A model generated the notes under the pieces. It worked only from the letters and a program-made list of their open reading frames with translations, was not told the origin of the DNA and did no database searches. A DNA stretch of 64,000 nucleotides, taken from IMG/VR virus record IMGVR_UViG_3300025168_000032, positions 121,653 to 185,652 of that record, one strand, 5' to 3'. Source of the DNA: a virus. Position numbers and translations under genes: made by a program. Position 1 is the stretch's first letter. Each line of letters begins with the position of its first letter. Positions 1 through 64,000 of the stretch are shown here, one piece after another.

Positions 1-37
1 TAGACAAAAAACTTAGCTAACAAAAGGAAAAAATATC

Positions 38-814
38 ATGGCTTTAAATATAGAACAAATGAGAGCAAAGCTCGAAGTGTCACGTAACGGTGGCAAAAAA
101 CAAGATAACACTAAATGGCGCCCTTCTGAGGGTGATCAAACTGTTCGCATCATTCCTACTGATGATGGTGACCCTTTCAAGGAATTTCATTTCCATTATA
201 ATGTTGGAAGGAACCCCGGCATTCTTTGCCCCAAACGTAATCATGGGGAAGACTGTCCAATATGTGATTTCGCCTCAAAGTTGTGGCGACAAGGTGTCGA
301 AGGTAACGACGATACCGCCAAAAGAGAAGCAAAGAAATTATTTGCTCGAAAGCGCTATTACTCACCGATTATTGTTAGAGGTGAGGAGAGCAAAGGCGTA
401 AGGGTGTGGGCTTATGGCAAAATGGCTTATGAGACTCTACTTTCTTACGTTTTAGATCCGGATTATGGTGACATTACTCATGCCGAAACAGGTACTGATG
501 TTGTACTTAACTATGCCATACCCGGAACTCCGGGATCTTTTCCCAAGACCACGCTTAAGCCCCGTCGACGGCCATCAGTGTTGTGTGATGAAGACGTAGC
601 TGATTGTGACGAATTATTAAACTCTGTACCTGAGATGGAGACTCTCTTTCAACGACATTCTACCTCCGAAGTTCAATCGTTGTTGGACGAATACCTATCC
701 TCCGATGAATCCTCCGAGTCTCTCTCAAGCGAAACGGGAAAATATAATAAACAAAAAACTGTCGATGATGCATTAAAATCATTTATGAACAACGATACAT
801 CAATGGTTCGATAG
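38..814 (+). CDS. gp32-like single-stranded DNA-binding protein
   Basis: This 258-residue protein probably coats ssDNA during replication and recombination, as T4 gp32 does. A Cys/His cluster at about residues 63-76 (LCPKRNHGEDCPIC) matches the zinc-binding part of the gp32 core. The C-terminus is acidic and Ser/Asp/Glu-rich, as in gp32, where that tail recruits replication partners. An AAAGGAAAA ribosome site precedes the ATG. It sits directly upstream of UvsX, nuclease and helicase genes, which fits a replication module. Similarity outside the zinc region is loose, and it is shorter than T4 gp32 (301 residues). Confidence 0.8.
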   Translation: MALNIEQMRAKLEVSRNGGKKQDNTKWRPSEGDQTVRIIPTDDGDPFKEFHFHYNVGRNPGILCPKRNHGEDCPICDFASKLWRQGVEGNDDTAKREAKKLFARKRYYSPIIVRGEESKGVRVWAYGKMAYETLLSYVLDPDYGDITHAETGTDVVLNYAIPGTPGSFPKTTLKPRRRPSVLCDEDVADCDELLNSVPEMETLFQRHSTSEVQSLLDEYLSSDESSESLSSETGKYNKQKTVDDALKSFMNNDTSMVR

Positions 815-830
815 TGTGGTTAAGTGTGAC

Positions 831-866
831 GCCCCCAGCACTATAAATATGGGGGCATTTTTTTTA
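831..866 (+). terminator. Rho-independent terminator after the gp32-like gene
   Basis: A 6-bp GC stem (GCCCCC at 831-836, GGGGGC at 851-856) is followed by ATTTTTTTT. The loop contains TATAAATA (842-849), identical to the T4 late-promoter core and 29 nt before the next ATG. Whether that octamer acts as a late promoter is open. Confidence 0.75.
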
Positions 867-877
867 TTGGAGCAAAT

Positions 878-994
878 ATGAATATATTATTATTAATTTT
901 ATTAATCGCTTGTGGTGATGAGGAAGACTCAGCGTCAGACACAGGTGACGAAACAACAGAGACAGAGACTGAAGCCTATATTAGGTATCACTAA
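878..994 (+). CDS. Small predicted lipoprotein
   Basis: A 38-residue ORF has a short hydrophobic signal (MNILLLILLIAC) with a lipobox ending LIAC at Cys12. A short acidic Asp/Glu/Thr/Ser-rich tail follows. It should be exported and lipidated in a Gram-negative host. TTGGAGC lies upstream of the ATG, and the gene lies between a terminator and uvsX. The function is unknown. It is one of several short lipoproteins in the window, and superinfection exclusion is only a guess. Confidence 0.55.
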   Translation: MNILLLILLIACGDEEDSASDTGDETTETETEAYIRYH

Positions 995-1005
995 AGGAGA
1001 AAACA

Positions 1006-2094
1006 ATGGGAAAGGTGATCGAAATGACTGAACACACAGGAAAAATTAACGTTGGCGACTTAGCCAAGAAAATAAATAAGAAATTGGGCATCAAAGTTGC
1101 CCACGATTTGAATGAATCTAACCCAGTCTCTGTTAAAGATTGGATTCCAACTGGGTCTCGTTGGCTTGACTGTTCAATTAAGCCCGGAGAATACGCTGGT
1201 ATCCCTGTCGGTAAAATCACAGAACTTGCTGGTTTATCTGGGGCTGGCAAGTCCTTTATGGCTGCTCAGATCGCAGGCAACGCTCAAAAGAAAGGTATGT
1301 TTGTCGTATATTTTGATGCAGAATCAGCGATAGATGAGGACTTTTTGGTGAAGGCTGGGTGCACCAAGGATCAATTGTTATATCAACAAGCAGTCTCAGT
1401 CGAAAAAACATTAGAAACGATGGAATATGTAATGGGCGAGTATAGTGATGCAAGAGTTCTGTTTATTTGGGATTCTATTGCTGCAACCCCATCTGAAAAA
1501 GACCTTGAAGGAGATTATAACCCTCAATCTTCAATGGCTGTGAAGCCAAGAATTTTTTCCAAGGCATTTCCCAAACTTACGATCCCATTGGCGAATACTG
1601 AATCAACACTATTGTTGATTAATCAGTTAAAGACAAACATCTCTTCACGACCAGCAGAGATGCTTATGGAGCCGTATATAGCTCCGGGTGGAAAAGCTAT
1701 TGAGTACTTTTCCTCTTTGCGTATTTGGCTTACAAAGAGAAGAGCAAAAGCGTCATTTGCACTTGACGATGATGGCGTAAGAGTCGGGTCTCACGTCAAG
1801 GCCTTCATAAAGAAATCCAGAATGGGATCAGAAGGAAGGGTATGTGAGTTCAAGATAATGTGGGGAGGTCCAAAGGTTAGAATACAAGATGAAGAGTCTT
1901 GGCTAGACGTCCTTAAAGTTTCAAAACACCCCAATTTCACGCTCTCTGGGGCGTGGTACACAATGGTAGGGAAAGATGGAAAAGGTGTTAAATTTCAATC
2001 AAAACAGTGGCTTACTAAGCTAAAAGAAGAGAGTTTTAGGGAGACTGTTATTTCTTTAATGGATGAAGTTCTGATAGAGAAATATAAGTCGTAG
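1006..2094 (+). CDS. uvsX: UvsX/RecA-like recombinase
   Basis: This is an ATP-dependent strand-exchange protein of the RecA/UvsX family, 362 residues (T4 UvsX 391). Walker A is GLSGAGKS at residues 76-83. A Walker B-like segment, LFIWDSIAATPS, and the RecA-type motif LLLINQLKTNI follow. AAAGGAG precedes the ATG. It lies between gp32-like and nuclease/helicase genes and presumably supports recombination-dependent replication. A perfect terminator closes the unit. Confidence 0.9.
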   Translation: MGKVIEMTEHTGKINVGDLAKKINKKLGIKVAHDLNESNPVSVKDWIPTGSRWLDCSIKPGEYAGIPVGKITELAGLSGAGKSFMAAQIAGNAQKKGMFVVYFDAESAIDEDFLVKAGCTKDQLLYQQAVSVEKTLETMEYVMGEYSDARVLFIWDSIAATPSEKDLEGDYNPQSSMAVKPRIFSKAFPKLTIPLANTESTLLLINQLKTNISSRPAEMLMEPYIAPGGKAIEYFSSLRIWLTKRRAKASFALDDDGVRVGSHVKAFIKKSRMGSEGRVCEFKIMWGGPKVRIQDEESWLDVLKVSKHPNFTLSGAWYTMVGKDGKGVKFQSKQWLTKLKEESFRETVISLMDEVLIEKYKS

Positions 2095-2117
2095 TTTGTG
2101 TGTTTGATCATTGTGCT

Positions 2118-2150
2118 AACCCTCGGTTGAAATATACCGAGGGTTTTTTA
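2118..2150 (+). terminator. Rho-independent terminator after uvsX
   Basis: AACCCTCGG (2118-2126) pairs with CCGAGGGTT (2137-2145) and is followed by a T run. It lies 24 nt after the uvsX stop and just before the next promoter. Confidence 0.9.
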
Positions 2151-2151
2151 T

Positions 2152-2180
2152 TTGACAAACATATGTGTATGGGTTACATT
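2152..2180 (+). promoter_or_regulatory. Sigma-70-like promoter for the replication operon
   Basis: TTGACA (2152-2157), a 17-bp spacer and TACATT (2175-2180) lie 20 bp before the start of the nuclease gene. The spacing is canonical and matches other promoters of this phage. Confidence 0.75.
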
Positions 2181-2200
2181 ACTTAAACATCGGAGGAAAT

Positions 2201-2632
2201 ATGAGTTATAGAGATTCATCAAACCAATCAGGGGACATCAGCGAAATAACAATTAAGCTTGATTTAATTAAGAAAGGATATGTGGTCTTAGAACCATCTT
2301 CTAGAGATTGTGTATATGACCTTGTTGTGGACATGGACGGAACCTTTGAGACAGTTCAGTGCAAAACAATGCAAAATAACAGCATAACAAAGATCGTAGA
2401 TCGATCAAATGAGGTTGTGTGCGCTGGCGGCAAAACAAGAAACTCATTGGACTATGCCGAGCATGGTGTTAATTGGCTAGTTGGTTGCCGCAAGGAGACA
2501 GCCGAAACATATTATTACAAACTTAAAACGTATGCTGCGATTCCGGGAAAATCGTTTAGTGTTCTGAAGAATCCACAAGACGGCTTTCCAAGTCGTGTAG
2601 TGCCAAATAGACACGCAAGGGGGAATAAATAA
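2201..2632 (+). CDS. PD-(D/E)XK nuclease-like protein
   Basis: This 143-residue protein has the layout of the small PD-(D/E)XK endonuclease family: an N-terminal helix with a conserved Glu (SGDISEIT), a YDLVVD strand carrying the Asp, and VQCKT supplying the Q-x-K version of the motif. ATG 2201 is chosen over the upstream in-frame ATG because CGGAGG precedes it and the promoter -10 overlaps the upstream start. Its stop overlaps the next gene by one base (TAATG). It may act as a resolvase or repair nuclease with the adjacent exonuclease. The family call is by motif only. Confidence 0.6.
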   Translation: MSYRDSSNQSGDISEITIKLDLIKKGYVVLEPSSRDCVYDLVVDMDGTFETVQCKTMQNNSITKIVDRSNEVVCAGGKTRNSLDYAEHGVNWLVGCRKETAETYYYKLKTYAAIPGKSFSVLKNPQDGFPSRVVPNRHARGNK

Positions 2633-3615
2633 TGTTAAAACTTGAAGTAAAAAGAAGTGACAAAAAGAGAGTATTAATAATTGATGCTCTCAACATGTTC
2701 TTAAGAAGCTACACGATCATTCCAAGTATGAACCCCAAGGGCCTTCCCAACGGAGGTACAGTTGGGTTTATAAAATCGTTGCAAAAACTTTGTCGTGACT
2801 TTCGTCCAAGTGAAGTCGTTATTTGTTGGGATGGACATGGCGGTTCGGAAAAAAAGAGACAACTTAATAAGGAATACAAACAAGGTAGACGACCTGTGCG
2901 TTTCAACCGCAGAATGATTGAACTCCCAGAAGAAGATGTTTACAAAAACAGAAGAGATCAGCAACTAAGACTACATGAATATTTGAATGAGATGCCTGTT
3001 GTACAGTTGCAGCTTGATTATGTTGAAGCTGATGACATCATAGCGTATGTTGACACAAGAAGCAAGTATAAAGGCTGGGATAAAATAATAGTATCCTCTG
3101 ATAAAGACTTTTATCAACTATGTGAGGATGACCAAACATATATATGGAGACCCATTCAAAAAGAATTGATAAGTCAAAAACAACTAGTCTACAAGTTTGG
3201 AGTACACCCGGCTAACTTTGCACTGGTCAGGGCTATTGAAGGAGACTCATCAGATAACCTCAAGGGCGTACCAAGAATAGGTATGAAAACTGTTGTTAAA
3301 TATTTTCCTTTTGTCGATAAACCACAGAAGATCTCTTGTTCAGAAATATTCACACACTGTCAAATGGAAAAAAACAAGAAATCTGTTCACAATAAGTTGC
3401 TAGAACACAAAGAACTTGTTAAGAATAACTATACTATTATGCAGTTATACGATCCAAATATTTCTCTACAAGGTAAGCAACAGATTGATTATACTTTATC
3501 TAATTATAAGCCCCTGTTTAGTAAGATAAACGTTAGTAAAATGCTTATGGAAGATGGACAAGGATCGTTGAACTTGACTGACATGTGGGTTGCTTTTAGG
3601 AAAATTGTACAGTAG
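2632..3615 (+). CDS. 5'-3' exonuclease / flap endonuclease (T4 RNase H-like)
   Basis: This is a FEN-family nuclease of 327 residues that probably removes RNA primers and flaps. Visible signatures are IIDALNMFLRSY at the N-terminus, an ICWDG strand followed by a basic arch region (KKRQLNKEYKQGR), the acidic pair YVEADDII, VSSDKDFYQL, and the helix-hairpin-helix region EGDSSDNLKGVPRIG. All the metal-binding acidic clusters expected of the family are present. It is translationally coupled to the upstream nuclease through TAATG. Confidence 0.9.
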   Translation: MLKLEVKRSDKKRVLIIDALNMFLRSYTIIPSMNPKGLPNGGTVGFIKSLQKLCRDFRPSEVVICWDGHGGSEKKRQLNKEYKQGRRPVRFNRRMIELPEEDVYKNRRDQQLRLHEYLNEMPVVQLQLDYVEADDIIAYVDTRSKYKGWDKIIVSSDKDFYQLCEDDQTYIWRPIQKELISQKQLVYKFGVHPANFALVRAIEGDSSDNLKGVPRIGMKTVVKYFPFVDKPQKISCSEIFTHCQMEKNKKSVHNKLLEHKELVKNNYTIMQLYDPNISLQGKQQIDYTLSNYKPLFSKINVSKMLMEDGQGSLNLTDMWVAFRKIVQ

Positions 3616-3638
3616 TTATAAAACATTCGGAGGATGAT

Positions 3639-5000
3639 ATGGAATTAAAACATGAAACTTTTCAAAGGTTTGGAAAGACATTTCAAGAGAACTTGTGCCA
3701 CCTGATGCTTCAGGATAGGACATTTTGTGATCAGATATGCGAAGTACTCGACGTAGAATATTTACAGTACGAACACCTTAAAGTATTCGCGAATATGTTA
3801 ATAGAGTACAGAGCCAAATATAGACAGCACCCAAGCTATGAGATTATGGCGACCAATATAACCTCTGGCTTAGGGTCATACACAGATGCACTACAGAAGC
3901 AAATAAGACAGTTTTATGCTAAAGTTATTAACTCTCACGAGATCGATGGATCTGATTTCATTAAAGAACATGCCATTGATTTTTGCCGTAAGCAGGTACT
4001 TAAAAAAGCGATGATTCAGTCTGTTAAGCTTCTTAAGTCGTCTTCATTCGAGGAAATTGCTACTGTTATTGAAGATGCAATGAAGCTTGGTACGAACGTT
4101 GATTTTGGACATGATTATCATATGGATATCGACGATCGCTTCAGACTTAAATCCAGAAACCCAGTGTCGACAGGGTGGAAGAGAGTTGACGAGGTTTGTC
4201 AGGGTGGTCTTGGTAAATCAGAGCTTGGTGTTGCCATAGCTCCAACTGGCGCTGGAAAGAGTATGCTTATGGTGCATCTTGGGGCAACGGCCCTAAAGGA
4301 GGGTAAAACTGTTGTCTATTACACTCTAGAATTGGCAGACACGGTAGTTGGCCAAAGGTTCGACTCTTGCATAACAGGGATTAAACTTAATGATTTATTA
4401 AGAAACAAATTTAATATTGTGGAACAGGTAAAAGACATCAAAGGCCATCTAATTATTAAAGAATATCCAACAAAGTCGGCAAGTACTCAAACAATAAAGA
4501 GTCATATAGAGCGCCTCAAAAAGAGGGGCATAAACCCTGATATGATAATAGTAGATTACGCTGATTTACTCCGTCCAGTTAAAAGCTACGGAGAGAAACG
4601 CCACGACCTAGAGAGTATATATGAAGAACTTAGATCTATCGCACAAACCTATGAATGTCCAGTTTGGACATGTTCACAAACTAATCGTGGCGGCCTAAAT
4701 GCAGAAGTCATTACTATGGAGTCTATCTCCGAAGCGTTTAATAAATGTTTTGTCGCAGATTTTATATTCTCGCTGTCCAGAACAGCACAAGACAAACAGG
4801 CAAATACAGGACGATTCTTTATTGCCAAGAATAGAAACGGTCCTGATGGTTTGGTGTTCCCTATTTTTATGGACACATCAAATGTATCGATTAAGGCATT
4901 AGAGAGAACAGAGATGACAAGTGATGATAAACCCCAGCCTACGGCAAAGAGTAATCTCACATATTTGAGAGACAAGTACGCAGAAGTTCGAGGAAAATAG
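3639..5000 (+). CDS. Replicative DNA helicase, DnaB/T4 gp41-like
   Basis: This is a hexameric 5'-3' helicase candidate of 453 residues. The C-terminal RecA-like domain has Walker A GAGKS at residues 204-208, followed by VVYYTLEL, Walker B MIIVDYADLL with Asp306, and the DnaB-type CSQTNRGG motif. The N-terminal half is helical, as expected for the primase-interacting domain. CGGAGGA precedes the ATG. No separate primase was recognised in the window. Confidence 0.9.
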   Translation: MELKHETFQRFGKTFQENLCHLMLQDRTFCDQICEVLDVEYLQYEHLKVFANMLIEYRAKYRQHPSYEIMATNITSGLGSYTDALQKQIRQFYAKVINSHEIDGSDFIKEHAIDFCRKQVLKKAMIQSVKLLKSSSFEEIATVIEDAMKLGTNVDFGHDYHMDIDDRFRLKSRNPVSTGWKRVDEVCQGGLGKSELGVAIAPTGAGKSMLMVHLGATALKEGKTVVYYTLELADTVVGQRFDSCITGIKLNDLLRNKFNIVEQVKDIKGHLIIKEYPTKSASTQTIKSHIERLKKRGINPDMIIVDYADLLRPVKSYGEKRHDLESIYEELRSIAQTYECPVWTCSQTNRGGLNAEVITMESISEAFNKCFVADFIFSLSRTAQDKQANTGRFFIAKNRNGPDGLVFPIFMDTSNVSIKALERTEMTSDDKPQPTAKSNLTYLRDKYAEVRGK

Positions 5001-5010
5001 GAGACCCACA

Positions 5011-6873
5011 ATGAACATAGCAAATAAAATATTATCGGATATAACAGTGCATATGAAGTATGCAAGATACTTACCGGAAAAGAATCGCAGAGAGACTTGG
5101 GATGAATTAGTAACAAGAAACAAGACTATGCATCTTAAAAAGTTTCCTAAGTTGAAACATGAGATTGAGGAAGCGTACAAATTCGTATATGATAAGAAGG
5201 TATTACCTTCTATGCGCTCAATGCAGTTTGCAGGAAAACCTATTGAGATTAGTCCCAATCGGGTGTTTAATTGCGCCTACGCTCCTATAGACGATGTTCG
5301 TGTTTTTGGTGAAATAATGTTTTTATTATTAGGCGGAACCGGTGTTGGATTTTCAGTGCAAAGCCACCATGTGGAGAAATTGCCACCCGTCCTTAAGCCA
5401 AATAAGAAAAGAACAAGAAGGTTTTTGATTGGAGATTCCATCGAGGGCTGGTCAGATGCAGTAACAGCGCTGATAAAATCTTATTTCAAAGGAACTTCTC
5501 AGTTGAGATTCGATTATTCAGACATACGTGCAAAGGGCGAGAGACTAGTTACAAGTGGGGGCAAAGCTCCCGGACCACGACCTCTTCGGGAGTGCTTGGT
5601 TAAAGTCGAAGGTATGCTTGATGCAAAAGAAAACGGAGAAAGACTCAGTTCTATCGAGGTTCATGACGTGGTATGTCATGTGGCAGATGCTGTTTTGGCT
5701 GGTGGTATTCGTCGCGCTGCTCTCATATCTTTGTTTAGTATTGACGATGAGAATATGCTTGCTTCCAAGTCGGGTAACTGGTGGGAAACTAACCCCCAGC
5801 GCGGCCGGGCTAATAATTCTGCTGTCATTATGCGTCACCGCATTGATAAAGATACATTTATGAAAATATGGGAAAGAATCAGGGAATCAGGCAGCGGAGA
5901 GCCCGGTATATATTTAACAAATGATAAAGAGTATGGTTGCAACCCTTGTTGCGAGATTGCCCTTCGTCCATATCAGTTTTGTAATTTGACAGAAGTAAAT
6001 GTTAGTGATGTGGTCTCCCAAAAAGAGTATGAAGATAGAGCGAGAGCCGGGTCTTTCATCGGGACCTTACAAGCGTCTTACACTGACTTTCATTATTTAA
6101 GACCAGTGTGGCAGAGAAACACAGAAAAGGATTATTTAATTGGGGTTTCAATGACAGGGATAGCATCAGGCTTTGTAGAAGGTCTGGATATGGAACAAGC
6201 AGCCAGAGTAGTGGCTAACGAGAATCATAGAGTAGCCAACCTTGTCGGGATAAAACCTGCTGCGCGTTGCACCACTACAAAACCAGCAGGAACAACCTCG
6301 TTGGTTTTAGGAACATCGAGTGGTATTCATGCATGGCATAACGATACTTACATCAGAAGGTTGAGAGTTGGAAAGAACGAGGCAATTTATTCTTATTTAC
6401 TAAAAAATCACCCAGAATTGGTTGAGGATGAATACTTCCGACCACACGATACAGCAGTTATATCAGTTCCACAAAAGGCTCCGTTGGGTGCCACAACAAG
6501 GGTAGAAAGCGCGTTGAATCTCTTGGAGAGGGTTAAGAACGTTCACTTAAAGTGGGTCAAGACTGGGCACCGTAGCGGCCAGAACACAAACAATGTTTCA
6601 GCCACAATCAATATAAAAGAAACAGAATGGGATGAAGTCGGAGAGTGGATGTGGGATAACAGGAAAAACTATAATGGTTTAGCCATTTTACCCCATGATG
6701 GCGGCAGCTATCGGCAAGCTCCTTTTGAAGACTGCACAGAAGAGAAATACAATGAAATGTTAAAACATCTTGTTGATATAGATTTGACACAAGTTATAGA
6801 GACAGAAGACGAAACTGATCTTAAAGGTGAAATTGCCTGTGCCGGTGGAACCTGCACCGTTGAATTTCTATAG
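5011..6873 (+). CDS. nrdJ: Class II (adenosylcobalamin) ribonucleoside-triphosphate reductase
   Basis: This 620-residue enzyme should reduce ribonucleotides to deoxyribonucleotides using coenzyme B12. It resembles the monomeric Lactobacillus leichmannii RTPR. The active-site block N311-P-C313-C314-E315 and Cys324 keep exactly the spacing of RTPR N406, C408, E410 and C419. NCAY carries the partner Cys88. The C-terminal redox pair is Cys610/Cys615 (CAGGTC). An extra Cys replaces the usual Gly after the thiyl Cys. No NrdB or NrdD partner gene is nearby. The protein needs no oxygen or iron, but depends on host cobalamin. Confidence 0.92.
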   Translation: MNIANKILSDITVHMKYARYLPEKNRRETWDELVTRNKTMHLKKFPKLKHEIEEAYKFVYDKKVLPSMRSMQFAGKPIEISPNRVFNCAYAPIDDVRVFGEIMFLLLGGTGVGFSVQSHHVEKLPPVLKPNKKRTRRFLIGDSIEGWSDAVTALIKSYFKGTSQLRFDYSDIRAKGERLVTSGGKAPGPRPLRECLVKVEGMLDAKENGERLSSIEVHDVVCHVADAVLAGGIRRAALISLFSIDDENMLASKSGNWWETNPQRGRANNSAVIMRHRIDKDTFMKIWERIRESGSGEPGIYLTNDKEYGCNPCCEIALRPYQFCNLTEVNVSDVVSQKEYEDRARAGSFIGTLQASYTDFHYLRPVWQRNTEKDYLIGVSMTGIASGFVEGLDMEQAARVVANENHRVANLVGIKPAARCTTTKPAGTTSLVLGTSSGIHAWHNDTYIRRLRVGKNEAIYSYLLKNHPELVEDEYFRPHDTAVISVPQKAPLGATTRVESALNLLERVKNVHLKWVKTGHRSGQNTNNVSATINIKETEWDEVGEWMWDNRKNYNGLAILPHDGGSYRQAPFEDCTEEKYNEMLKHLVDIDLTQVIETEDETDLKGEIACAGGTCTVEFL

Positions 6874-6921
6874 AGCAACTAAAAAATAGTAAAATATCAT
6901 TTTAAAAAACCGGAGGATAAA

Positions 6922-7524
6922 ATGAAAGCAATAATGAATGTATCACCTTTACTTAAGGACCATGAATTGAGATATCGCCCAATTGTTATCTCTGTCAACG
7001 AGTTTGACGAAAAATCTGCAAAAGAGTTCTCGCAAAAGATGACTCTCGCACACAACACGGGACAGCCAGTTATACCTATCGTGATTGATTCCTATGGCGG
7101 TCAGGTCTATTCTCTTATGAATATGATCGCAGAAATAGAGAATTCATCACTACCGGTCATGACAATCGCCCAAGGTAAAGCAATGTCTTGTGGCGCTGTT
7201 TTACTGTCCTATGGATCGGAAGGGATGCGATACGCGGCCCCTACTGCGACAATTATGATTCATGATGTGGCGGCTGGTGCAATGGGAAAAATAGAAGATC
7301 TTAAGTCTAAAACAAGGGAAGCCAACAGGCTTAACAAAAAGATATTCTCGATGATGGATAAAAACTGCGGAAAACCCGAGGGGTTCTTTTTGGATAAGCT
7401 TCAGCAGAAGAGTCGAGCAGACTGGTATTTAACAGCGAAAAAAGCTAAGAAGCATAACCTTGTAAATCATTTGCGAGTCCCCACTATGAAAATCAATATA
7501 GGTGTATCAATAACAGTAAAATAA
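6922..7524 (+). CDS. ClpP-like serine protease (copy 1)
   Basis: This is a 200-residue ClpP-fold protein. Ser89 in AMSCGA, His114 in IMIHD and Asp167 in RADWYLTA form a complete catalytic triad. The oxyanion-type strand YGGQVY is also present. CCGGAGG precedes the ATG. No ClpX/ClpA ATPase is seen here, so it may borrow host unfoldases or act in prohead maturation, since some phage prohead proteases have a ClpP fold. A second ClpP-like gene lies at 21084. Confidence 0.85.
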   Translation: MKAIMNVSPLLKDHELRYRPIVISVNEFDEKSAKEFSQKMTLAHNTGQPVIPIVIDSYGGQVYSLMNMIAEIENSSLPVMTIAQGKAMSCGAVLLSYGSEGMRYAAPTATIMIHDVAAGAMGKIEDLKSKTREANRLNKKIFSMMDKNCGKPEGFFLDKLQQKSRADWYLTAKKAKKHNLVNHLRVPTMKINIGVSITVK

Positions 7525-7529
7525 ATTAC

Positions 7530-7558
7530 TTGACTTTATACTCTTAGCATGTTATAAT
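7530..7558 (+). promoter_or_regulatory. Sigma-70-like promoter with extended -10
   Basis: TTGACT (7530-7535), a 17-bp spacer ending TGT, and a perfect TATAAT (7553-7558). It drives the GroES-like gene and the downstream ThyX cluster. It is the closest match to the bacterial consensus in the window. Confidence 0.85.
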
Positions 7559-7592
7559 ATATAATGTGTTAAGAGTTTTTTTGGAGGTTATT

Positions 7593-7886
7593 ATGAACTT
7601 TAAGCCGTTTAATCGTTATATTTTAGTGGAACCAGTCGAGGAAAAAGAAGAAGGATTTACAGCGACAATAGTACTACCGGAAAATTACACCAAACCGGTG
7701 TCTGCTTATCTTAGGTGTGTAGTATTGTCTGTCTCTAGAGATTCCAAATTTTCATCCCTCCTTTCGAAAGGGGATGAAATTATAATTGAAAGAAGAATGC
7801 TCTGTAATGTTGATATAACAGAAAAACCAGTCTATTTAGTATTAGAAAATTATATTTATGGGAGTATTACAGATGAAAATAACTAG
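7593..7886 (+). CDS. groES: GroES / gp31-like co-chaperonin
   Basis: This 97-residue protein has the Cpn10 pattern: FKPFNRYILVEPVEEKEEG, TIVLPEN at the mobile-loop/strand region, a KGDEIII turn, and a closing YLVLENYIYGSI strand. It would cap GroEL during capsid-protein folding, as T4 gp31 does. ATG 7593 is chosen because TTGGAGG lies upstream. The mobile loop is divergent. The phage's own GroEL is encoded about 16 kb downstream rather than in a groESL operon. Confidence 0.75.
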   Translation: MNFKPFNRYILVEPVEEKEEGFTATIVLPENYTKPVSAYLRCVVLSVSRDSKFSSLLSKGDEIIIERRMLCNVDITEKPVYLVLENYIYGSITDENN

Positions 7887-8547
7887 AGAACTTTTAAAAG
7901 AGCTTATTACTGAGACTATGAAAGAAAACACAATGATCCTGTCTGAGGCCAGAGTAGATCTCAGCCTTGACAATATCATGAATATGTTGAAAGACAAAAA
8001 CCCAAAGGCGACCTTACAGAGAGTGGGTATCATGACTGCTGAAAACCCAAGAGGTGTTAAGAGCGACGCTCAGTCAAACATGGAAATGTTACAAGATTTC
8101 AAACAAACTCTAGATCGATCTTCACTGGACTATGTTGAGATGGGTGGGAAGTACGGAAGCCCAGAAAACAGTTTGTTAATTTTAAATCCAACCAAGATGG
8201 ATATTATATCATTCGGTAAGAAATATGGTCAAGCTGCTGTAATTTACGGTCAAAGATTAAAGAGAAACTATCGTGAAGGACAAGAATCTCAATATTTTAG
8301 AATTGACTATTATCAAACAGAACCAGATGGAGAAAAAGATCCAGATTATGGCCCTCAAGAATACTATCTAGTTGACTCAAGAGACATGGTTGTATCTGAT
8401 GACACAAGGCAAGATTATTACAGCGAGATTGGCGGCCGAAAGTTTTATATTCCGTTTTTCTCTGAAACCCCTGAACATAAAATGGGTGATGAATCTGGCG
8501 TAGTTGCCTCTGATCCTGAAAGTGAAATAAAATCCTACATGAGGTAA
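7873..8547 (+). CDS. Unknown protein with putative head-targeting N-terminus
   Basis: This 224-residue protein begins MKITRELLKELITETM, an amphipathic leader ending in an I-x-E site of the kind cut by T4-type prohead proteases. The rest contains mixed alpha/beta segments such as SLLILNPTKMDIISFGKKYGQ and YYLVDSRDMV, with no recognised family. It overlaps the GroES stop by 14 nt, so translation is probably coupled. It may be packaged in the head and injected. Confidence 0.6.
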   Translation: MKITRELLKELITETMKENTMILSEARVDLSLDNIMNMLKDKNPKATLQRVGIMTAENPRGVKSDAQSNMEMLQDFKQTLDRSSLDYVEMGGKYGSPENSLLILNPTKMDIISFGKKYGQAAVIYGQRLKRNYREGQESQYFRIDYYQTEPDGEKDPDYGPQEYYLVDSRDMVVSDDTRQDYYSEIGGRKFYIPFFSETPEHKMGDESGVVASDPESEIKSYMR

Positions 8548-9279
8548 ATGATGGAAGAATATGATAAAAGTATCAATTTGTATAGTGACGGCATTGGTTC
8601 GGTATGTTACGTTGATCATATGGGCAGCGACATTACCGTTGTTAACAGCGCAAGGGTTAGTTTTGGTGTGCAAAAGTCTGATCTTGATGGGCGCGACAAG
8701 CGACTTATTAATTACCTTATCAAACATAGGCACACCTCTACATTGGAACATAATCTTGTTACCTTTAAATTTGTTGTGCCTTTGTTCGTTCGTTCTCAGC
8801 ACCATCGCCATAGAACATGGTCCTACAATGAGATTTCTAGAAGATATACCGACAAGGATCTACAATTTTATGAACCAAAGCAATTCAGAACGCAACACAA
8901 GTCAAACCGACAAGCTTCCAACCCAGACGAGTTAATAGATCCTAATTGGAGTCGTATATACAATTCAGTTATCCCAACTAAAACGAGAACCGCGTCTGAA
9001 GTGGTAAAAGCTCATCACGAATCAAGTCTAAAGCTTTTTTATACACTCATTGACAAAGGAGTGTGTAGAGAACAAGCTCGCGGAGTTCTACCACAGAACC
9101 TCTACACTGAATTCTACGGCACAGTAAATCTATCCAACCTCTTGAAGTTTATTGACCTTCGCACACACGAAGGAGCACAATGGGAGATTCAAAAAGTGGC
9201 GGAGGCCTGCTTGGAAATAGCAACAGATCTATGGCCGGTGACTGTTAATTCATACAGGAAACTGCGAGGTGGGACATAA
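8548..9279 (+). CDS. thyX: Flavin-dependent thymidylate synthase ThyX
   Basis: This enzyme makes dTMP from dUMP with FAD and methylene-tetrahydrofolate. The ThyX signature RHRTWSYNEISRRY is at residues 87-100 and fits RHRxxSxxExSxRY. The substrate-binding C-terminal part (QARGVLPQNLYTEFYGT, LRTHEGAQWEI) is also clear. Its 243 residues are normal length. ATG 8548 or 8551 can both be used after GAGGT. It pairs functionally with the dUTPase and thymidine kinase in this window. Confidence 0.95.
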   Translation: MMEEYDKSINLYSDGIGSVCYVDHMGSDITVVNSARVSFGVQKSDLDGRDKRLINYLIKHRHTSTLEHNLVTFKFVVPLFVRSQHHRHRTWSYNEISRRYTDKDLQFYEPKQFRTQHKSNRQASNPDELIDPNWSRIYNSVIPTKTRTASEVVKAHHESSLKLFYTLIDKGVCREQARGVLPQNLYTEFYGTVNLSNLLKFIDLRTHEGAQWEIQKVAEACLEIATDLWPVTVNSYRKLRGGT

Positions 9280-9553
9280 GTTCAAAGTTGGAGATCTTGT
9301 GGAACTAAGTGATTTTGGCCAAACTATGGCTGGCGATTGGAGTATAAAATACGGCGTGGTAGTGAAAGGGCCCTATAGCATGGGATTACCGGGAGGCCAA
9401 GAGCCAGAGGGATACTACATAGCATATGATATAATGCTGGGTGATGAACTAATTAAGAGGATACCAATTCAATTTATTATGAGGATGGACAAAGATGAAG
9501 AAAATAATAAATCAGTGGAAAAAATGGTCATTCGAGACCCCAAAGAGTGGTAA
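9269..9553 (+). CDS. VGDLV-family small protein
   Basis: A 94-residue protein starts at GTG 9269 inside the end of thyX, with GCGAGG nearby. FKVGDLVELSD opens it, then alternating beta-like segments (YGVVVKGPY, GYYIAYDIML, IPIQFIMRM). It belongs to the family of tiny SH3/KOW-like barrels that recurs about thirty times here. The function is unknown. Confidence 0.65.
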   Translation: MGHKFKVGDLVELSDFGQTMAGDWSIKYGVVVKGPYSMGLPGGQEPEGYYIAYDIMLGDELIKRIPIQFIMRMDKDEENNKSVEKMVIRDPKEW

Positions 9554-10396
9554 ATGATAACTGAATACCATTTTAATAAGCTTAATATTGGTGGATCTGT
9601 GGAGTGTTTGCTTCATTCATTTATAAATGATGAGCAGGTTCTATTAATCGATCCGCTGTATCCTTTCCAGTTATCAACTGTAGAATATACTAGCAGTCTT
9701 AAGTTTTTGGGATACGACAACAATCGAAAGACTTACAAATCAGAGATGTGGGACAGATTGTCCTTCCTTTTATCAATGTCAGGTCAGATTATATTTCCTA
9801 ACATAGTAAAGACATATAGGGAGGAAAACAATAGGTTTATTCTTGTCACCGAGTCTAACAAAAGAATTATTATTACTTATGACGAACTCACTATATTCGA
9901 AAAAATGGGAGATTCCCATGTTAGTGTTTATGATTGGTTCAATGTTAGGTCTGGTAACAATCACACCTATGATGTTATCGAGGACAACAAGAGTGACTTT
10001 GTTCATACACTGCATTTCTATAAAGCAAACAGAATCGGGACCAACAGTTTCATGAGAGATATATGTGCAGAATCTCGATTGCCAACAAGATATTTGAATG
10101 ATGTGGGCCATACCGAAGGTATAGCTAGGTTGAAAACTATTAAGATGATGCTTGGGTCTGGCATAAGGGGCCAAAGCAATGGCTACGGAACAAAGGGACA
10201 ACAGGTTCATATGCCGATCAAAATTGAGCACACGCACCGTGAGGTTATAGAGGATTATACGCCCACTAGGACATTAGATGAAATTTTACAAGATAAAAGA
10301 AAGGAAGGTAAAGCATGGAATTTAGCGAAGAGGCTTTTTAGACATAAGCAAATTGCTATATTGCAAAAAAGTATAAGACTTCCTGCTTACCTATGA
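9554..10396 (+). CDS. Hypothetical protein, coupled to nucleotidyltransferase-like gene
   Basis: A 280-residue soluble protein with no recognised motif. Its N-terminal half is beta-rich (VLLIDPLYPFQL, FILVTESNKRIIITYDE) and its C-terminal half is basic and helical. It begins one base after the previous stop and overlaps the next gene by 4 nt (ATGA). This points to co-translation and perhaps a complex with the next protein. Confidence 0.7.
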   Translation: MITEYHFNKLNIGGSVECLLHSFINDEQVLLIDPLYPFQLSTVEYTSSLKFLGYDNNRKTYKSEMWDRLSFLLSMSGQIIFPNIVKTYREENNRFILVTESNKRIIITYDELTIFEKMGDSHVSVYDWFNVRSGNNHTYDVIEDNKSDFVHTLHFYKANRIGTNSFMRDICAESRLPTRYLNDVGHTEGIARLKTIKMMLGSGIRGQSNGYGTKGQQVHMPIKIEHTHREVIEDYTPTRTLDEILQDKRKEGKAWNLAKRLFRHKQIAILQKSIRLPAYL

Positions 10397-11292
10397 AAGC
10401 GTTCAGTTCACAAGCAAATTTCCATCTTGCAGGGATCATACCGGTTGCCGGCCAGCCTTTGGACTTTGGTATGCCATACCCTGATTGTTTGGTCCCAATA
10501 GCACCAGACTACACGATGATCGAAGCTGCTATCATTGAAGCGGCATTTGCTGGCTGTGATACGATATGGGTTATTTGCAATGATGATTTGGCACCTGTAG
10601 TTAGGCATAGGGTCGGAGACTTTATCCAAGATCCGGTGCATTTTTATAATAAATTTGATGCATTGCCGAGTCTTCGTAGAAAGCGTATACCAATCTATTG
10701 GGTCCCGGTCCACGCAAAAGATAGACACAGAAGAGATAGTCTTTCATGGTCAGTTCTGACCGGGGCAATCTCTTGCTTGAAGATCGCTAGTCAATTATCG
10801 AAGTGGTTAATACCAGAAAAGTACTATGTTTCGTTTCCTTACGGGATTATGGACCCAAGAAAACTACAAAAAGTTAGAGGCAAAATAAGAAATAAAAACA
10901 ACTTTTATGTGGTCTCTGAGGGAAAGACTGTGGAGGATAATATGTATTCTAGTTTTACTTTTGGTAAAGAAGAATTTATAATTTATCGTCGTAATGCTAG
11001 AAAAGGAACCGGAATGTACACTACAGAAATTGTTGATGAACGAGGGCTCCCCAGAAGCAAAATACCAGTAGAAGAAAGGTGGAGTGCGAGATTTTTTGAA
11101 CCAAAAGATGTTTTTTACGGTGTGAACGTTAACAACGGGTACCAACACAATGTAGAAAACTTTTATAATTTGGATGGCTGGGATGCTTATCGTGAATATA
11201 TGTTGTCCGATTTAGCTAGAGAAACACAGCGCCCAACAAAAGAATTGTTTTCTTACAGAGAATTCAACAGGATTGCAGAAGACCGAGACTAG
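10393..11292 (+). CDS. Putative sugar-nucleotidyltransferase-like (GT-A fold) protein
   Basis: In this 299-residue protein the first 70 residues follow the NTP-transferase layout: AGIIPVAGQP, PDCLVPIAP, IIEAAFAGCDTIWVICND. This resembles glucose-1-phosphate thymidylyltransferases and GlmU, although the G-x-G-T-R loop is not canonical. The remainder is unrecognised. A role in activating a sugar phosphate would suit the phosphomannomutase and cupin in this window. It could also be a catalytically inactive relative. Confidence 0.45.
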   Translation: MKAFSSQANFHLAGIIPVAGQPLDFGMPYPDCLVPIAPDYTMIEAAIIEAAFAGCDTIWVICNDDLAPVVRHRVGDFIQDPVHFYNKFDALPSLRRKRIPIYWVPVHAKDRHRRDSLSWSVLTGAISCLKIASQLSKWLIPEKYYVSFPYGIMDPRKLQKVRGKIRNKNNFYVVSEGKTVEDNMYSSFTFGKEEFIIYRRNARKGTGMYTTEIVDERGLPRSKIPVEERWSARFFEPKDVFYGVNVNNGYQHNVENFYNLDGWDAYREYMLSDLARETQRPTKELFSYREFNRIAEDRD

Positions 11293-11299
11293 TTAAGGT

Positions 11300-11941
11300 A
11301 TGTCCTTGGTACAAAAGAGATACAAAAAATTAGTTAAAGAGTTGGTTTTTGTTTATACTGAATTGGAATTTGTTAAGGAAGTTTTAGCAGACGCCCATTC
11401 TGATTTTGAAGCATACTACCAGAGGTTTTGTGCTGAAAACAATGTTCCTCTTACCGATTTAAATGAAAAACACAAAGAAAGAATAGAGGAAGTGATCCCG
11501 CACCCAAAAAAACAAGAGGCTGACGAGGAAGGTATAATAAAAGTTGAGGCTCCACCTGAACCTCCACCGCCAAAAATATACAAAGTGTTCACAAAGATGT
11601 ATAGAATGATAACTTCCAGAATTCACCCTGATAAGTTTGCTGGTCGCGAAGAGACACCAGAGATAAAAGAAAAGATCTTGATGTTTAAGGATTGTACGAA
11701 ATCCTATAACGATAGAAACTGGGGCAAGTTCCTTGATATTTGTGAAAAACTTGATATAATACCAACCAGATATGAAGGAGTTAGTTCGGTAATAAGAGAT
11801 GAGATTTCAGATATTAACAAAAAAATAGTTAATGGCAAAAGGGCGTTTAGCTGGAAGTTGTATGAGTGTGAAGAGGATGACTCTTGCAAAGACAAAGTAA
11901 TCAAGGACTTTTTGTTTCAATTATTTAAATACAAAGCATAG
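11300..11941 (+). CDS. J-domain (DnaJ-like) protein
   Basis: A 213-residue protein has an N-terminal coiled-coil-like helix, a Pro-rich linker (PPEPPPPK, about 85-91) and a J-domain-like module with the HPD motif at residues 109-111 (SRIHPDKFAG). The helix after HPD (KEKILMFKDCTKSYNDRNW) matches helix III. J proteins activate Hsp70, and here it may recruit host DnaK. It adds to the phage's GroEL/GroES. Confidence 0.7.
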   Translation: MSLVQKRYKKLVKELVFVYTELEFVKEVLADAHSDFEAYYQRFCAENNVPLTDLNEKHKERIEEVIPHPKKQEADEEGIIKVEAPPEPPPPKIYKVFTKMYRMITSRIHPDKFAGREETPEIKEKILMFKDCTKSYNDRNWGKFLDICEKLDIIPTRYEGVSSVIRDEISDINKKIVNGKRAFSWKLYECEEDDSCKDKVIKDFLFQLFKYKA

Positions 11942-11949
11942 GAGTTAAT

Positions 11950-12927
11950 ATGCATTTCGATCCAAACGAAAAATTACGTAGCCTAATCACCAAGAACGGT
12001 GGCTTTGCTAACGCCCATTCCCACTTAGACCGTGCCCACACTGTCACAGAGAAAAACTTACAAGATGTAGTTTACAACCATCTTCATGAAAAATGGCTTT
12101 ATGTTGATGGCTATAAGGCGTCTGCATCAGAAGCCCAATACTATAATAATATTTCCCAAGCTTTGGTCGGGCAAATATCTATGGGAACCACCTCTTGTTT
12201 GTCATTTATAGACATTGACCACGTTGCGGGCTATCGAGCTTTGCGGGCAGCACGTTCTGCAAAAAAAGATTTTGAAGGTCAATTGGACTTCAAGATAGCA
12301 TGTCAGACACTAAAAGGTATTTTAGATAAACGATGCAAGATCATGCTAATTGAGTGTTTGGAGTATAATCTGATTGACGTTATTGGATCATTGCCCGGAG
12401 CCGACAAAGGGCAGGAAGAGAAACATATTGACTATCTGATGCGGCTAGCTAAAGTGTACAATAAGAGACTCCATGTTCATGTTGACCAGCTAAATACCAG
12501 AGCGGAAAAGGAAACCGAAATGCTAGCCAGAATGACAATAAAACATGGCATGGAAAACCGAGTTACGGCTGTCCATTCGATTAGTCTGTCATGCCACCCT
12601 AAACACTACCGGGACGATGTGTATAAAATGTCAAAAGATGCGGGCCTATCATTCATAACTTGTCCGACTGCTTGGATTGACGCAAGAAGGTCGGAGGAAG
12701 AAACCCCAACCCACAATGCTGTTACGCCAGTGGATGAGTTGTTGAATAATGATTTAATTGTAGCGATAGGTTCAGACAACATCCATGATGTTTATAAGCC
12801 CTTTTCAACAGGTGATATGTTTACGGAAATAAAGTTTTTACTTGAGTCATTGCACATTTATGATATGCAGACCCTAGTTAATATAGCAACCAAAAATGGT
12901 TTAGAGGTTATAGGTTCTCTTGATTAG
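11950..12927 (+). CDS. Cytosine deaminase-like amidohydrolase
   Basis: This 325-residue metal-dependent hydrolase belongs to the amidohydrolase superfamily and is closest to CodA. The sequence shows NAHSHLDR with His23/His25 and Asp27, HVHVD with His175/His177, AVHSIS with His209, and IGSDN with Asp276, giving the expected HxH...H...H...D set. CodA turns cytosine into uracil, while related enzymes act on other amidines or guanines, so the substrate is not certain. AGGAG precedes the ATG. A pyrimidine-salvage role fits ThyX, TK and dUTPase. Confidence 0.75.
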   Translation: MHFDPNEKLRSLITKNGGFANAHSHLDRAHTVTEKNLQDVVYNHLHEKWLYVDGYKASASEAQYYNNISQALVGQISMGTTSCLSFIDIDHVAGYRALRAARSAKKDFEGQLDFKIACQTLKGILDKRCKIMLIECLEYNLIDVIGSLPGADKGQEEKHIDYLMRLAKVYNKRLHVHVDQLNTRAEKETEMLARMTIKHGMENRVTAVHSISLSCHPKHYRDDVYKMSKDAGLSFITCPTAWIDARRSEEETPTHNAVTPVDELLNNDLIVAIGSDNIHDVYKPFSTGDMFTEIKFLLESLHIYDMQTLVNIATKNGLEVIGSLD

Positions 12928-13221
12928 ATGCGTAAAAATAAATTTAAAGTTGGTGATTTGGTTGTTTTAACGGGGTTAGACGGCGTGATAGGGTATAAAC
13001 ATATAATCAATGGCGAGCTTGGGGTTATAATCGAAGTTATCTCATTACCAGCACCAGAAATACCTTTATCCATGGCCAGTTTCTTTTTTGATTATTTGGT
13101 TTTAGTCAGTGGCACAGAGATCATGCTGTTCGAGGAAGAATTGAGAGAATACCCGATAGATTACAAGCCGTGTGTGGCTTGCGACTGTGACCCGTGTGAT
13201 TGTGAGTGGGGCATAGAGTGA
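12928..13221 (+). CDS. VGDLV-family protein with Cys-rich tail
   Basis: A 97-residue protein whose KFKVGDLVVLTG start and GELGVIIEVISL strand place it in the VGDLV family. Its C-terminus adds CVACDCDPCDCEW, a compact cysteine cluster that could bind a metal. The ATG abuts the amidohydrolase stop. Confidence 0.65.
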   Translation: MRKNKFKVGDLVVLTGLDGVIGYKHIINGELGVIIEVISLPAPEIPLSMASFFFDYLVLVSGTEIMLFEEELREYPIDYKPCVACDCDPCDCEWGIE

Positions 13222-13409
13222 GGCAGATAAAAGGAAAATCGATAGCATTTATAGAAGCTTGTGGTCCAATACCAAAAGGAGCTAGGGGACTTTGCACAGA
13301 AGAGTGCCTTCAGACAAATACAATCAGAATATGGCTGATTCAGTCTGTATTCGGAGTTAACGAATTTGCCATCTCAAGAAAACATATCGGAAAAATCCAC
13401 ATTTTTTAA
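13218..13409 (+). CDS. Small hypothetical protein
   Basis: A 63-residue ORF starts at GTG 13218, overlapping the previous stop by 4 nt (GTGA). It is predicted beta-rich (SIAFIEACGPIPKGARG, TIRIWLIQSVFG). It may be a divergent relative of the VGDLV barrels that lacks the GDLV turn. An in-frame GTG at 13206 is less likely. Confidence 0.5.
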   Translation: MRQIKGKSIAFIEACGPIPKGARGLCTEECLQTNTIRIWLIQSVFGVNEFAISRKHIGKIHIF

Positions 13410-13596
13410 AGTTGGTGATCTGGTTCAATACTACGCTATGTCTGACGGTGACGGTGCATGGTTGTCTCCCGGATCATACGGCGTAATTCTGAAAATATCT
13501 GTAGAATTGGGCCGCGATGGCGCTGCACAAGTTCACTGGATAGACGGTAGCGGTATTTGTTTTATTTGTTGCAGTTATTTAAGAATAATTTTTTGA
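13366..13596 (+). CDS. VGDLV-family small protein
   Basis: A 76-residue protein from TTG 13366 with GGAG nine bases upstream, overlapping the preceding gene by 44 nt. FFKVGDLVQYY, GSYGVILKIS and AAQVHWIDGSG show the family's three-strand pattern. The end overlaps the next promoter's -35. Confidence 0.55.
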   Translation: MPSQENISEKSTFFKVGDLVQYYAMSDGDGAWLSPGSYGVILKISVELGRDGAAQVHWIDGSGICFICCSYLRIIF

Positions 13597-13620
13597 CAAG
13601 CACTGGAAACGTGTTATGTT
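13593..13620 (+). promoter_or_regulatory. Sigma-70-like promoter for ParB-like gene
   Basis: TTGACA (13593-13598), a 16-bp spacer ending in TGT, and TATGTT (13615-13620). The transcript would begin with two small hairpins. Confidence 0.7.
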
Positions 13621-13626
13621 ATATAT

Positions 13627-13664
13627 GGTTCCGTTCAGGAACCAATTTCTGGCCGTTTAGGCCA
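13627..13664 (+). promoter_or_regulatory. Tandem hairpins in the 5' leader of the ParB-like gene
   Basis: Two perfect short stem-loops lie back to back: GGTTCC-GTTCA-GGAACC (13627-13643) and TGGCC-GTTTA-GGCCA (13650-13664). Both have a GTTNA loop. They occupy the likely 5' end of the mRNA and have no U run, so they look like RNA-stability or protein-binding structures rather than terminators. Confidence 0.55.
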
Positions 13665-13682
13665 TACAAAAATGGAAACAAA

Positions 13683-14738
13683 ATGTTAAAAGAAAAAACA
13701 AATGGAACAACAACCTTAAATGTTGGAAACTACAAAAATAACATCACGACATATGAAAGCATGGGCGCTAAATTTGTTGGCGCTGAGTGGTTTGACTGGG
13801 ATCAATTGGAAATTTCCGATAGGCAATATCAAACACGGGTGGCCGATGCAGATCTTGGGCATATCGCAACTTTGGCTGCTGATATTGAAAATATCGGAAT
13901 CCAAACACTTCCGATTGTTGAATTTGACCCTGTAAAGGTAAAATATCGTGTTTTGTCTGGGTTTCATCGTATGTTGGCACTGCACAAAAACAATGATAAC
14001 CCAGAATCAGCAAAGAATAAATACCCAGCCATTGTCTTGGAATTTCAAGATAGTATAAAGAGGTGGGAATTTTTACAACACTGTAATAATCATCGCCCAT
14101 CAAAATCGCATGGAAAAAGTGATGCTGTTGCGTATATTAAAAAGATGCAATCGATGGGGCACTTTGACAAATACGGTAAAGATGAAAAAGCGATTCAGAA
14201 TCAAGTCTATCAAATGCTTACAAAACATTATCCTAGAATTAAAACAAGTACAAAAGCATCAATTTTTGAAGAAGCTTTGAATTTTAAAACAAAGAAAGTG
14301 AAAACTTGGACCCCTTCAGAAGCCAAAGTCGAAGTCCAAAGAATTCACGGCAAGCCCCACAAAAGTGGAGCCGTTGAAGGTGATGCTTGCTATATTACTT
14401 CTGACTATAATGTTGTTAGAAAGTCGATTTATGTTAAGAGTACAGATCGAGCAAATCAAATTCACGACAAAACATCGTCAAGTCGGTTGGATATTAAGCT
14501 TGTTACTTGGGCTCCAAAACAATATAATATCGGCAGTGGGATTAAAGATTTGAAAGCATTTAGAAAAAATGCTTTAAAAGATTTGACCGTAATGAACAAT
14601 ATGGTCTGGGGACCGTCAAAGGTTAGTTTGGTTACGGAAGTTGACTTCTTGCACCAAGCACTAACCGGTGAAGAGAAGGAGTCAATCCCAATAAAATATA
14701 AGTGGTCTTCAAAAAACAAGAAGTTCAACTTAGTTTAA
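13683..14738 (+). CDS. ParB-like nuclease-domain protein
   Basis: A 351-residue protein with ParB/Srx-type features near residues 45-110: a QYQTRV segment (compare ParB NPRxxF), HIATLAADIENIGIQTLPIVEF, and YRVLSGFHRMLAL, which matches the xIxGxHRxxA block. Lys-rich regions follow. Related phage proteins bind DNA or have CTPase/nuclease activity. No strong Shine-Dalgarno precedes ATG 13683, only a hairpin-rich leader. It is monocistronic, with its own promoter and terminator. Confidence 0.65.
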   Translation: MLKEKTNGTTTLNVGNYKNNITTYESMGAKFVGAEWFDWDQLEISDRQYQTRVADADLGHIATLAADIENIGIQTLPIVEFDPVKVKYRVLSGFHRMLALHKNNDNPESAKNKYPAIVLEFQDSIKRWEFLQHCNNHRPSKSHGKSDAVAYIKKMQSMGHFDKYGKDEKAIQNQVYQMLTKHYPRIKTSTKASIFEEALNFKTKKVKTWTPSEAKVEVQRIHGKPHKSGAVEGDACYITSDYNVVRKSIYVKSTDRANQIHDKTSSSRLDIKLVTWAPKQYNIGSGIKDLKAFRKNALKDLTVMNNMVWGPSKVSLVTEVDFLHQALTGEEKESIPIKYKWSSKNKKFNLV

Positions 14739-14752
14739 GTTTTTCGTAAGAG

Positions 14753-14784
14753 CCCCTTGACATTTGTCAGGGGGTTTGTTATTT
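14753..14784 (+). terminator. Rho-independent terminator after ParB-like gene
   Basis: CCCCTTGACA pairs with TGTCAGGGGG (14753-14774), followed by TTTGTTATTT. Confidence 0.85.
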
Positions 14785-14815
14785 ATATATTATAGAGTTT
14801 ACATCGGAGGTAAAT

Positions 14816-17800
14816 ATGAACAACATTAAATTCGTTGGGCTTCATGCTCACTGTGGAGTTGGTTCTCCATTTGACGGCTTCGGATTCCCCGCTGACCACA
14901 TGGACTTCGCACATAAGAATGGCTGCGAAGCTCTGGCCTTGACAGATCATGGTAATATGAACGGGACAAGCTACCAAGTACTACACGCCAAGAAGATGCA
15001 AAAGCAAGGAAAGAGTTTCAAGCCCATATTCGGCGTCGAGGCGTATTTTATCTCTGATGTTGTTGAGTGGCGCAAGACCTACGAAGAGCATAAGGCTGAT
15101 AAGAAGAAAGCTCGCGCCCTTTCAAAAGAACAGTCAGGCACCAACATTGAAGCCGAAGGTGCCAGCAAGAGCAAGGGGACTGCAATTAATCGCTCTCGTC
15201 ACATTGTTCTTCTTGCAATGAGCCAAGAGGGTCTTAACAATATTTATAAGATGGTCTCAGAATCTTATACCGGAGACTACTTCTATCGTAAACCAAGGAT
15301 TGATTATGCACTACTTAACAAATATTCTAGCGGCGTTATTTGCCTTTCCGCTTGTCTTGGCGGTATATATGCTGGTTGCTATTGGGCCAACCGCGAAGAG
15401 GGCAAAGAGGCTGTTCTTGCGGCTATGCGAGACACCACCGAAAGAATGGTTTCAATCCTTGGAGACCGTTGGTACGGAGAACTTCAATGGAATAACGTCC
15501 CGGAGCAACATGAACTCAACAACTATGTTATCCAAATGCACGAAGAATATGGAATCCCGTTAGTTTCCACAGCAGATTCCCATTACCCAACACCAGACGC
15601 TTGGAACGACAGAGAACTATATAAGAGACTTGGCTGGCTTGGTAGGGGAAAACCCGAATGGCTTGACATGAATCTTCCGACATCAGTTCAAGAGATGGAG
15701 TATGAGCTTTATCCAAAGAACGGAGATCAAATGTGGGAAGCATATAAGAAATATTCTAATGATTGTGGAGTAAAATATGATGATAAACTTGTACTTGATA
15801 GCATTGAGAGAACTCACGATATTGCTTTCAACCGGATTGAAAGATTTTATCCTGATGATACCGTTCGTTTACCTGACTTTGTGGTTCCTGCTGGATATAC
15901 TGCCGATGATTATCTCAAGCGTATAGCCACTGAGGGTTTGTTTTCTTTACTTAAGAAGACTTCTCGCTTGGAGCACAACACTGAATATAAACTCAGACTT
16001 GACCACGAACTCAAAGTTATTGCTGATCGTGGGTTTTCTAAATACTTTCTAACCATGAAGGCAATCGCGGATAAAACAAATGAAATACAAATCTCTGGGC
16101 CCGGTCGAGGCTCTGCGGCTGGTTCTCTTGTTGCTTATGCTCTTGGTATTACTCAAGTGGACCCAGTTTCTTACGACCTCCTCTTCTCGCGGTTTTTACG
16201 TGCTGATGCTACTGATTACCCTGATATCGATTACGATGTGTCTGAGCCGATGGCTCTAAAAGAAAAACTGATCGATGATTGGGGTAGCAATGTTGTTGTT
16301 CCTATATCGAACTTCAGCACCTTGCAACTTAAGTCGCTCATCAAAGACATCAGTAAGTTTTATGACGTGCCATTCGTGGAAGCGAACGCAGTAACAAACA
16401 AGATGTTGTTTGAGGCTACACCGTTGGCCAAAGCCAAGCATGGCATCAAAGCGGGGGTATATAATCCTACATTCGACGAGGTTATCCAATACAGCGAGTC
16501 GCTCCAAAAATTTTTTTCCACATACCCCAAGATTAAGGATCATGTGTTGGGTCTTGTAGGGCAAGTCCGGCAGGTTTCCCGTCACGCAGGTGGTGTGGTG
16601 ATCGGAGAGGACTTGGACAAGTACATGCCACTCATAGCATCCAAGGGAGTCAGGCAGACTCCGTGGAGCGAGGGTATGAATGTTCGACACCTTGAGCCTA
16701 TGGGTTTCATCAAGTTTGATTTGCTCGGTCTATCGACTCTTCGTATGGTTGAGGATTGCATCTCCCTCATTCTCAAGAGACACCACGACATACCAGAGCC
16801 CACGTTTGCACAGATCAAAGACTATTACGACACCAAGTTACACCCAGATGTTATAGATTTAGGAGACCAGAACGTTTATGAAAATATATTCCACAAAGGA
16901 AAGTGGGTTGGAATCTTCCAGTTCGCGGAACAAGGCGCACAAAAATTTGCTCAACGAGCCAAACCAAGATCCATTATCGATATATCTGCTATTACTAGCA
17001 TATACCGTCCCGGTCCTTTATCGGCTGGTGTTGATAAGCAATATGTAAAAGCCAAGGAAGAACCCGAATCAGTCAAGTACCTCAACAAAATTGTTCGCTC
17101 CGTGACTCAGGAAACACATGGGTTCTTAATTTTTCAAGAACAAATCGCCATGCTAGCTCATAAGCTAGGTGACAATATCACCCTCGACGAAGGGAACCTA
17201 TTGCGTAAGCTGCTCACCAAGAAGGGAACAGGTAAAGGAAACGAGGACAAAGAACGGATATACGACAAGTTCATCAGGGGATGTAGAGACAAACGCATTT
17301 CGGATAAAAAAGCTAACGCTTTATGGACAACTTTCGAGTACTTTTCGGGCTATGGCTTTAACAAGTCACATGCCGTTTCTTATTCTATTATCAGCTATCA
17401 GTGCGCTTGGCTATGCAACTATTACCAAGCAGAGTGGACAGCAGCGTTCCTCGAAAGAGAACCAGAGTCGCGCAAAGAGAAAGCCATAAACCTCGCAAAA
17501 CAGCACGGTTTTACGATCAAGGATATCGACCTTAATACCTCTGGCATGAGGTGGGAGATACTTGATAAAAACACCCTTGTTGCCCCCCTGACGACTATCA
17601 AGGGACTGGGGGAGAAAGCCATTGAACAGATCCTCAACAACCGTCCGTTCAATACGGTGGAGGAGTTTATCTTTAATGAGGACATTGTATACTCAAAGCT
17701 CAACAAGAGAGCGTTCGATGTTCTTTGTAGAGCAGGAGCCTTACGGGATTTGGTTGACGAACGATTCACAGGAGACAAACATTTCTGGTCGGCAGTGTGT

Positions 17801-18247
17801 GTAGATCGCCCAAGAAAGCCCAAAAATCTCATTGAGAACATTGAGAAGTATGCACCGGAAGGTTCCTTCACAGAAGAGGAAAAAATTACCTTCTTAAGCG
17901 ACTTAACTGGCATCTTCCCTATGTCTAAGGTTATAACCCCTGACGTTCAAGCTAGAATTGATGAATGGTGTTCTCCTCCGATATCAGAATACGACCCAGA
18001 CCTTGGGTATTGTTGGTGCATCCCCCGCTCAATAACCCAAAAGAAATCAAAGAATGGAAAGAACTTTTATGTTGTTGAGGTAATAGACGCCAACTCTGTT
18101 TTGACCAAGATTCGCTGTTGGTCTGTCAAGCCTGAGCGGGATAACATCCACATTAATAGGCCATATATGATTAAGCCGAAATACAATGCAGATTGGGGAT
18201 TCAGCACTTATGGTATGGTAAACAATTCTTGGTTTTTGTTGGGATAG
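14816..18247 (+). CDS. dnaE: DNA polymerase III alpha subunit (DnaE-type)
   Basis: A 1143-residue family C replicative polymerase. The N-terminal PHP domain has HAHCGVGSPFDG and LTDHGNMNG. The polymerase core has SGPGRGSAAGSLVAYALG and the catalytic carboxylates Asp470 and Asp472 in YPDIDYDV and Asp635 in FDLLGL. A helix-hairpin-helix-like region (TIKGLGEKAIEQI) and a C-terminal OB-like domain follow. TCGGAGG precedes the ATG. T4-like phages normally use family B, so a DnaE polymerase beside gp32/UvsX/gp41-type proteins is a mixed replisome. No clamp or loader was recognised in the window. Confidence 0.95.
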   Translation: MNNIKFVGLHAHCGVGSPFDGFGFPADHMDFAHKNGCEALALTDHGNMNGTSYQVLHAKKMQKQGKSFKPIFGVEAYFISDVVEWRKTYEEHKADKKKARALSKEQSGTNIEAEGASKSKGTAINRSRHIVLLAMSQEGLNNIYKMVSESYTGDYFYRKPRIDYALLNKYSSGVICLSACLGGIYAGCYWANREEGKEAVLAAMRDTTERMVSILGDRWYGELQWNNVPEQHELNNYVIQMHEEYGIPLVSTADSHYPTPDAWNDRELYKRLGWLGRGKPEWLDMNLPTSVQEMEYELYPKNGDQMWEAYKKYSNDCGVKYDDKLVLDSIERTHDIAFNRIERFYPDDTVRLPDFVVPAGYTADDYLKRIATEGLFSLLKKTSRLEHNTEYKLRLDHELKVIADRGFSKYFLTMKAIADKTNEIQISGPGRGSAAGSLVAYALGITQVDPVSYDLLFSRFLRADATDYPDIDYDVSEPMALKEKLIDDWGSNVVVPISNFSTLQLKSLIKDISKFYDVPFVEANAVTNKMLFEATPLAKAKHGIKAGVYNPTFDEVIQYSESLQKFFSTYPKIKDHVLGLVGQVRQVSRHAGGVVIGEDLDKYMPLIASKGVRQTPWSEGMNVRHLEPMGFIKFDLLGLSTLRMVEDCISLILKRHHDIPEPTFAQIKDYYDTKLHPDVIDLGDQNVYENIFHKGKWVGIFQFAEQGAQKFAQRAKPRSIIDISAITSIYRPGPLSAGVDKQYVKAKEEPESVKYLNKIVRSVTQETHGFLIFQEQIAMLAHKLGDNITLDEGNLLRKLLTKKGTGKGNEDKERIYDKFIRGCRDKRISDKKANALWTTFEYFSGYGFNKSHAVSYSIISYQCAWLCNYYQAEWTAAFLEREPESRKEKAINLAKQHGFTIKDIDLNTSGMRWEILDKNTLVAPLTTIKGLGEKAIEQILNNRPFNTVEEFIFNEDIVYSKLNKRAFDVLCRAGALRDLVDERFTGDKHFWSAVCVDRPRKPKNLIENIEKYAPEGSFTEEEKITFLSDLTGIFPMSKVITPDVQARIDEWCSPPISEYDPDLGYCWCIPRSITQKKSKNGKNFYVVEVIDANSVLTKIRCWSVKPERDNIHINRPYMIKPKYNADWGFSTYGMVNNSWFLLG

Positions 18248-18250
18248 TTC

Positions 18251-18278
18251 TTGACAAACTCGCATAATGTGTTAATAT
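18251..18278 (+). promoter_or_regulatory. Sigma-70-like promoter
   Basis: TTGACA (18251-18256), 16 bp ending TGT, and TAATAT (18273-18278). It lies four bases after the polymerase stop. Confidence 0.65.
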
Positions 18279-18307
18279 TATAATACAATTCAAAGTTTGG
18301 GATTGAT

Positions 18308-18478
18308 ATGAATTTTAATAATTTGAATAAAGCCGTATTAATTGGTGATTTGGTTTGCTTAGATGGTGCTCACTTCATTGTCATAAATGTGAACAAAGAT
18401 ACAATACCTGAGATTTTAACCGGGATCTCTGTAGAGCATTCATACGAGCTTAATTTTACAATAGAAAATGTAGCATAA
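18308..18478 (+). CDS. VGDLV-family small protein
   Basis: A 56-residue protein starting MNFNNLNKAVLIGDLVCLDG, with HFIVINVNKD as the second strand. It is the first gene after a promoter. The upstream AAAGTTTGGGATT is only a weak ribosome site. Confidence 0.6.
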   Translation: MNFNNLNKAVLIGDLVCLDGAHFIVINVNKDTIPEILTGISVEHSYELNFTIENVA

Positions 18479-18489
18479 AGGAGGTTAAC

Positions 18490-18960
18490 ATGATTTTTAG
18501 TAAAGAACAGATTCGAGCGTTAAATGATTTAAATGTGTCTGGAAAAGGCGGCAAAGATAGAGAGATAGCAGAAGCTTTAGGACATCAACGAGTTTCGTCG
18601 AAATACTATGATGGTGTTGATGCCTATGGTCAAACTTGGGAATATAAAAAACAAACAAGTATGCAATTTCTTGACCCATATAAATTTTCCCAAATGATGG
18701 AAGAAGAAAAGCAAATCCCAATTTTATTTTTTAACCACGTTGAAGGCAAAATTGTATCAGTTCACAAAGCAACATATGAAGAGGTTATAAAGAAGATGGG
18801 GTATACCAAGGAAGGCTTGTCAATGTTAAACACCCTCTTCGAAAGACCAGAGTACTCCAACAGAACGCCACAGCCAAAAGCAGTATTGACTAAAAAAGAG
18901 ATTCTTTCTTTTGAAAAGGTATTGGACCTATTTGAAAATGGAGATAAAAATGAAAATTAA
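18490..18960 (+). CDS. Hypothetical protein, possible PD-(D/E)XK nuclease fold
   Basis: A 156-residue protein. YYDGVDAYGQTWEYKKQT gives an Asp strand followed by E-x-K (WEYKKQ), then IPILFFNHVEGKIVSVHK, the order seen in PD-(D/E)XK enzymes. The N-terminus (GKGGKDREIAEALGHQRV) could bind DNA. GGAGG precedes the ATG. The nuclease call is tentative. Confidence 0.5.
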   Translation: MIFSKEQIRALNDLNVSGKGGKDREIAEALGHQRVSSKYYDGVDAYGQTWEYKKQTSMQFLDPYKFSQMMEEEKQIPILFFNHVEGKIVSVHKATYEEVIKKMGYTKEGLSMLNTLFERPEYSNRTPQPKAVLTKKEILSFEKVLDLFENGDKNEN

Positions 18961-19381
18961 AATAAAAAAAGTAAGCCCTAACGCTATTATTCCAAAGTAT
19001 GCTAAAACTGGTGATGCTGCAATGGATTTAGTTGCAACCTCGATGGAAGTTGATCGTCATGGTAACCTCGTATACAAAACCGGCTTGGCTCTTGAGATTC
19101 CCGAAGGCTTTGTTGGTCTTCTTTTCCCGAGGAGTTCCGTATCTAAGACAAGCATGTCATTGGCTAATTCTGTCGGTGTCATCGACAGTGGGTATCGAGG
19201 TGAAATAATGTTGAAATACAAAGATATTGGTAGATCTTCGAACATTCAAGTGGTTTACAAAGCCGGAGACAGGGTAGGGCAATTAATGATAATTCCTCAT
19301 CCAAAAGTAGAGTTTATTGAAGTTAGCGAACTATCTAATAGTGATAGAGGAAGCGGTGGTTTTGGGAGTACTGGGCAATGA
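18950..19381 (+). CDS. dut: dUTP diphosphatase (dUTPase)
   Basis: This trimeric dUTPase hydrolyses dUTP to dUMP, keeping uracil out of DNA and feeding ThyX. It has 143 residues and all five motifs: GDAAMDL (1), PRSSVS (2), GVIDSGYRGE (3), RVGQLMI (4) and RGSGGFGSTG (5). ATG 18950 is preferred because GGAG lies six bases upstream. It overlaps the end of the previous gene by 11 nt and the next start by 4 nt. Confidence 0.95.
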   Translation: MKIKIKKVSPNAIIPKYAKTGDAAMDLVATSMEVDRHGNLVYKTGLALEIPEGFVGLLFPRSSVSKTSMSLANSVGVIDSGYRGEIMLKYKDIGRSSNIQVVYKAGDRVGQLMIIPHPKVEFIEVSELSNSDRGSGGFGSTGQ

Positions 19382-19665
19382 ACAGAAAACAACGTAGAGC
19401 GAGACAAAAAGCTATTAAGAAAGCGGGTGTAGCGGATACCGACTTTGACAAGCAGCTTGGCTTGTTTGACCTAATTCCAAAGGATTGTATGATTTGTCAT
19501 ACTGACTTCGACAAGTCAAACAAAAAAATGGTCTCGACTTGGAATGTTGTGGTGCGAGAAGAAGAAAAAAAAGTACGAATTTATTGTCCAACATGTTGGT
19601 CAAAGGCGCAGAATCTATTAAATGAGCTTGGGATCAACAACAATGAAGAACAAAACAAAGGATAA
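19378..19665 (+). CDS. Small zinc-ribbon-like protein
   Basis: A 95-residue protein has a basic N-terminus (MNRKQRRARQKAIKKAG) and two Cys pairs, CMIC and CPTC, about 30 residues apart, suggesting one structural zinc. A basic start of this type is common in small marine-phage proteins. ATGA overlap with dut. Confidence 0.6.
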   Translation: MNRKQRRARQKAIKKAGVADTDFDKQLGLFDLIPKDCMICHTDFDKSNKKMVSTWNVVVREEEKKVRIYCPTCWSKAQNLLNELGINNNEEQNKG

Positions 19666-19975
19666 AACTAAAAGATTAGTTTTCGATGACACAGATTACA
19701 GACACGCTCAGCTTAAGGTTAGACTTGATTACGATGGACTAACACAGGCTGAGTTTTTTCGTTCTTTCATAACTGGATATTTGCAAAAAGATCCTTTTGT
19801 TATGAAGTATATTAGTTCCTATAAAGAGGGCAAACGAATTCAGAGTAAAAGGAATATCAAAATAATAATGAAAGATCATGAAACTGCTGAGACGTTGATG
19901 TCGCAATTCGGCATTGAACAAGATGAATTAGAGCATATTTTTGATATGATAGCAAAAGAGCACCCTGATTTATAA
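19643..19975 (+). CDS. Hypothetical ribbon-helix-helix-like protein
   Basis: A 110-residue protein. LVFDDTDYRHAQLKVRLDYDGLTQAEFFRSFITGYL (about 10-45) reads as a strand plus two helices, as in ribbon-helix-helix DNA-binding proteins. The C-terminal half is helical and charged. ATG 19643 is chosen over 19622 to limit overlap with the zinc-ribbon gene. Neither start has a clear ribosome site. Confidence 0.5.
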   Translation: MKNKTKDKTKRLVFDDTDYRHAQLKVRLDYDGLTQAEFFRSFITGYLQKDPFVMKYISSYKEGKRIQSKRNIKIIMKDHETAETLMSQFGIEQDELEHIFDMIAKEHPDL

Positions 19976-20039
19976 TTTTGAGTGTTTTATCATTTTGGTG
20001 CCTATTTACTACTGAAAAACATTTTTAGGAGATTTATAA

Positions 20040-20624
20040 ATGGCTAAGAAAAAACTTTTAAACGAAGCAACCGTTAGGCGCTTCATGGGACTTGCTGGTA
20101 TGGAATCAAATCTGGTTTCAAATGCTATTAGCGAAATGTACAACTACAATGAAGAAGAAGAGGACATGGCTGATGAAGAAATGCCTCCCGCAGAACCAGA
20201 AATGGCTGCTGTCGAACCAATGGACGCTGCTCCTGAAGAGCCTGATATGGGTGATGAAATGGACGCAGAAATGGGTGAAGAAGGTGAGCTTAACATTGAT
20301 GAAGATGCAATCAAAATGGCAGTAAAAGCTTATGAAGATCTTGGCGAAGTTGTTGACATGCTTTCAAGTGCACTACCTGACGGCGAAATGGATATGGGCG
20401 ATGAAATGGACGCAGAAATGCCCGCTGAAGAGCCCGCAATGGACGCCGAAGAACCTGCAATGGATGATAAAGAAGAAGGTATGCTTGAGGGCGTTAATCT
20501 TGAACTTTCTGAAGACGAAGTGGTACAAGAAGTCGCTCGTCGTGTTGCTAAAAGAATTCTTCAAGCAAAAAAAGCCAAGGCCCAACTTGATGAAGCTCTC
20601 GGAAGAAAGTCTAGTCTAAAATAG
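20040..20624 (+). CDS. Acidic capsid-core/scaffold-like protein
   Basis: A 194-residue protein dominated by Glu/Asp/Met/Pro/Ala with imperfect repeats (GDEMDAEM at two sites, EEPAMDAEEPAMDD). A helical, basic C-terminus (VARRVAKRILQAKKAKAQL) follows. The N-terminus KKKLLNEATVRRFMGLAG contains an L-x-E site suitable for prohead protease. Acidic, low-complexity composition and early cleavage sites fit internal core or scaffold proteins. TAGGAG precedes the ATG, and CTATTTA lies at 20002-20008. Confidence 0.6.
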   Translation: MAKKKLLNEATVRRFMGLAGMESNLVSNAISEMYNYNEEEEDMADEEMPPAEPEMAAVEPMDAAPEEPDMGDEMDAEMGEEGELNIDEDAIKMAVKAYEDLGEVVDMLSSALPDGEMDMGDEMDAEMPAEEPAMDAEEPAMDDKEEGMLEGVNLELSEDEVVQEVARRVAKRILQAKKAKAQLDEALGRKSSLK

Positions 20625-20625
20625 T

Positions 20626-20654
20626 TTGACTTAGAATCAAAAACGTGTTATATT
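20626..20654 (+). promoter_or_regulatory. Sigma-70-like promoter
   Basis: TTGACT (20626-20631), 17 bp ending CGTGT, and TATATT (20649-20654). It begins right after the core-like gene and runs directly into a hairpin with a T run. Confidence 0.75.
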
Positions 20655-20657
20655 TAG

Positions 20658-20690
20658 AGGACGGGGGTTGGAACCGTCCTTTTTTATTTT
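20658..20690 (+). terminator. Hairpin plus T run at the start of the transcript
   Basis: AGGACGG (20658-20664) pairs with CCGTCCT (20674-20680), followed by TTTTTTATTTT. It fits an intrinsic terminator for the upstream gene. It also falls at about +1 of the 20626 promoter, so it would form the 5' end of that RNA or act as an attenuator. Confidence 0.7.
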
Positions 20691-20700
20691 TGGAGTGCCA

Positions 20701-21084
20701 ATGGACCAGATAATTTATATTACAATTTCATTTATAGTAGGAGTAGTTCTTACGAGGTTGTGGTATAGCATTGTGGGCCTTGGTTATACCTCCATCTTAA
20801 TGAAGCGTACAATCAATGACTGCTTATTAGTCATGGCTGACAACATACAATCGTCTCATGAATCTTGTGAGATCAAATATGCCGCTTTTAAAATCGCGGA
20901 GAGAGACGATAAATATATTGAATTTCAAAAAAAGATAGATAAACAACAACAAAGGACATTGCAAAAAACAATCATAAGGAACTTTATGAATTCAGTGCCC
21001 CAGAGTTATAACCACCTCGTTGAATTCCATGATTGGGACTCTGCAATGAAACACTTGACCGATCAACTTAAAAGGAGGATTTAA
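20701..21084 (+). CDS. Membrane-anchored hypothetical protein
   Basis: A 127-residue protein with one N-terminal transmembrane segment (about residues 5-27, IYITISFIVGVVLTRLWYSIVG) and a charged, helical cytoplasmic part rich in Gln/Lys. ATG 20701 follows TGGAG. The function is unknown. It precedes ClpP-2 and the endolysin, so a lysis or assembly role is possible. Confidence 0.65.
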   Translation: MDQIIYITISFIVGVVLTRLWYSIVGLGYTSILMKRTINDCLLVMADNIQSSHESCEIKYAAFKIAERDDKYIEFQKKIDKQQQRTLQKTIIRNFMNSVPQSYNHLVEFHDWDSAMKHLTDQLKRRI

Positions 21085-21698
21085 TGATGATTAAGATAAC
21101 AGATAAACCAAAGGACGAGGAAAAAGAAACGAAAGAAGACCTAATGGAACTCCTAGGCGCAGCACAACAACCAGAGATCAGAACGATTGCGATGTTTGGT
21201 GATGTAGATGAGGAAAAAGCAGGCGACTTATGTATGGGCTTGTTGATGCTTACAGACTTTAGTCCCAAAGAGCCTCCTTACGAACCAATAAAGATGTACC
21301 TTTCAACCTACGGTGGTTCTGCTGACGAAATGTTCTCCATTTATGATATGATGTCACTGTCTAAGACAAAGTGTGAGATTCACACAATTGGTCTTGGCAA
21401 GGTTATGTCGGCTGGGACACTATTGCTGGCTGCCGGTACCAAAGGTCAAAGGACTATCGGTCGACATTGCAGAGTTATGATCCACGCAGTAGCCGCAGGT
21501 TCTGCTGGTGAACTACATGATATTGAGAATGAAGTTAAGTCCATAAAGCACATTCAAGAACTATATATTAATGCTTTATCAAAGGAGACATGTATGACTA
21601 AGCGCACAATTCAGAAATTGCTGGATCGCAAGGTTAATGTTTATCTCACAGCGGAAGAAGCCGTAGAGTATGGTATCGCAGATACAATTATTAACTAA
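21084..21698 (+). CDS. ClpP-like protease (copy 2)
   Basis: A 204-residue ClpP-fold protein. Ser109 (VMSAGT) and His134 (VMIHAV) are kept, but the triad Asp is Asn185 (KVNVYLTA), unlike copy 1. It may have low activity, act as a partner subunit or use another acid. An acidic N-terminal extension (residues 7-24) is unusual. AAAGGAGG precedes ATG 21084/21087. Confidence 0.8.
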   Translation: MMIKITDKPKDEEKETKEDLMELLGAAQQPEIRTIAMFGDVDEEKAGDLCMGLLMLTDFSPKEPPYEPIKMYLSTYGGSADEMFSIYDMMSLSKTKCEIHTIGLGKVMSAGTLLLAAGTKGQRTIGRHCRVMIHAVAAGSAGELHDIENEVKSIKHIQELYINALSKETCMTKRTIQKLLDRKVNVYLTAEEAVEYGIADTIIN

Positions 21699-21709
21699 GA
21701 GGAATACAG

Positions 21710-22618
21710 ATGGATAAGATTTTTTATAATGAAGCGTCTGCTGTTAAACTTGGATGGACGCCTGAATGGTTTGGTGCTTACGAGTTTGATGAAGACTTGC
21801 TAAAGAAGATCAGGGCATTTCAGAGGAAATATCACTTAACAGCCGATGGTATGTGTGGCCCAACTACTTTTCGTAGAATCAACACAGTTCGAGAAGAACA
21901 GCTTGAGACTTTTGAACATAAAGAAATTCGAGAGGGCTCCTCAAATCACATTATTTACAACAATGATTATTTTCCAATTGACTGGCATAAAGTGGTACTA
22001 CCATTTAATGCCAATGGCTTAAAACTAACCAAAGGCTATAAGAAGGTGACCAAGCAGCGCAAGCCAAAGATGTTCGTTTCGCATTGGGACGTCTGTCTTA
22101 GCTCAAAGTCCTGCTTCAAGGTGCTTTCTCGACGTGGCCTTAGTGTTCACTTCGCCATCGACAACGATGGAACCATATTCCAGTTCATGGACATGAACCA
22201 TATAGCTTACCATGCTGGTGGTAAATTCAATACCACTTCGGTTGGAGTGGAGATCAGCAACGCATATTACCCAAAGTACCAAGACTGGTACAAACGTCAT
22301 GGCTTTGGAGAGCGCCCTTTAATTGAGGGGCAGAAGGTCCATGGTAAAAATATGAAACCCTTCACGGACTTTTATCCAGTTCAAAAGCAAGCACTCAAAG
22401 CTTTGATGAAAGCTGTCCATGGCGCAATGCCTTGGATTCCCTTGGAGTGCCCCGTTGACAGCAATGGCGAGACAAGTTACGCTCTCGATCCTGTTGCGTC
22501 TAAGAATAGATACAGTGGCTATGTCTCGCATTATCACCTTACAAGGCGGAAAATCGACTGTGCAGGTCTCGACCTAAAATCTATTTTGGAGGAAATTAAG
22601 AATGAAGATAACCAATGA
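21710..22618 (+). CDS. N-acetylmuramoyl-L-alanine amidase endolysin
   Basis: A 302-residue lysin. A peptidoglycan-binding domain (about 30-60, LLKKIRAFQRKYHLTADGMCGPTTF) precedes an Amidase_2 domain: FVSHWDVC, HFAIDNDGTIFQ, IAYHAGG, VGVEISNAYYP. The C-terminal VSHYHLTRRKIDCAGLDL supplies the late His and Asp/Cys. No signal peptide is present, so release would need a holin, a candidate being the gene at 25721. AGAGGA precedes the ATG. Confidence 0.88.
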   Translation: MDKIFYNEASAVKLGWTPEWFGAYEFDEDLLKKIRAFQRKYHLTADGMCGPTTFRRINTVREEQLETFEHKEIREGSSNHIIYNNDYFPIDWHKVVLPFNANGLKLTKGYKKVTKQRKPKMFVSHWDVCLSSKSCFKVLSRRGLSVHFAIDNDGTIFQFMDMNHIAYHAGGKFNTTSVGVEISNAYYPKYQDWYKRHGFGERPLIEGQKVHGKNMKPFTDFYPVQKQALKALMKAVHGAMPWIPLECPVDSNGETSYALDPVASKNRYSGYVSHYHLTRRKIDCAGLDLKSILEEIKNEDNQ

Positions 22619-23963
22619 TCTACTTGATAATCTGATTATAGAGCAGATAAGAGTCTTAGCCGAAGATTTGTCTTATAGCATTAAGAGTAATGATGGTCAA
22701 GAGTCTCAAGAATTTGAAGACTTACAATCGTTTGCACAGTATATTGTGGACCTAAGCGATGAAGAGACTTATACAATAAACACACCCCAGACAGATGGAG
22801 ACGTTCGAGGCTCTGGTGCAACAATTAAGAGCAAGTTTGCATTACCAAGCAAGAAGTCAAGCGATAATGGCGAGTCCAAAACGGGGTATCTTGGCGACAT
22901 TCCGATATCGCATTACCGAGATGATATGGTCAGACTACCAGAGATATACCTACAAGCATTCAAAAACGCTGGGTTTTCTTCTGGAACGCTTGCAGATAGG
23001 ATTGCACGGCTCAACAACATGCTTAGTGAATTTGGAACTGCTAAAAAGGAAAAATCTCCGGCTAAACCGTTGAACGAACAGTTTTCTCAAATATTGGTCG
23101 TGGAGTTTTTAGAAAGAGTAGTTTCACACGTTAGGGGTGGAGCAACCACAAGACTCAAAGAGGGCGGGTTCTTGTTTGAGTCATTTTTAGCTTTTATTCT
23201 GTCTGGAACTTTGCCTGTTGCCAATGATTCATACGAGGACATCATTGACAATAAACTTAACAATATATCCGTTAAGTTTATGTCCGAAAAATCATCCTTT
23301 TATCAAGCGTGGTCTACCGTTGCTGGCTATTTTAACAAAAACGAAAGCCCGATGTATCACATCTCAGCCTTGAAGGAAAGAGTCTCCAAGGCAGGAAGTC
23401 AGATTTCATTTTACATTAGCGAATTTACATATAAAGATTATTTAAATCTTGCAAGACAAATTGAGAACATGAACCCAGAAGCTGAAATGGCAGAAACTGA
23501 TAAAGCGATCTTTATTAAGGGTGGTGGTGTAAACTATTCTGTTAGTAATAAACAAGACAACGATACAAGATCAGCCGAAGTTAGCCTCAACGAGTATGAA
23601 ACTGGTAAAGAGCCAAGAATAACATTCAAAGATTATGGAAAGAATGTTGGTGGCACCTTATTTCTACCAAGCCAGATCAATATCCGAAAGAAATCCAAAA
23701 CCTTGATGGATAATTATAACGAAAACATCGATCTCCTATTTAGAGAGATTACAAACTTCAGAAAGCTTTCAAACATATTTTTCTCTGTCTCGGATGAGGA
23801 CACGACCAAAATTGCTGATAAGATAATAACCAGCTATGGACAAATCAAAACTGGGGTGAATCAGGGATTCAAACAAAGAGAGACAGAAAAGGAAATAAAT
23901 GAAAAAATTACTTATGAACTACTTGACAAACTTGTAAAAGAGGTTATATTAAAGGGTAAGTGA
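22602..23963 (+). CDS. Putative packaged protein with nuclease-like core
   Basis: A 453-residue protein that opens MKITNDLLDNLIIEQIRV, one of the recurrent leaders with an I-x-E site. Around residues 188-225 it shows GGFLFESFLAF, an acidic stretch and NISVKFM, a Glu...Asp...(S)xK order that could be a PD-(D/E)XK core. It overlaps the endolysin end by 17 nt. The nuclease idea is inference. It could equally be a structural protein. Confidence 0.55.
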   Translation: MKITNDLLDNLIIEQIRVLAEDLSYSIKSNDGQESQEFEDLQSFAQYIVDLSDEETYTINTPQTDGDVRGSGATIKSKFALPSKKSSDNGESKTGYLGDIPISHYRDDMVRLPEIYLQAFKNAGFSSGTLADRIARLNNMLSEFGTAKKEKSPAKPLNEQFSQILVVEFLERVVSHVRGGATTRLKEGGFLFESFLAFILSGTLPVANDSYEDIIDNKLNNISVKFMSEKSSFYQAWSTVAGYFNKNESPMYHISALKERVSKAGSQISFYISEFTYKDYLNLARQIENMNPEAEMAETDKAIFIKGGGVNYSVSNKQDNDTRSAEVSLNEYETGKEPRITFKDYGKNVGGTLFLPSQINIRKKSKTLMDNYNENIDLLFREITNFRKLSNIFFSVSDEDTTKIADKIITSYGQIKTGVNQGFKQRETEKEINEKITYELLDKLVKEVILKGK

Positions 23964-23970
23964 TTTTAAT

Positions 23971-24129
23971 ATGAATGATCCCAAAGAACAATGGTTGGCA
24001 GTTGACAGTATGATTAAGAAACTTAAACGTCTTAAGTACTGGCTAACTTCCCTTGATCCAGAAAAGAAACATATTATTAATGCTATAAACGAACTCGAAC
24101 AAGCAAAACAACTATTGGAGGAAAAATGA
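23971..24129 (+). CDS. Small helical protein upstream of groEL
   Basis: A 52-residue ORF, helical and charged (MIKKLKRLKYWLTSL, AINELEQAKQLLEEK). It overlaps the groEL ATG by 4 nt (ATGA), so it is probably translated with it. The function is unknown. Confidence 0.55.
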   Translation: MNDPKEQWLAVDSMIKKLKRLKYWLTSLDPEKKHIINAINELEQAKQLLEEK

Positions 24130-25691
24130 CGAAACATTATAGCAATGGGCAGGAGCTTAACACAAGGATTCTGTCTGGGATTAATAAACTGGCAGACAAC
24201 GTAGCTACGACTCTCGGACCAAAGGGTCGCAACGTAATACTATTCCATAAGGAGCAGGGTATCCCTGTTATTACAAAAGATGGAGTAACTGTTGCTAAGT
24301 TCGTGGGCTTTGAAGACCCGATGGAAAACGTTGGAGCACAGATTGTAAAACAAGCAGCAGAGCAGTCTGCTACAAAAGCTGGCGATGGTACTACAACTGC
24401 TACTGTCCTGACTAGAGCAATCTTACAGAGGGCCCAGAAGTACCTTATGGCTGGTGTTTCTCCAATCGAGATCAAGCGTGGGATGGATAATGCCACAAAT
24501 CTTATTGTTGACCGTTTGAGTGAAATGTCCACCCCGATTCGATCGGAGGAAGATATTCGGCACATTGCTACGATCTCAGCGAACAACGACAAATCAATAG
24601 GCACTTTGATAGCCACAGCGGTTGATTCAGCAGGTAAAGATGGTTCTGTTCTTGTTGAAGAAGCAAAATCAATCAACACATCCTTAGATTTGATTGAAGG
24701 TTTCCGTTTTGATTCTGGGTATCTATCTTCCACCTTTATCAACAACGAGAGATCAGGGACCATTGAGTATAATAGTCCCCTCATTCTAATCACAGACGAG
24801 AAGATCGAAACCATCGAGCAGATATTACCCACCCTTGAGCTTGCGTCAAGAGACAACAGTCCGTTGTTGATTGTTGCAGATGTAGAAGGCCAAGCCTTGG
24901 CTGCTGTTATCGCCAACGCGGTTCGCGGCACAATGAAAATAGTAGCGGTTAAACCACCCAGATATGGAGAAGAGAGAAGGAACATATTAAAAGACATGGC
25001 TTTGAAGACTGGCGCTACCTTTATAACAAGAGAGAGCGGGGTAGCCCTGAGACAGGTACAATTGCCCCACTTTGGTAATTGTAAATCGATATCTATCAAC
25101 AAAGGATGGAGTACCATTGTCGGTGCAAGTGGCCCAGAAGAAGAAACAGAAAACAGGATTGAAGCACTGAAAGCAGAGATCAAACAAACAGACGACATCA
25201 AGGCTTGCGAGAGAATCCAAGAACGGATTACTCGTCTTGCTTCTGGTGTGGCTGTGATTCGAGTTGGAGCGGCAACAGAGATTGAAATGATGGAAAAGAA
25301 ACACAGGATTGATGATGCTTTGGAGGCTGTAAGATCAGCACAGGAAGAAGGAATTGTCTCAGGTGGTGGCATAGCCTTGATTCGAGCAACACAAGATCTA
25401 CTTGTGCGAACGGAGTCCGAAGAACAGTCTATCGGTGCCAAGATCATTCTTGAGGCCATTGAAGAACCTCTGCGACAAATGGCTAAAAACGCTGGAAAAT
25501 CGCCTGATATTCTTGTTGCTAGGGTAAGGCAGTGCTCCTCGAATATGGGCTATAATTTCATGACTGACACCATTGTGAACATGCTTGAAGAGGGCATAGT
25601 AGATCCAGCTAAGGTGACTCGCTGCGCGTTGCAGAACGCTGTCTCAGTCGCATCCACTTTGATTACCACCAGTCATGCTATTGTATCTTAA
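24126..25691 (+). CDS. groEL: Chaperonin GroEL (Hsp60)
   Basis: A 521-residue phage-encoded chaperonin. TLGPKGRNV, KDGVTVAK and GDGTTTATVL with Asp87 at the same position as in E. coli, and EEGIVSGGGIAL, are all intact. It therefore looks ATP-competent. The usual Gly-Gly-Met C-terminal tail is missing and the protein is about 25 residues shorter than E. coli GroEL. It probably folds capsid proteins with the GroES-like partner encoded at 7593. TTGGAGG precedes the ATG. Confidence 0.97.
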   Translation: MTKHYSNGQELNTRILSGINKLADNVATTLGPKGRNVILFHKEQGIPVITKDGVTVAKFVGFEDPMENVGAQIVKQAAEQSATKAGDGTTTATVLTRAILQRAQKYLMAGVSPIEIKRGMDNATNLIVDRLSEMSTPIRSEEDIRHIATISANNDKSIGTLIATAVDSAGKDGSVLVEEAKSINTSLDLIEGFRFDSGYLSSTFINNERSGTIEYNSPLILITDEKIETIEQILPTLELASRDNSPLLIVADVEGQALAAVIANAVRGTMKIVAVKPPRYGEERRNILKDMALKTGATFITRESGVALRQVQLPHFGNCKSISINKGWSTIVGASGPEEETENRIEALKAEIKQTDDIKACERIQERITRLASGVAVIRVGAATEIEMMEKKHRIDDALEAVRSAQEEGIVSGGGIALIRATQDLLVRTESEEQSIGAKIILEAIEEPLRQMAKNAGKSPDILVARVRQCSSNMGYNFMTDTIVNMLEEGIVDPAKVTRCALQNAVSVASTLITTSHAIVS

Positions 25692-25720
25692 AAGTACTAT
25701 TTATAGCGGAGGTTCTTGTT

Positions 25721-25987
25721 ATGACTGAAGACCAAATAACAAAAATAACAACCGGTATTCTTGAAATCAAAAATGATATCGAAAGAATAGCGGAGAAGCA
25801 AGATGAAATGGTGAGAGATATGCGCGATGTAAAGACCGCGATTTACAACCCGGACTCGGGTTTGTATGCTAGATTGCGAGCGATAGAGCAATGGAAAGAG
25901 GCCCAAGCTAAAATACAATGGGGTGTTATTATGACAGTTTTTGGATTATTAACAACCACAATATACAAAATGATAATGAGTTCTTAA
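25721..25987 (+). CDS. Holin/XhlA-like membrane protein
   Basis: An 88-residue protein: a charged N-terminal coiled coil (TGILEIKNDIERIAEKQDE), then a C-terminal membrane helix (about 67-86, WGVIMTVFGLLTTTIYKMIM). This matches the haemolysin XhlA-type layout found with phage holins. GCGGAGG precedes the ATG. ACTATTTATA lies 24 bp upstream. Confidence 0.6.
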   Translation: MTEDQITKITTGILEIKNDIERIAEKQDEMVRDMRDVKTAIYNPDSGLYARLRAIEQWKEAQAKIQWGVIMTVFGLLTTTIYKMIMSS

Positions 25988-26000
25988 TTCAGGAGGTAAT

Positions 26001-26342
26001 ATGAAAGTAAGAATCAACCAAGCAGTGAATCTCGATGAGGTTCCTGAGAAATTAACAGACATGATGTCTGATATAAGAAAAGAAATTGGTAAAGTGTCGG
26101 AATTATCTATGGAGGCAGAGTCTGCCTCGGAAATAGTTTCTGGTTCAGTTTTAAAATACCAGCTAGTATTGGAGATGCTTTTAGAAATAAAGCGTCAAGT
26201 GTCGGATGTTGACCAAATGGTAGAAGATATGTCATCCATTCTTAATGGGTACGTAGGCATCCTTGAGCCAAAACCTTCTACCCCCGTACCCGCACCTGAG
26301 CCCATACCCGAGCATGTTATAAAAGAACCAGATGCTGACTAA
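26001..26342 (+). CDS. Coiled-coil hypothetical protein with Pro-rich tail
   Basis: A 113-residue helical protein, MKVRINQAVNLDEVPEKL at the start, ending in PKPSTPVPAPEPIPE. AGGAGG precedes the ATG. The long heptad-like middle suggests oligomerisation. No family was recognised. Confidence 0.65.
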   Translation: MKVRINQAVNLDEVPEKLTDMMSDIRKEIGKVSELSMEAESASEIVSGSVLKYQLVLEMLLEIKRQVSDVDQMVEDMSSILNGYVGILEPKPSTPVPAPEPIPEHVIKEPDAD

Positions 26343-26565
26343 GGGCGACCTTGTTAAGGTAAAACAGGACACTTTCATGTACCCTGCTACCTTAGAGCCA
26401 TGGTATATAACCAAGCTAAAAACACCACAATACGGCGTTGTTATAAAGCAAGAAAGCGAAACTGAGACTAAGGTTTTTGTGAACGAGCAAGCTTGGATCA
26501 TAAACAATAAATGTTTACAATTAGTGGGAGATTACAATGTTCATAAAGTTAAACAAAATAAATAA
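26332..26565 (+). CDS. VGDLV-family small protein
   Basis: A 77-residue protein, LTKGDLVKVKQDT start, then QYGVVIKQES and TKVFVNEQAWII. It overlaps both neighbours (11 and 29 nt), so translation is probably coupled. Confidence 0.6.
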   Translation: MLTKGDLVKVKQDTFMYPATLEPWYITKLKTPQYGVVIKQESETETKVFVNEQAWIINNKCLQLVGDYNVHKVKQNK

Positions 26566-26818
26566 GACACATTCTGGTGAATTTTATCTGTCAGAGGTAA
26601 GGATCAATCCAGCGAAAATACTCTTCATTTCTGAAAATGATCAAATTAAAGTGGCAATGATGGAAGGAAAAACCCAACTTGGCCTTAACTCTGTAGCTCG
26701 ATTTTCAGATTTGTCTTTTGCTTTCGATAGCGGCAGCGAGACTATAACGGTGGTAGGAGATCCGGCTCTGATAGAGGCCAAGATATTAAGTTCAAATAGA
26801 CAATTACTTAGGGGATAA
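26537..26818 (+). CDS. Small beta-rich hypothetical protein (FlbD-like?)
   Basis: A 93-residue protein. FIKLNKINKTHSGEFYLSEVRINPAKILFI and ETITVVGDPALIEAKI resemble small FlbD-type proteins in layout (short beta strands, then a helix). The similarity is weak and no function is proposed. GGGAG precedes the ATG. Confidence 0.5.
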   Translation: MFIKLNKINKTHSGEFYLSEVRINPAKILFISENDQIKVAMMEGKTQLGLNSVARFSDLSFAFDSGSETITVVGDPALIEAKILSSNRQLLRG

Positions 26819-26819
26819 C

Positions 26820-27098
26820 ATGAATCAATATTACAAAATTTATGCTTGGGCCGAATGTCCATATTGCATAAAAGCCAAAGAGTTGCTGGTCCGAAACAAC
26901 AAGCAGTTTATGTTTTGTTGCATTGATGATTCTAAAGAATTGCTAACACACATTAAAGAAAAGCACAACTGGATGACAGTCCCAATGATAATCAAACACA
27001 CAAGAGTAAGCTCAACGGAATGGACTGAGGAGTTTATAGGTGGGTTTTCGGATCTTACAAAGATCTTTGGAGGTAGTGATGAAGAAATTAATAGTTAA
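26820..27098 (+). CDS. Glutaredoxin
   Basis: A 92-residue thioredoxin-fold protein with the dithiol site C13-P-Y-C16, cis-Pro strand TVPMII and IGGFSDLTKIF. Glutaredoxins can re-reduce ribonucleotide reductase, so the partner may be the class II enzyme at 5011. It starts two bases after the previous stop. Confidence 0.9.
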   Translation: MNQYYKIYAWAECPYCIKAKELLVRNNKQFMFCCIDDSKELLTHIKEKHNWMTVPMIIKHTRVSSTEWTEEFIGGFSDLTKIFGGSDEEINS

Positions 27099-27459
27099 AA
27101 GAGCACCGCAAAAGAGCCATAAGCCATGGGGACACGAGGTGGAATGGGCCATAAACAACAAATATATTGGCAAAATTATTCATATTGATAGAATGAAGTC
27201 TCCACCCAAGCAATATCATGACGTGAAGGACAAGACTATACATGTACTTAACGGGGTATTGATAGTTGATGTTTGGGAAAAACCAGACGGCAAATCATTT
27301 TCCACCATGGTCTTAACAGAGGGGGAGAGTGTAAGAATTCAACCAAAGACAGTCCATAAATTTAGTGCCCCTATCGAAGGTTACGTTAGATTGATCGAAG
27401 CATCAACACCACAATATGATGATGTAGTGTTACTACAGGACGATCATGGCGGAGCTTGA
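27079..27459 (+). CDS. Cupin protein, mannose-6-phosphate isomerase type II-like
   Basis: A 126-residue single cupin. KPWGHEVEWAINNKYIGKI is the typical opening of the type II isomerase cupin. YHDVKDKTIHVLNGVLIV and VRIQPKTVHKFSA give the two cupin motifs with candidate metal ligands. ATG 27079 follows GGAGG and overlaps the glutaredoxin end. It could act on mannose phosphates, or simply be a cupin of other function. Confidence 0.65.
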   Translation: MKKLIVKRAPQKSHKPWGHEVEWAINNKYIGKIIHIDRMKSPPKQYHDVKDKTIHVLNGVLIVDVWEKPDGKSFSTMVLTEGESVRIQPKTVHKFSAPIEGYVRLIEASTPQYDDVVLLQDDHGGA

Positions 27460-27619
27460 ACCGGAACAAAGATACAGGGTTGAGTTTGTTGACAATGATC
27501 ATTTTATAACGTGTATGTTTAAAAAACATCATCGTGGTTTTTTGATTTTTGTTGACGAAAACAACATAAAAATCGTTTGTAGGCCCTCAAGTATAAGGAA
27601 AATAGAAAAACACACTTAA
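27446..27619 (+). CDS. Small hypothetical protein
   Basis: A 57-residue beta-rich ORF (RYRVEFVDNDHFITCMF, GFLIFVDENNIKIVC) overlapping the cupin end by 14 nt. The strand pattern resembles the VGDLV barrels without the GDLV turn. Confidence 0.5.
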   Translation: MAELEPEQRYRVEFVDNDHFITCMFKKHHRGFLIFVDENNIKIVCRPSSIRKIEKHT

Positions 27620-27691
27620 CGCAAATTATGTAAGAACTCTTTTTAGGTAACAATGGTCTTTCGGTTCATAGTTATTATAGGGGGGAATGTT

Positions 27692-28384
27692 ATGTTGATA
27701 TTGTTATTATCGTGTTTGATATCTATGGAGGTAGATGATCAGGCCACGACTCTTTCGTTTGAAAACCAAGGTTTACCATCTTGTAATCAAAAGATTACAA
27801 GAGGTATGAAAAGCTCAGTCCGTATTGGGTTTTCGTTGGGTGATGGTTACGGAGGGTGGGGTTCTGGAAATTATTTTAAGCTTGGAAAGTACAAGTTTGT
27901 AATAACGGCAGCCCATGTTGTCGCGGAGGGAAACATATTCCTAATGGACAATGACGAAGAGATACCAGTGAGGGTAATATATACTAATGCAAGTAGGGAC
28001 ATCGCTATTGTCGAGCCTTTGACGGACCCGTCTTTTGAGCCTATAAAGCTTAAGATCAACGACGACCCGGATGTTGTAGGTAATTTAGTCAACTACACAG
28101 GTTTTCCAGATAACCTTGGGCAGACTACTTATACAGGTTTTGTGTCTAAAAGTAATTTAGAATCAATATTAATTCAGTCTTTTGCCCTTCCGGGGTCTTC
28201 TGGTTCTGTTGTGTTCGACAAGAAGGGAAGAGCAGTCGGGTTAGTTTCCGCTGTAAAGGTTATAGATACCCCGCTATCGCCATTCCCAGAGTTAGTTGAA
28301 ACCCTTGTTTATGTTGAAAGGTTTAGTTTTATAAACAAGAGTTTCCTTAAGGAGGTATTCATGAGTGCTGACGAAGGAAGGTAA
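27692..28384 (+). CDS. Exported trypsin-like serine protease
   Basis: A 230-residue protein. From ATG 27692 the N-terminus MLILLLSCLISME is a short signal with a possible lipobox (LLSC, Cys8). A chymotrypsin-fold domain follows with His75 (ITAAHV), Asp103 (SRDIAIV) and Ser170 (PGSSGS). An in-frame ATG at 27653 would add 13 residues. Periplasmic or surface exposure is likely. A phage gene for an exported protease is unusual. It may alter the envelope or block other phages. Confidence 0.8.
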   Translation: MLILLLSCLISMEVDDQATTLSFENQGLPSCNQKITRGMKSSVRIGFSLGDGYGGWGSGNYFKLGKYKFVITAAHVVAEGNIFLMDNDEEIPVRVIYTNASRDIAIVEPLTDPSFEPIKLKINDDPDVVGNLVNYTGFPDNLGQTTYTGFVSKSNLESILIQSFALPGSSGSVVFDKKGRAVGLVSAVKVIDTPLSPFPELVETLVYVERFSFINKSFLKEVFMSADEGR

Positions 28385-28604
28385 ATCAAGGTTCTCCGTA
28401 GGTACTTTGCTTAAGGACACAGGAAAGGTGGGTGTTGTAAGTAAAATACTACAATCAGGAGCACTACAGACGGAAGTCTCTACTATCAAGTGGAGATTAA
28501 ACTATGAAATATGCTATATAGATGGGGATGTACAGATCATAGGCGAGAGCACGTTGTTAAGGCTCATTGAAGCTGGTGTTATAGAAATATTATCTACTAA
28601 TTAG
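28365..28604 (+). CDS. Small VGDLV-like protein
   Basis: A 79-residue protein from GTG 28365, nine bases after AAGGAGG and overlapping the protease end. RFSVGTLLKDTGKVGVVSKI is a divergent version of the family opening. Confidence 0.5.
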   Translation: MLTKEGKSRFSVGTLLKDTGKVGVVSKILQSGALQTEVSTIKWRLNYEICYIDGDVQIIGESTLLRLIEAGVIEILSTN

Positions 28605-28614
28605 AGGGTCTTAT

Positions 28615-28821
28615 GTGGGTATCGAAAGGAAAGAAACATACGTTAAGGGTGATCTTGTGATTATTGATGACGACAAAAACTTTAGAGAGATAGCAGTAAT
28701 TTTATCTCCCAGTATACCCATGTACCATCGGTTATATGAGTTCTATCAAGTTTTTTCGATCATAGAAGGGTGTGTGTATATCGTCCCCTGTGAGATGGTC
28801 AAAGGTCGGATTAAAGGTTGA
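28615..28821 (+). CDS. VGDLV-family small protein
   Basis: A 68-residue protein from GTG 28615; YVKGDLVIIDDD then EIAVILSPSIP. The ATG two bases upstream is out of frame and gives only a very short peptide. The last codons overlap the next promoter. Confidence 0.55.
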   Translation: MGIERKETYVKGDLVIIDDDKNFREIAVILSPSIPMYHRLYEFYQVFSIIEGCVYIVPCEMVKGRIKG

Positions 28822-28846
28822 CAAACAAAAGTAAACATGTTACATA
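28818..28846 (+). promoter_or_regulatory. Sigma-70-like promoter
   Basis: TTGACA (28818-28823), 17 bp ending CATGT, and TACATA (28841-28846). Transcription would start near 28853, so the ATG there is too close and GTG 28865 is the better start. Confidence 0.75.
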
Positions 28847-28864
28847 TTATATATGGAGAGGAAA

Positions 28865-29056
28865 GTGAAAAAATATTATATTGGAGATTTGGTAATGCAC
28901 ATAAGTACTAATCGGATTGGTGTTGTCACTACAGACAGTAACATACTACTCGGATACCCACGGGGGGTGCATGTTTGTTACGTTGCGTGGTCAGACACGC
29001 ACTACTCCAATCTAATGGATATAGGGGCACTCTCCGGAGTTTTCAAGAGTAAATGA
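28865..29056 (+). CDS. VGDLV-family small protein
   Basis: A 63-residue protein. GTG 28865 is chosen because GGAG lies six bases upstream and the alternative ATG 28853 would be the first base of the RNA. KKYYIGDLVMHIS, RIGVVTTDSN and HVCYVAWSD show the family pattern. Confidence 0.6.
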   Translation: MKKYYIGDLVMHISTNRIGVVTTDSNILLGYPRGVHVCYVAWSDTHYSNLMDIGALSGVFKSK

Positions 29057-29310
29057 ATTTTAATAATTCTCACTTATCTAAGTCTTTCGAGGATATAGAA
29101 CATAAGCGTAGATGGTGGCAAGGAAAGCTTGTCAAGGTAAGGAGCACAATAAATACACTTTTCATTAACACTCCACCAGAAGAAGAAATAGGAATAGTGG
29201 TGGAGTTTCTACAAACAAGCGTTGGCGATCATCTTCGAGTACACTTTGTAAGTTATGGCAAGTGTACATGGGTTTTCCCGTCTGACGTATTCACACAGGA
29301 TGAGACATGA
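29053..29310 (+). CDS. VGDLV-like small protein
   Basis: An 85-residue protein with WWQGKLVKVRS in place of GDLV, then EIGIVVEFLQT and LRVHFVSYGKCTWVFPSDVF. ATGA overlap with its neighbours on both sides. Confidence 0.55.
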   Translation: MNFNNSHLSKSFEDIEHKRRWWQGKLVKVRSTINTLFINTPPEEEIGIVVEFLQTSVGDHLRVHFVSYGKCTWVFPSDVFTQDET

Positions 29311-29675
29311 GTTATTTTAAGAAGTTTATAGCAATTTCAGCTTTTATGATGGCACCTTTCTACGAAGCTTGTGCAATGCGAGTTCTTATAAAGGATAATC
29401 ATTACACAACCCAGTCAGCGACCACAGTCTACAACGTAGAAGAGTACCACAAAGAGACTCAACAACCCCAACCCACAGTTGGGTCACAAAGTCCAACATC
29501 CAAGCGCAAAATAAAGCGTAAAAAGAAAGCAATACGCAGAGTTCCCAAGCACAAAAAAAGAAAAAAGATTAGTAAGCGTCCATCTCGTAAAGTTAAAAAA
29601 GAATGGAAGCGAAAAGGCAGAAAAGCAGTTAATAAAAGAAATAAAAAACACAAATATAAAAAAAGGGACAAATAA
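29307..29675 (+). CDS. Exported protein with a very basic tail
   Basis: A 122-residue protein with an N-terminal signal-like helix (KKFIAISAFMMAPFYEACA). From about residue 65 to the end, roughly half the residues are Lys or Arg in short runs. The tail looks like a nucleic-acid or LPS-binding region. The last codons (GAC AAA TAA) form the left half of dyad element 1. No family was recognised. Confidence 0.6.
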   Translation: MSYFKKFIAISAFMMAPFYEACAMRVLIKDNHYTTQSATTVYNVEEYHKETQQPQPTVGSQSPTSKRKIKRKKKAIRRVPKHKKRKKISKRPSRKVKKEWKRKGRKAVNKRNKKHKYKKRDK

Positions 29676-29725
29676 TGTCCTACCCGTATACTACCTACTA
29701 TGATACATTATAGACAAGACAGGAG
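29666..29725 (+). promoter_or_regulatory. Dyad promoter element 1
   Basis: GGACA-AATAA-TGTCC (29666-29680) joined to TACCC. TACATT -10 at 29704-29709, dyad centre 31 bp upstream of it, then AGGAG at 29721. First of 18 related modules. It drives the membrane peptide at 29732. Confidence 0.75.
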
Positions 29726-29731
29726 AGTGCG

Positions 29732-29863
29732 ATGAAAAACAACCTATTTATTTTGATATCAGTGGCACTTCTTATTGTAGTGGCTGATCCCAGATGGGCT
29801 TTCCTGATTTCTTGTTTAGTTTTAACCACAATATTGCTTTCCATTGGAGGTAACAATGAGTAG
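29732..29863 (+). CDS. Small membrane protein
   Basis: A 43-residue, almost entirely hydrophobic protein with two short membrane segments around a DPRW turn (LFILISVALLIVV and AFLISCLVLTTILLSI). First gene after dyad element 1. It overlaps the next gene by 8 nt. Confidence 0.55.
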   Translation: MKNNLFILISVALLIVVADPRWAFLISCLVLTTILLSIGGNNE

Positions 29864-30149
29864 TTTATTTTTTGGAGGGGAAAAAGCCCCTAAAGAGGAA
29901 GCAGAAGCAGCCCTCATGAAAGACATGGTAGAATATACCGATAACCGATTTTGGGTCCGTTTCGAGAGTGATGACACCAGCACACATCTAACCGCCATTA
30001 TTGAGAGTAAGCACAACGCCACATCTTCACTATTTAAGTTAAAAAAACCTTTGCCGGCTAAATATATGGGCTGGCGATTGATTGTTAAATCAGTTCCGCC
30101 TAACTATATAGAATATATTTTGCTTGCAAAGGAGAAAGCTAATGATTAG
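29856..30149 (+). CDS. Hypothetical protein
   Basis: A 97-residue protein, MSSLFFGGEKAPKEEAEAAL at the start, then beta-rich RFWVRFESDD and LTAIIESKHN. ATG 29856 follows TTGGAGG. No family was recognised. Confidence 0.6.
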   Translation: MSSLFFGGEKAPKEEAEAALMKDMVEYTDNRFWVRFESDDTSTHLTAIIESKHNATSSLFKLKKPLPAKYMGWRLIVKSVPPNYIEYILLAKEKAND

Positions 30150-30324
30150 GCCATTTAAAATAACAAAAAAACACTTAGGTAAGTACGAAGAACTCTCAAA
30201 TTATGATCTTGGAATGTATGCAATCCAAGTCAGACCAGAACAACCCCTGATGGTGTACGAAACCATTCAGATAGCGGTCAAAGCATACAGTTATTTTCAG
30301 AACATAATCAAAAAGGACAATTAA
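30142..30324 (+). CDS. Small hypothetical protein
   Basis: A 60-residue protein. AAAGGAG precedes ATG 30142. The C-terminus IIKKDN and its stop codon are encoded by the left half of dyad element 2. Confidence 0.55.
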   Translation: MIRPFKITKKHLGKYEELSNYDLGMYAIQVRPEQPLMVYETIQIAVKAYSYFQNIIKKDN

Positions 30325-30376
30325 TGTCCTACCCACCTACCCCCGAGCATGATATGTTATGTATACAACCAAGGAG
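30315..30376 (+). promoter_or_regulatory. Dyad promoter element 2
   Basis: GGACA-ATTAA-TGTCC (30315-30329) plus TACCC. TATGTT -10 at 30353-30358, AAGGAG at 30371. Drives the gene at 30382. Confidence 0.8.
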
Positions 30377-30381
30377 ATAGT

Positions 30382-30627
30382 ATGAATGAGAAACTTGAAG
30401 CGATCAAAGAAGCAATAACCTTTATTAGGCACAATTGGCTCGATAACTCTGGTATATGGAGAGGCGAACTAAATGACTTTGTTGGGGCCATCAAACTAAG
30501 CAATGTCTCAGGTCGCGAGGTCACGCGCTTAGTCAAAGCTATTGCTGATGGTGAACACACACCAGTAGACGGGATAACTGGAACTTTACTTGGAGGAAAG
30601 TTGACAATCGTTAGGGTTTCGAGATGA
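30382..30627 (+). CDS. Hypothetical helical protein
   Basis: An 81-residue protein; MNEKLEAIKEAITFIRHNW and VSGREVTRLVKAIADG are helices, with a closing KLTIVRVSR strand. ATGA overlap with the zinc-knuckle gene suggests co-translation. Confidence 0.6.
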   Translation: MNEKLEAIKEAITFIRHNWLDNSGIWRGELNDFVGAIKLSNVSGREVTRLVKAIADGEHTPVDGITGTLLGGKLTIVRVSR

Positions 30628-31418
30628 TAGGTATAGAGTGGGGATCAGGAACTGTACGTTGCAGCTTTTGTGGCAAAAGGGGGCACAATATCTCCTCCTG
30701 TAGCCATGTCGAGGAAGTATTCCAGACCATCACGAAGAACAACCAAGACACAACAGATCTAACGTTCACTCAAAGACAAGCCGTGCATGAAATGAAAAAT
30801 AGAACCGTCCGAAACCAAAAAAGAAAAAACCGTAGAAATGCTAAGAAAGGCTCACGCTGTTCTTTTTGTAGAGAGGGAGGGCACAGGAGAACTACCTGCA
30901 CTAAACACAAGTCTTTTGGAAAAAAAATATATAGAGCAAACCAAATCTGGAAAAAAGAGTTTGCTGAACTTGTTAACGAGACTGGAATAGGCGTAGGGTC
31001 GCTTATCGAGTTTCCGAGAGCTTCAATCATGTGGTATGCAGCAGATAACGACAAACTAAGGGGAATAGTTACTGCTTTTAATATGGATAGCCTAAACATA
31101 TTTTCTGCTTGGCCTAATCAAGATAAATACAGAACCGTACCCAATATGATTGTTGTAGACTGTGCGGATTATAAGCAGGTTAATTGGCCATTCAATAAAA
31201 TCCAGCCGTTTGTTGATAACGGCCTAACTTTATCACGATGGGGTAACGTCACAACCGATATTATTTGTAGTGCTCCATGGCAGCCACCTACTGGGTGGCT
31301 GGAAAGCAAAGAAAACCCAGAGATTGAATATGTACTTGGCAGTCTTTCTCGTGAACATAGAGCGTATGCAGCAATTGACACCCTTGTAAAAAACTGGCTA
31401 AACAGGGATAATAAATGA
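30624..31418 (+). CDS. Double CCHC zinc-knuckle protein (paralogue A)
   Basis: A 264-residue protein. Two C-x2-C-x4-H-x4-C knuckles: C13/C16/H21/C26 (CSFCGKRGHNISSC) and C79/C82/H87/C92 (CSFCREGGHRRTTC), separated by a Lys/Arg-rich linker. A module with IGVGSLIEF, GIVTAFNMDSLNIF follows, which looks like the VGDLV barrel. Zinc knuckles usually bind single-stranded RNA or DNA and are common in retroviral and eukaryotic proteins but rare in phages. A paralogue lies at 34018. Confidence 0.75.
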   Translation: MIGIEWGSGTVRCSFCGKRGHNISSCSHVEEVFQTITKNNQDTTDLTFTQRQAVHEMKNRTVRNQKRKNRRNAKKGSRCSFCREGGHRRTTCTKHKSFGKKIYRANQIWKKEFAELVNETGIGVGSLIEFPRASIMWYAADNDKLRGIVTAFNMDSLNIFSAWPNQDKYRTVPNMIVVDCADYKQVNWPFNKIQPFVDNGLTLSRWGNVTTDIICSAPWQPPTGWLESKENPEIEYVLGSLSREHRAYAAIDTLVKNWLNRDNK

Positions 31419-31723
31419 GCAAGACGCTTAGGAGAGCAGTGATACGCTCAAGAACAAACAGCGAATGGTATAACACCAAAAGGCGGTCAAAAAATGACCT
31501 ACCCGATTCACCAAAGGCAAGATATATTACTAACACACCCAAGGAGGATGTAATGGTTGACGTTGACAAGATAATACAATATGAAAATGGAGAGATGCAG
31601 GAAGATGAAGTAATAGAGTTCTTTCAAGAGCTTATTAACACAGGTCATGCTTGGACCCTCCAAGGGCATTACGGTAGAGTTGCCAGCGGTCTTATTAAGG
31701 CTGGCCTCTGTACAAGACCATGA
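31415..31723 (+). CDS. Small protein read through dyad element 3
   Basis: The 102-residue frame overlaps the knuckle gene by 4 nt and runs through dyad element 3 in frame. ATG 31553, with AAGGAGG upstream, gives a 56-residue protein (DEVIEFFQELINTG, TLQGHYGRVASGLIKAG) typical of a small phage family. That start is the more likely functional one. The first 28 codons (basic, MSKTLRRAVIRSRTNSEWY) may be a separate remnant fused when the element was inserted or the stop was lost. Confidence 0.6.
   Translation: MSKTLRRAVIRSRTNSEWYNTKRRSKNDLPDSPKARYITNTPKEDVMVDVDKIIQYENGEMQEDEVIEFFQELINTGHAWTLQGHYGRVASGLIKAGLCTRP
31485..31547 (+). promoter_or_regulatory. Dyad promoter element 3 (inside an open frame)
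   Basis: GGTCA-AAAAA-TGACC (31485-31499) plus TACCC. TATATT -10 at 31523-31528, AAGGAGG at 31541. It serves the 56-residue gene at 31553. Confidence 0.8.
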
Positions 31724-31887
31724 TGATCGGGGACTTGATCTATATTTCAGATTGGAAGGAGTATGCTATTGTAATGGAGAAGGGCGAGGTTTTTACTGAT
31801 GAATGCTCATGGCGCGTGTCGATTATCTCAGACCCTGAATTGGTCGAAGTTTTTAGTTATGAGATGGAGGTGATTAATGAAGCATGA
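31720..31887 (+). CDS. VGDLV-family small protein
   Basis: A 55-residue protein; MMIGDLIYISDWKEYAIVME then WRVSIISD. It starts on the ATGATG overlapping the previous stop and overlaps the next start. Confidence 0.6.
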   Translation: MMIGDLIYISDWKEYAIVMEKGEVFTDECSWRVSIISDPELVEVFSYEMEVINEA

Positions 31888-32095
31888 ACCAGCTAAATAC
31901 GAAGTTGGTGACTTGGTTGGCATTGGCTGGAATGGTAAGTTAAAATGCCCAAATCCAGCCATTGTGATAAAGGTTTTAGACCCCGTTTCTATCTCTTGCG
32001 GTAGCACCTTGTATGTCGTCAGACCAGTTAAGGACCATGAGAGTGAGAGTTGGTGTGACTATACGCATCTGACCCCTTGGGTAACGGACAAATAA
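31877..32095 (+). CDS. VGDLV-family small protein
   Basis: A 72-residue protein; KYEVGDLVGIGWNG, PAIVIKVLDPV, TLYVVRPVK and a closing HLTPWVTDK. The terminal TDK-stop is the left half of dyad element 4. Confidence 0.65.
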   Translation: MKHEPAKYEVGDLVGIGWNGKLKCPNPAIVIKVLDPVSISCGSTLYVVRPVKDHESESWCDYTHLTPWVTDK

Positions 32096-32147
32096 TGTCC
32101 TACCCACCTACCCCTGCCTGTGATATACTATATACATAACCAAGGAG
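32086..32147 (+). promoter_or_regulatory. Dyad promoter element 4
   Basis: GGACA-AATAA-TGTCC (32086-32100) plus TACCC. TATACT -10 at 32124-32129, AAGGAG at 32142. Confidence 0.8.
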
Positions 32148-32153
32148 AACAAA

Positions 32154-32207
32154 ATGAACGAACATGAAGAAGAAGAAAGAATGTGGAGAACGTGGGGTGA
32201 CCAATGA
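32154..32207 (+). CDS. 17-residue leader peptide
   Basis: ATG 32154 follows AAGGAGAACAAA and encodes MNEHEEEERMWRTWGDQ. Its TGA overlaps the ATG of the next gene. It has the best ribosome site of the operon, so it is probably translated, either to couple translation of the VGDLV gene or as a sensor of translation. Confidence 0.5.
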   Translation: MNEHEEEERMWRTWGDQ

Positions 32208-32377
32208 AAGTAGGAGATTTAGTAAGATACGATATGGATGATCTTTGCGTAGGTGTTGTCACCTGCATCGATCCAGAAGAGCTTGGTGATGATGGCGAAG
32301 TGGAAGTCGTTTGGGTCGGTGGTGCTGTAAGCAACCATTCAACTTATTTTTTGGAGGTGATCAGTGAAAATAAATGA
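32204..32377 (+). CDS. VGDLV-family small protein
   Basis: A 57-residue protein; MKVGDLVRYDMDDLCVGVVT, EVEVVWVGGAVS and YFLEVISENK. A clear three-strand family member, coupled to the leader peptide through ATGA. Confidence 0.65.
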   Translation: MKVGDLVRYDMDDLCVGVVTCIDPEELGDDGEVEVVWVGGAVSNHSTYFLEVISENK

Positions 32378-32558
32378 TTTAGTAAAAGTAGGTGACTTAG
32401 TAAGGTACAAACATCGTTACATAGGAGAACAGTTTGTAGTTGTAGCCGTTCGCACAAACCACACCAGCCCCAAACGTCTAAAGGTGCTGTGCGTATCAGC
32501 CAAGACCCTAAAAAAAACAAGATGGTCTTGGTCATCGACCGTTAGTGTGCTTGCGTGA
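32364..32558 (+). CDS. VGDLV-family small protein
   Basis: A 64-residue protein from GTG 32364 after TTGGAGG. It begins with a duplicated opening (INDLVKVGDLVRYKHR). The C-terminus is basic and Ser/Trp-rich. Confidence 0.6.
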   Translation: MKINDLVKVGDLVRYKHRYIGEQFVVVAVRTNHTSPKRLKVLCVSAKTLKKTRWSWSSTVSVLA

Positions 32559-32761
32559 ATGTTGGTGATTTGGTCTGGGTATACCGCAATGCTCACCCAA
32601 GCCGAGAAAGGTTTATAGGTGTGATCACTGAGATCGAAGACCCTTGGGGTTCGGATCGTGGGTGTAGCGTGTTTGTTACCTTTTTTGACGGAGACTGGGG
32701 AGTATATCACCCATCCCAAATCAATCTTATCCCAAAAGAGAAAGAACATGAAAGTAGGTGA
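32555..32761 (+). CDS. VGDLV-family small protein
   Basis: A 68-residue protein from GTG 32555; MNVGDLVWVYRNAHP, RFIGVITEIEDP, SVFVTFFDGDWGVYHPSQI. The H-P-S-Q turn recurs in the next gene. Confidence 0.65.
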   Translation: MNVGDLVWVYRNAHPSRERFIGVITEIEDPWGSDRGCSVFVTFFDGDWGVYHPSQINLIPKEKEHESR

Positions 32762-32912
32762 TTTAATAGTGCCAACCAAAAGGATGCGAGACTTCGGCTA
32801 TCACGAGGTTGGTATTGTAATTAGGATATGGGGTGGCAGATCGGTGGTCGCCTTTCCAGATGGAAGCTCCCAGACTTTCCACCCATCTCAATTGAAACCG
32901 GACAAAAATTGA
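32748..32912 (+). CDS. VGDLV-family small protein
   Basis: A 54-residue protein; MKVGDLIVPTKRM, EVGIVIRIWGG, SVVAFPDGSSQTFHPSQLK. It ends PDKN-stop within dyad element 5, the same ending as the gene at 35564. Confidence 0.65.
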   Translation: MKVGDLIVPTKRMRDFGYHEVGIVIRIWGGRSVVAFPDGSSQTFHPSQLKPDKN

Positions 32913-32961
32913 CCTACCCATGTACCCCCGAGCATGATATATTATATGTAGACCCAAGGAG
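32900..32961 (+). promoter_or_regulatory. Dyad promoter element 5
   Basis: GGACA-AAAAT-TGACC (32900-32914; half-sites differ at the third base) plus TACCC. TATATT -10 at 32938-32943, AAGGAG at 32956. Confidence 0.8.
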
Positions 32962-32966
32962 AAACC

Positions 32967-33671
32967 ATGAGAAGAAGAACATCAGAAGAAATCGCAGCAG
33001 CGATTGAAAGAGCAGAACAAATGGGAAGACATAGATCCGTAAAGGTTATGGCTGATATGAAAACGCAATTTGACAGCCGAGGGTGTCTATCAGATCGCCA
33101 ATGGGACTACTTGAACAAACTTATGCTTGATAATTGCAAAGCAGCATTGGTGGATTTTAATGAATACTTTGAACGCTTTACCACAGATAAAGAGTTTAGG
33201 GAAAAGGCGGAGGTCGTGTCTCGATATTACCAAGGGGCCGGACAATACTACGTCAGAGCAGCGACGCAAACACTGATAGCATTAAAGAGTAATGACAAGA
33301 ATGATTTGCCACCGTACCATTCTTTTTCCAAAATGATAAATAACAAATACGCTGATAAGGTATGGGATAGCCATAGTAAACCACCTTTATATTCAGCAGG
33401 TGACTTGATAAAAATACGCTCTACTGGTATCAATCGGATATGGAGCCAAAGAAAAAGCACCGAAGAGGAGCAAGCTGGGATCGAGAACCTCAACAGCCAC
33501 CCTTGTTTGGTCATCAAGGCAAACGCGAAACCCATCACTACTGCGCTTCAATACAAACCAAAACAGGGTGGCGCAAGGGTTTACTCTGTTATGCCAGTCG
33601 GCAGCACGTTGATTTACTATATCTTAGAATGTGATTTGAAGAAGAATCGCACACCAAAAGCCAAAAAATAG
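32967..33671 (+). CDS. Hypothetical protein with C-terminal GDLI barrel
   Basis: A 234-residue protein. The first about 145 residues are helical and charged. The C-terminal part contains SAGDLIKIRSTG, PCLVIKANAK, ARVYSVMPVGS and YYILECDLK, which follows the VGDLV pattern. So the family also occurs as a domain of a larger protein. The helical part is not recognised. Confidence 0.65.
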   Translation: MRRRTSEEIAAAIERAEQMGRHRSVKVMADMKTQFDSRGCLSDRQWDYLNKLMLDNCKAALVDFNEYFERFTTDKEFREKAEVVSRYYQGAGQYYVRAATQTLIALKSNDKNDLPPYHSFSKMINNKYADKVWDSHSKPPLYSAGDLIKIRSTGINRIWSQRKSTEEEQAGIENLNSHPCLVIKANAKPITTALQYKPKQGGARVYSVMPVGSTLIYYILECDLKKNRTPKAKK

Positions 33672-33679
33672 GGACTGAT

Positions 33680-33946
33680 ATGGATATTATATTTGAAGAG
33701 GTGCCGCTGCCATTCAAACTTGGCCTTGGAAACAAAAATGGCAAGATAACAAGAGTGCTGGTGCACCATAAGGGAAATTTTTATATAGTATCAGAGAACA
33801 CAGCCCTAAAAGAGACGCTGGTTTTTCCTGCTTCTCCAACGGGCGAGATACTTGACTGGGTTGAAGTGGGCGGCGGAGACGGATTAACACTAAAAGAGGT
33901 TTTGGCTAACTTCGACCAGAACCTACATTCCGAGATGTATTTTTAA
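33680..33946 (+). CDS. Small hypothetical protein
   Basis: An 88-residue protein, beta-rich (ITRVLVHHKGNFYIVSEN), with a helical end (LTLKEVLANFDQNL). GGGACTGAT precedes the ATG. No family was recognised. Confidence 0.6.
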   Translation: MDIIFEEVPLPFKLGLGNKNGKITRVLVHHKGNFYIVSENTALKETLVFPASPTGEILDWVEVGGGDGLTLKEVLANFDQNLHSEMYF

Positions 33947-33949
33947 GCC

Positions 33950-34011
33950 GGACATTTTCTGACCTACCCATCTACCCCTGCCCATGATACATTGTATACA
34001 GAACCAAGGAG
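33950..34011 (+). promoter_or_regulatory. Dyad promoter element 6
   Basis: GGACA-TTTTC-TGACC (33950-33964) plus TACCC. TACATT -10 at 33988-33993, AAGGAG at 34006. Drives zinc-knuckle paralogue B. Confidence 0.8.
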
Positions 34012-34017
34012 AACCCA

Positions 34018-34887
34018 ATGAAAATATTTGAAGAAAAGAACAGACCCACACACAAAAGCAGTGCGAACGCTTGTGGCTATTGCCGCAACACAGGACACAA
34101 TAGATCCAACTGTCCTCATGCACCAGAAGACTGGTCACACTTTACCACTTATCAAATACCATTGAAGACCTCAAAGGTACAATCTCAATGGATAAAGTAT
34201 CCAAAGTATTGGGGTGCTTGGTATGAAGAGTGTAAAAAGACTGTGGAACTTCAACAGCGCAATGCACAAAAGGTCAAGGCTAAAAGATCGACAACCAGAC
34301 ACTGTGGTTTCTGTGGTGATGCTGGTCACACTCGTCGTAACTGCTCAGAGATGGAGGAGTTCCTTAAACAGTGCTACAAAGCCAATGAGAACTGGCGAAG
34401 GGCTGCATACAACATTCTCGTTAAAGAGCATGGCATTGATATAGGGGCAGCGGTGCAAGTTTCCCAAAGTCAGTGGGTTGGGGGTGAGAATATTAAGACT
34501 GAACATATTGGACTCATCACCTCCGTTAATTGGGATAGTTTAAATGTTATGACTGCTTATGACAGCGGCTATGATTGGCAGCGGTATGCCCAATGTATTG
34601 ACGTTAGGGTCATGGTTGACGGAAAAGATCATCGTCTTTCACTAAAAGACAAGCTTCACGGTACGTCTCTTTCAGAGGTAATCAACAAGAGAAACACAAA
34701 TACAGGCTATTATTATCAGCAACTTTCCTTAGACAAGGTGATCGGCAAGTCAGCGCAGCCACTAAAAGAAGAATGGGTCACGTCTTACAAAGACGCTTTT
34801 GATTACCTTGCTAAGAAGCTTAGTTTAGAACAGCTTGAAGATCGTGGGATACTCAGTCATATCCAAAGCTGGGCAAATCGGTCATAA
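34018..34887 (+). CDS. Double CCHC zinc-knuckle protein (paralogue B)
   Basis: A 289-residue paralogue of the protein at 30624. Knuckles at C19/C22/H27/C32 (CGYCRNTGHNRSNC) and C96/C99/H104/C109 (CGFCGDAGHTRRNC). After them come CYKANENWRRAAYNI and IGAAVQVSQSQW...GLITSVNWDSLNVM, aligned with paralogue A. Has its own dyad promoter. The repeated architecture suggests RNA- or ssDNA-binding proteins. Confidence 0.75.
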   Translation: MKIFEEKNRPTHKSSANACGYCRNTGHNRSNCPHAPEDWSHFTTYQIPLKTSKVQSQWIKYPKYWGAWYEECKKTVELQQRNAQKVKAKRSTTRHCGFCGDAGHTRRNCSEMEEFLKQCYKANENWRRAAYNILVKEHGIDIGAAVQVSQSQWVGGENIKTEHIGLITSVNWDSLNVMTAYDSGYDWQRYAQCIDVRVMVDGKDHRLSLKDKLHGTSLSEVINKRNTNTGYYYQQLSLDKVIGKSAQPLKEEWVTSYKDAFDYLAKKLSLEQLEDRGILSHIQSWANRS

Positions 34888-34941
34888 TCTGTCCTACCCA
34901 ATTCCTATCCACCATGATACATTGTATACAGAACCAAGGAG
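34880..34941 (+). promoter_or_regulatory. Dyad promoter element 7
   Basis: GGTCA-TAATC-TGTCC (34880-34894) plus TACCC. TACATT -10 at 34918-34923, AAGGAG at 34936. Drives a five-gene run of VGDLV genes. Confidence 0.8.
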
Positions 34942-34947
34942 AACAAA

Positions 34948-35100
34948 ATGAAGTTTAAAGTAGGAGATTTAGTAAAGACCCACCGTGGCAATGTTGCCCT
35001 CGTTACAGAGGTTGGCGAAGACTGGTGCAATATACTATTTTGCAACAGTGGGTTTTTAAGAACTGGCTTTCCAGCGTGGTGGTTAGAGGTGGTACAATGA
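34948..35100 (+). CDS. VGDLV-family small protein
   Basis: A 50-residue protein; MKFKVGDLVKTHRGNVALVT, WCNILFCNSG, WWLEVVQ. First of five tandem copies. Confidence 0.65.
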   Translation: MKFKVGDLVKTHRGNVALVTEVGEDWCNILFCNSGFLRTGFPAWWLEVVQ

Positions 35101-35246
35101 AAATCGGTGATTTAGTAAAATACGATTACGATGGAGATACCGGCATAGTCATTGACATAGATGCAACTGGTATGCTTTTCGTTCACTGGAGTGACGGCAA
35201 AGAAGGGTGGCATATCCACAGCGAGTTGGAGGCAGTATGCAAGTAG
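35097..35246 (+). CDS. VGDLV-family small protein
   Basis: A 49-residue protein; MKIGDLVKYDYDGDTGIVID, MLFVHWSDGKEGWHIHSELE and AVCK. A near-minimal version of the family with all three strands. ATGA overlap. Confidence 0.7.
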   Translation: MKIGDLVKYDYDGDTGIVIDIDATGMLFVHWSDGKEGWHIHSELEAVCK

Positions 35247-35392
35247 GTGATTTAGTCAAGAACAGGCACGGCAACACGGGGATCATTACAAAACGATATG
35301 GCTTCAAGAAACGGAGGACTTGGTGGGTGCATTGGCTTTGTGGTGAGGACTGCCCGATTCATGAGCGATTTGTGGAGGCAGTATGCAGATAG
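35237..35392 (+). CDS. VGDLV-family small protein
   Basis: A 51-residue protein; MQVGDLVKNRHGNTGIITKR, TWWVHWLCGEDC, EAVCR. Its start GGAGGCAGTATGCAAGTAGG recurs at other copies almost unchanged. Confidence 0.7.
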   Translation: MQVGDLVKNRHGNTGIITKRYGFKKRRTWWVHWLCGEDCPIHERFVEAVCR

Positions 35393-35619
35393 GTGATTTA
35401 GTAAGGATAGATAAGAGTTCCGCTATGGTTGGTCACGTTGGCAAGGTGGGCTTAGTTGTCAGAAGAGTGAAACAAACATTGAAGCCATCTAACACGTGGC
35501 TGATCGCGTTTTCAGATGGCAGTACGGTTATTTTTCATAGAGTAGATTTATTAGAGGTGCCAAATGAAAATAGGAGATTTAGTACAACTATCAGCTTATG
35601 GGGAAGCGAGGAACCATAA
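35383..35619 (+). CDS. VGDLV-family protein with read-through tail
   Basis: A 78-residue protein; MQIGDLVRIDKSS, KVGLVVRRVKQT, TWLIAFSDGSTVIFHRVDLLEV. Relatives stop just after the LEV strand. Here the frame continues 19 more codons, overlapping the next gene by 56 nt, as if an ancestral stop was lost. Confidence 0.6.
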   Translation: MQIGDLVRIDKSSAMVGHVGKVGLVVRRVKQTLKPSNTWLIAFSDGSTVIFHRVDLLEVPNENRRFSTTISLWGSEEP

Positions 35620-35779
35620 CCACGGTTGGTATGGTGGCTGGGGGCTTATATTGGAAATCCATAATGACTCAACCTATCCCATCAAAGCCCAGTGGTACAA
35701 TACCCGTAGTGGCAAAGATCAAGGCGGAGCGCGATTCCACCCAAGAGAATTGAAGAAATATAAACCGGACAAAAATTGA
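35564..35779 (+). CDS. VGDLV-family small protein
   Basis: A 71-residue protein; MKIGDLVQLSAYGEAR, GWGLILEIHND, IKAQWYNTRSG, then PDKN-stop inside dyad element 8. Confidence 0.65.
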   Translation: MKIGDLVQLSAYGEARNHNHGWYGGWGLILEIHNDSTYPIKAQWYNTRSGKDQGGARFHPRELKKYKPDKN

Positions 35780-35828
35780 CCTACCCATTTACCCCTGACC
35801 ATGCTATATTATGTACAGAACCAAGGAG
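35767..35828 (+). promoter_or_regulatory. Dyad promoter element 8
   Basis: GGACA-AAAAT-TGACC (35767-35781) plus TACCC. TATATT -10 at 35805-35810, AAGGAG at 35823. Drives four more tandem VGDLV genes. Confidence 0.8.
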
Positions 35829-35834
35829 AACAAA

Positions 35835-36005
35835 ATGCAAGTAGGTGATTTAATGATTGACGAAAAGACCTTGAGGGAAATAGGGGAAGCAGTTTATGTC
35901 ATCTTTCTTGGTTACAACCAATGGGGTGAGATCAAGGTTATGCTTCCAGACGGATTTGTTTACCAAGGCTGCGAATTGGACTTCAAGGAGGTAGTATGCA
36001 AGTAG
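35835..36005 (+). CDS. VGDLV-family small protein
   Basis: A 56-residue protein; MQVGDLMIDEKTLREIGEAV, YVIFLGYNQWGEIKVMLPDG, KEVVCK. A Met replaces the Val of GDLV. Confidence 0.65.
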   Translation: MQVGDLMIDEKTLREIGEAVYVIFLGYNQWGEIKVMLPDGFVYQGCELDFKEVVCK

Positions 36006-36214
36006 GTGATTTAGTAAAGCAAAAAAGCGATTGGGTTCGGCACAATCCGTGGATGAGTGGTACTGAACTTGATGACAGCCCAGACATCTTGGGAATTATA
36101 GTAAAGGTTGAGGTTCCAGCGTGTTCCATAACATCTGGCTGGTATATAATTGAATGGCTGAACGGTGGAAGGAACCACACAAAAGGAGACAGGTTGGAGG
36201 CAATATGCAAGTAG
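35996..36214 (+). CDS. VGDLV-family small protein
   Basis: A 72-residue protein; MQVGDLVKQKSDWVRHNPW, ILGIIVKVEVPA, GWYIIEWLNGG, LEAICK. GGAGGTAGT before the ATG is also the end of the previous gene. Confidence 0.65.
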   Translation: MQVGDLVKQKSDWVRHNPWMSGTELDDSPDILGIIVKVEVPACSITSGWYIIEWLNGGRNHTKGDRLEAICK

Positions 36215-36417
36215 GAGATTTGGTAACAAGAGATAAGTACCACATGAGTCATGGCAAATTATTCGGAACCATCGTAAAAAGGAAGCCGCTGGAATTTTGC
36301 TTGGGCCCCGACGGAAAGCAGGCATATCAATATAAAATCTATTGGTTGTGTTGTCAAACAAAGATTTGTGCCGATGACTGGTGGATCGATCAATTTTTGG
36401 AGGCAGTATGCAAGTAG
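36205..36417 (+). CDS. VGDLV-family small protein
   Basis: A 70-residue protein; MQVGDLVTRDKYHMSHG, LFGTIVKRKPLEF, YKIYWLCCQTKICADDW, LEAVCK. Four cysteines in the middle strands are specific to this copy. Confidence 0.65.
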   Translation: MQVGDLVTRDKYHMSHGKLFGTIVKRKPLEFCLGPDGKQAYQYKIYWLCCQTKICADDWWIDQFLEAVCK

Positions 36418-36584
36418 GTGATTTGGTAACCCACAGACCAACAGGAGCGGTGGGTATTATTATAGAAGAGAACGGGACCAGTGTCTGTATCGTGTGGAAC
36501 TACGACCCATTGCATAAAGACGAGGGTGAAGAGGAGTGGATAAGCAAGTTTTTCATCGAAAACCTAAAACCGGTCAAAAAATGA
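36408..36584 (+). CDS. VGDLV-family small protein
   Basis: A 58-residue protein; MQVGDLVTHRPTGAVGIIIE, SVCIVWNYDP, PVKK-stop. The last codons (GTC AAA AAA TGA) lie in dyad element 9. Confidence 0.65.
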   Translation: MQVGDLVTHRPTGAVGIIIEENGTSVCIVWNYDPLHKDEGEEEWISKFFIENLKPVKK

Positions 36585-36633
36585 CCTACCCATCCACCCC
36601 TGCCTATGCTATATTATATACATAACCAAGGAG
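36572..36633 (+). promoter_or_regulatory. Dyad promoter element 9
   Basis: GGTCA-AAAAA-TGACC (36572-36586) plus TACCC. TATATT -10 at 36610-36615, AAGGAG at 36628. Confidence 0.8.
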
Positions 36634-36640
36634 AAAACTT

Positions 36641-36931
36641 ATGACCTTTCGCAATATGAAACAACTAAAATCTTTCAGTCACTCGCAAGGATGGCACTAC
36701 TTTGCTTGGGATGTTGTGCATGGTCGTCGAACCCAAAAGACCCCACCTTATGGAGGCTGCGTTTTTGTAGCATCGGAGAAACATAGTGATGGAACTCGAT
36801 ACTACGATATTCTTAGAATTATGCCCTTGGGTAACATTAAGTATGTACCCAGCAATAGGCCGTTCACGAACAGAAAGAAAGCTCACGCTTTTGCAAAAGC
36901 CTTCGCAAAGAAAATCTCACAACGGACATAA
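36641..36931 (+). CDS. Hypothetical protein
   Basis: A 96-residue protein. GWHYFAWDVVHGRRTQ and GCVFVASEKHSDGTRYYDILRI form strands, followed by a basic helix (RKKAHAFAKAFAKKIS). No family was recognised. Own dyad promoter. Confidence 0.6.
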   Translation: MTFRNMKQLKSFSHSQGWHYFAWDVVHGRRTQKTPPYGGCVFVASEKHSDGTRYYDILRIMPLGNIKYVPSNRPFTNRKKAHAFAKAFAKKISQRT

Positions 36932-36986
36932 ATTGTCCTACCCATTCAGACTGAAACAGCATATATTACTTATACCAACCAAGGAG
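36924..36986 (+). promoter_or_regulatory. Dyad promoter element 10
   Basis: GGACA-TAAAT-TGTCC (36924-36938) plus TACCC. TATATT -10 at 36962-36967, AAGGAG at 36981. Confidence 0.8.
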
Positions 36987-36991
36987 AGAGC

Positions 36992-37216
36992 ATGTCAAAA
37001 CAAACAACATTCATCGTATCAGGCTGGGTAGAGCGTCACTACCGACTGGAAATAGAAGCTTCTTCTTATGAGGAGGCAGAAAGGATAGCAGAGAGCAAGC
37101 TTGATTATTCAGAGGGTTCCGAGCTTGATGATTATGAGGATGGTACACACGTTCGCATTAGTGATGTAGAGTGTGAAGACCCCGAATGGGATGAAGAATC
37201 CGAAGAAGAATTATAA
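36992..37216 (+). CDS. Acidic hypothetical protein
   Basis: A 74-residue protein; FIVSGWVERHYRLEIEASS then a Glu-rich helix (YEEAERIAESKL) and a very acidic end (DPEWDEESEEEL). Acidic tails can mimic nucleic acid, but there is no direct evidence for that here. Confidence 0.6.
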   Translation: MSKQTTFIVSGWVERHYRLEIEASSYEEAERIAESKLDYSEGSELDDYEDGTHVRISDVECEDPEWDEESEEEL

Positions 37217-37219
37217 AAC

Positions 37220-37263
37220 GGACAAAAAATGTCCTACCCAAACAGACCTAAACTACTTATATT
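37220..37263 (+). promoter_or_regulatory. Dyad promoter element 11
   Basis: GGACA-AAAAA-TGTCC (37220-37234) plus TACCC. TATATT -10 at 37258-37263. The leader is longer than usual, with AAAGGAG at 37299 before the MoxR gene. Confidence 0.8.
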
Positions 37264-37312
37264 ATAGATACAAAACAAACACAAACTTTAACTTTCCAAA
37301 AGGAGTCCTATC

Positions 37313-38368
37313 ATGGCTATCGACTTTCGTACTTACAACTCAGTTATTCACCTCGTCATCAATGCAAAGTTTCCTATACTTATTCGTGGTCGTCACGGTG
37401 TTGGGAAATCAGAGCTTGTCTATAAGACAGCAAAAGACCTTGGTCTGCCTATCGTTGAGCGTCGAGCCTCACAGATGACAGAAGGCGACTTACTCGGCCT
37501 ACCAAAGGTAGAGAAGGGTATCACTAAGTGGCTTGCCCCTGAGTGGTTGCACAATGCCTGTAAAAACCCTGTGGTCCTTTTCCTCGACGAGGTTGATCGA
37601 GCTACAATGGAAGTCCGTCAAGGTATCTTTGAGCTTTGCGATAGCCGTAAAATCGCTGGCTACACCCTTCATCCAGATACTCTCATCTTTGCCGCTGTTA
37701 ACGGTGGAGAGCACGGTGCCCAGTACCAAGTAGGAGAGATGGACCCTGCTGAACTTGACCGCTACACTGTCTTTGATGTGGAGCCTACTACTGAAGATTG
37801 GCTGGATTGGGCTTCTGACCGTGTATCCTCAGAAGTCTGGGACTTTATTAACGCTAACCATAGTCATTTAGAGCACAAGGATGAGTATGAGCCTAACAAG
37901 GTTTACCCTTCTCGACGCTCTTGGGTTCGCCTTGACAAGGCCCTTAAAGGCTTAAAGCAAATCGAGCATGGTACTACACTATACCACCTTAGCCACGCCT
38001 TCGTAGGTATGGAGGCTGCGGTTGCTTTCAACGACTTCATCCAGAACTATGAACGTCAGGTCACTGTAGAAGACATCCTTGACAGAGGTAAGTTTGAACT
38101 CATGAAGGACTGGAAAAACAATGATCACCTTGCTCTTATCGAGAAGATGAAGGCAGAAAAGATATTTGATGAGGATCTTAGTGATGTTCGCACTGCTAAC
38201 CTTGCCGAGTATTTCGTAATTCTCCCAAGTGAGATCGCCATGACCATTTGGACCAACATCGGCAAAGGAAAAGTGCAGTCTAACATCGCAGCTTTCCACG
38301 GGCAAATCACAAAAGCTGGCGTAGTTGTTAAAATGCACCTTGTAAAGCTTCTATCGAAGGAGGTATAA
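37313..38368 (+). CDS. MoxR-family AAA+ ATPase
   Basis: A 351-residue AAA+ protein. Walker A GRHGVGKS at residues 26-33, Walker B FLDEVD at about 90-95, sensor-1-like NGG (IFAAVNGG) and an arginine-containing PAELDRYTVFDVE segment match MoxR ATPases. MoxR proteins typically work with VWA-domain partners encoded beside them, and such a partner lies at 38640. Own dyad promoter with a long leader. The target of the pair is unknown. Confidence 0.85.
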   Translation: MAIDFRTYNSVIHLVINAKFPILIRGRHGVGKSELVYKTAKDLGLPIVERRASQMTEGDLLGLPKVEKGITKWLAPEWLHNACKNPVVLFLDEVDRATMEVRQGIFELCDSRKIAGYTLHPDTLIFAAVNGGEHGAQYQVGEMDPAELDRYTVFDVEPTTEDWLDWASDRVSSEVWDFINANHSHLEHKDEYEPNKVYPSRRSWVRLDKALKGLKQIEHGTTLYHLSHAFVGMEAAVAFNDFIQNYERQVTVEDILDRGKFELMKDWKNNDHLALIEKMKAEKIFDEDLSDVRTANLAEYFVILPSEIAMTIWTNIGKGKVQSNIAAFHGQITKAGVVVKMHLVKLLSKEV

Positions 38369-38369
38369 T

Positions 38370-38582
38370 ATGAATACCATATATGTAACACCAACCCCAG
38401 CTAACTATTTTACTACTGGACTTGGGGTATTCAACAAAGCTAAGAGAAGAAAGCCCAAGTCACGCAATGTTGTCCAGCAAAACCACATTCAACAGAATCG
38501 CAAGGCTGGTCCCCACAAAGACAAGAAGAAAGAACAAAGCAGAAAGAAATGTAGACAAAGAGTGAGAACGGACAGTTTTTGA
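38370..38582 (+). CDS. Small basic protein between MoxR and VWA genes
   Basis: A 70-residue Lys/Arg/Gln-rich, probably disordered protein (KAKRRKPKSRNV, KDKKKEQSRKKCRQRVR). It starts two bases after the MoxR stop with GGAGGTATAAT upstream. Its end lies in dyad element 12. It could be an adaptor or nucleic-acid-binding protein. Confidence 0.55.
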   Translation: MNTIYVTPTPANYFTTGLGVFNKAKRRKPKSRNVVQQNHIQQNRKAGPHKDKKKEQSRKKCRQRVRTDSF

Positions 38583-38631
38583 CCTACCCACATACCACAT
38601 GCCGCGATATATTATAGACATATCCAAGGAG
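38570..38631 (+). promoter_or_regulatory. Dyad promoter element 12
   Basis: GGACA-GTTTT-TGACC (38570-38584) plus TACCC. TATATT -10 at 38608-38613, AAGGAG at 38626. Drives the VWA gene. Confidence 0.8.
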
Positions 38632-38639
38632 TAATAGAA

Positions 38640-39821
38640 ATGACCAAGTTTGATTTAAATGAATACACGTTTTCGCTACTGAGACAGGAGCCGTTTTTTG
38701 CGGCCTTGTCTCGACGCATTACAAAGATGTCCACCAAGTCTATTCCTACCGCTGGTGTCTGTATCAACAAAAACACAGCCCAGTTTGAGATGGTATACAA
38801 CCCCGAGTTTATGGGGGACTTGTCCACAACGCACCTACAGGGGGTCTTGATGCACGAGTTCTATCATATCATCTTTGAGCATGTTACTGGTCGTTTACCC
38901 CCAGAAGGCATGAATATTATGTGGAACATTGCTACTGATCTTGCCATCAATAGCCATATAGCTGATAAACTTCCAGAGCAAGCCTGCATCCCCGGCCAAG
39001 GCCGATTTGAAGAGTATGAAACAGGCCTATCAGCAGAGCAATATTATTCTCAACTAAAGAAAGATGAGCAGTTTAAACCCAAGGACGGTGATGACGGTGA
39101 GGGCAAGGGAGGTGAAGGTCAACCCAACAGCCTTGATGATCACTCTGGTTGGGGTAATGCCGATGCAGAGACGAAGGCTATGGCTAAAGAGCGACTACGC
39201 CAAGCTGTAGAGGATGCGGCTAAAGAAGCCAGTAGCAAAGGTTCATGGGGTAGTGTATCCGCTGAGATGAGAAAGAAGATTATGGATATGATTAATCCAA
39301 AAGTCGATTGGAGAAAGGTGCTACGTTACTTCATTAAGACATCGCAACGCTCCAACAAGCGTAGCACCGTTCGACGAATTAACAAGCGTTTTCCCTACAT
39401 TCATGCTGGTAAGAAGGTGACACGTCATGCGAAAATCGCCATCTCTATCGATCAGTCTGGCTCTGTATCTGACAAGATGCTTGCAGCATTCTTCGCTGAA
39501 CTTGGTTCACTTGCCAAATATGCCGAGTTCACTGTCATACCCTTTGATACTGAGGTTATGGAAGAGCATGTGTATGTATGGAAAAAGGGCAAGCGTAAGA
39601 CGTGGGAACGTGTCATGTGCGGTGGAACCTGCTTTGATGCTCCCACCAAGTATGTAAACAGCAAACAGTTTGATGGTCATATAGTGCTGAGTGATATGTG
39701 TGCTCCTAAACCCATCCCTTCTAAGTGTCAACGCATGTGGATGACAGATACAGAGGGCAAAAACGCTCAATATTTCACTACAAATGAAAGGGTTATAGTC
39801 ATAGAGGGCAATAGTGAGTAA
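38640..39821 (+). CDS. VWA-domain putative metallopeptidase (MoxR partner)
   Basis: A 393-residue protein. The N-terminal part has a zinc-protease motif H72-E-F-Y-H76 within LMHEFYHIIFEH, and NIATDLAINSHI further on. A charged, Gly/Glu-rich linker follows. The C-terminal VWA-like domain has the MIDAS motif D271-Q-S-G-S and CGGTCFDAP. This is the layout of predicted VWA-like metallopeptidases paired with MoxR ATPases in bacteria. Both genes have separate dyad promoters, so they are probably co-regulated. Confidence 0.8.
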   Translation: MTKFDLNEYTFSLLRQEPFFAALSRRITKMSTKSIPTAGVCINKNTAQFEMVYNPEFMGDLSTTHLQGVLMHEFYHIIFEHVTGRLPPEGMNIMWNIATDLAINSHIADKLPEQACIPGQGRFEEYETGLSAEQYYSQLKKDEQFKPKDGDDGEGKGGEGQPNSLDDHSGWGNADAETKAMAKERLRQAVEDAAKEASSKGSWGSVSAEMRKKIMDMINPKVDWRKVLRYFIKTSQRSNKRSTVRRINKRFPYIHAGKKVTRHAKIAISIDQSGSVSDKMLAAFFAELGSLAKYAEFTVIPFDTEVMEEHVYVWKKGKRKTWERVMCGGTCFDAPTKYVNSKQFDGHIVLSDMCAPKPIPSKCQRMWMTDTEGKNAQYFTTNERVIVIEGNSE

Positions 39822-40038
39822 ATCCGAAAATAGGGCCGTTTTGAACGATTATTATATGTCCGTTGGGGACTTGGTTGAAGATAGAGTTGTAAATCCGAAT
39901 ACCATAGGTCAAAGGATAGGTATAGTCTTAAGGATCGACTCAGCTTGGACAGTCAACGCAACATATCTCGTTCAATGGAATGGCTGGGTTAATCCCATAC
40001 CATATAAAGATTGGGAAATCAGAAAAGTGGTCAAATAA
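39814..40038 (+). CDS. VGDLV-family small protein
   Basis: A 74-residue protein from GTG 39814, overlapping the VWA gene. YYMSVGDLVEDRVV, RIGIVLRIDSA and TYLVQWNGW fit the family. It ends VVK-stop in dyad element 13. ATG 39856 is an alternative start without a ribosome site. Confidence 0.6.
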   Translation: MSKSENRAVLNDYYMSVGDLVEDRVVNPNTIGQRIGIVLRIDSAWTVNATYLVQWNGWVNPIPYKDWEIRKVVK

Positions 40039-40090
40039 TGACCTACCCACCTACCCCTGTACGCGCTACATTATATATACAACCAAGGAG
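40029..40090 (+). promoter_or_regulatory. Dyad promoter element 13
   Basis: GGTCA-AATAA-TGACC (40029-40043) plus TACCC. TACATT -10 at 40067-40072, AAGGAG at 40085. Confidence 0.8.
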
Positions 40091-40099
40091 AATAAGAAA

Positions 40100-40504
40100 A
40101 TGGCTTATTTGAAAACAGACCAAACAGTCTATTTTGCACAAGGTAACATTACTTCAATTGTTGAAAAGGTGGCCTTCCGCAAATACCTTTCCAAGCCCCG
40201 CAAGGATAAGAAGACTGGGGAACGTAGAAGGAAGTGGAAAGCAATGCCTTATGCAGTTTGTAAAGTGCTTTTAAGCGAAGACAACAGCGTCCCAGCCGAT
40301 ACACAATTTTTGATTGCTGGTTACCGTCTTAACCAAAAATACTTACAGGGAAAGATGATCCTTGTGATGGGTAACGAGCATATAGCAGACTATCAAGAAG
40401 AATGGGGAAACCAGTGGGTTAGCAACATGATTAAACAGGAGAATGAATATGAAGAACAACGAAAGAAAAAGGCGGCTGAGTATCGGGCGAAGAATAATAA
40501 ATAA
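40100..40504 (+). CDS. Hypothetical protein
   Basis: A 134-residue protein; TVYFAQGNITSIVEKVAF, a basic loop (KPRKDKKTGERRRKWK), YAVCKVLLSED, then a charged C-terminal helix. The start is fixed by AAGGAG and dyad element 13. No family was recognised. Confidence 0.65.
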   Translation: MAYLKTDQTVYFAQGNITSIVEKVAFRKYLSKPRKDKKTGERRRKWKAMPYAVCKVLLSEDNSVPADTQFLIAGYRLNQKYLQGKMILVMGNEHIADYQEEWGNQWVSNMIKQENEYEEQRKKKAAEYRAKNNK

Positions 40505-40505
40505 G

Positions 40506-40601
40506 ATGGAAAATATAGTCTTAGGGATAGGGTTAGTAAGTTTTGTATATTGTGCAGTGATCAGGAGGAGTTTCGGCTATGGTAAAGAAAACAAACATTA
40601 A
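40506..40601 (+). CDS. Tiny membrane peptide
   Basis: A 31-residue ORF with one membrane helix (IVLGIGLVSFVYCAVI) and a basic end. It starts one base after the previous stop and overlaps the next gene. Confidence 0.4.
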   Translation: MENIVLGIGLVSFVYCAVIRRSFGYGKENKH

Positions 40602-40794
40602 ACAGCGCAAATTTTCGATAAAACTAAAGACCTGCTTCGTGTTGCAGGTCCACTTAGAAGAACTCGATATGATAAAGGAAACAGCAAGTCAATTCCCTGA
40701 GCCTGTCCCTGAGCATGATGAGTTTATAGAAATGATGGTTGAAGCCCTCTGTAAGTCTCTCTATATCATTTTTCCTAATCCTTTTGACGCATAG
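40579..40794 (+). CDS. Hypothetical protein
   Basis: A 71-residue protein with a basic start (KKTNIKQRKFSIKLK) and helical acidic end. AGGAGG precedes the ATG. No family was recognised. Confidence 0.55.
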   Translation: MVKKTNIKQRKFSIKLKTCFVLQVHLEELDMIKETASQFPEPVPEHDEFIEMMVEALCKSLYIIFPNPFDA

Positions 40795-40802
40795 ACCCAA
40801 AC

Positions 40803-40863
40803 GGACACCTTTTGTCCTACCCAACCAGACCAGAACAAGATATATTATATATACCAACCAAGG
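40803..40863 (+). promoter_or_regulatory. Dyad promoter element 14
   Basis: GGACA-CCTTT-TGTCC (40803-40817) plus TACCC. TATATT -10 at 40841-40846, AAGG at 40860. Confidence 0.8.
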
Positions 40864-40870
40864 AAACAAA

Positions 40871-41119
40871 ATGGAAAATCAAGCTGACCTTTACAAAACC
40901 ACCATCACCGATACTATTGATGACTTCCAGAGCTTAATGGCCAAAGACCTTGGTAATATTAAGAAGCTTATCAGCATAATGGAAGCAGACCCATCACGTA
41001 TGCCATCGCTTACAACCAACCTATCTCAGTTAGCCGCAAGCCTTCAAGAGAATACCAATGCAATGCGAGCACTGCAAAATGTGGCTCTGTATGTTGACAG
41101 AGAAGCGAAGTACAGATAA
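40871..41119 (+). CDS. Helical hypothetical protein
   Basis: An 82-residue, almost wholly helical protein (TITDTIDDFQSLMAKDLGNI, LSQLAASLQENTNAMRALQN). Likely oligomeric. Own dyad promoter, single gene. Confidence 0.6.
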   Translation: MENQADLYKTTITDTIDDFQSLMAKDLGNIKKLISIMEADPSRMPSLTTNLSQLAASLQENTNAMRALQNVALYVDREAKYR

Positions 41120-41120
41120 C

Positions 41121-41182
41121 GGACATTTTTTGTCCTACCCAAAGAGACTGAAACAAGATATATTATTAACACAACCAAGGAG
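41121..41182 (+). promoter_or_regulatory. Dyad promoter element 15
   Basis: GGACA-TTTTT-TGTCC (41121-41135) plus TACCC. TATATT -10 at 41159-41164, AAGGAG at 41177. Confidence 0.8.
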
Positions 41183-41189
41183 AACTAAC

Positions 41190-41471
41190 ATGCCTATTCG
41201 TACTACCAATTCAGACATCCCCCGTCACTGGTCACACAACCAACCAGCCACAAGCCATAACAACCAATACAAGACAGATGGCCAGAACCTGTATAGCTAT
41301 CGCCAGATTATTGGTATCACCCTTAGCAACGGTGATAAAGTCCTACTTGATTATACATCGCCCGCTGGTCACATGATATCAATGACCACCTCCAACCACG
41401 TTGGAAGGGCCCGCAGTTATGCCGATGTTGTCATGAACCCCGACGCGGCCAAAGTTGCTGATTTGATATAA
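41190..41471 (+). CDS. Hypothetical protein
   Basis: A 93-residue protein; polar, His/Asn/Gln-rich N-terminus, then QIIGITLSNGDKVLLDYTSP, a beta hairpin, and a helical end. The strand pair with NGDKV resembles an SH3-like turn. Start set by AAGGAGAACTAAC. Confidence 0.6.
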   Translation: MPIRTTNSDIPRHWSHNQPATSHNNQYKTDGQNLYSYRQIIGITLSNGDKVLLDYTSPAGHMISMTTSNHVGRARSYADVVMNPDAAKVADLI

Positions 41472-41473
41472 CG

Positions 41474-41812
41474 ATGAAGTCAGACCTATACAAAATAAAA
41501 CTTATCAACAAGAGAACCGATAAGTCATGGGAGGTGAAAAGGAAGGGAAAGATAGAACGCAAAGGAAACCTATATATTCGCAAGTGTTATAGAGGGAGAA
41601 AGGGCCAATGGTCTATTATCCATAAGCATACCGACTCAGCGATCATAAAGCCCTTCCTTCGCCTGTCTCTCCCCCAAGCTCGTAGCATCTGCCAGAATAT
41701 CGGGCATTGGCAATGCTGGAAACGAAAGAGTGTTAAGGCCGTAAGATCCAGCCTGACCGAAGCCCAGAAGACAAAGCTATTGAAAGAGGTGAAACAATGT
41801 CAGCACATATAA
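41474..41812 (+). CDS. Basic hypothetical protein
   Basis: A 112-residue strongly basic protein (WEVKRKGKIERKGNLYIRK, YRGRKGQW, WKRKSVKAVRSS). Probably binds nucleic acid. Follows the previous stop by 2 nt. Confidence 0.6.
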   Translation: MKSDLYKIKLINKRTDKSWEVKRKGKIERKGNLYIRKCYRGRKGQWSIIHKHTDSAIIKPFLRLSLPQARSICQNIGHWQCWKRKSVKAVRSSLTEAQKTKLLKEVKQCQHI

Positions 41813-41937
41813 CCACGAACGGCAGCACCGTTCAAATCCACATTACACCAAAGAACAACCACAAGAGGGATAATATTATTTTTGTAGAGAAGGGACCAAG
41901 AGTAAGAAAGAACAAGAAGGTACAAAGCAATGACTGA
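41797..41937 (+). CDS. Small basic protein
   Basis: A 46-residue ORF (GSTVQIHITPKNNHKR, KGPRVRKNKKV). AAAGAGGTG precedes the ATG. It overlaps both neighbours. Confidence 0.5.
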   Translation: MSAHITTNGSTVQIHITPKNNHKRDNIIFVEKGPRVRKNKKVQSND

Positions 41938-42115
41938 TCCAATATCAAACACACAGCTTAGTAAGTCGGAACAGTTTGCTATTAACTTCGCTGCAATGCT
42001 GACGATCAACCAAGTCATCAAGGAAGCCCAGTATCAGCCCGAGCAAATCCGAAAGGAGCTTGAGAAAACCATCTATGACGCACTGCTGTTAAACCCCAAT
42101 CCTGCTGAGGCATAG
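41930..42115 (+). CDS. Helical hypothetical protein
   Basis: A 61-residue helical protein (KSEQFAINFAAMLTINQVIK, IRKELEKTIYDALL). Overlaps the previous gene by 8 nt. Confidence 0.5.
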   Translation: MTDPISNTQLSKSEQFAINFAAMLTINQVIKEAQYQPEQIRKELEKTIYDALLLNPNPAEA

Positions 42116-42117
42116 CT

Positions 42118-42384
42118 ATGAATCAAGACCTCATAAAATATAAAAACGTAAAAGTAGGGGACTTGTTAAAGAGTGAAAGCTTTAGAGGTAACCACGCAAC
42201 AGTATTAGATAAACGTTTAGAGTGGGACTTAATACCTACAAGCTGTGAATATATTGAATGGGGAATGATACAGGTGATTGATTGTTACGGTGATGTCTTC
42301 TGGTTTGAAGCTGATGAGCATGATGTTTATTTATGTTATCATCCTGATACAAAGGAGCCTGTAACACAGTGTGAAGATAAATAA
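42118..42384 (+). CDS. VGDLV-family small protein
   Basis: An 88-residue protein; VKVGDLLKSESFRG, WGMIQVIDCYGDVFWFEADE. Last plus-strand copy in the array proper. Confidence 0.6.
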   Translation: MNQDLIKYKNVKVGDLLKSESFRGNHATVLDKRLEWDLIPTSCEYIEWGMIQVIDCYGDVFWFEADEHDVYLCYHPDTKEPVTQCEDK

Positions 42385-42676
42385 AATGATCTACTACTAC
42401 ACTCCCCTGCGCCTGCTCGTGCCTGTTTGCGCTTGTCTGCTTGTGCTTGCAATGTCAATGGGGAGGAGTTTAGTAGAAAGGTGTAGATATTACTATGTTT
42501 TTAAGGTGTTTTTTATGTTAATGGTCTGTTTAGTGGTGGTTATGGTAGTGTATTTGGTGCACTTTCGCAGTGTAGCTTTGACGATATTCAGCTTACAACC
42601 TGTGTTATCCACGAGCAGCATTGACGATAAAGTAAACCTTTCAAACACCGTTCGGAAACCCAACAGTATTCTATGA
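42371..42676 (+). CDS. Possible membrane protein
   Basis: A 101-residue frame from GTG 42371 with two hydrophobic segments (LLVPVCACLLVLAMS and VFFMLMVCLVVVMVVYLV). There is no clear ribosome site. ATG 42386 is an alternative. Not certain to be expressed. Confidence 0.35.
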   Translation: MKINKMIYYYTPLRLLVPVCACLLVLAMSMGRSLVERCRYYYVFKVFFMLMVCLVVVMVVYLVHFRSVALTIFSLQPVLSTSSIDDKVNLSNTVRKPNSIL

Positions 42677-42694
42677 GCAATGTTTTGTTTTGCC

Positions 42695-42747
42695 GGACAT
42701 ATTGTGACCGCTTTCACGTTTGACAGAGGATATCATCGGGTTATATT
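42695..42747 (+). promoter_or_regulatory. Dyad promoter element 16 (variant with -35)
   Basis: GGACA-TATTG-TGACC (42695-42709), then TTGACA (42720-42725), 16 bp, TATATT (42742-42747). The dyad centre is 40 bp before the -10, 9 bp further than in elements 1-15, and no CTACCC follows. A leader of about 90 nt follows. Confidence 0.75.
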
Positions 42748-42843
42748 ATATATATGAAAAGGGCAAACAAATATTCTTTCTCCCCCTAAGAGAAACCTAA
42801 ACTAACCCCTTGATTTTCCTCACCTTTTTATTTTGGAGTTTTC

Positions 42844-42984
42844 ATGCACATCATCACAAGAACATGGTTAGGAATGACCCACACCGTAAAGATCCCAGCC
42901 AGTGACACGGCTCGTTTGTTCTTCTACTTGGAAGCTTATAGCAATCACCCCGAGGTTACATACACTCACAGCTTTGTCGAGTAA
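42844..42984 (+). CDS. Small hypothetical protein
   Basis: A 46-residue ORF, MHIITRTWLGMTHTVKIPAS at the start, after TTGGAG. First gene of variant element 16. Confidence 0.5.
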   Translation: MHIITRTWLGMTHTVKIPASDTARLFFYLEAYSNHPEVTYTHSFVE

Positions 42985-42985
42985 C

Positions 42986-43038
42986 GGACATAAATTGACC
43001 GGTTATGGATTCGACAGCAGACCCCAACGAGTTATATT
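42986..43038 (+). promoter_or_regulatory. Dyad promoter element 17 (variant with -35)
   Basis: GGACA-TAAAT-TGACC (42986-43000), TCGACA (43011-43016), 16 bp, TATATT (43033-43038). Dyad centre 40 bp before the -10. Confidence 0.75.
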
Positions 43039-43069
43039 ATATACATGAAAACAAACACTTTGGAGAACC

Positions 43070-43324
43070 ATGAACAATCTTTCACTTTATCAAGCCACCC
43101 AACAAGCCAACGAGCTTGCACAGAAGACCCGCCAAGATCATCACGTTGTAGGCAAAAGATCAATGGGAGATTATCATATCGTAGTCATGAGCGAACACGA
43201 GTTTTATCCTTACACGAGTTTGAAGACAACCGATAAGTTTCACGACATCCTAAGAACCAAGCGGGTTGACTGGTCCCTATGGACTCGCGATAGCAACCAA
43301 GGCGTAAAGGAAACACAACCATGA
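43070..43324 (+). CDS. Hypothetical protein
   Basis: An 84-residue protein; SLYQATQQANELAQKTRQ helix, then YHIVVMSEHEF. TTGGAGAACC precedes the ATG, which is preferred over an ATG at 43045 close to the predicted RNA start. Confidence 0.6.
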   Translation: MNNLSLYQATQQANELAQKTRQDHHVVGKRSMGDYHIVVMSEHEFYPYTSLKTTDKFHDILRTKRVDWSLWTRDSNQGVKETQP

Positions 43325-43410
43325 ATGAAGCCACCTTAGACCTTATCCTTATCTTTGCTATCTTCTTTCTATCATACCTTACCATCATTCTTTTAGGAGT
43401 TTTATTATGA
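43321..43410 (+). CDS. Tiny membrane peptide
   Basis: A 29-residue ORF that is nearly all membrane helix (TLDLILIFAIFFLSYLTIIL). ATGA overlaps at both ends couple it to its neighbours. Confidence 0.45.
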   Translation: MNEATLDLILIFAIFFLSYLTIILLGVLL

Positions 43411-43622
43411 GCCGTCAATCCACTTTAGTTCTCGCTGTTATCGTCGATGTCGCCTGTTGGTCCACCTTAATCCTTTTGCTTGTGCTCTTCCTTCCTTCAT
43501 GCGCTAAGGTTCCACAAGGCACCGTTACAGCCGTGTATGATGAGGTTGTTGTTGTTGATGCAACTCCCATGGTTATTGCAGTATCCGAAGAAATGACAGC
43601 TACAGAATACATTTTAGAATAG
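43407..43622 (+). CDS. Predicted lipoprotein
   Basis: A 71-residue protein with a hydrophobic N-terminus ending LPSCAK, a plausible lipobox (Cys32), then a Val-rich acidic exported part. Part of the three-gene unit from element 17. Confidence 0.5.
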   Translation: MSRQSTLVLAVIVDVACWSTLILLLVLFLPSCAKVPQGTVTAVYDEVVVVDATPMVIAVSEEMTATEYILE

Positions 43623-43674
43623 GACATTTTCTGTCCGGTGTCTTGTTTGACAGACCCTGTCACAATGTTATATT
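43622..43674 (+). promoter_or_regulatory. Dyad promoter element 18 (variant with -35)
   Basis: GGACA-TTTTC-TGTCC (43622-43636), TTGACA (43647-43652), 16 bp, TATATT (43669-43674). Dyad centre 40 bp before the -10. Confidence 0.75.
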
Positions 43675-43719
43675 ATATACATGAAAACAAACAACTTTCC
43701 CTTTTCCCTCGGAGCCTCA

Positions 43720-44067
43720 ATGAATTTCACTAACCTTCCTAAGCACTCAACCGATATCAAAGACTATGCTGACCAGCGTAACCCCGAGCTTAACGTGAAG
43801 CTTGCCAAGCAACTCAACGCACAGGCCGTCCGGTTGGAGCTTCTTTTTCTCGACATCTTGACCAGCCCTAAGCATCAAGAGATAGAGTATAAGGATATCC
43901 TACCATGGCGCCAGCGTGTCAGCTACCTTAAGAGTCAGGGCCAAGGTCGTGCAGCTAAGCGCATCGCAATTGCTGAAGCTGCAATAGAAGCCAAGCAGGT
44001 TGACAGTGACGAGGAGTTCATGACTGGATACAAGGAGTTCCTTGACAGTGAGTTCATTGTTAGCTAA
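43720..44067 (+). CDS. Hypothetical helical protein
   Basis: A 115-residue helical protein (LNVKLAKQLNAQAVRLELLF, AAKRIAIAEAAIEAKQV). ATG 43720 follows CGGAG. The in-frame ATG at 43681 falls at about the RNA start. Confidence 0.6.
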   Translation: MNFTNLPKHSTDIKDYADQRNPELNVKLAKQLNAQAVRLELLFLDILTSPKHQEIEYKDILPWRQRVSYLKSQGQGRAAKRIAIAEAAIEAKQVDSDEEFMTGYKEFLDSEFIVS

Positions 44068-44125
44068 CCACCTACCTACCCCCCAACCCTAACCTAACTA
44101 CTTATTATATTACCGGAGTTTATCT

Positions 44126-44293
44126 ATGTCTATTAAAGTAACCATTCAACCATCAACCAAATACGCCAACAGTTACCAAGTCGTCAAGACCATAACCTAT
44201 GAAGGCGCGGCCCGTCCTGTATCCCGCGAGGTGATCGAGTGTCACAACCTTGCTACCGCTAAGTGGGAAGCACGTAACGCAACACGCAAGTAA
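44126..44293 (+). CDS. Small hypothetical protein
   Basis: A 55-residue protein; VTIQPSTKYANSYQVVKT, strand-rich, basic end. CCGGAG precedes the ATG. The upstream CTACCTACCCCCC and TATTATATT vaguely recall the dyad promoters, but no dyad is present. Confidence 0.55.
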   Translation: MSIKVTIQPSTKYANSYQVVKTITYEGAARPVSREVIECHNLATAKWEARNATRK

Positions 44294-44476
44294 CAAAGAG
44301 TTACGCGTAACAAATAAATGTTTTGTTACGTTTACATTAAAGGGGGGGTCCTCCCCCCTCCCCCCTACTGCTCCCTCCTCTACGGGGATTCAAATAAGTA
44401 CCATTGAACCTGCCTTTTCGGCCGGCTAGTATATGGTACACTCACACTATTTCCAAAAAATCCGAGATTCGAAAAT
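44294..44476 (+). other. Structured intergenic region, no gene
   Basis: No convincing ORF. It holds a perfect palindrome GTTACGCGTAAC (44300-44311), a 7-bp GC hairpin AGGGGGG-N5-CCCCCCT (44341-44359) followed by a C-rich strand, and a 7-bp inverted repeat GTACCAT/ATGGTAC (44398-44439) enclosing GCC-TTTTC-GGC. It marks the boundary between the small-gene array and the virion-protein region. It could be a terminator region, a small RNA or a DNA-processing site. Confidence 0.5.
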
Positions 44477-44533
44477 TTGCCCAAAAATTTTTTCAGTTTT
44501 AAAGACTATTTAAGGTTAAAGAGGGATTCAACA

Positions 44534-44872
44534 ATGAAATTAACTAAAGAACTGCTTAGAAATATCATTAAACAGGAACTTAAAGAAGCCTACGGTAACC
44601 TTGGACCAGACGATGACACCGAAGAAGAATACCACGGCTCTATTCATCAACAAAGGGATCAAGATGATGCTAACCGTTCAAGCGAATTCGATAGACAACA
44701 CAACAGCGAAATGAAGAGGGACGAATTTATCCAAACACAGTATATGAATTGGGTTAAAGAACTCGGTAGGGGAAACCCCGAAGACCTTGAGAAGATTGTG
44801 GAAGTTCTAGATGAAGCCTATGACAAACTCGGAGAAGCCTTTGAGCTTGATGGGTATGTGGACTTTTACTAG
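44534..44872 (+). CDS. Unknown protein with head-targeting-like N-terminus
   Basis: A 112-residue acidic, helical protein starting MKLTKELLRNIIKQELKEA, the same leader class as proteins at 7873, 58978 and 62780. The body is rich in Asp/Glu/Gln. ATG 44534 is set by the leader match and AAAGAGGG upstream. Probably a virion-internal protein. Confidence 0.6.
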   Translation: MKLTKELLRNIIKQELKEAYGNLGPDDDTEEEYHGSIHQQRDQDDANRSSEFDRQHNSEMKRDEFIQTQYMNWVKELGRGNPEDLEKIVEVLDEAYDKLGEAFELDGYVDFY

Positions 44873-44875
44873 ACC

Positions 44876-45214
44876 ATGAAACCAATAATAATCCAAAACA
44901 GCAAGATCCCCAAGCTACTAAGCATATTCATCGACATATGGGCAATCACTTTATATCCTTTTGTTATTTGTAAGGGAGAGATGAACGAGGTCACTCTAAA
45001 CCATGAGAAGATCCACCTTGCACAACAAAAAGAATTGTGGCTTATTGGCTTCTATCCGTTGTATGCTTTCTATTGGCTTAAGGCCCGTCTATTTTCGGGT
45101 TTAACTTCCAATGAGGCCTACCGTGCCATTCCCTTCGAAAAGGAGGCATACGCCCATGAAACCGATGACCAATACCTTAATAGTCGCGAACGCTTCGCGT
45201 GGAGAAACCAATGA
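44876..45214 (+). CDS. Small HExxH membrane-associated protein
   Basis: A 112-residue protein with H43-E-K-I-H47 (LNHEKIHLAQQKEL), hydrophobic stretches (LSIFIDIWAITLYPFVI, WLIGFYPLYAFYWLKARLF) and AIPFEKEAYAHETD, which may supply a third ligand. It resembles small bacterial proteins of unknown role with this pattern. Protease activity is not shown. Confidence 0.6.
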   Translation: MKPIIIQNSKIPKLLSIFIDIWAITLYPFVICKGEMNEVTLNHEKIHLAQQKELWLIGFYPLYAFYWLKARLFSGLTSNEAYRAIPFEKEAYAHETDDQYLNSRERFAWRNQ

Positions 45215-45576
45215 ACTTAATATTTATCCTATTTTTCGCTTCGTGCATAACAAGCACAAGAAGTTTTATAAAGAATGCCCGAACGCAGTTTCCCAAGGGT
45301 TTCTATTGTAATGATATAATAAAGCAAAAAATGAACCAAGCCGGTTGCACTCAATTGTTAATTGATGAAAGCGCAACCGAATTAACGGTTAGGTGCCATA
45401 AGGAAGATAAGGATCGCGGAGAATTCTGGGATAACTGGGTATTTCGCATAACTCGCTCGGATACTGAAATAAATCCAGAAGCCTTTGTGGAAGTTCGACA
45501 ACATACAATATGTATTGATCAAAACATTCGCATTGAGGCATATCCCCCAAGCATTGTTAATATGACATTAAAATAA
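45211..45576 (+). CDS. Predicted lipoprotein
   Basis: A 121-residue protein; MNLIFILFFASC is a compact signal with lipobox FASC (Cys12). The exported part has several Cys (CNDII, GCTQLL, VRCHKE, TICID), so disulfides are likely. It converges with the tRNA-Ala on the other strand. Confidence 0.6.
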   Translation: MNLIFILFFASCITSTRSFIKNARTQFPKGFYCNDIIKQKMNQAGCTQLLIDESATELTVRCHKEDKDRGEFWDNWVFRITRSDTEINPEAFVEVRQHTICIDQNIRIEAYPPSIVNMTLK

Positions 45577-45649
45577 TGGAGAATAGCGGAATCGAACCGC
45601 TGACCTCCTGAATGCAAATCAGGCGCTCTCCCAACTGAGCTAATTCCCC
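45577..45649 (-). tRNA. tRNA-Ala (TGC)
   Basis: Read on the minus strand it folds into a complete 73-nt cloverleaf: acceptor GGGGAAT/ATTCTCC with the alanine-specific G3:U70 wobble, D-arm AGCTCAGTTGGGAGAGC, anticodon loop with TGC, TTCGATT T-loop and A73. CCA is not encoded. It starts one base after a convergent plus-strand stop. Confidence 0.95.
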
Positions 45650-45659
45650 TCAAGTCCCA

Positions 45660-46202
45660 TTATTCGAAAAAATCCCTTCGGGATATTGATTTGTAGTGTG
45701 TGCCAATTTCCATTTGGCTCCCTTCGCGCAAACGGTTGCCTTCCCCATCGATTCGGATATTGAAGGAGGCCTTATCGCCTTTGGCGTCATGGCTCTCAAT
45801 TTCGCGCATTTCATCCGCCCAAGCCATCAAGTACGTGGAGCCCTCAAAGGGTTCGCCCTTGAAGTCCGTGCGTAACCCGTAACATAAAATGTTTACGCTT
45901 ACACGATCCACCAATTCGGCCAAGTTTTTAACTTGTTTTTTTGTTAGGAACTGGGCTTCGTCGATGAATACCCATGAACCTTTCTTCCAGCCATACCCAA
46001 ACTCCGTTGTTTGGTCGTATACATAGGCTGTGGCCTGTATGCCTATCCTTGATACAATCAGCCCGCTTCCCCAACGATTGTCGAGAACGTGCGTGAACCT
46101 TGCCACTGACGCTCCTTTGGATTGGAGGTTGTGGGCTTTTTGTAGCAAATGAGTAGACTTACCGGCATCCATTCCCGAATAGTAGAATACTAACTTTGAC
46201 AT
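45660..46202 (-). CDS. tdk: Thymidine kinase
   Basis: A 180-residue type II thymidine kinase that makes dTMP from thymidine. P-loop GMDAGKST at residues 10-17, VFIDEAQFL, and LCYGLRTDFKGEPFEGS are clear. The four zinc Cys of bacterial TKs are absent: ESHDAKGDKASF stands where CxxC normally is, and the end lacks the late Cys/His pair. The start at 46202 (MSKLVFYYSG) is preferred to the longer frame from 46292. Confidence 0.9.
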   Translation of the reverse strand: MSKLVFYYSGMDAGKSTHLLQKAHNLQSKGASVARFTHVLDNRWGSGLIVSRIGIQATAYVYDQTTEFGYGWKKGSWVFIDEAQFLTKKQVKNLAELVDRVSVNILCYGLRTDFKGEPFEGSTYLMAWADEMREIESHDAKGDKASFNIRIDGEGNRLREGSQMEIGTHYKSISRRDFFE

Positions 46203-46207
46203 ATCTT

Positions 46208-46387
46208 TTACAACATTTGTAATGCGGGGAAATTCAGCATTTTTCCGGCAAATGTGATCGCGGCAGCGATACACCATAGGCCTGCGGCCCATGCAACAAT
46301 ATACATTGCCACTTGCAAACAGGTGTCAAATGGGCTAGATGCCATTTTCTTCGCGTATTCTTTGACTGTTTCTTTTATATTATCCAT
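46208..46387 (-). CDS. Small membrane protein
   Basis: A 59-residue protein with an amphipathic start (MDNIKETVKEYAKKM) and one long membrane region (LQVAMYIVAWAAGLWCIAAAITF). CAGGAGG precedes its ATG. First gene of the short minus-strand operon with tdk and tRNA-Ala. Confidence 0.65.
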   Translation of the reverse strand: MDNIKETVKEYAKKMASSPFDTCLQVAMYIVAWAAGLWCIAAAITFAGKMLNFPALQML

Positions 46388-46413
46388 GTTATAACCTCCT
46401 GCGGTTGTTTTGT

Positions 46414-46441
46414 ATTATAACCTATTAAAAAATTTTGTCAA
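46414..46441 (-). promoter_or_regulatory. Sigma-70-like promoter of the minus-strand operon
   Basis: On the minus strand: TTGACA (46441-46436), 16 bp, TATAAT (46419-46414). Near-perfect. Confidence 0.85.
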
Positions 46442-46472
46442 GGAAAAATGGTATTTTGTTTCTATTTAACGC

Positions 46473-46865
46473 ATGGATTTAATAACAACATATTTTTGCA
46501 AGGCAAGTCAAGTGGGATATCATGGCAATCTTTTTGGCGGGCGAATGCTCGCGTGGCTCGATGAGGCCGGAGCGGCCTATACCGCCCAATGTTGCGATTC
46601 CCCCCGAATGGTCACTAAGCATATATCGTCCGTAACGTTCGAAAAACCGGTCCGTCCGGGTCAGATCATTAAGATATACGGGGAAGTAAAGAAAGTCGGA
46701 AATACAAGCATTACCATCCGTTTAGAGGCACGTAGGCATAGTGTGTACAATGGTACCCAAAGGATGGTATGTTCCACGGAGATGGTTTTTGTCCGTATTG
46801 ACGGGGATGGAGAAAGTATCCCTTTAAGCCAAAAAGTAAAGGACAAATACAATAAAAAAGACTAA
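46473..46865 (+). CDS. Acyl-CoA thioesterase-like hotdog protein (YciA type)
   Basis: A 130-residue hotdog-fold protein. GYHGNLFGGRMLAWLDEAGAAY matches the YciA/acyl-CoA thioesterase active-site helix with its Asp, and VTFEKPVRPGQIIKIYGEV is the typical strand that follows. It hydrolyses acyl-CoAs in bacteria. In a phage it may redirect lipid or CoA metabolism, or be an acquired host gene. Confidence 0.8.
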   Translation: MDLITTYFCKASQVGYHGNLFGGRMLAWLDEAGAAYTAQCCDSPRMVTKHISSVTFEKPVRPGQIIKIYGEVKKVGNTSITIRLEARRHSVYNGTQRMVCSTEMVFVRIDGDGESIPLSQKVKDKYNKKD

Positions 46866-46890
46866 TTATTGCAAAAGGAATAATGTAATA

Positions 46891-48801
46891 ATGAGTTTTA
46901 ATACTAATAAGTGGAAAAAATTTTTACTGACGGAGAGCGAGCAACCTGAATTGCTTGAAGAGGCTCTCGAAGATCGTGTGCCGGTTTCTGTTGCCGAAGA
47001 GATAAGAGAGGACGCCTCTACGATGTCTTGGGTAAAGGGCGGAAAGCACCCCCAAGACGAAAAGGGTATGGAAAACCTTCTCGCGGATTGGTTTGTGCAA
47101 GCGCACGATCCCAAAGACTATGTGAGCCCAAGAAGGTGGTCTGAGTTTAATGAAAACTGGGCAAGAAATCAAGTAGTGGGGGTTATCGCTGATTTTTGGG
47201 AAAAAGCAAAGGGAAAAACCAACCCTCACATGCACCCCCTCCCTTCTGGTCACATGCAAGCGAGACAATTTCCAATTCTTAAAATGTTAGAGTATGATAA
47301 AAATCTGAATATTTCATTGGCGCAAGCACATCATGAAATGCAATCGTTCATTGTGTTGGGTAGTGAAGGTCGCACGAAATCTTGGGAGGGAACAAAGAGG
47401 CGGTTTATGGCAGACCCTGATTCTCCAAAGGGAGCGTGGATTGACAGACCCATGCCGGAAGCTTGGATGACCACTCCAAACCCAGCCACCATGACCAAAC
47501 CAGCGGTATTCAGAATTGCAAAAGGGTTTAAGAAATACCAAGTACGATCAAGAGGCGTCTTTGGGCCTGATATGCACAGCATGGATTTTCCATTTGATAT
47601 TGACTTTAAAACTGATGCTCCAACCTTTCAGACTATCGTAGATTATTTAAAACCGATTGACGAGCAATTCAACAAACTCACCGACCAAGAGGAAATCCAA
47701 ACCTATTATAACGAAGCAAATAGTTTAATCATGAGATCGTTTGGAAGGGTCTCTGCTCGGGAAATGAAATTGACATACAACTACTTGGTTGGAAAGCCAA
47801 AATCAGCACTCCCCGAATCTTCACTTGAAAAAATCAAGGCCGTTGCAGACGATACAAAAAAGTATTTTGGCGAGCAAGACCCGCTTTCTTATAAAATAAT
47901 GAACGGCGTTCACAAAAGATTAAAAAAGATTATAAACAGAGATGAAGGTGTAGAAGGCGAAGTTAAAGATGAAATGCTTATAAAACTACAACGGCACTTT
48001 TTAATGGCTTACAAGGGCTTGTATGTGGAGCTTATAAGGGACAGCAAAGACATTTTTGAATTTCTTGGCCTAAAAGCAGCAGGTTGGCGGGAGCTTAAAG
48101 GGAAAAGTCTTATAGATGCCATACGGTATTGTAAAGCTGCTATTAATAATTTTGAATCCGAAGACCAAGTTCGAATAAAGTACCCTGACGGTTCTTATTG
48201 GTATGAGATCGGAGCCGCTGGTTGTGAGGGAGATGAGGATAACGAGTGGAGAGACAAAGAATTAAAAAAAGCCGCTCAAAGACACGCCAACTGTGCTGCT
48301 GATGCTCATGGTTCTCTCTGGACTCTACGGTACAAAGACAAAGAAGGCTTAATTGAGTCTGAGGTCATGGTTTCATATTTCAAAGAACACAACAGAATTG
48401 GACAGATTAAAGGCAGCTTACCAAACTCAGTTGAAGGGCAAGGAAACCGCGCACCAGCAGAAAAATGGTGGAAACACACCCTTGACCTCATCAATCAACT
48501 TAAAATAACCGAAATTTACGAAGAAGGCCAATATACAACCTCAGACCAGCAAGGGAAGTTCAAACCATTCTTACTCTGGATTAAAAAGAATGCTAAGCAC
48601 GATGTTTATGTGAGAGTCAGTCCAGACCCAGATGAATGGCAAGCAAACCCAGAAGATGCAGAAAACCCTTGGGGCCCAGAGGCACCAGTGCCTTTTCAAG
48701 AAAGATTAAAAAGAAACCTTAACCTTAAACCAAAGAAAAAACTAAGTAATAACGCACAAGCAAAAATAGAATGGTATAATAAACGGAGAAACCGAAAATG
48801 A
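46891..48801 (+). CDS. Large putative virion-cargo protein with PcfJ-like module
   Basis: A 636-residue protein beginning MSFNTNKWKKFLLTESEQ, with an L-x-E site at residue 15, the W-K-K-F-L form of the head leader. Around residues 441-500 it has EIGAAGC...HANCAADAHGSLWTLRYK and IGQIKGS, which match the C...HC...SLR...QIKG pattern of the next protein. The module resembles PcfJ-like domains of mobile elements, of unknown activity. Basic C-terminus. Confidence 0.6.
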   Translation: MSFNTNKWKKFLLTESEQPELLEEALEDRVPVSVAEEIREDASTMSWVKGGKHPQDEKGMENLLADWFVQAHDPKDYVSPRRWSEFNENWARNQVVGVIADFWEKAKGKTNPHMHPLPSGHMQARQFPILKMLEYDKNLNISLAQAHHEMQSFIVLGSEGRTKSWEGTKRRFMADPDSPKGAWIDRPMPEAWMTTPNPATMTKPAVFRIAKGFKKYQVRSRGVFGPDMHSMDFPFDIDFKTDAPTFQTIVDYLKPIDEQFNKLTDQEEIQTYYNEANSLIMRSFGRVSAREMKLTYNYLVGKPKSALPESSLEKIKAVADDTKKYFGEQDPLSYKIMNGVHKRLKKIINRDEGVEGEVKDEMLIKLQRHFLMAYKGLYVELIRDSKDIFEFLGLKAAGWRELKGKSLIDAIRYCKAAINNFESEDQVRIKYPDGSYWYEIGAAGCEGDEDNEWRDKELKKAAQRHANCAADAHGSLWTLRYKDKEGLIESEVMVSYFKEHNRIGQIKGSLPNSVEGQGNRAPAEKWWKHTLDLINQLKITEIYEEGQYTTSDQQGKFKPFLLWIKKNAKHDVYVRVSPDPDEWQANPEDAENPWGPEAPVPFQERLKRNLNLKPKKKLSNNAQAKIEWYNKRRNRK

Positions 48802-51026
48802 TTAAAGTACGAATTAAACGAAACATAAGCGAGGACATGCTCCAAGAAGCTATGCGCCTTGAAGACATGGGTTTACCGACTATGCTTGTTACGCTTATCA
48901 AAAACGATGTCAAAAAACGTGAAGCACAAGTTAGACTAGGCTCGCTCTTAAAAGAAAAAGAACTCCCTTTGAGAGTCTTGAGAAGTGTCTACGACCTTGC
49001 TGGTAAGTCTTTTCAATGGCGGGACCTTATCGATACAGGCGGAGACTCCGAGAAGGTATCAAAAATAGAGAAAATATTTGGTTTTTCAGATACAGATACA
49101 ATGGCTGGTCTTGAGTGGATGCGCGATTTCCGCAGGTTCGGAATTGAAGCAATCCCCCAAGATCGAAGAAACGACAGATATACCTTGAAAAATTTGAAAG
49201 GGCTTCGAAAATCAATCAACAAAATGCTTAGAAAACTTGATTTATCAGAAAAGGCTATAAATCAAAGATTAGACGAAATTATAATTCAATATTATCAATA
49301 CCATATTCAAGATAATGATGAAGGTAATAAGATTGTTGCCTTTTTGAATGAGCACCCCGACAACCATAAAGACATAGCTGATATGAATCTGAGTGAAGCG
49401 GAAGATTATGTTTCAAGTTATTTTGAACAGAAAGAGGATGAAAACCGTATCGTAAAAAAGTATGAAAAAGAAAATCTGTTTTGGTATCACTTGGGAGAAG
49501 GTAGCTGCGATTTAGAAGCTCAGAGAATGGGACACTGTGGTGCCGATGATCGAGGTGTTTTGTTCTCTTTAAGATCAAAAGGTCCAAAGCAAAAGGTTTC
49601 CGATTCTCATGTCACTATCTCATATAATGAATTTGAAGACACTGTTTATCAAATCAAAGGAAAACAAAACTGTACCCCGGATGAAAAATACGGACCATAT
49701 ATTGTTGATTTTTTAGAAATGTATGACGTTAAAAAAATAGAAGAGTCTGGGGAGCATTCTAGTTGTGACTTTTCCGAATTTATTCAATATCTATCTGAAA
49801 GATACGAGGCGGAATACTCTGGGAATAATTTACAGGAACTAGAAGAATTGGATTCTGAAATTTCTAACGGAGACTATAATACCGAATATATAAATTTTTA
49901 TTCCAATGTGGATGAATACAATGATGACCCAAACAGACCAACGATATATATTGAAGCTAGTGTCGGGTTCGACACAGAACTAGATCTCCTAAATGACATC
50001 AGTGATGAACAATGGGAAAAAATAGAAGAGCTTTTTGAAGATGAGTATGAAGATATAACAGAGTCTGTAATCGATGCCTGCGGCTTTGATCATTATGATG
50101 GTGGTAATGCTGAAATAGATCTTACGATAAGTCGAGTTATCAACGGATCAGTGGATATAACAACAGGGTTCAACCTAAGTAACGAGAATAATTATCATAG
50201 AGACAGAGAGGAAGCGGAAAGCCACATCAGAGAACTGAAATATAGTTACGAAGATTCAGATATTGATAATTTTAGAAATGATATTGATGAAGTAATGATG
50301 AAATATTTCAAGAAATTTTTGTCTTCTGAAAGTATTGACGAGTTTAATAAAATAAAAGACAGGATTAGTGAGATAGAGGATGGTTTTAATTATTTCACGG
50401 CATGGCTTAATGAAGAAGAAGATGAAATAGTGTTTCACACGGTTGAAGTAGAATTGCCAATTCGTATTCCAATACTCCCAAGGCCAAATAAATTTCCTAC
50501 TTCACAAAATGTACCATACACCAGAGAGCTTAGAACCTATAACAAGATGATAGCTAGCAACATTGAAGATATGCGTAGATCCCTAATTAACTCTGTGCAA
50601 GACCACAGCAAAAAAGCAATTGCAGCAGCAAAGAGACAAGTAAGACTACCACTAGACATACCCAAAGGAAAGGAACCGAAAGTGATAATACGACCACAAC
50701 TTGTCAATTTCATTGTAACCGGCCCTTCCGATAATGTTCTCTCCGGGGGTCTTAAACACAAAAATCAGGAAACTGTTGTTCCCAGAATTAGAATGAAAAT
50801 AGAAATGACTTTAACATGGACTGACGATCTTGAAGATATCTTGGGGGGTATGGAATATATCAGTTATATGGACAAAAATATGTCAAGTATAATCAGAAAC
50901 ACACAGAAAAATATGGATAAATTCGAGGGACAAGTCAGGTACTCACACGGATTGGCGTTAAAGAGCATCTTGAAGATGATGAATGAGAATAAACAAAGAT
51001 CAAAGATCAAAATAAGACTCAAGTAA
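48798..51026 (+). CDS. Large putative virion protein, tandem paralogue of the upstream gene
   Basis: A 742-residue protein starting MIKVRIKRNISEDML (I-S-E site). About residues 231-300 hold GEGSCDLEAQRMGHCGADDR, VLFSLRSKG, HVTISYNEF and VYQIKGKQN, the fuller copy of the module in the previous protein. Acidic middle region, and the C-terminus repeats the basic motif IKIRLK. ATGA overlap with its paralogue. Confidence 0.6.
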   Translation: MIKVRIKRNISEDMLQEAMRLEDMGLPTMLVTLIKNDVKKREAQVRLGSLLKEKELPLRVLRSVYDLAGKSFQWRDLIDTGGDSEKVSKIEKIFGFSDTDTMAGLEWMRDFRRFGIEAIPQDRRNDRYTLKNLKGLRKSINKMLRKLDLSEKAINQRLDEIIIQYYQYHIQDNDEGNKIVAFLNEHPDNHKDIADMNLSEAEDYVSSYFEQKEDENRIVKKYEKENLFWYHLGEGSCDLEAQRMGHCGADDRGVLFSLRSKGPKQKVSDSHVTISYNEFEDTVYQIKGKQNCTPDEKYGPYIVDFLEMYDVKKIEESGEHSSCDFSEFIQYLSERYEAEYSGNNLQELEELDSEISNGDYNTEYINFYSNVDEYNDDPNRPTIYIEASVGFDTELDLLNDISDEQWEKIEELFEDEYEDITESVIDACGFDHYDGGNAEIDLTISRVINGSVDITTGFNLSNENNYHRDREEAESHIRELKYSYEDSDIDNFRNDIDEVMMKYFKKFLSSESIDEFNKIKDRISEIEDGFNYFTAWLNEEEDEIVFHTVEVELPIRIPILPRPNKFPTSQNVPYTRELRTYNKMIASNIEDMRRSLINSVQDHSKKAIAAAKRQVRLPLDIPKGKEPKVIIRPQLVNFIVTGPSDNVLSGGLKHKNQETVVPRIRMKIEMTLTWTDDLEDILGGMEYISYMDKNMSSIIRNTQKNMDKFEGQVRYSHGLALKSILKMMNENKQRSKIKIRLK

Positions 51027-51104
51027 TGCAACAATAAAAATCGAACCCAATATGCCAACTGCTATCAGTATTTTTATAAATGTGAAGCTTTCGTATGCAT
51101 CCAT
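51000..51104 (-). CDS. Tiny membrane peptide
   Basis: A 34-residue ORF on the minus strand with a membrane helix (FIKILIAVGILGSIFIVALL). It overlaps the end of the plus-strand gene by 27 nt. No good ribosome site, but it directly follows the minus-strand VGDLV gene. Confidence 0.4.
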   Translation of the reverse strand: MDAYESFTFIKILIAVGILGSIFIVALLESYFDL

Positions 51105-51111
51105 GTAATAA

Positions 51112-51351
51112 TTAGTCATCCTCTGCGAGGGAATAGCTTTTATGTATATCTATTTTTTCTGATCTTTCTTTTTCGTTTTCCGCTGTTTGGAGTTGTTCTT
51201 TGTGAAATACAAATAATCTATCTTCACTCATAACGTAAACAACCCACCACTCTTCATCATATTCACTCTTTCTTACAAGAATGCCATGAGTGCCCCATGG
51301 CACATGAGTAGTAGCTATTGTATATACTTTTACAAGGTCTCCCGGTTTCAT
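51112..51351 (-). CDS. VGDLV-family small protein (minus strand)
   Basis: A 79-residue protein; MKPGDLVKVYTIATTHV, GTHGILVRKSEYDEEWWVVYV. The only recognised member on the minus strand, divergent from another member at 51374. Confidence 0.65.
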   Translation of the reverse strand: MKPGDLVKVYTIATTHVPWGTHGILVRKSEYDEEWWVVYVMSEDRLFVFHKEQLQTAENEKERSEKIDIHKSYSLAEDD

Positions 51352-51373
51352 ATCATAAATAACTAGTTATTTC

Positions 51374-51601
51374 ATGGACAGGGATTTAAGAATTGGTGAT
51401 TTAGTAATCATAAAAAAAGAATTACAAGAAATTGTTGGTATTAAACATATTGGCATTATAATTGCTGAGGCTCGAATAATACCGTCTGAAGTTATAGATT
51501 GCGATATAGAGGAGATAGATTCATTTAATATTTACTTTGCAGATTTGGATACACTATATACAATCCCTAAAGGATGTGTAGAAAAAGTACCCGATATGTA
51601 A
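51374..51601 (+). CDS. VGDLV-family small protein
   Basis: A 75-residue protein; LRIGDLVIIKKEL, HIGIIIAEARI, NIYFADLDTLYTIPKGCVEKV. The 22 bp between the two divergent starts contain ACTAGT palindromic sequence but no clear promoter. Confidence 0.6.
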   Translation: MDRDLRIGDLVIIKKELQEIVGIKHIGIIIAEARIIPSEVIDCDIEEIDSFNIYFADLDTLYTIPKGCVEKVPDM

Positions 51602-51644
51602 GAATAGCCATTTTCACTCATAGTTATTTTAGGAGGGTTTATGA

Positions 51645-52652
51645 ATGAATATTTTAATGTTAATTTTTCTTTCTTGTTTCGGAGACAGCACCTTGACCCA
51701 CGAGGTAGAAAAAATAGTTTACAAAGACAGAGAGGTTATTGTAGAGGTTGAGAAGCAGGTTGAAATACCAATTGTTGTTATTAAAGAAGTTGAGGTCTTG
51801 GTCGAGGATACAGATGATGATGCGGCTGATGTTTGGGTCGAGAATTTTACTCAACCTATGTCAGTTAACGGGGTTGATATTCTATGGGTGATTGATCCTT
51901 CCGGTTCAATGTATAATGATAAGCCCCAGATATTAGACGGTATAGCAGATATGATGAGTGTACTACCAGCCACTGATTGGAGATTAGCAATCATATCATC
52001 TGATTATAGATGGGCGGAAAATGAAAATCAGTTCCCACTAATTCCCGGCGATACTGCTGCTGACGCTGAGGCAATGTATAGTGCGTCGGTGGTCGGAGCA
52101 TTCGAGGCAGGGTTCGATGCAACTTACGGCTATATCATGAATAATCCATATGCTCAAACTTGGCTTCGGCATGATGCTGCTTTACTTGTTGTATTTGTTT
52201 CTGACGAAAATGAACAGAGTCAAACATATTTTAGTGCGACAAACGAATTCACTCAATGGTATTCTAACGTGAGACAAAGTGTCTTTATTGCTTCTATAGT
52301 TAATTTCGATCCTGCTGTTTCATTGTGTAACTCTTCGTCAACTTTGAATACGGGTACAGAATATATGGATGCGACCAATTATTTTGGGGGACAAATAATA
52401 GATATTTGCAATGAAGATTGGAGCGCTGGTGTTGCGGATGCTTCTAATCAGACAGCACCTTATGAATATTGGGATCTATCCAAGACACCGCTATACGAAG
52501 ACCGAATTTATATTTTTATTAATGGGGTTGAAGTGAAAGACACTGATGGTGTGGATATTTTTTGGCGCTTCGTTCCTAGCGAAAACCGCATTTATTTTGA
52601 TAAAATACCAGATGGAGGAGCATTGGTAGAGGTTGCATATTATTATGAATAA
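51645..52652 (+). CDS. Exported VWA-domain lipoprotein with charged stalk
   Basis: A 335-residue protein. MNILMLIFLSC is a short lipoprotein signal (Cys11). Residues 20-55 form a repetitive VEKIVYKDREVIVEVEK-type stalk. A VWA domain follows with MIDAS D84-P-S-G-S and VVFVSDENEQS. A beta-rich C-terminal domain (YIFINGVEVKD, NRIYFDKIPDGG) ends it. VWA MIDAS sites bind metal and protein ligands, so it may act on the host surface. AGGAGGG precedes the ATG. Confidence 0.75.
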   Translation: MNILMLIFLSCFGDSTLTHEVEKIVYKDREVIVEVEKQVEIPIVVIKEVEVLVEDTDDDAADVWVENFTQPMSVNGVDILWVIDPSGSMYNDKPQILDGIADMMSVLPATDWRLAIISSDYRWAENENQFPLIPGDTAADAEAMYSASVVGAFEAGFDATYGYIMNNPYAQTWLRHDAALLVVFVSDENEQSQTYFSATNEFTQWYSNVRQSVFIASIVNFDPAVSLCNSSSTLNTGTEYMDATNYFGGQIIDICNEDWSAGVADASNQTAPYEYWDLSKTPLYEDRIYIFINGVEVKDTDGVDIFWRFVPSENRIYFDKIPDGGALVEVAYYYE

Positions 52653-52694
52653 TGTAACTATTTATTTTTGTTAAGATAAAAAAGTAAAAATTAT

Positions 52695-52723
52695 TTGACA
52701 AAATAAGCAAAACGTGTTATATA
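52695..52723 (+). promoter_or_regulatory. Sigma-70-like promoter
   Basis: TTGACA (52695-52700), 17 bp ending CGTGT, TATATA (52718-52723). Confidence 0.75.
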
Positions 52724-52741
52724 CTAAAGGAGATTTCTATT

Positions 52742-53305
52742 TTGAGTTTATTTACAATTCTACTAACTGTATTACTTGCGTGTGTCGCGCCCAAGTCTAA
52801 AACAGAAACAGCAATAGAAGAACCCACTGAATGTGGGTATGACGTCGGTGAGTATGCATGCAATTTTACACTTTTGAATCAAAAAGACAAAAAAGTAAGT
52901 TTATGGGATTTCACGGGACAAACAATAATACTTGATTTCTCAACCGCGTGGTGCTACTATTGCAAAGTTGCCGCTATGGACGAGAACAGCTTACTTGAAG
53001 AATACAAATCACACAATCTTGTTTGGGTTACTGTTTTACTCCAAGATAAACAAGGCAATAAACCATCTATCAACGATCTTAAAGCATGGGCCTTAGAATA
53101 TGATCTAAAAGACCCAATCCTGTCCGGTGAAGAGTCGATTGTAGACTTTGAAAACGATGAAATCAACACCGGGTACAAATGCGGTGGATACCCTACGTTT
53201 GTTTTGATTGACAAAGATATGATTATCGACCAATATATGTTTGGTTGGTCCTCAAGTGGAATCAGAGAAATCTTGAATCAACATTTCCAATTGAGGGTGA
53301 AGTAA
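52742..53305 (+). CDS. Exported thioredoxin/TlpA-like lipoprotein
   Basis: A 187-residue protein from TTG 52742 after AAAGGAG. Signal with lipobox LLAC (Cys14). The thioredoxin-fold domain has W-C71-Y-Y-C74, a cis-Pro strand GGYPTFVLIDKD and extra Cys31/Cys40. It is probably an extracytoplasmic disulfide enzyme, possibly serving the Cys-containing lipoproteins nearby. Confidence 0.8.
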   Translation: MSLFTILLTVLLACVAPKSKTETAIEEPTECGYDVGEYACNFTLLNQKDKKVSLWDFTGQTIILDFSTAWCYYCKVAAMDENSLLEEYKSHNLVWVTVLLQDKQGNKPSINDLKAWALEYDLKDPILSGEESIVDFENDEINTGYKCGGYPTFVLIDKDMIIDQYMFGWSSSGIREILNQHFQLRVK

Positions 53306-54075
53306 TGAAACTTTTAATGGAAAACTGGCGGCGTTACCTAACCGAAAACAAGGAAGAATATCTTAAGACTCTTGGGTTGCACGTAACTAAAACCGATGGT
53401 GAATATAATATTCACCTATATGAGTGGAATACCGAGAGGTCTCGTGATGGTTGGCCTATGATTGTTGGCAGTCTGGGGACAATGCAGATGCCCGGTGCAG
53501 GTAGCCCCGAACCTTGTATACCTACCACACAAGAAATAGGCAAGTCAGCAGTAAGAACCGAACGACAAGGAAGAGGTATTGGCTCACATATGTACGAAGT
53601 TGCCGCTTATTACATGAAAGCAGAGCAAGATGGGGGCATTACTTCCGACCACAGCGCTAGCACAACCAAAGATGCTGCCAAAGTGTGGATGAAGTTGAAA
53701 AACAGACTCAACTATATTAAACGAAAGACACCGAAAGGCCCGGATAAAGAAACATTCAACCCAAATACTGGTGAAATCTTGCCCGCGTACAAAGGCAGCA
53801 ATGATGAATACGACTATGATAAGTCGACACCCGACCCAAATGATGATTGTTATTTGCCAACAGACGGTAAGCCGGCATCTGATAACAGTTTGCAGATTCC
53901 TCCGGATAGAATGGGGTATATTGCGAAACTTATGGAGATTCAACTCGATAATTTTGATAAAATGATGTCAAAAGCAGAAAAGTTTGATGTTCAAGACGCA
54001 GGGTCAGACGGGGCAGGTCTTTTTGATAGAGAATACGACCCCTACATATCAGGAATTCACGGAGATGATGACTAA
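53305..54075 (+). CDS. GNAT-like acetyltransferase with head-targeting N-terminus
   Basis: A 256-residue protein starting MKLLMENWRRYLTENKEEY; the W-R-R-Y-L-T-E segment closely parallels the T4 capsid-targeting leader and ends in L-x-E. RTERQGRGIGSHMYEVAAYY (about 92-110) matches the acetyl-CoA-binding GNAT motif A (Q/R-x-x-G-x-G/A). An acidic C-terminus follows. It could be injected to modify host proteins, in analogy to T4 Alt. Confidence 0.65.
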   Translation: MKLLMENWRRYLTENKEEYLKTLGLHVTKTDGEYNIHLYEWNTERSRDGWPMIVGSLGTMQMPGAGSPEPCIPTTQEIGKSAVRTERQGRGIGSHMYEVAAYYMKAEQDGGITSDHSASTTKDAAKVWMKLKNRLNYIKRKTPKGPDKETFNPNTGEILPAYKGSNDEYDYDKSTPDPNDDCYLPTDGKPASDNSLQIPPDRMGYIAKLMEIQLDNFDKMMSKAEKFDVQDAGSDGAGLFDREYDPYISGIHGDDD

Positions 54076-54780
54076 ATGAAAAGATTATTTGAAAATTGGA
54101 AGAGATACCTTGATGAAGATCAAATCGATGAAAGGTTAATGCTCAAAAAAGGTAAAATGGGGTGGTGGCAATACTCTAAGTTAGTTGCCGAAGCCTATAA
54201 AACTGCTTCCAAGTATGACTCTGAGGCCGAAAGAGGCTATATGGTCCTTGCTGAGTGGCTTGACAAGCACTTCGGGCGATTAAAAAGCCGGGTAAAGTTT
54301 AAATTTGTCCCTGAGCATGTGTATACCTCTGCAAAAGACCTAAAATCTAGAGTCAATGCTGAAGGTGTGATGTACGTTTCTACTCTTGATGCTGAACATC
54401 CAGTGTGGAAAGGAGAAGAGGGTCTTATAACTAATACAATGTTCCGGGCTTGGCACGATTGGGAAGGACATATCGTCAAAAAGAAGGGCTTTACCCTTGC
54501 CGGAGAGATAGGAGCGTACAACGCTCATGCTAAAATTGTTCCAAGAGCAGCAATTCCAGTGCTTTTTACTGAAGTTGTCGGGCAAATATGTTGTTTTTAC
54601 CAGTCCGGTAAGAGAAACTGCATACAAAAGGCAGTGATCCTACCAGAATTCGATTATATTAACGTTGGACAGCTAACAAAAGAGGGCGAAAAGCGTTTTG
54701 GAGTGCAAGTGAACCCCATGACTAAGCTTTTGGAGCCAATAAATAGTGAAACCTCACCGGAAACAAGCGAAAATGAGTAA
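54076..54780 (+). CDS. Putative head-packaged protein with HD..GH motif
   Basis: A 234-residue protein starting MKRLFENWKRYLDEDQIDE, the same leader as the gene before it. MFRAWHDWEGHIV, TLAGEIGAYNAHAKI, LFTEVVGQICCFY and QKAVILPEFDY follow the order of a phage family of unknown activity with conserved His/Asp/Glu/Gln. A metal-dependent enzyme is plausible. No gap to the preceding gene. Confidence 0.6.
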   Translation: MKRLFENWKRYLDEDQIDERLMLKKGKMGWWQYSKLVAEAYKTASKYDSEAERGYMVLAEWLDKHFGRLKSRVKFKFVPEHVYTSAKDLKSRVNAEGVMYVSTLDAEHPVWKGEEGLITNTMFRAWHDWEGHIVKKKGFTLAGEIGAYNAHAKIVPRAAIPVLFTEVVGQICCFYQSGKRNCIQKAVILPEFDYINVGQLTKEGEKRFGVQVNPMTKLLEPINSETSPETSENE

Positions 54781-55957
54781 AACCATCACGTTTGACTTCG
54801 ATAATACTATTGCGATGTCCCATATGGACCTTTCAAGTGACAAAGTGCAGTATGTTTTCGAAGAATACAACGATAAAGTCGTCAATTTGATGAAAAAACA
54901 CATAAATGATGGCGATAATGTTCATATCGTAACCGCAAGGGATGTAGAAAAAGAAAAATTGTTCCCAAACGACACGGTTAGGGCACATCTTGATAAGCTC
55001 TCGTTAAGCGACTATTTTACGGACGAAAGGATTCACTACACTAACGATACCCCAAAGATAAAAACTCTTAAAAAATTGGGCTCTATGCTCCATTATGACG
55101 ACAATATGCAAGAGCATATAGATAACTTTGGAGGAATATCGGTAAAAAACCCCTACGATTTCTACCCAGACACCGAATTTGTAGCAAAAGCGATCATGTA
55201 TGACATGAATAACAATGTTTTGATACTGAAGAGGACTGATGAGGGTGAAAAATGGGACATACCCGGTGGCCATTTGAAGGATATCGAGGTAAAAAGAGGT
55301 GATTTAGGCTTCAAAGGGGGGTTAGAACGGGAAGTTGCAGAGGAAACCGGGCTAATTTTGCCGTTTTCGAAGGAAATTGGCATGTCTGACTTTACTTTTA
55401 AGGGTGAAAATAGCAAAATCACTATGTTTTTGTCTAAATTCGAGACCTCCATGCCCGATGTTAACCTAAAAATGCAAGGATTTCAAGAAAATAGCCAATT
55501 TAAGTGGGTTTCTTTGGAAAAAATTGATAAATTTGTCGAAAATGGCACCCAAGTGATGCGGAAAGCGATAGAAATGGCTAAAAAACACGGAATACTGACC
55601 GAAATCGAACATTTTCAGGTCAAAATGAAGTCAAAACACCGAAAAATGAAGTCAAAACTCATTGGACTGGGCGGGAACAAGGGGTTTGGTGGCGGAAAAG
55701 GGCATTCAGAGCCTAAAATGGGCCGATCAAAGAGTGCTCCACCCGGTTTTGGGGCTCTCGGAGAGGAGAATAAGGGCCCTAAACGCTCTATTAGGATCAA
55801 AATAGTGCAAAATATGACAGAAAAACGCCGTAAAAAGCGTAAAAAACGCCGCAAAAAGTCCCAAAAAAGGGGCAAATTCTTCCCTTATGGGGGGAGTTTT
55901 CCACACCACGGCCACTCTGATGGGAGTGACGGGGGTGATGGTGGCGGCGGAGAATAG
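54773..55957 (+). CDS. HAD phosphatase - Nudix fusion with basic/Gly-rich tail
   Basis: A 394-residue protein. An N-terminal HAD-like domain (FDFDNT with Asp8/Asp10, IVTARDVEKEK, MLHYDDN) is followed by a Nudix domain: IPGGHLKD...LEREVAEETGLIL, a Nudix box with an insertion of about seven residues between the first Gly and REVxEE. After about residue 285 comes a low-complexity tail, first Lys/Gly-rich, then an arginine/lysine block (EKRRKKRKKRRKK) and Gly/Asp/His. The pair could process nucleotides. The tail may bind DNA. Overlaps the previous gene by 8 nt. Confidence 0.75.
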   Translation: MSKTITFDFDNTIAMSHMDLSSDKVQYVFEEYNDKVVNLMKKHINDGDNVHIVTARDVEKEKLFPNDTVRAHLDKLSLSDYFTDERIHYTNDTPKIKTLKKLGSMLHYDDNMQEHIDNFGGISVKNPYDFYPDTEFVAKAIMYDMNNNVLILKRTDEGEKWDIPGGHLKDIEVKRGDLGFKGGLEREVAEETGLILPFSKEIGMSDFTFKGENSKITMFLSKFETSMPDVNLKMQGFQENSQFKWVSLEKIDKFVENGTQVMRKAIEMAKKHGILTEIEHFQVKMKSKHRKMKSKLIGLGGNKGFGGGKGHSEPKMGRSKSAPPGFGALGEENKGPKRSIRIKIVQNMTEKRRKKRKKRRKKSQKRGKFFPYGGSFPHHGHSDGSDGGDGGGGE

Positions 55958-55993
55958 GTTTATTACCACACTAGTTATAATAAAGAGGTGTTT

Positions 55994-56311
55994 ATGATGG
56001 ATCAGACATATTATTCAAAGGAATATGAGGCAAACTTCATCAAATTGGCTGCTAAACTGAGTGGTTGGACCAAAGCTAAGGATGGCACTCTGTTAGAACC
56101 AGCAAGAATACTTGGAGGCGGCAAAGGTTTCTATTGGTCTATCTCAGATAAAAGTTTTGTGTGGGTTGATAGAGATTTGGAATGGTACCTTGTTAGCGGA
56201 GTCCCTCCTGATGATCAAGGCAGGTTATGTTTATACTCTCCGTTTATCTTTGCAAGTGGTGTTATTTGTAGAGTTCCACCAAAAGAAATAGAACTTATAG
56301 GATTTAATTAA
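55994..56311 (+). CDS. Hypothetical protein
   Basis: A 105-residue protein with strand-rich LGGGKGFYWSISDKSFVWVD and IFASGVICRVPP. ATG 55994 follows AAAGAGG. No family was recognised. Confidence 0.6.
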   Translation: MMDQTYYSKEYEANFIKLAAKLSGWTKAKDGTLLEPARILGGGKGFYWSISDKSFVWVDRDLEWYLVSGVPPDDQGRLCLYSPFIFASGVICRVPPKEIELIGFN

Positions 56312-56436
56312 TGGGAAAAGCAATATTTAATATTATTGGGCTAATGTGCGTTCTGTTAGCTTATGTAATTATAGGTTTTGAACCTGTGTGTTTAGCGCTA
56401 ATATACATGCTATACATAGAATATAGATATGATTGA
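56311..56436 (+). CDS. Small membrane protein
   Basis: A 41-residue ORF with two hydrophobic segments (IFNIIGLMCVLLAYVIIG, VCLALIYMLYI). TAATG overlap with the previous gene. Confidence 0.45.
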   Translation: MGKAIFNIIGLMCVLLAYVIIGFEPVCLALIYMLYIEYRYD

Positions 56437-56667
56437 AAACAACTACCCATTTGGATCTTCTATTGTAAAAGATATTAAAGAAGGGGACCTTGTTCACTGG
56501 AATGATTGGAAAGTTATAGATAAGAAACTTACGAAGAAAAAGAAATTTGGCGTGTTTTTAAAAAAAAAATTAAGTTCGTAGGCAATAGAGAGGTTTTATA
56601 CGGAATTATTATATCAGCAGTGTCTGGTGATATAATTGAAATCCTAGGTACGAGATTAAAAAAATAG
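56429..56667 (+). pseudogene. VGDLV-family gene broken or frameshifted at an A10 run
   Basis: ATG 56429 encodes IKEGDLVHWNDWKVIDKK, then reaches an A10 run (56560-56569) and stops at 56581 after 50 residues. A -1 shift at the run restores a normal family C-terminus (EVLYGIIISAVSGDIIEILG) to a stop at 56667. This is either programmed slippage, a real frameshift or a homopolymer sequencing error. Confidence 0.6.
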
Positions 56668-56683
56668 GAAACTAATTAATATT

Positions 56684-57025
56684 ATGAAAATTGTTGATCA
56701 TATTGCTGTTTTAGTATCAGATCTGAGTGCGTCTCAGGATTGGTACGAGAAAAATTGTGGTGCTGAGTTGGTATTCGAAGACCCCAAATACAAAAGAATG
56801 AAAATGAATAATACTACTATTGCGTTAATAGATAAAAAGCACTACAAAGATGCCCACTTCGGGGTTCTAGTGGGTTGTGTTAAGGACTTCCCAGATGGTG
56901 GTGAGATCGTGGCGCATAGAGACGGAACAGTTGGGTGTTATACTAAAGACCCAGACGGTAACACGGTAGAGTTTATCTACTATTCACCGGACATGAGGGA
57001 GAAATTAAACATTGATGAAATATAA
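56684..57025 (+). CDS. Glyoxalase/VOC-superfamily protein
   Basis: A 113-residue single VOC unit. VDHIAVLVSDLSASQDWYEK carries the first metal His, and DPDGNTVEFIYY carries the Glu. Related enzymes include lactoylglutathione lyase, fosfomycin-resistance enzymes and dioxygenases. The substrate cannot be told. Confidence 0.75.
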   Translation: MKIVDHIAVLVSDLSASQDWYEKNCGAELVFEDPKYKRMKMNNTTIALIDKKHYKDAHFGVLVGCVKDFPDGGEIVAHRDGTVGCYTKDPDGNTVEFIYYSPDMREKLNIDEI

Positions 57026-57791
57026 TATTAAAAATAACTCAGGTTCTCCGATTGAGTTTGAAAATGAAGTCCATAGTCTTTGCAGATTTGCACAAAAAAG
57101 GTTTGGATTTAAGAAACCTCCAACACTGGTATTCGATCAGGATGATGCTAATGCTGGTAAAATCCTAGCAAAAACAGGGTATTATCACCCTAGCACCATG
57201 GAAATACATGTATTCATTACAGATAGGCACCCCAAGGACATCCTTCGCTCTATAGCCCATGAGTTAGTTCATCATATGCAACACGATAAAGGAGAGCTTG
57301 AACAGGAGGGATATTCAGGGGCCGGCTATGCCCAGAAAAACCCACATTTACGGGAAATGGAAAAGCAAGCCTACGAGATGGGGAACTTGTGTTTTCGTGA
57401 TTGGGAAGATGGCCTAAAACAAGAACAACCAACTATTTATAACGAAAGGAGAAATAGTAACATGTCATTAAAAGAATGGAAAAACAAAGAACTTGGTCAA
57501 AATCTCACCGAAAAATGGGGATTTAAAATGGACCTTAGTAAATTAAATGAAGGTGAAATTCCCGATCAGTTGAAACCTTTTGTAAATAAAAAGAAAGAAG
57601 ATTCTGATAACGAAGATAAGAAAGAAGATGAATCAGAAGGTAGCAGCAAGCCTGATTTTCCTGATGTAGATGGTGATGGTGATAAAAGTGAACCTATAGC
57701 CAAGGCGCAACAAGACAAGAAAGAAAAGGTAGATGAAGCCAGCAGCACTGGTGGTGTCCAAGGACATACAGGAAGCAAGGAGCGCAAATAA
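57015..57791 (+). CDS. HExxH metalloprotease-like domain fused to virion-type protein
   Basis: A 258-residue protein. The N-terminal domain has H82-E-L-V-H86 and H90 (SIAHELVHHMQH), a zinc metallopeptidase pattern. At 57462 there is an internal ATG with AAAGGAG and ACTATTTATA upstream. From there it reads MSLKEWKNKELGQNLTEKW, a leader-like segment, and continues to a Lys/Glu-rich region and DVDGDGDKSEPI, a calcium-loop-like motif. So two products, full length and C-terminal (about 109 residues), are likely. Confidence 0.65.
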   Translation: MKYNIKNNSGSPIEFENEVHSLCRFAQKRFGFKKPPTLVFDQDDANAGKILAKTGYYHPSTMEIHVFITDRHPKDILRSIAHELVHHMQHDKGELEQEGYSGAGYAQKNPHLREMEKQAYEMGNLCFRDWEDGLKQEQPTIYNERRNSNMSLKEWKNKELGQNLTEKWGFKMDLSKLNEGEIPDQLKPFVNKKKEDSDNEDKKEDESEGSSKPDFPDVDGDGDKSEPIAKAQQDKKEKVDEASSTGGVQGHTGSKERK

Positions 57792-58543
57792 TGAACAATC
57801 ATGAAAAAGCTTTAAGACAAGTTGTAAGAAAAAAGATTCATGAGCACATGATAGAACAACGAAAAAGTGAACACACTTTAAGGTTAGTGATCAGAAAAAT
57901 GCTCAAAGAAGGTGACTTATCTGATGTACACCCGAATCGTTCTACAGGAATCAATACCCTTGAGGATGTTCTAAAGAAATCAATTCCGACTCTAAGGACA
58001 GATTTTAAACGACTGACAACTGACAAAAAACAGCGAGACTCTTTCCGCGCTCATATTGTTAAAGCGGTAAAAGACGCCATCATGCCAGAAATGGTAAAAG
58101 GTTCTTATGGTATTGGTGATGCAGGTGGATCTGCAAGTGCTCTTTTATCTGAACCTGTCAACGGGGCTACACCAGAGGGGGAGGAATCCCTAGACTCAGA
58201 TTTGTCTGATCTAGAAGAGGCCGATATCCAAATTGATGTTGGTGACGAAGATAAGAAGATCCCCGTTGAAGCCGATGACGTTCCATCTGCTGAAGAGGAC
58301 TTCGGTTCAGGTCTTGAAGATATGGATGAAACTGGTCGTAATATGGCTTACACTTCTTTTCGTAAGATATCTCAATATGTTCTTGATGCATATGACTCAC
58401 TTGCAAACCCGAAAGACAAGGAAATTTTCCTTGACTATCTTGTAACAAATTTGAAACTTTATTTTGATAAATTTGAGGATGAACTCCAAAGCACAGTTGA
58501 AGAACCAACAACAAGTGAATATGATAATATGAAAAATGCATAA
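57791..58543 (+). CDS. Acidic virion-type protein
   Basis: A 250-residue protein: basic helical N-terminus with two similar halves (ALRQVVRKKIHEHM and TLRLVIRKMLKEG, ending L-K-E), then an acidic middle (DLEEADIQIDVGDEDKK) and a helical end. It is probably a structural or core protein. The stop/start overlap with the previous gene is one base. Confidence 0.6.
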   Translation: MNNHEKALRQVVRKKIHEHMIEQRKSEHTLRLVIRKMLKEGDLSDVHPNRSTGINTLEDVLKKSIPTLRTDFKRLTTDKKQRDSFRAHIVKAVKDAIMPEMVKGSYGIGDAGGSASALLSEPVNGATPEGEESLDSDLSDLEEADIQIDVGDEDKKIPVEADDVPSAEEDFGSGLEDMDETGRNMAYTSFRKISQYVLDAYDSLANPKDKEIFLDYLVTNLKLYFDKFEDELQSTVEEPTTSEYDNMKNA

Positions 58544-58579
58544 TATATTATAACCTATTGCTAAACTGGTGTCAACTCA

Positions 58580-58957
58580 ATGTGGAAGAAAAAATTAAGA
58601 GAATATAAAGGTAAGAACTATAAATATTCTTTACGACAGAAACTGAAAAGAGAGAGAAAAACCTCTGATGATTTTGAGGGTATGCTTCATAATTTGACCA
58701 TAGAAGAAATACTTGGGTTGAAACTCGAGCTTGCCGCTTCTCATATCAATAATAAACTGTACAATTTCCCTGTTTACCGATCAATTAGGTACATTGTGAA
58801 AGAGGCCTGTCTACATTTCGCTCTATCTTCTACCAGAACATTTAGAGATGCTGCTTCTTTTCTTGGCATGAGGGAAGGAGATTTGAGAAAAGAAGTTAAT
58901 AGATATCAAATCGATTTGTCTGAAATGACGTATGATTCGTTTGAGGAACCTATTTAG
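58580..58957 (+). CDS. Fis-type helix-turn-helix protein
   Basis: A 125-residue protein with a very basic start (KKKLREYKGKNYKYSLRQKL). The C-terminus (FRDAASFLGMREGDLRKEVNRY) has the spacing of a Fis/NtrC-type helix-turn-helix. It may be a transcription factor or chromatin-like protein. It has no good ribosome site. Confidence 0.5.
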   Translation: MWKKKLREYKGKNYKYSLRQKLKRERKTSDDFEGMLHNLTIEEILGLKLELAASHINNKLYNFPVYRSIRYIVKEACLHFALSSTRTFRDAASFLGMREGDLRKEVNRYQIDLSEMTYDSFEEPI

Positions 58958-58977
58958 TGTAAAAAGGAGATTTTTAA

Positions 58978-59346
58978 ATGAAATTAACAGCTAAATTACT
59001 TAAACAGATTATTAAAGAAGAATTGCAAAATAATTTAAACGAAGAATGTGGAGAAATGCCAATGGAAACTCCTGAGATTGGTATTGCTCATGATGACCAA
59101 CCTTGTGGTTGCCCTGATATGGCCCATTATCACGATAATGATGAAGGAAGTATGTCTCGATCTCAATTAATGCATATGAAGGGTTATGTTGATCAGTTAA
59201 TGCATATGATTCAAGACCAAGACAATCTCCCTGAGTGGGTTGAGAGTAAAATCACCTTAGCAAATGATTATATTGCTAAGGTAAAACACTACCTTGAAGG
59301 TGAAATGGCTAGAGATCAAGGGATGTTAGAAAATAAAATGAAGTAA
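58978..59346 (+). CDS. Putative virion-internal protein
   Basis: A 122-residue protein opening MKLTAKLLKQIIKEELQNN (I-K-E site). It continues with His/Asp/Cys-rich CGCPDMAHYHDNDE, a possible metal site, then LPEWVESKITLANDYIAKV, a helical segment familiar from small T4-like marine phage proteins. AAAGGAG precedes the ATG. Confidence 0.65.
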   Translation: MKLTAKLLKQIIKEELQNNLNEECGEMPMETPEIGIAHDDQPCGCPDMAHYHDNDEGSMSRSQLMHMKGYVDQLMHMIQDQDNLPEWVESKITLANDYIAKVKHYLEGEMARDQGMLENKMK

Positions 59347-59353
59347 AGAATAC

Positions 59354-59382
59354 TTGACAAATCTCTATTATAGTGTTAGTAT
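59354..59382 (+). promoter_or_regulatory. Sigma-70-like promoter
   Basis: TTGACA (59354-59359), 17 bp ending GTGT, TAGTAT (59377-59382). An AT-rich leader of about 50 nt precedes the phosphomannomutase gene. Confidence 0.65.
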
Positions 59383-59435
59383 AATATATAAATTATTAAT
59401 TAATAAAATATTAATATTATAATAGGAATATATAT

Positions 59436-60242
59436 ATGATAAATAATAAAATAGTATTATTTGATATGGATGGTACTTTAACTGAACCTAGAGGTCTTTT
59501 TGATACAGAGTTATTATTATCACTTAGAAAACTTTCTCAACATACTGAAATAGGAATTCTTACTGGTAGTGATTTGAAATATATTGAGTCTCAATTATTA
59601 AGACTTCTAAAGTTTTCAGAAATTAGATTCAAACTGCATCTTCTTCCCTGTAATGGTACAAAATATTATAAACCACCAGTTTATTCTAAAGATGAATTCA
59701 CCCTTGTAAGTGAAAATGATATGGCTGCTGAATTGAGCGATAGTTGTTTAAAAGAACTTTTTAGGATTCTTACAAAGTCACAAGCTTCCGTTTGTTATGA
59801 ACAAATACCATTAACAGGTCATTTTATTGATTATCGTGGATCTATGATAAATTGGTGTCCTATCGGTAGAAATGCAACAGCGAAACAAAGAGAAGAGTTT
59901 GTTGCCTTCGATAAAGAACGTAATTTTAGAAAACGTTTGATGGATAATTTAAAAACCAAAATTTCTTTAAGATGCCCAAACAAGATTGATGTTAAGTTAG
60001 GGGGAGAGACCTCTTTCGATATATACCCTATTGGTTGGGACAAAACTTATGGTCTTAAACATTTTTCAGATTACGAATGCTGGTTTGTTGGCGACAGATG
60101 CTTTCCCGGAGGGAATGATTATGAGATTTATGAGAAACTTTCAGTTAATGGTCGCGCATTTAAGACTTCAGACACAATAGAGACTGGGATAATCATAAGA
60201 GAACAAATCATTCCAAAACTTAAAGGAGAAAATAATGAATGA
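59436..60242 (+). CDS. Eukaryotic-type phosphomannomutase (HAD-IIB)
   Basis: A 268-residue protein. FDMDGTLTEP carries Asp10/Asp12, INWCPIGRNA binds sugar phosphate, GGETSFDIYPIGWDKTYGL and FVGDRCFPGGNDYEI are signature blocks of alpha-phosphomannomutases of eukaryotes. It converts mannose-6-phosphate to mannose-1-phosphate. It differs from the usual bacterial ManB family. With the cupin and nucleotidyltransferase-like protein it suggests the phage makes or alters a nucleotide sugar. Confidence 0.9.
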   Translation: MINNKIVLFDMDGTLTEPRGLFDTELLLSLRKLSQHTEIGILTGSDLKYIESQLLRLLKFSEIRFKLHLLPCNGTKYYKPPVYSKDEFTLVSENDMAAELSDSCLKELFRILTKSQASVCYEQIPLTGHFIDYRGSMINWCPIGRNATAKQREEFVAFDKERNFRKRLMDNLKTKISLRCPNKIDVKLGGETSFDIYPIGWDKTYGLKHFSDYECWFVGDRCFPGGNDYEIYEKLSVNGRAFKTSDTIETGIIIREQIIPKLKGENNE

Positions 60243-60393
60243 AATTTTAAAAAGTAAAAATATGAGTTTGGTCTGCACCATTGCAAATTCTCTATTTGCA
60301 ATCCACTCATTTTCCAATGGTAGTTGGTTATTCGGCCTAATGTGTGTAGGATTTGCAATATTCTGCGGAAGAAATTATCTTAAGCACCCATAG
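60235..60393 (+). CDS. Small membrane protein
   Basis: A 52-residue protein with hydrophobic stretches (LVCTIANSLFAIHSF, WLFGLMCVGFAIFCG). AAAGGAG precedes the ATG. Overlaps the PMM gene by 8 nt and ends nine bases before a tRNA. Confidence 0.55.
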   Translation: MNEILKSKNMSLVCTIANSLFAIHSFSNGSWLFGLMCVGFAIFCGRNYLKHP

Positions 60394-60402
60394 CTCAACT
60401 TT

Positions 60403-60474
60403 GCATCCATGGTGAAAGGGATATCACTAGGGACTTCTAATCCCTCGTTCTAGGTTCGAATCCTAGTGGATGTA
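60403..60474 (+). tRNA. tRNA-Arg (TCT)
   Basis: Cloverleaf: acceptor GCATCCA/TGGATGT, anticodon stem AGGGA/TCCCT with loop CTTCTAA (anticodon TCT), T-arm CTAGGTTCGAATCCTAG. CCA not encoded. It reads AGA, a codon used heavily by these genes. Confidence 0.93.
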
Positions 60475-60481
60475 TTTTAAT

Positions 60482-60554
60482 GCTGGTGTAGCTCAACTGG
60501 TAGAGCACCGGTTTTGTAAACCGGGGGTTAAGGGTTCAAGTCCCTTCACTAGCT
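60482..60554 (+). tRNA. tRNA-Thr (TGT)
   Basis: Cloverleaf: acceptor GCTGGTG/CACTAGC, D-arm with AGCTCAACTGGTAGAGC, anticodon stem CCGGT/ACCGG with loop TTTGTAA (anticodon TGT), T-arm AAGGGTTCAAGTCCCTT. Seven bases after tRNA-Arg. CCA not encoded. Confidence 0.95.
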
Positions 60555-60570
60555 TTCTTATGGAGATCAA

Positions 60571-61011
60571 ATGACAAAACGAGTATTTTTAATATTGTGC
60601 CTGCTGATGAGTATAACAGCCCAAGCAGCACCACAGGAAACTCTTTCCAAAGAGAAGGATCATAGAATTGCTGTTATTTTGGAACTTTTTATTCCGATGG
60701 CCGGTAACATATATGCAGACAATAGTGTAAGAGGGTTGGCGCCTAATTTGGTTGGGGCCACCGGTTCTGCTCTTTTGGCGGTTGGTTCATTTAACCATTT
60801 CACCTATGACATTTCTAATGGACTCAGTGGCAGTCCTATGACCGAGAAGCAGGCTAATATTTACCTCTCTATGGCAATTCTAGGTAGAACTTGGGCGCTA
60901 ATAGAGTGCTTTCAGGGCACGACCAGATACAACAAAAAATTGTATGCGATCAACCCAACTATCTTACCTACTAACGATGGTATTACATATGGAATACAGA
61001 TAGAGTTCTAA
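60571..61011 (+). CDS. Exported or membrane hypothetical protein
   Basis: A 146-residue protein with a clear Sec signal (RVFLILCLLMSITAQA, cut after AQA) and further hydrophobic stretches (VGATGSALLAVGSF, IYLSMAILGRTWALI). It may be an envelope protein. TATGGAG precedes the ATG. Confidence 0.65.
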   Translation: MTKRVFLILCLLMSITAQAAPQETLSKEKDHRIAVILELFIPMAGNIYADNSVRGLAPNLVGATGSALLAVGSFNHFTYDISNGLSGSPMTEKQANIYLSMAILGRTWALIECFQGTTRYNKKLYAINPTILPTNDGITYGIQIEF

Positions 61012-61037
61012 TACAGATTACAAAAATACTGTTTCGT

Positions 61038-61066
61038 TTGACAAACTCTAATTAATATGTTATACT
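61038..61066 (+). promoter_or_regulatory. Sigma-70-like promoter
   Basis: TTGACA (61038-61043), 17 bp ending ATGT, TATACT (61061-61066), then AAAGGAG. Confidence 0.75.
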
Positions 61067-61084
61067 ATAAAGGAGAAAAGGCAA

Positions 61085-61408
61085 ATGAAAATTTTTTATT
61101 TAAAACGAGATGAAGATGAAAGTGGGATAAGCGGCACTGGCCGAGTAGCCCAAGGATTTATTTTTGATAATGGTAAAGTAGCTGTCTCATGGTTATCGGA
61201 ACACCCAAGTGTTACAATCTATGATAACATTGGGGAAGTTCATGCAATTCATGGCCATGGTGGAAAAACGGAAGTGGTAATGGAACCAGATTATAAGAGA
61301 GCGTTTGGGGAATTAAAGTCTTTTGTAGACAATTTTAAACTCTCTGATATAATGTCTGAAAAGCTTGCGCCTGAATCTCCTGCGTCTAAACTCTTTTCTA
61401 AAAACTAA
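61085..61408 (+). CDS. Hypothetical protein
   Basis: A 107-residue protein; FIFDNGKVAVSWLSEHPSVTIYD reads as a beta sheet, and the C-terminus is helical. AAAGGAG precedes the ATG. No family was recognised, though a WSEHPSV-like segment is common in small phage proteins. Confidence 0.65.
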   Translation: MKIFYLKRDEDESGISGTGRVAQGFIFDNGKVAVSWLSEHPSVTIYDNIGEVHAIHGHGGKTEVVMEPDYKRAFGELKSFVDNFKLSDIMSEKLAPESPASKLFSKN

Positions 61409-61416
61409 TTCATTAT

Positions 61417-61902
61417 GTGTATAAATCAAACTGGAACAAATTTACTCTCAAATTGGACGCTGCATGGCGACCTTTGGATATCATTGGCTCCTTTAAGGCG
61501 TTCAACATGGTACTAACTGAAAGAGCCAATCAAGTTGCGGCCTACGAAGACGGAACCCCAGCAGTGATTGTGTTAAACAAATACGTTAGAAAATTTCCAT
61601 TTAGTTTAAGCTGTAATCGTAAGAACGTGTTTTGGAGAGATGAGAATCAATGTCAATACTGTTTAAATATGTTTAATTATTCTGAATTGACGATGGATCA
61701 TGTTAACCCTAAATCTAACGGTGGTCCTAAAGTGTGGGAAAATATTGTTACTTGCTGTAAGCACTGTAACAGTAAGAAGAAAAATAGAACGCCAAAGGAG
61801 GCCAATATGCCCCTAATGAGAAGGCCATACGCACCGAGGGTTAAAATGATAGACCTGTATCGTAATGTTGAAATAGTAAAAGAGTGGGAACAATTTTTAT
61901 AG
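61417..61902 (+). CDS. HNH endonuclease
   Basis: A 161-residue HNH nuclease: CQYCLNMF with a zinc pair, LTMDHVNPKSNGG with the catalytic His, NIVTCCKHCNSKKKNRTP with the second Cys pair. HNH enzymes are often free-standing homing or packaging nucleases. GTG 61417 lacks a good ribosome site, so the exact start is unsure. Confidence 0.85.
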   Translation: MYKSNWNKFTLKLDAAWRPLDIIGSFKAFNMVLTERANQVAAYEDGTPAVIVLNKYVRKFPFSLSCNRKNVFWRDENQCQYCLNMFNYSELTMDHVNPKSNGGPKVWENIVTCCKHCNSKKKNRTPKEANMPLMRRPYAPRVKMIDLYRNVEIVKEWEQFL

Positions 61903-61910
61903 GAGTTAAA

Positions 61911-62351
61911 ATGAAAGTACCAACTATAATCGTGAGTGGGGGTTTTGATCCTATTCACAAGGGACACGTCCAAATGATACGAGAAGCTGCTGAGTACGGT
62001 AGAGTTATCGTAATATTGAATTCGGATGATTGGTTAATAAGAAAAAAAGGATATAAATTTATGTCCTTTGAAGAACGTGCATACATTGCAGGAAGTATCA
62101 AAGGTGTTGGTATCGTATCAAATGTAGACGATCAAGATGGAACAGTCTGTGATGCTTTAAAAAGGTTTAAACCTGATTATTTTGCCAATGGCGGAGATCG
62201 TCTTGAGAAAAACACCCCAGAAATGAACATTTGTAAGGAATTGGAAATTAAGATGCTTTGGAATGTTGGTGGTGGAAAAATACAATCGTCTTCTGATTTG
62301 GTATACAATTCACAACTTAAAAGGAGAGTGGTCAATGGCCAAGAATTTTGA
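61911..62351 (+). CDS. Cytidylyltransferase-like nucleotidyltransferase
   Basis: A 146-residue protein of the RfaE/glycerol-3-phosphate cytidylyltransferase class: GGFDPIHKGHVQMI with the HxGH site, FANGGDR, and a YNSQLKRR end. ATG 61911 follows AGGAG. It could activate a sugar phosphate. With PMM it may modify cell-surface carbohydrate. Confidence 0.8.
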   Translation: MKVPTIIVSGGFDPIHKGHVQMIREAAEYGRVIVILNSDDWLIRKKGYKFMSFEERAYIAGSIKGVGIVSNVDDQDGTVCDALKRFKPDYFANGGDRLEKNTPEMNICKELEIKMLWNVGGGKIQSSSDLVYNSQLKRRVVNGQEF

Positions 62352-62586
62352 TTTTACAACGATGGATCTTTTGTTAGAGAGATTACAAGAAAACCCAAAC
62401 CCAGATATGGTCGCAGTTGTTAATGACCTGATTATGCTAACAAAGAAAGCTGGGGATCTTGGCTTCACAATGAAAGAGATAGCTAGTTTAAGTACAATGG
62501 GCTTTTTCATATCACAGGAGCCCGAATTACAGAGTTTGTTAAACTTTATGTTAGGAAAAATACAACCAGACGGCGTATATAATTAA
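62335..62586 (+). CDS. Small helical hypothetical protein
   Basis: An 83-residue helical protein (MDLLLERLQENPNPDMVAVV, NDLIMLTKKAGDL). AAAGGAG precedes ATG 62335, inside the end of the cytidylyltransferase gene. Confidence 0.6.
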   Translation: MAKNFDFTTMDLLLERLQENPNPDMVAVVNDLIMLTKKAGDLGFTMKEIASLSTMGFFISQEPELQSLLNFMLGKIQPDGVYN

Positions 62587-62602
62587 ACAATTTTAAGGTT
62601 AA

Positions 62603-62644
62603 ATCCCTTGTTCTTTTCTATTTAGGGAGGGGCAAGGGATTTTT
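62603..62644 (+). terminator. Rho-independent terminator
   Basis: ATCCCTTG (62603-62610) pairs with CAAGGGAT (62633-62640), followed by TTTT. About 15 nt after the preceding stop. Confidence 0.75.
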
Positions 62645-62779
62645 ATATGTCAAAAAATATGAAACTCACAATACATCAGATACAAAACAAACATTTGTTG
62701 CTTCTATTAAGACGATTAGACTATTTATGACTGAAAGTGCATAGTTATTTAGTATTTAAAATTATTAGGAGATATAAAA

Positions 62780-63106
62780 ATGAATATTACGAAATCAAAA
62801 CTCAAACAAATCATTGCTGAAGAATATCAAAGATTTAATGAGCAAGATGATATGGGAGTTCCCGCAACACCCGATCAGGAAGAACCGATGGTTTCCCAAG
62901 GTGAAGAACTACCAAATTCAGCATCGAAGTTAAAGATAGCATTGAAAAATTTGGCAATGGACACTTCAAAGTTTAAAGGAATTGACCCCAAAGAAGCCGC
63001 TGCCATTGCAGACGCTATTAATCGCCTGCTAGGAAAAGCCCAAGAAGGCTCAGCCGGCGCAATCTTTAAAAGGTTGTCCGTGGCATTCGAGAGATTAAAA
63101 ATCTAA
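62780..63106 (+). CDS. Putative virion-internal protein
   Basis: A 108-residue protein opening MNITKSKLKQIIAEEYQRF (I-A-E site, the same triplet as T4 MKTYQEFIAE). Acidic linker, then a helical C-terminus. TAGGAG precedes the ATG and ACTATTTAT lies about 58 nt upstream. Confidence 0.65.
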   Translation: MNITKSKLKQIIAEEYQRFNEQDDMGVPATPDQEEPMVSQGEELPNSASKLKIALKNLAMDTSKFKGIDPKEAAAIADAINRLLGKAQEGSAGAIFKRLSVAFERLKI

Positions 63107-63121
63107 TTTAGAGGAATTATA

Positions 63122-64000
63122 ATGAACAAGCTGAATGATAATATTTTAAATCATCGTATTTTACAAAAATTAATTGAAATGAATCTTATATCTCAAAATG
63201 AGGTTCGTCGTCTTATAACAGAAGAGTTGGCTAACAAAGATTTGTTAGAAGAAGCACCAAAGGACACTGTGAGTAATTGGCTAACCACAAAACTGAGAAA
63301 GATTGAAGATCCTGTAGAAAAACTAAAAGAGGTAGAAAAATTACTTGGCTTTTTGGATGAATCATTAACGGATAACGATGCTTTTGAAAAAGCGTTCCCT
63401 AAAATCTTTAGCCAAGGGGAAGAGAAAATTAGGACATATCGTGAAGCTATCGCCGAGAAATTGGCGTCATGGGCCCCCGATGGTAACCCAAAGTCCATAT
63501 CTAACAGATTGAGAGCAGCAGCCGCTGGAAGTGCAAGCCCAAAAGAAAAAGTAGAAGTAGCCGCTGCCGCAGTAGCCGTAGTAGCGAAGGAAGAAAGTAC
63601 ACCAGTTACTTTGGCCGCCATAAGTACTGCTTTGACGATTGTTGGTGGAGATAGAGCCGCAAATAATAAAGAGGCAACAAAAGCAATTGTTGCATTGGCA
63701 CAAAAAATCACAGGCGAACCCGTAGAAGGAACAGGGGAAGAACCTGACCAACGAAAGGCCGGAGTGTCAAACGATCCAAACTTGTTTGATTTAAACAGGG
63801 AGCAGATCGAATCCCTTAAAAGTGCATATAAACCTTTTAGAAACGACTTTTACGGTACAACAACTCTAGCTAAGCAAGGGGAGATTGTACGAGAATTTAA
63901 ACAAGCTCTAAAGGCAGTGTCGGAAGATGAAGACAAGGAAGCTGGGTACGAAAGAACTTCTGATGCTAAAGCAGAAACGCCCCCGATAGAGGAGCAAGAA
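63122..64000 (+). CDS. Virion-core-like protein, truncated by the window end
   Basis: At least 293 residues, open to the last base. The N-terminus has VRRLITEELANKDLLEEA with L-I-T-E and further L-x-E-type sites. An Ala-rich region (EVAAAAVAVVAKEE) and Glu/Lys-rich helices follow. Composition fits an internal head or scaffolding protein. Confidence 0.6.
   Translation, partial: MNKLNDNILNHRILQKLIEMNLISQNEVRRLITEELANKDLLEEAPKDTVSNWLTTKLRKIEDPVEKLKEVEKLLGFLDESLTDNDAFEKAFPKIFSQGEEKIRTYREAIAEKLASWAPDGNPKSISNRLRAAAAGSASPKEKVEVAAAAVAVVAKEESTPVTLAAISTALTIVGGDRAANNKEATKAIVALAQKITGEPVEGTGEEPDQRKAGVSNDPNLFDLNREQIESLKSAYKPFRNDFYGTTTLAKQGEIVREFKQALKAVSEDEDKEAGYERTSDAKAETPPIEEQE

What the first reader, a model, noticed from the sequence alone, without database searches (positions are those of the whole stretch)
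29666..41182. Dyad elements double as gene ends: cassette-like modules
In at least ten elements the left half of the dyad encodes the last codons and stop of the preceding gene (GAC AAA TAA, GAC AAA AAT TGA, GTC AAA AAA TGA). Two unrelated neighbours end identically in PDKN. Each unit runs from ribosome site to dyad, so genes can be swapped between uniform ends by recombination. This gives a phage-borne, integrase-free gene cassette array.
Basis: partly seen in the sequence, partly recalled or inferred. Interest (0 to 1): 0.7.

Follow-up and report, generated by a model that had tools for sequence, protein, structure and literature searches.

The report
Phage promoters whose operators end genes
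In an uncultured T4-type phage (a virus of bacteria), 18 copies of what looks like one protein-docking site on DNA drive a run of small-gene operons; the site is packed so tightly that it also spells the last codons and stop of the gene before it, and neighbouring operons have swapped partners at these sites, much as in known T4-type regulatory cassettes, but without being clear recombination hot spots.

Summary
Observation confirmed, with corrections. Fifteen + strand elements (GGWCA-N5-TGWCC-TACCC, -10 box at a fixed 23-nt offset) lie at 29666-41164; 0.26 expected by chance. In 10 of 15 the upstream gene stops inside the dyad. The two PDKN genes are KOW-like paralogues, not unrelated, not neighbours. 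Three more dyads (42695, 42986, 43622) complete an 18-site set; the rest of the 185.7 kb record has none.

The dyad is best read as a DNA operator, probably an activator site: mismatched arm positions do not covary; its distance to the -35 falls into steps of about 0, 6-10, 20 and 30 bp across relatives; abutting dyads have degenerate -35 boxes (4/106 perfect TTGACA), distant ones perfect boxes (31/36).

The cassette idea is partly supported. Relatives show gene gain, loss and partner exchange with breakpoints at the dyad or ribosome site, but pooled over four genome pairs element junctions break no more often than other junctions (p=0.56). One relative replaced its dyad promoters, keeping left half-sites at three junctions.

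Closest known kind: PeSL regulatory cassettes of T4-type phages. Verdict: new variant of that kind, with an operator in place of a terminator. The binding protein is not identified.

The parts
29666..29709 (+). element 1 (dyad to -10); upstream gene 29307-29675 ends inside the dyad (GAC AAA TAA); that gene is absent in relative G001
30315..30358 (+). element 2; gene 30142-30324 ends in the dyad (GAC AAT TAA); decayed element at the same junction in G001
31485..31528 (+). element 3; upstream ORF reads through it
32086..32129 (+). element 4; gene 31877-32095 ends in the dyad (GAC AAA TAA); this gene lies elsewhere, also before an element, in G001
32900..32943 (+). element 5; gene 32749-32912 ends in the dyad (PDKN*); upstream gene differs in G001
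33950..33993 (+). element 6; upstream stop 3 nt before the dyad; shares a 30-nt identical run with element 7
34880..34923 (+). element 7; gene 34018-34887 ends in the dyad (TCA TAA)
35767..35810 (+). element 8; gene 35564-35779 ends in the dyad (PDKN*); in G001 this gene and element precede the orthologue of 34018-34887
36572..36615 (+). element 9; gene 36408-36584 ends in the dyad (GTC AAA AAA TGA); downstream gene differs in G001
36924..36967 (+). element 10; gene 36641-36931 ends in the dyad (ACA TAA)
37220..37263 (+). element 11, before the AAA ATPase gene 37313-38368; upstream stop 3 nt before the dyad
38570..38613 (+). element 12; gene 38370-38582 ends in the dyad (GAC AGT TTT TGA); before the DUF2201 metallopeptidase/VWA gene 38640-39821
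40029..40072 (+). element 13; gene 39814-40038 ends in the dyad (GTC AAA TAA)
40803..40846 (+). element 14; upstream stop 8 nt before the dyad
41121..41164 (+). element 15; upstream stop 1 nt before the dyad
42695..42747 (+). distal-type element: dyad, 10 nt, TTGACA, 16 nt, TATATT
42986..43038 (+). distal-type element: dyad, 10 nt, TCGACA, 16 nt, TATATT
43622..43674 (+). distal-type element: dyad, 10 nt, TTGACA, 16 nt, TATATT
1006..2094 (+). UvsX-like recombinase gene, candidate machinery for homologous exchange between elements
   Evidence: phrog_97, E=9e-54

Best explanation
The dyads are operators of one dimeric DNA-binding transcription factor, most likely an activator, that serves a regulon of 18 phage promoters. 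In the 15 elements of the finding the operator abuts a non-consensus -35 (TACCCA) and is centred near -43 if the -10 box starts at -12 (class II geometry). In three more it sits about one helical turn further upstream of a near-consensus TTGACA. Operons are packed end to start, so the operator's left half and A/T-rich centre are read as the last few codons of the upstream gene; a TAA in its spacer, or a TGA made by the T-to-A variant of the right arm, serves as stop. Because the copies are similar, ordinary homologous recombination and gene conversion (the phage has a UvsX-like recombinase) copy tracts between them and sometimes rejoin operons at them, so partners change at the dyad or ribosome site. 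Shown by sequence: element anatomy, stop overlap, arm-stop association, spacing classes, breakpoints, tract sharing. Inferred: that a protein binds, that it activates, and that recombination between elements made the breakpoints.
For: 18 dyads within 14 kb, none in the rest of the record, 0.36 expected; the 15 have the -10 at exactly offset 23. Arm pair 3/13 is mismatched in about a quarter of 110 elements and does not covary (double change expected 2.4, observed 3), so half-sites vary independently. Dyad to -35 distances cluster at 0, 6-10, 19-22 and 30 (Rayleigh p about 3e-4 with one value per genome and distance). Perfect TTGACA: 4/106 abutting against 31/36 distal, same direction in every genome with both classes. 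TGACC arm with frame-2-open upstream gene 13/17 against 22/89, p=8e-5. Element-bounded gene changes. Longest run shared by two window elements 30 nt, p=0.003. No excess of this architecture in 84,980 bacterial and archaeal genomes. Regulon present or absent as a block: 8 of 30 large records have 7-17 perfect dyads, the others 0-1.
Against: No binding protein found: no MotA, HTH_3 or sigma-70 region 4 match in the window's genome; phylogenetic profiles gave no convincing candidate. Activation rather than repression is inferred from position only. No transcript data. In the window the -35 is so poor that the promoter assignment itself is inferred. Exchange at elements is not enriched over other gene junctions.
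Confidence: 0.62

Rival explanations
1. PeSL-type element: the dyad is an RNA stem-loop that ends the preceding transcript, joined to a promoter for the next operon.
For: The 5-bp stem folds as RNA at -6 to -9 kcal/mol with z of -1.5 to -2.7 in several elements. Order (stem-loop, then promoter) and setting (plastic region of a T4-type phage) match.
Against: No T tract follows on the + strand; the terminator scan lists these dyads only on the - strand. About a quarter of elements break the stem's middle pair without compensation. Helical phasing with the -35 is not expected of a terminator.
Confidence: 0.17
2. The dyad is a repressor operator: a phage (or superinfecting phage) repressor bound next to the -35 shuts off early promoters, as with multi-site immunity operators.
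For: Position next to or overlapping the -35 region is also usual for repressors; several relatives have near-consensus -35 boxes (TTGACT, TCGACA) that would work without help.
Against: The weak -35 TACCCA in the window with an abutting dyad, perfect -35 with distant dyads, and spacing in helical steps up to 30 bp fit activation better. No HTH_3 repressor found and the genome is of lytic T4 type.
Confidence: 0.15
3. The finding's view: a true cassette array, in which the element is the preferred exchange site and gene exchange is its function.
For: Gene gain, loss and partner exchange with breakpoints at the dyad or ribosome site in two independent groups; window-G001 alone, counted from G001, 0/7 element junctions conserved against 9/14 others, p=0.007.
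Against: The opposite direction of that pair gives p=0.18 and four pairs pooled p=0.56; KOW genes turn over just as fast without elements; dyad-overlapping ends of several genes are conserved in register.
Confidence: 0.15

Closest known systems
PeSLs, mobile regulatory cassettes of T4-type phages (Arbiol et al. 2010, doi 10.1093/gbe/evq006; Comeau et al. 2014, doi 10.1093/gbe/evu129; not held, known through PMC4503421, and own knowledge)
   Same: Repeated composite of a dyad plus a promoter between genes in a plastic region of T4-type phages; linked to gene shuffling without an integrase.
   Different: Here the dyad looks like a DNA operator, not a terminator; it supplies the stop codon of the upstream gene; the -35 half differs coherently between phages.
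SAS/ESAS elements of cluster K mycobacteriophages (PMC12699233)
   Same: Many conserved start-associated elements, some with inverted repeats, in front of genes of one phage; proposed role in expression.
   Different: SAS is GGGATAGGAGCCC at the ribosome site with 17-nt imperfect inverted repeats; no sequence relation; unrelated phage type.
AT-rich intergenic repeats of HF1/HF2 haloviruses (PMC7230728)
   Same: Families of intergenic repeats with promoter activity placed along a tailed-virus genome.
   Different: Archaeal viruses and promoters; no comparable dyad or stop-codon overlap described in the passages read.
T4 middle promoters with MotA box (own knowledge)
   Same: A bound phage activator replaces the need for a -35 box across a set of promoters.
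   Different: The MotA box is centred at -30 and not a dyad; no MotA family match in the window's genome.

Membership tests
PeSL (T4-type mobile regulatory cassette) | carried by a T4-type myovirus | tested here: met
   Gp23 capsid family E=1e-61 in the window's genome; UvsX-like recombinase
PeSL (T4-type mobile regulatory cassette) | repeated intergenic composite of dyad/stem-loop and promoter, dense in a plastic region | tested here: met
   15 + 3 elements in 14 kb; region is gene-poor in conserved neighbours
PeSL (T4-type mobile regulatory cassette) | stem-loop acts as a terminator | tested here: not met
   No T tract on the + strand; no covariation at the variable pair, about a quarter of stems mismatched; phasing with -35. 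Sequence test only, no transcript data.
PeSL (T4-type mobile regulatory cassette) | element mediates shuffling of neighbouring genes | tested here: inconclusive
   Element-bounded exchanges seen, but no pooled enrichment over other junctions (p=0.56)
Integron-like gene cassette array | integrase with attC/attI site-specific recombination of single cassettes | not tested
   No integrase search was made; the finding itself says integrase-free. The dyad is joined to a promoter and follows promoters, unlike attC sites.
T4 MotA-dependent middle promoters | MotA activator encoded by the phage | tested here: not met
   PF09114: no match in the window's genome
Class I/II activator-dependent promoters (functional class) | dimeric site centred near -41.5 replacing the -35, or further upstream in helical steps | tested here: met
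   Distance classes and -35 quality; position relative to the actual start is inferred
Class I/II activator-dependent promoters (functional class) | bound activator protein raising transcription | not testable with these tools
   needs binding and reporter assays

The most novel reading that the evidence does not exclude
A phage regulon of 15-18 promoters had its -35 half rewritten in step (TACCC, TGGAC, TCGAC, TTGAC in different relatives) under one conserved operator dyad, by tract exchange among the element copies, so that each lineage has its own -35 code under the same activator; one lineage (G004) replaced its dyad promoters by T-tract TTGACA promoters at orthologous junctions.
Probability: 0.3. 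Interest if true: 0.7.

Novelty: new variant of a known kind. Interest (0 to 1): 0.5.

Why it matters
It makes two ideas testable in one system: how a multi-copy regulatory element evolves in concert inside a phage genome, and whether such repeats bring about gene shuffling or merely sit where operons meet. The conserved dyad with lineage-specific -35 boxes and roughly 10-bp spacing steps is a natural experiment on how a bound activator relaxes the need for a -35. The operator-stop overlap is a clear case of one DNA stretch under coding and regulatory constraint at once.

Tried and rejected
RNA hairpin or terminator reading: disfavoured by lack of covariation and by phasing. PDKN as a sign of unrelated genes: the proteins are paralogues. 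Element 31485 as a fresh insertion into a small gene: G001 has a half-decayed element at the same place. Regulator search: MotA, HTH_3 and sigma region 4 not found in the window's genome; a 419-aa protein that first looked tied to the dyads also occurs in dyad-free genomes; the 234-aa protein 32967-33671 belongs to a family also found in dyad-free phages; other profile hits (85) were structural, small or wrong-strand ORFs. Host regulon: a scan of bacterial and archaeal genomes gave 3 hits where about 6 are expected by chance by my estimate. Megablast against cultured phages: no match. Breakpoint enrichment: not significant pooled, marginal in one of three versions. A relative of the 289-aa gene 34018-34887 as bait found only four loci.
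Full report
What is there. The window lies in a virus record of 185,652 bases (G000) that encodes a T4-type major capsid protein (Gp23 family, E=1e-61), a UvsX-like recombinase, a DNA polymerase and a GroEL. It has no megablast match among 50,697 cultured phage records. Between 29666 and 41164 there are 15 copies of GGWCA-N5-TGWCC-TACCC on the + strand (0.26 expected). Each is followed at exactly 23 nt by a TATATT-like -10 box and nearly all by a CCAAGGAG-like ribosome site close to a start codon. Operons of one to five small genes run from one element to the next.

Gene ends. In 10 of 15 the upstream gene stops inside the dyad, mostly in one frame (G|GAC AAA TAA or G|GAC AAA AAT TGA). Over 106 elements in ten genomes 29 stops lie in the dyad, 11 just after it and 42 within 10 nt before it (the caller missed at least one in-dyad stop). 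In relative G003 genes end in ...KKCP* because TGTCC-TTGA continues the same frame. The right-arm variant TGACC, which breaks the palindrome but gives a TGA, goes with an upstream gene open in that frame in 13 of 17 cases against 22 of 89 (p=8e-5), so an operator base is tied to the stop codon. Uniform ends are not unique to the dyad: KOW-like genes end in VCK* because their stop nests in the next gene's start. The two PDKN proteins are such paralogues.

Relatives. A second genome with TACCC elements, G001 (IMGVR_UViG_3300030329_004812), was found by pattern. Others with the same dyad have a different -35 half: TGGAC in G002, TTGAC in G003, TCGAC in G006 and G009, mixed in G005, G007 and G011. 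Of 30 large related records 8 have 7-17 perfect dyads and the others 0-1. The -35 pentamer is far more alike within genomes (0.87) than between (0.61); the dyad is not (0.81 against 0.78). In most genomes two elements share a longer identical run than column-wise shuffling gives; in the window the 30 nt shared by elements 33950 and 34880 have p=0.003. Tract exchange between copies would produce this.

Exchange at elements. Window against G001: gene 29307-29675 is present in one and absent in the other, with the right break at the dyad; L-element-M and N-element-KOW in the window are L-element-KOW and N-element-M in G001 (L = 33680-33946, M = 34018-34887, N = 35564-35779); the gene before 32967 is replaced with homology starting at the dyad; the gene after element 36572 is replaced with homology ending after the ribosome site. 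G003 against L291, a third member of that group: a KOW gene is missing in L291 and its neighbour runs straight into the dyad; upstream genes differ with homology starting at the dyad in two further cases, one of which places the same gene behind an element at different sites. Against this, adjacency across elements is conserved in 11/35 against 58/151 at other junctions (p=0.56); only when KOW genes are left out is there a marginal effect (5/20 against 37/73, p=0.046, one of three versions tried). Elements are places where operons are joined and rejoined, not proven hot spots.

Promoter replacement. G004, with 87% median protein identity to G003 in this region, has no perfect GGACA-N5-TGTCC dyad in 141 kb. 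At orthologous junctions it has TTTTTTCTTGACA promoters instead, and at three of them (34|35, 49|50, 60|61) it keeps the left half of the dyad. L291 has dyads at the corresponding junctions, so G004 is most simply the changed one.

What the dyad does. The third and thirteenth positions vary independently and mismatch in about a quarter of elements, which argues against an RNA stem. Outside the given coordinates the window holds three more dyads at 42695, 42986 and 43622, each with TTGACA or TCGACA 10 nt further on. In relatives the dyad to -35 distance is 0, 6-10, 19-22 or 30, about one helical turn per step. Abutting dyads have a perfect TTGACA in 4 of 106 cases, distant ones in 31 of 36, in the same direction in every genome with both classes. 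This is the pattern expected of a bound activator on one face of the helix that relaxes the need for a -35 when it sits next to it. It remains inference: no regulator was identified and no host regulon was found.

Limits. Gene calls come from a home-made caller. P-values are not corrected for shared ancestry or for the number of tests. The distal class was found by requiring T[TC]GAC, which biases its -35 upward, though the abutting class judged on the same hexamer (T[TC]GAC only) still gives 4/56 perfect against 29/34. Only one other TACCC genome was found, with about 57% protein identity. The two PeSL papers could not be read; their content is taken from a citing paper (PMC4503421) and own knowledge.

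Verdict. The cassette reading is partly supported. The best description is a dense operator-promoter regulon of an uncultured T4-type phage group, close to PeSLs in setting and behaviour but with an operator in place of a terminator.

Noticed in passing
window 32202-36584: Tandem array of short KOW-like paralogues starting MxVGDLV, whose stops nest in the next gene's start (VCK*). Copy number and order differ strongly between relatives, so they turn over independently of the dyads.
   Followed up: partly
window 42695, 42986, 43622: Three further dyads outside the finding, each with a near-consensus -35 set 10 nt further downstream; they belong to the same operator set.
   Followed up: yes
L130 (G004) and L134 (G005): A second repeated promoter type, TTTTTTCTTGACA without dyad; in G005 both types occur in one genome.
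   Followed up: partly
L130:12378-19578 and L131:12188-17467: Another repeated family, TTGCAA...GTGCCAAA...CATAACTCA, in short tandem groups; unknown, possibly another promoter or binding-site class.
   Followed up: no
G003 region, dyads 36008/36023 and 36328/36343 in the coordinates: Two promoters with tandem double dyads 15 bp apart upstream of one -35.
   Followed up: no
window 24126-25691: GroEL-type chaperonin gene in the phage, 84% identical to that of G001.
   Followed up: no
window 30624-31418 and 34018-34887: Two related genes with CSFC/CGYC zinc-knuckle-like motifs, both in the element region.
   Followed up: no
window 37313-38368 and 38640-39821: AAA ATPase and DUF2201 metallopeptidase/VWA pair, the most conserved genes of the region and useful anchors across at least 80 related contigs.
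   Followed up: partly
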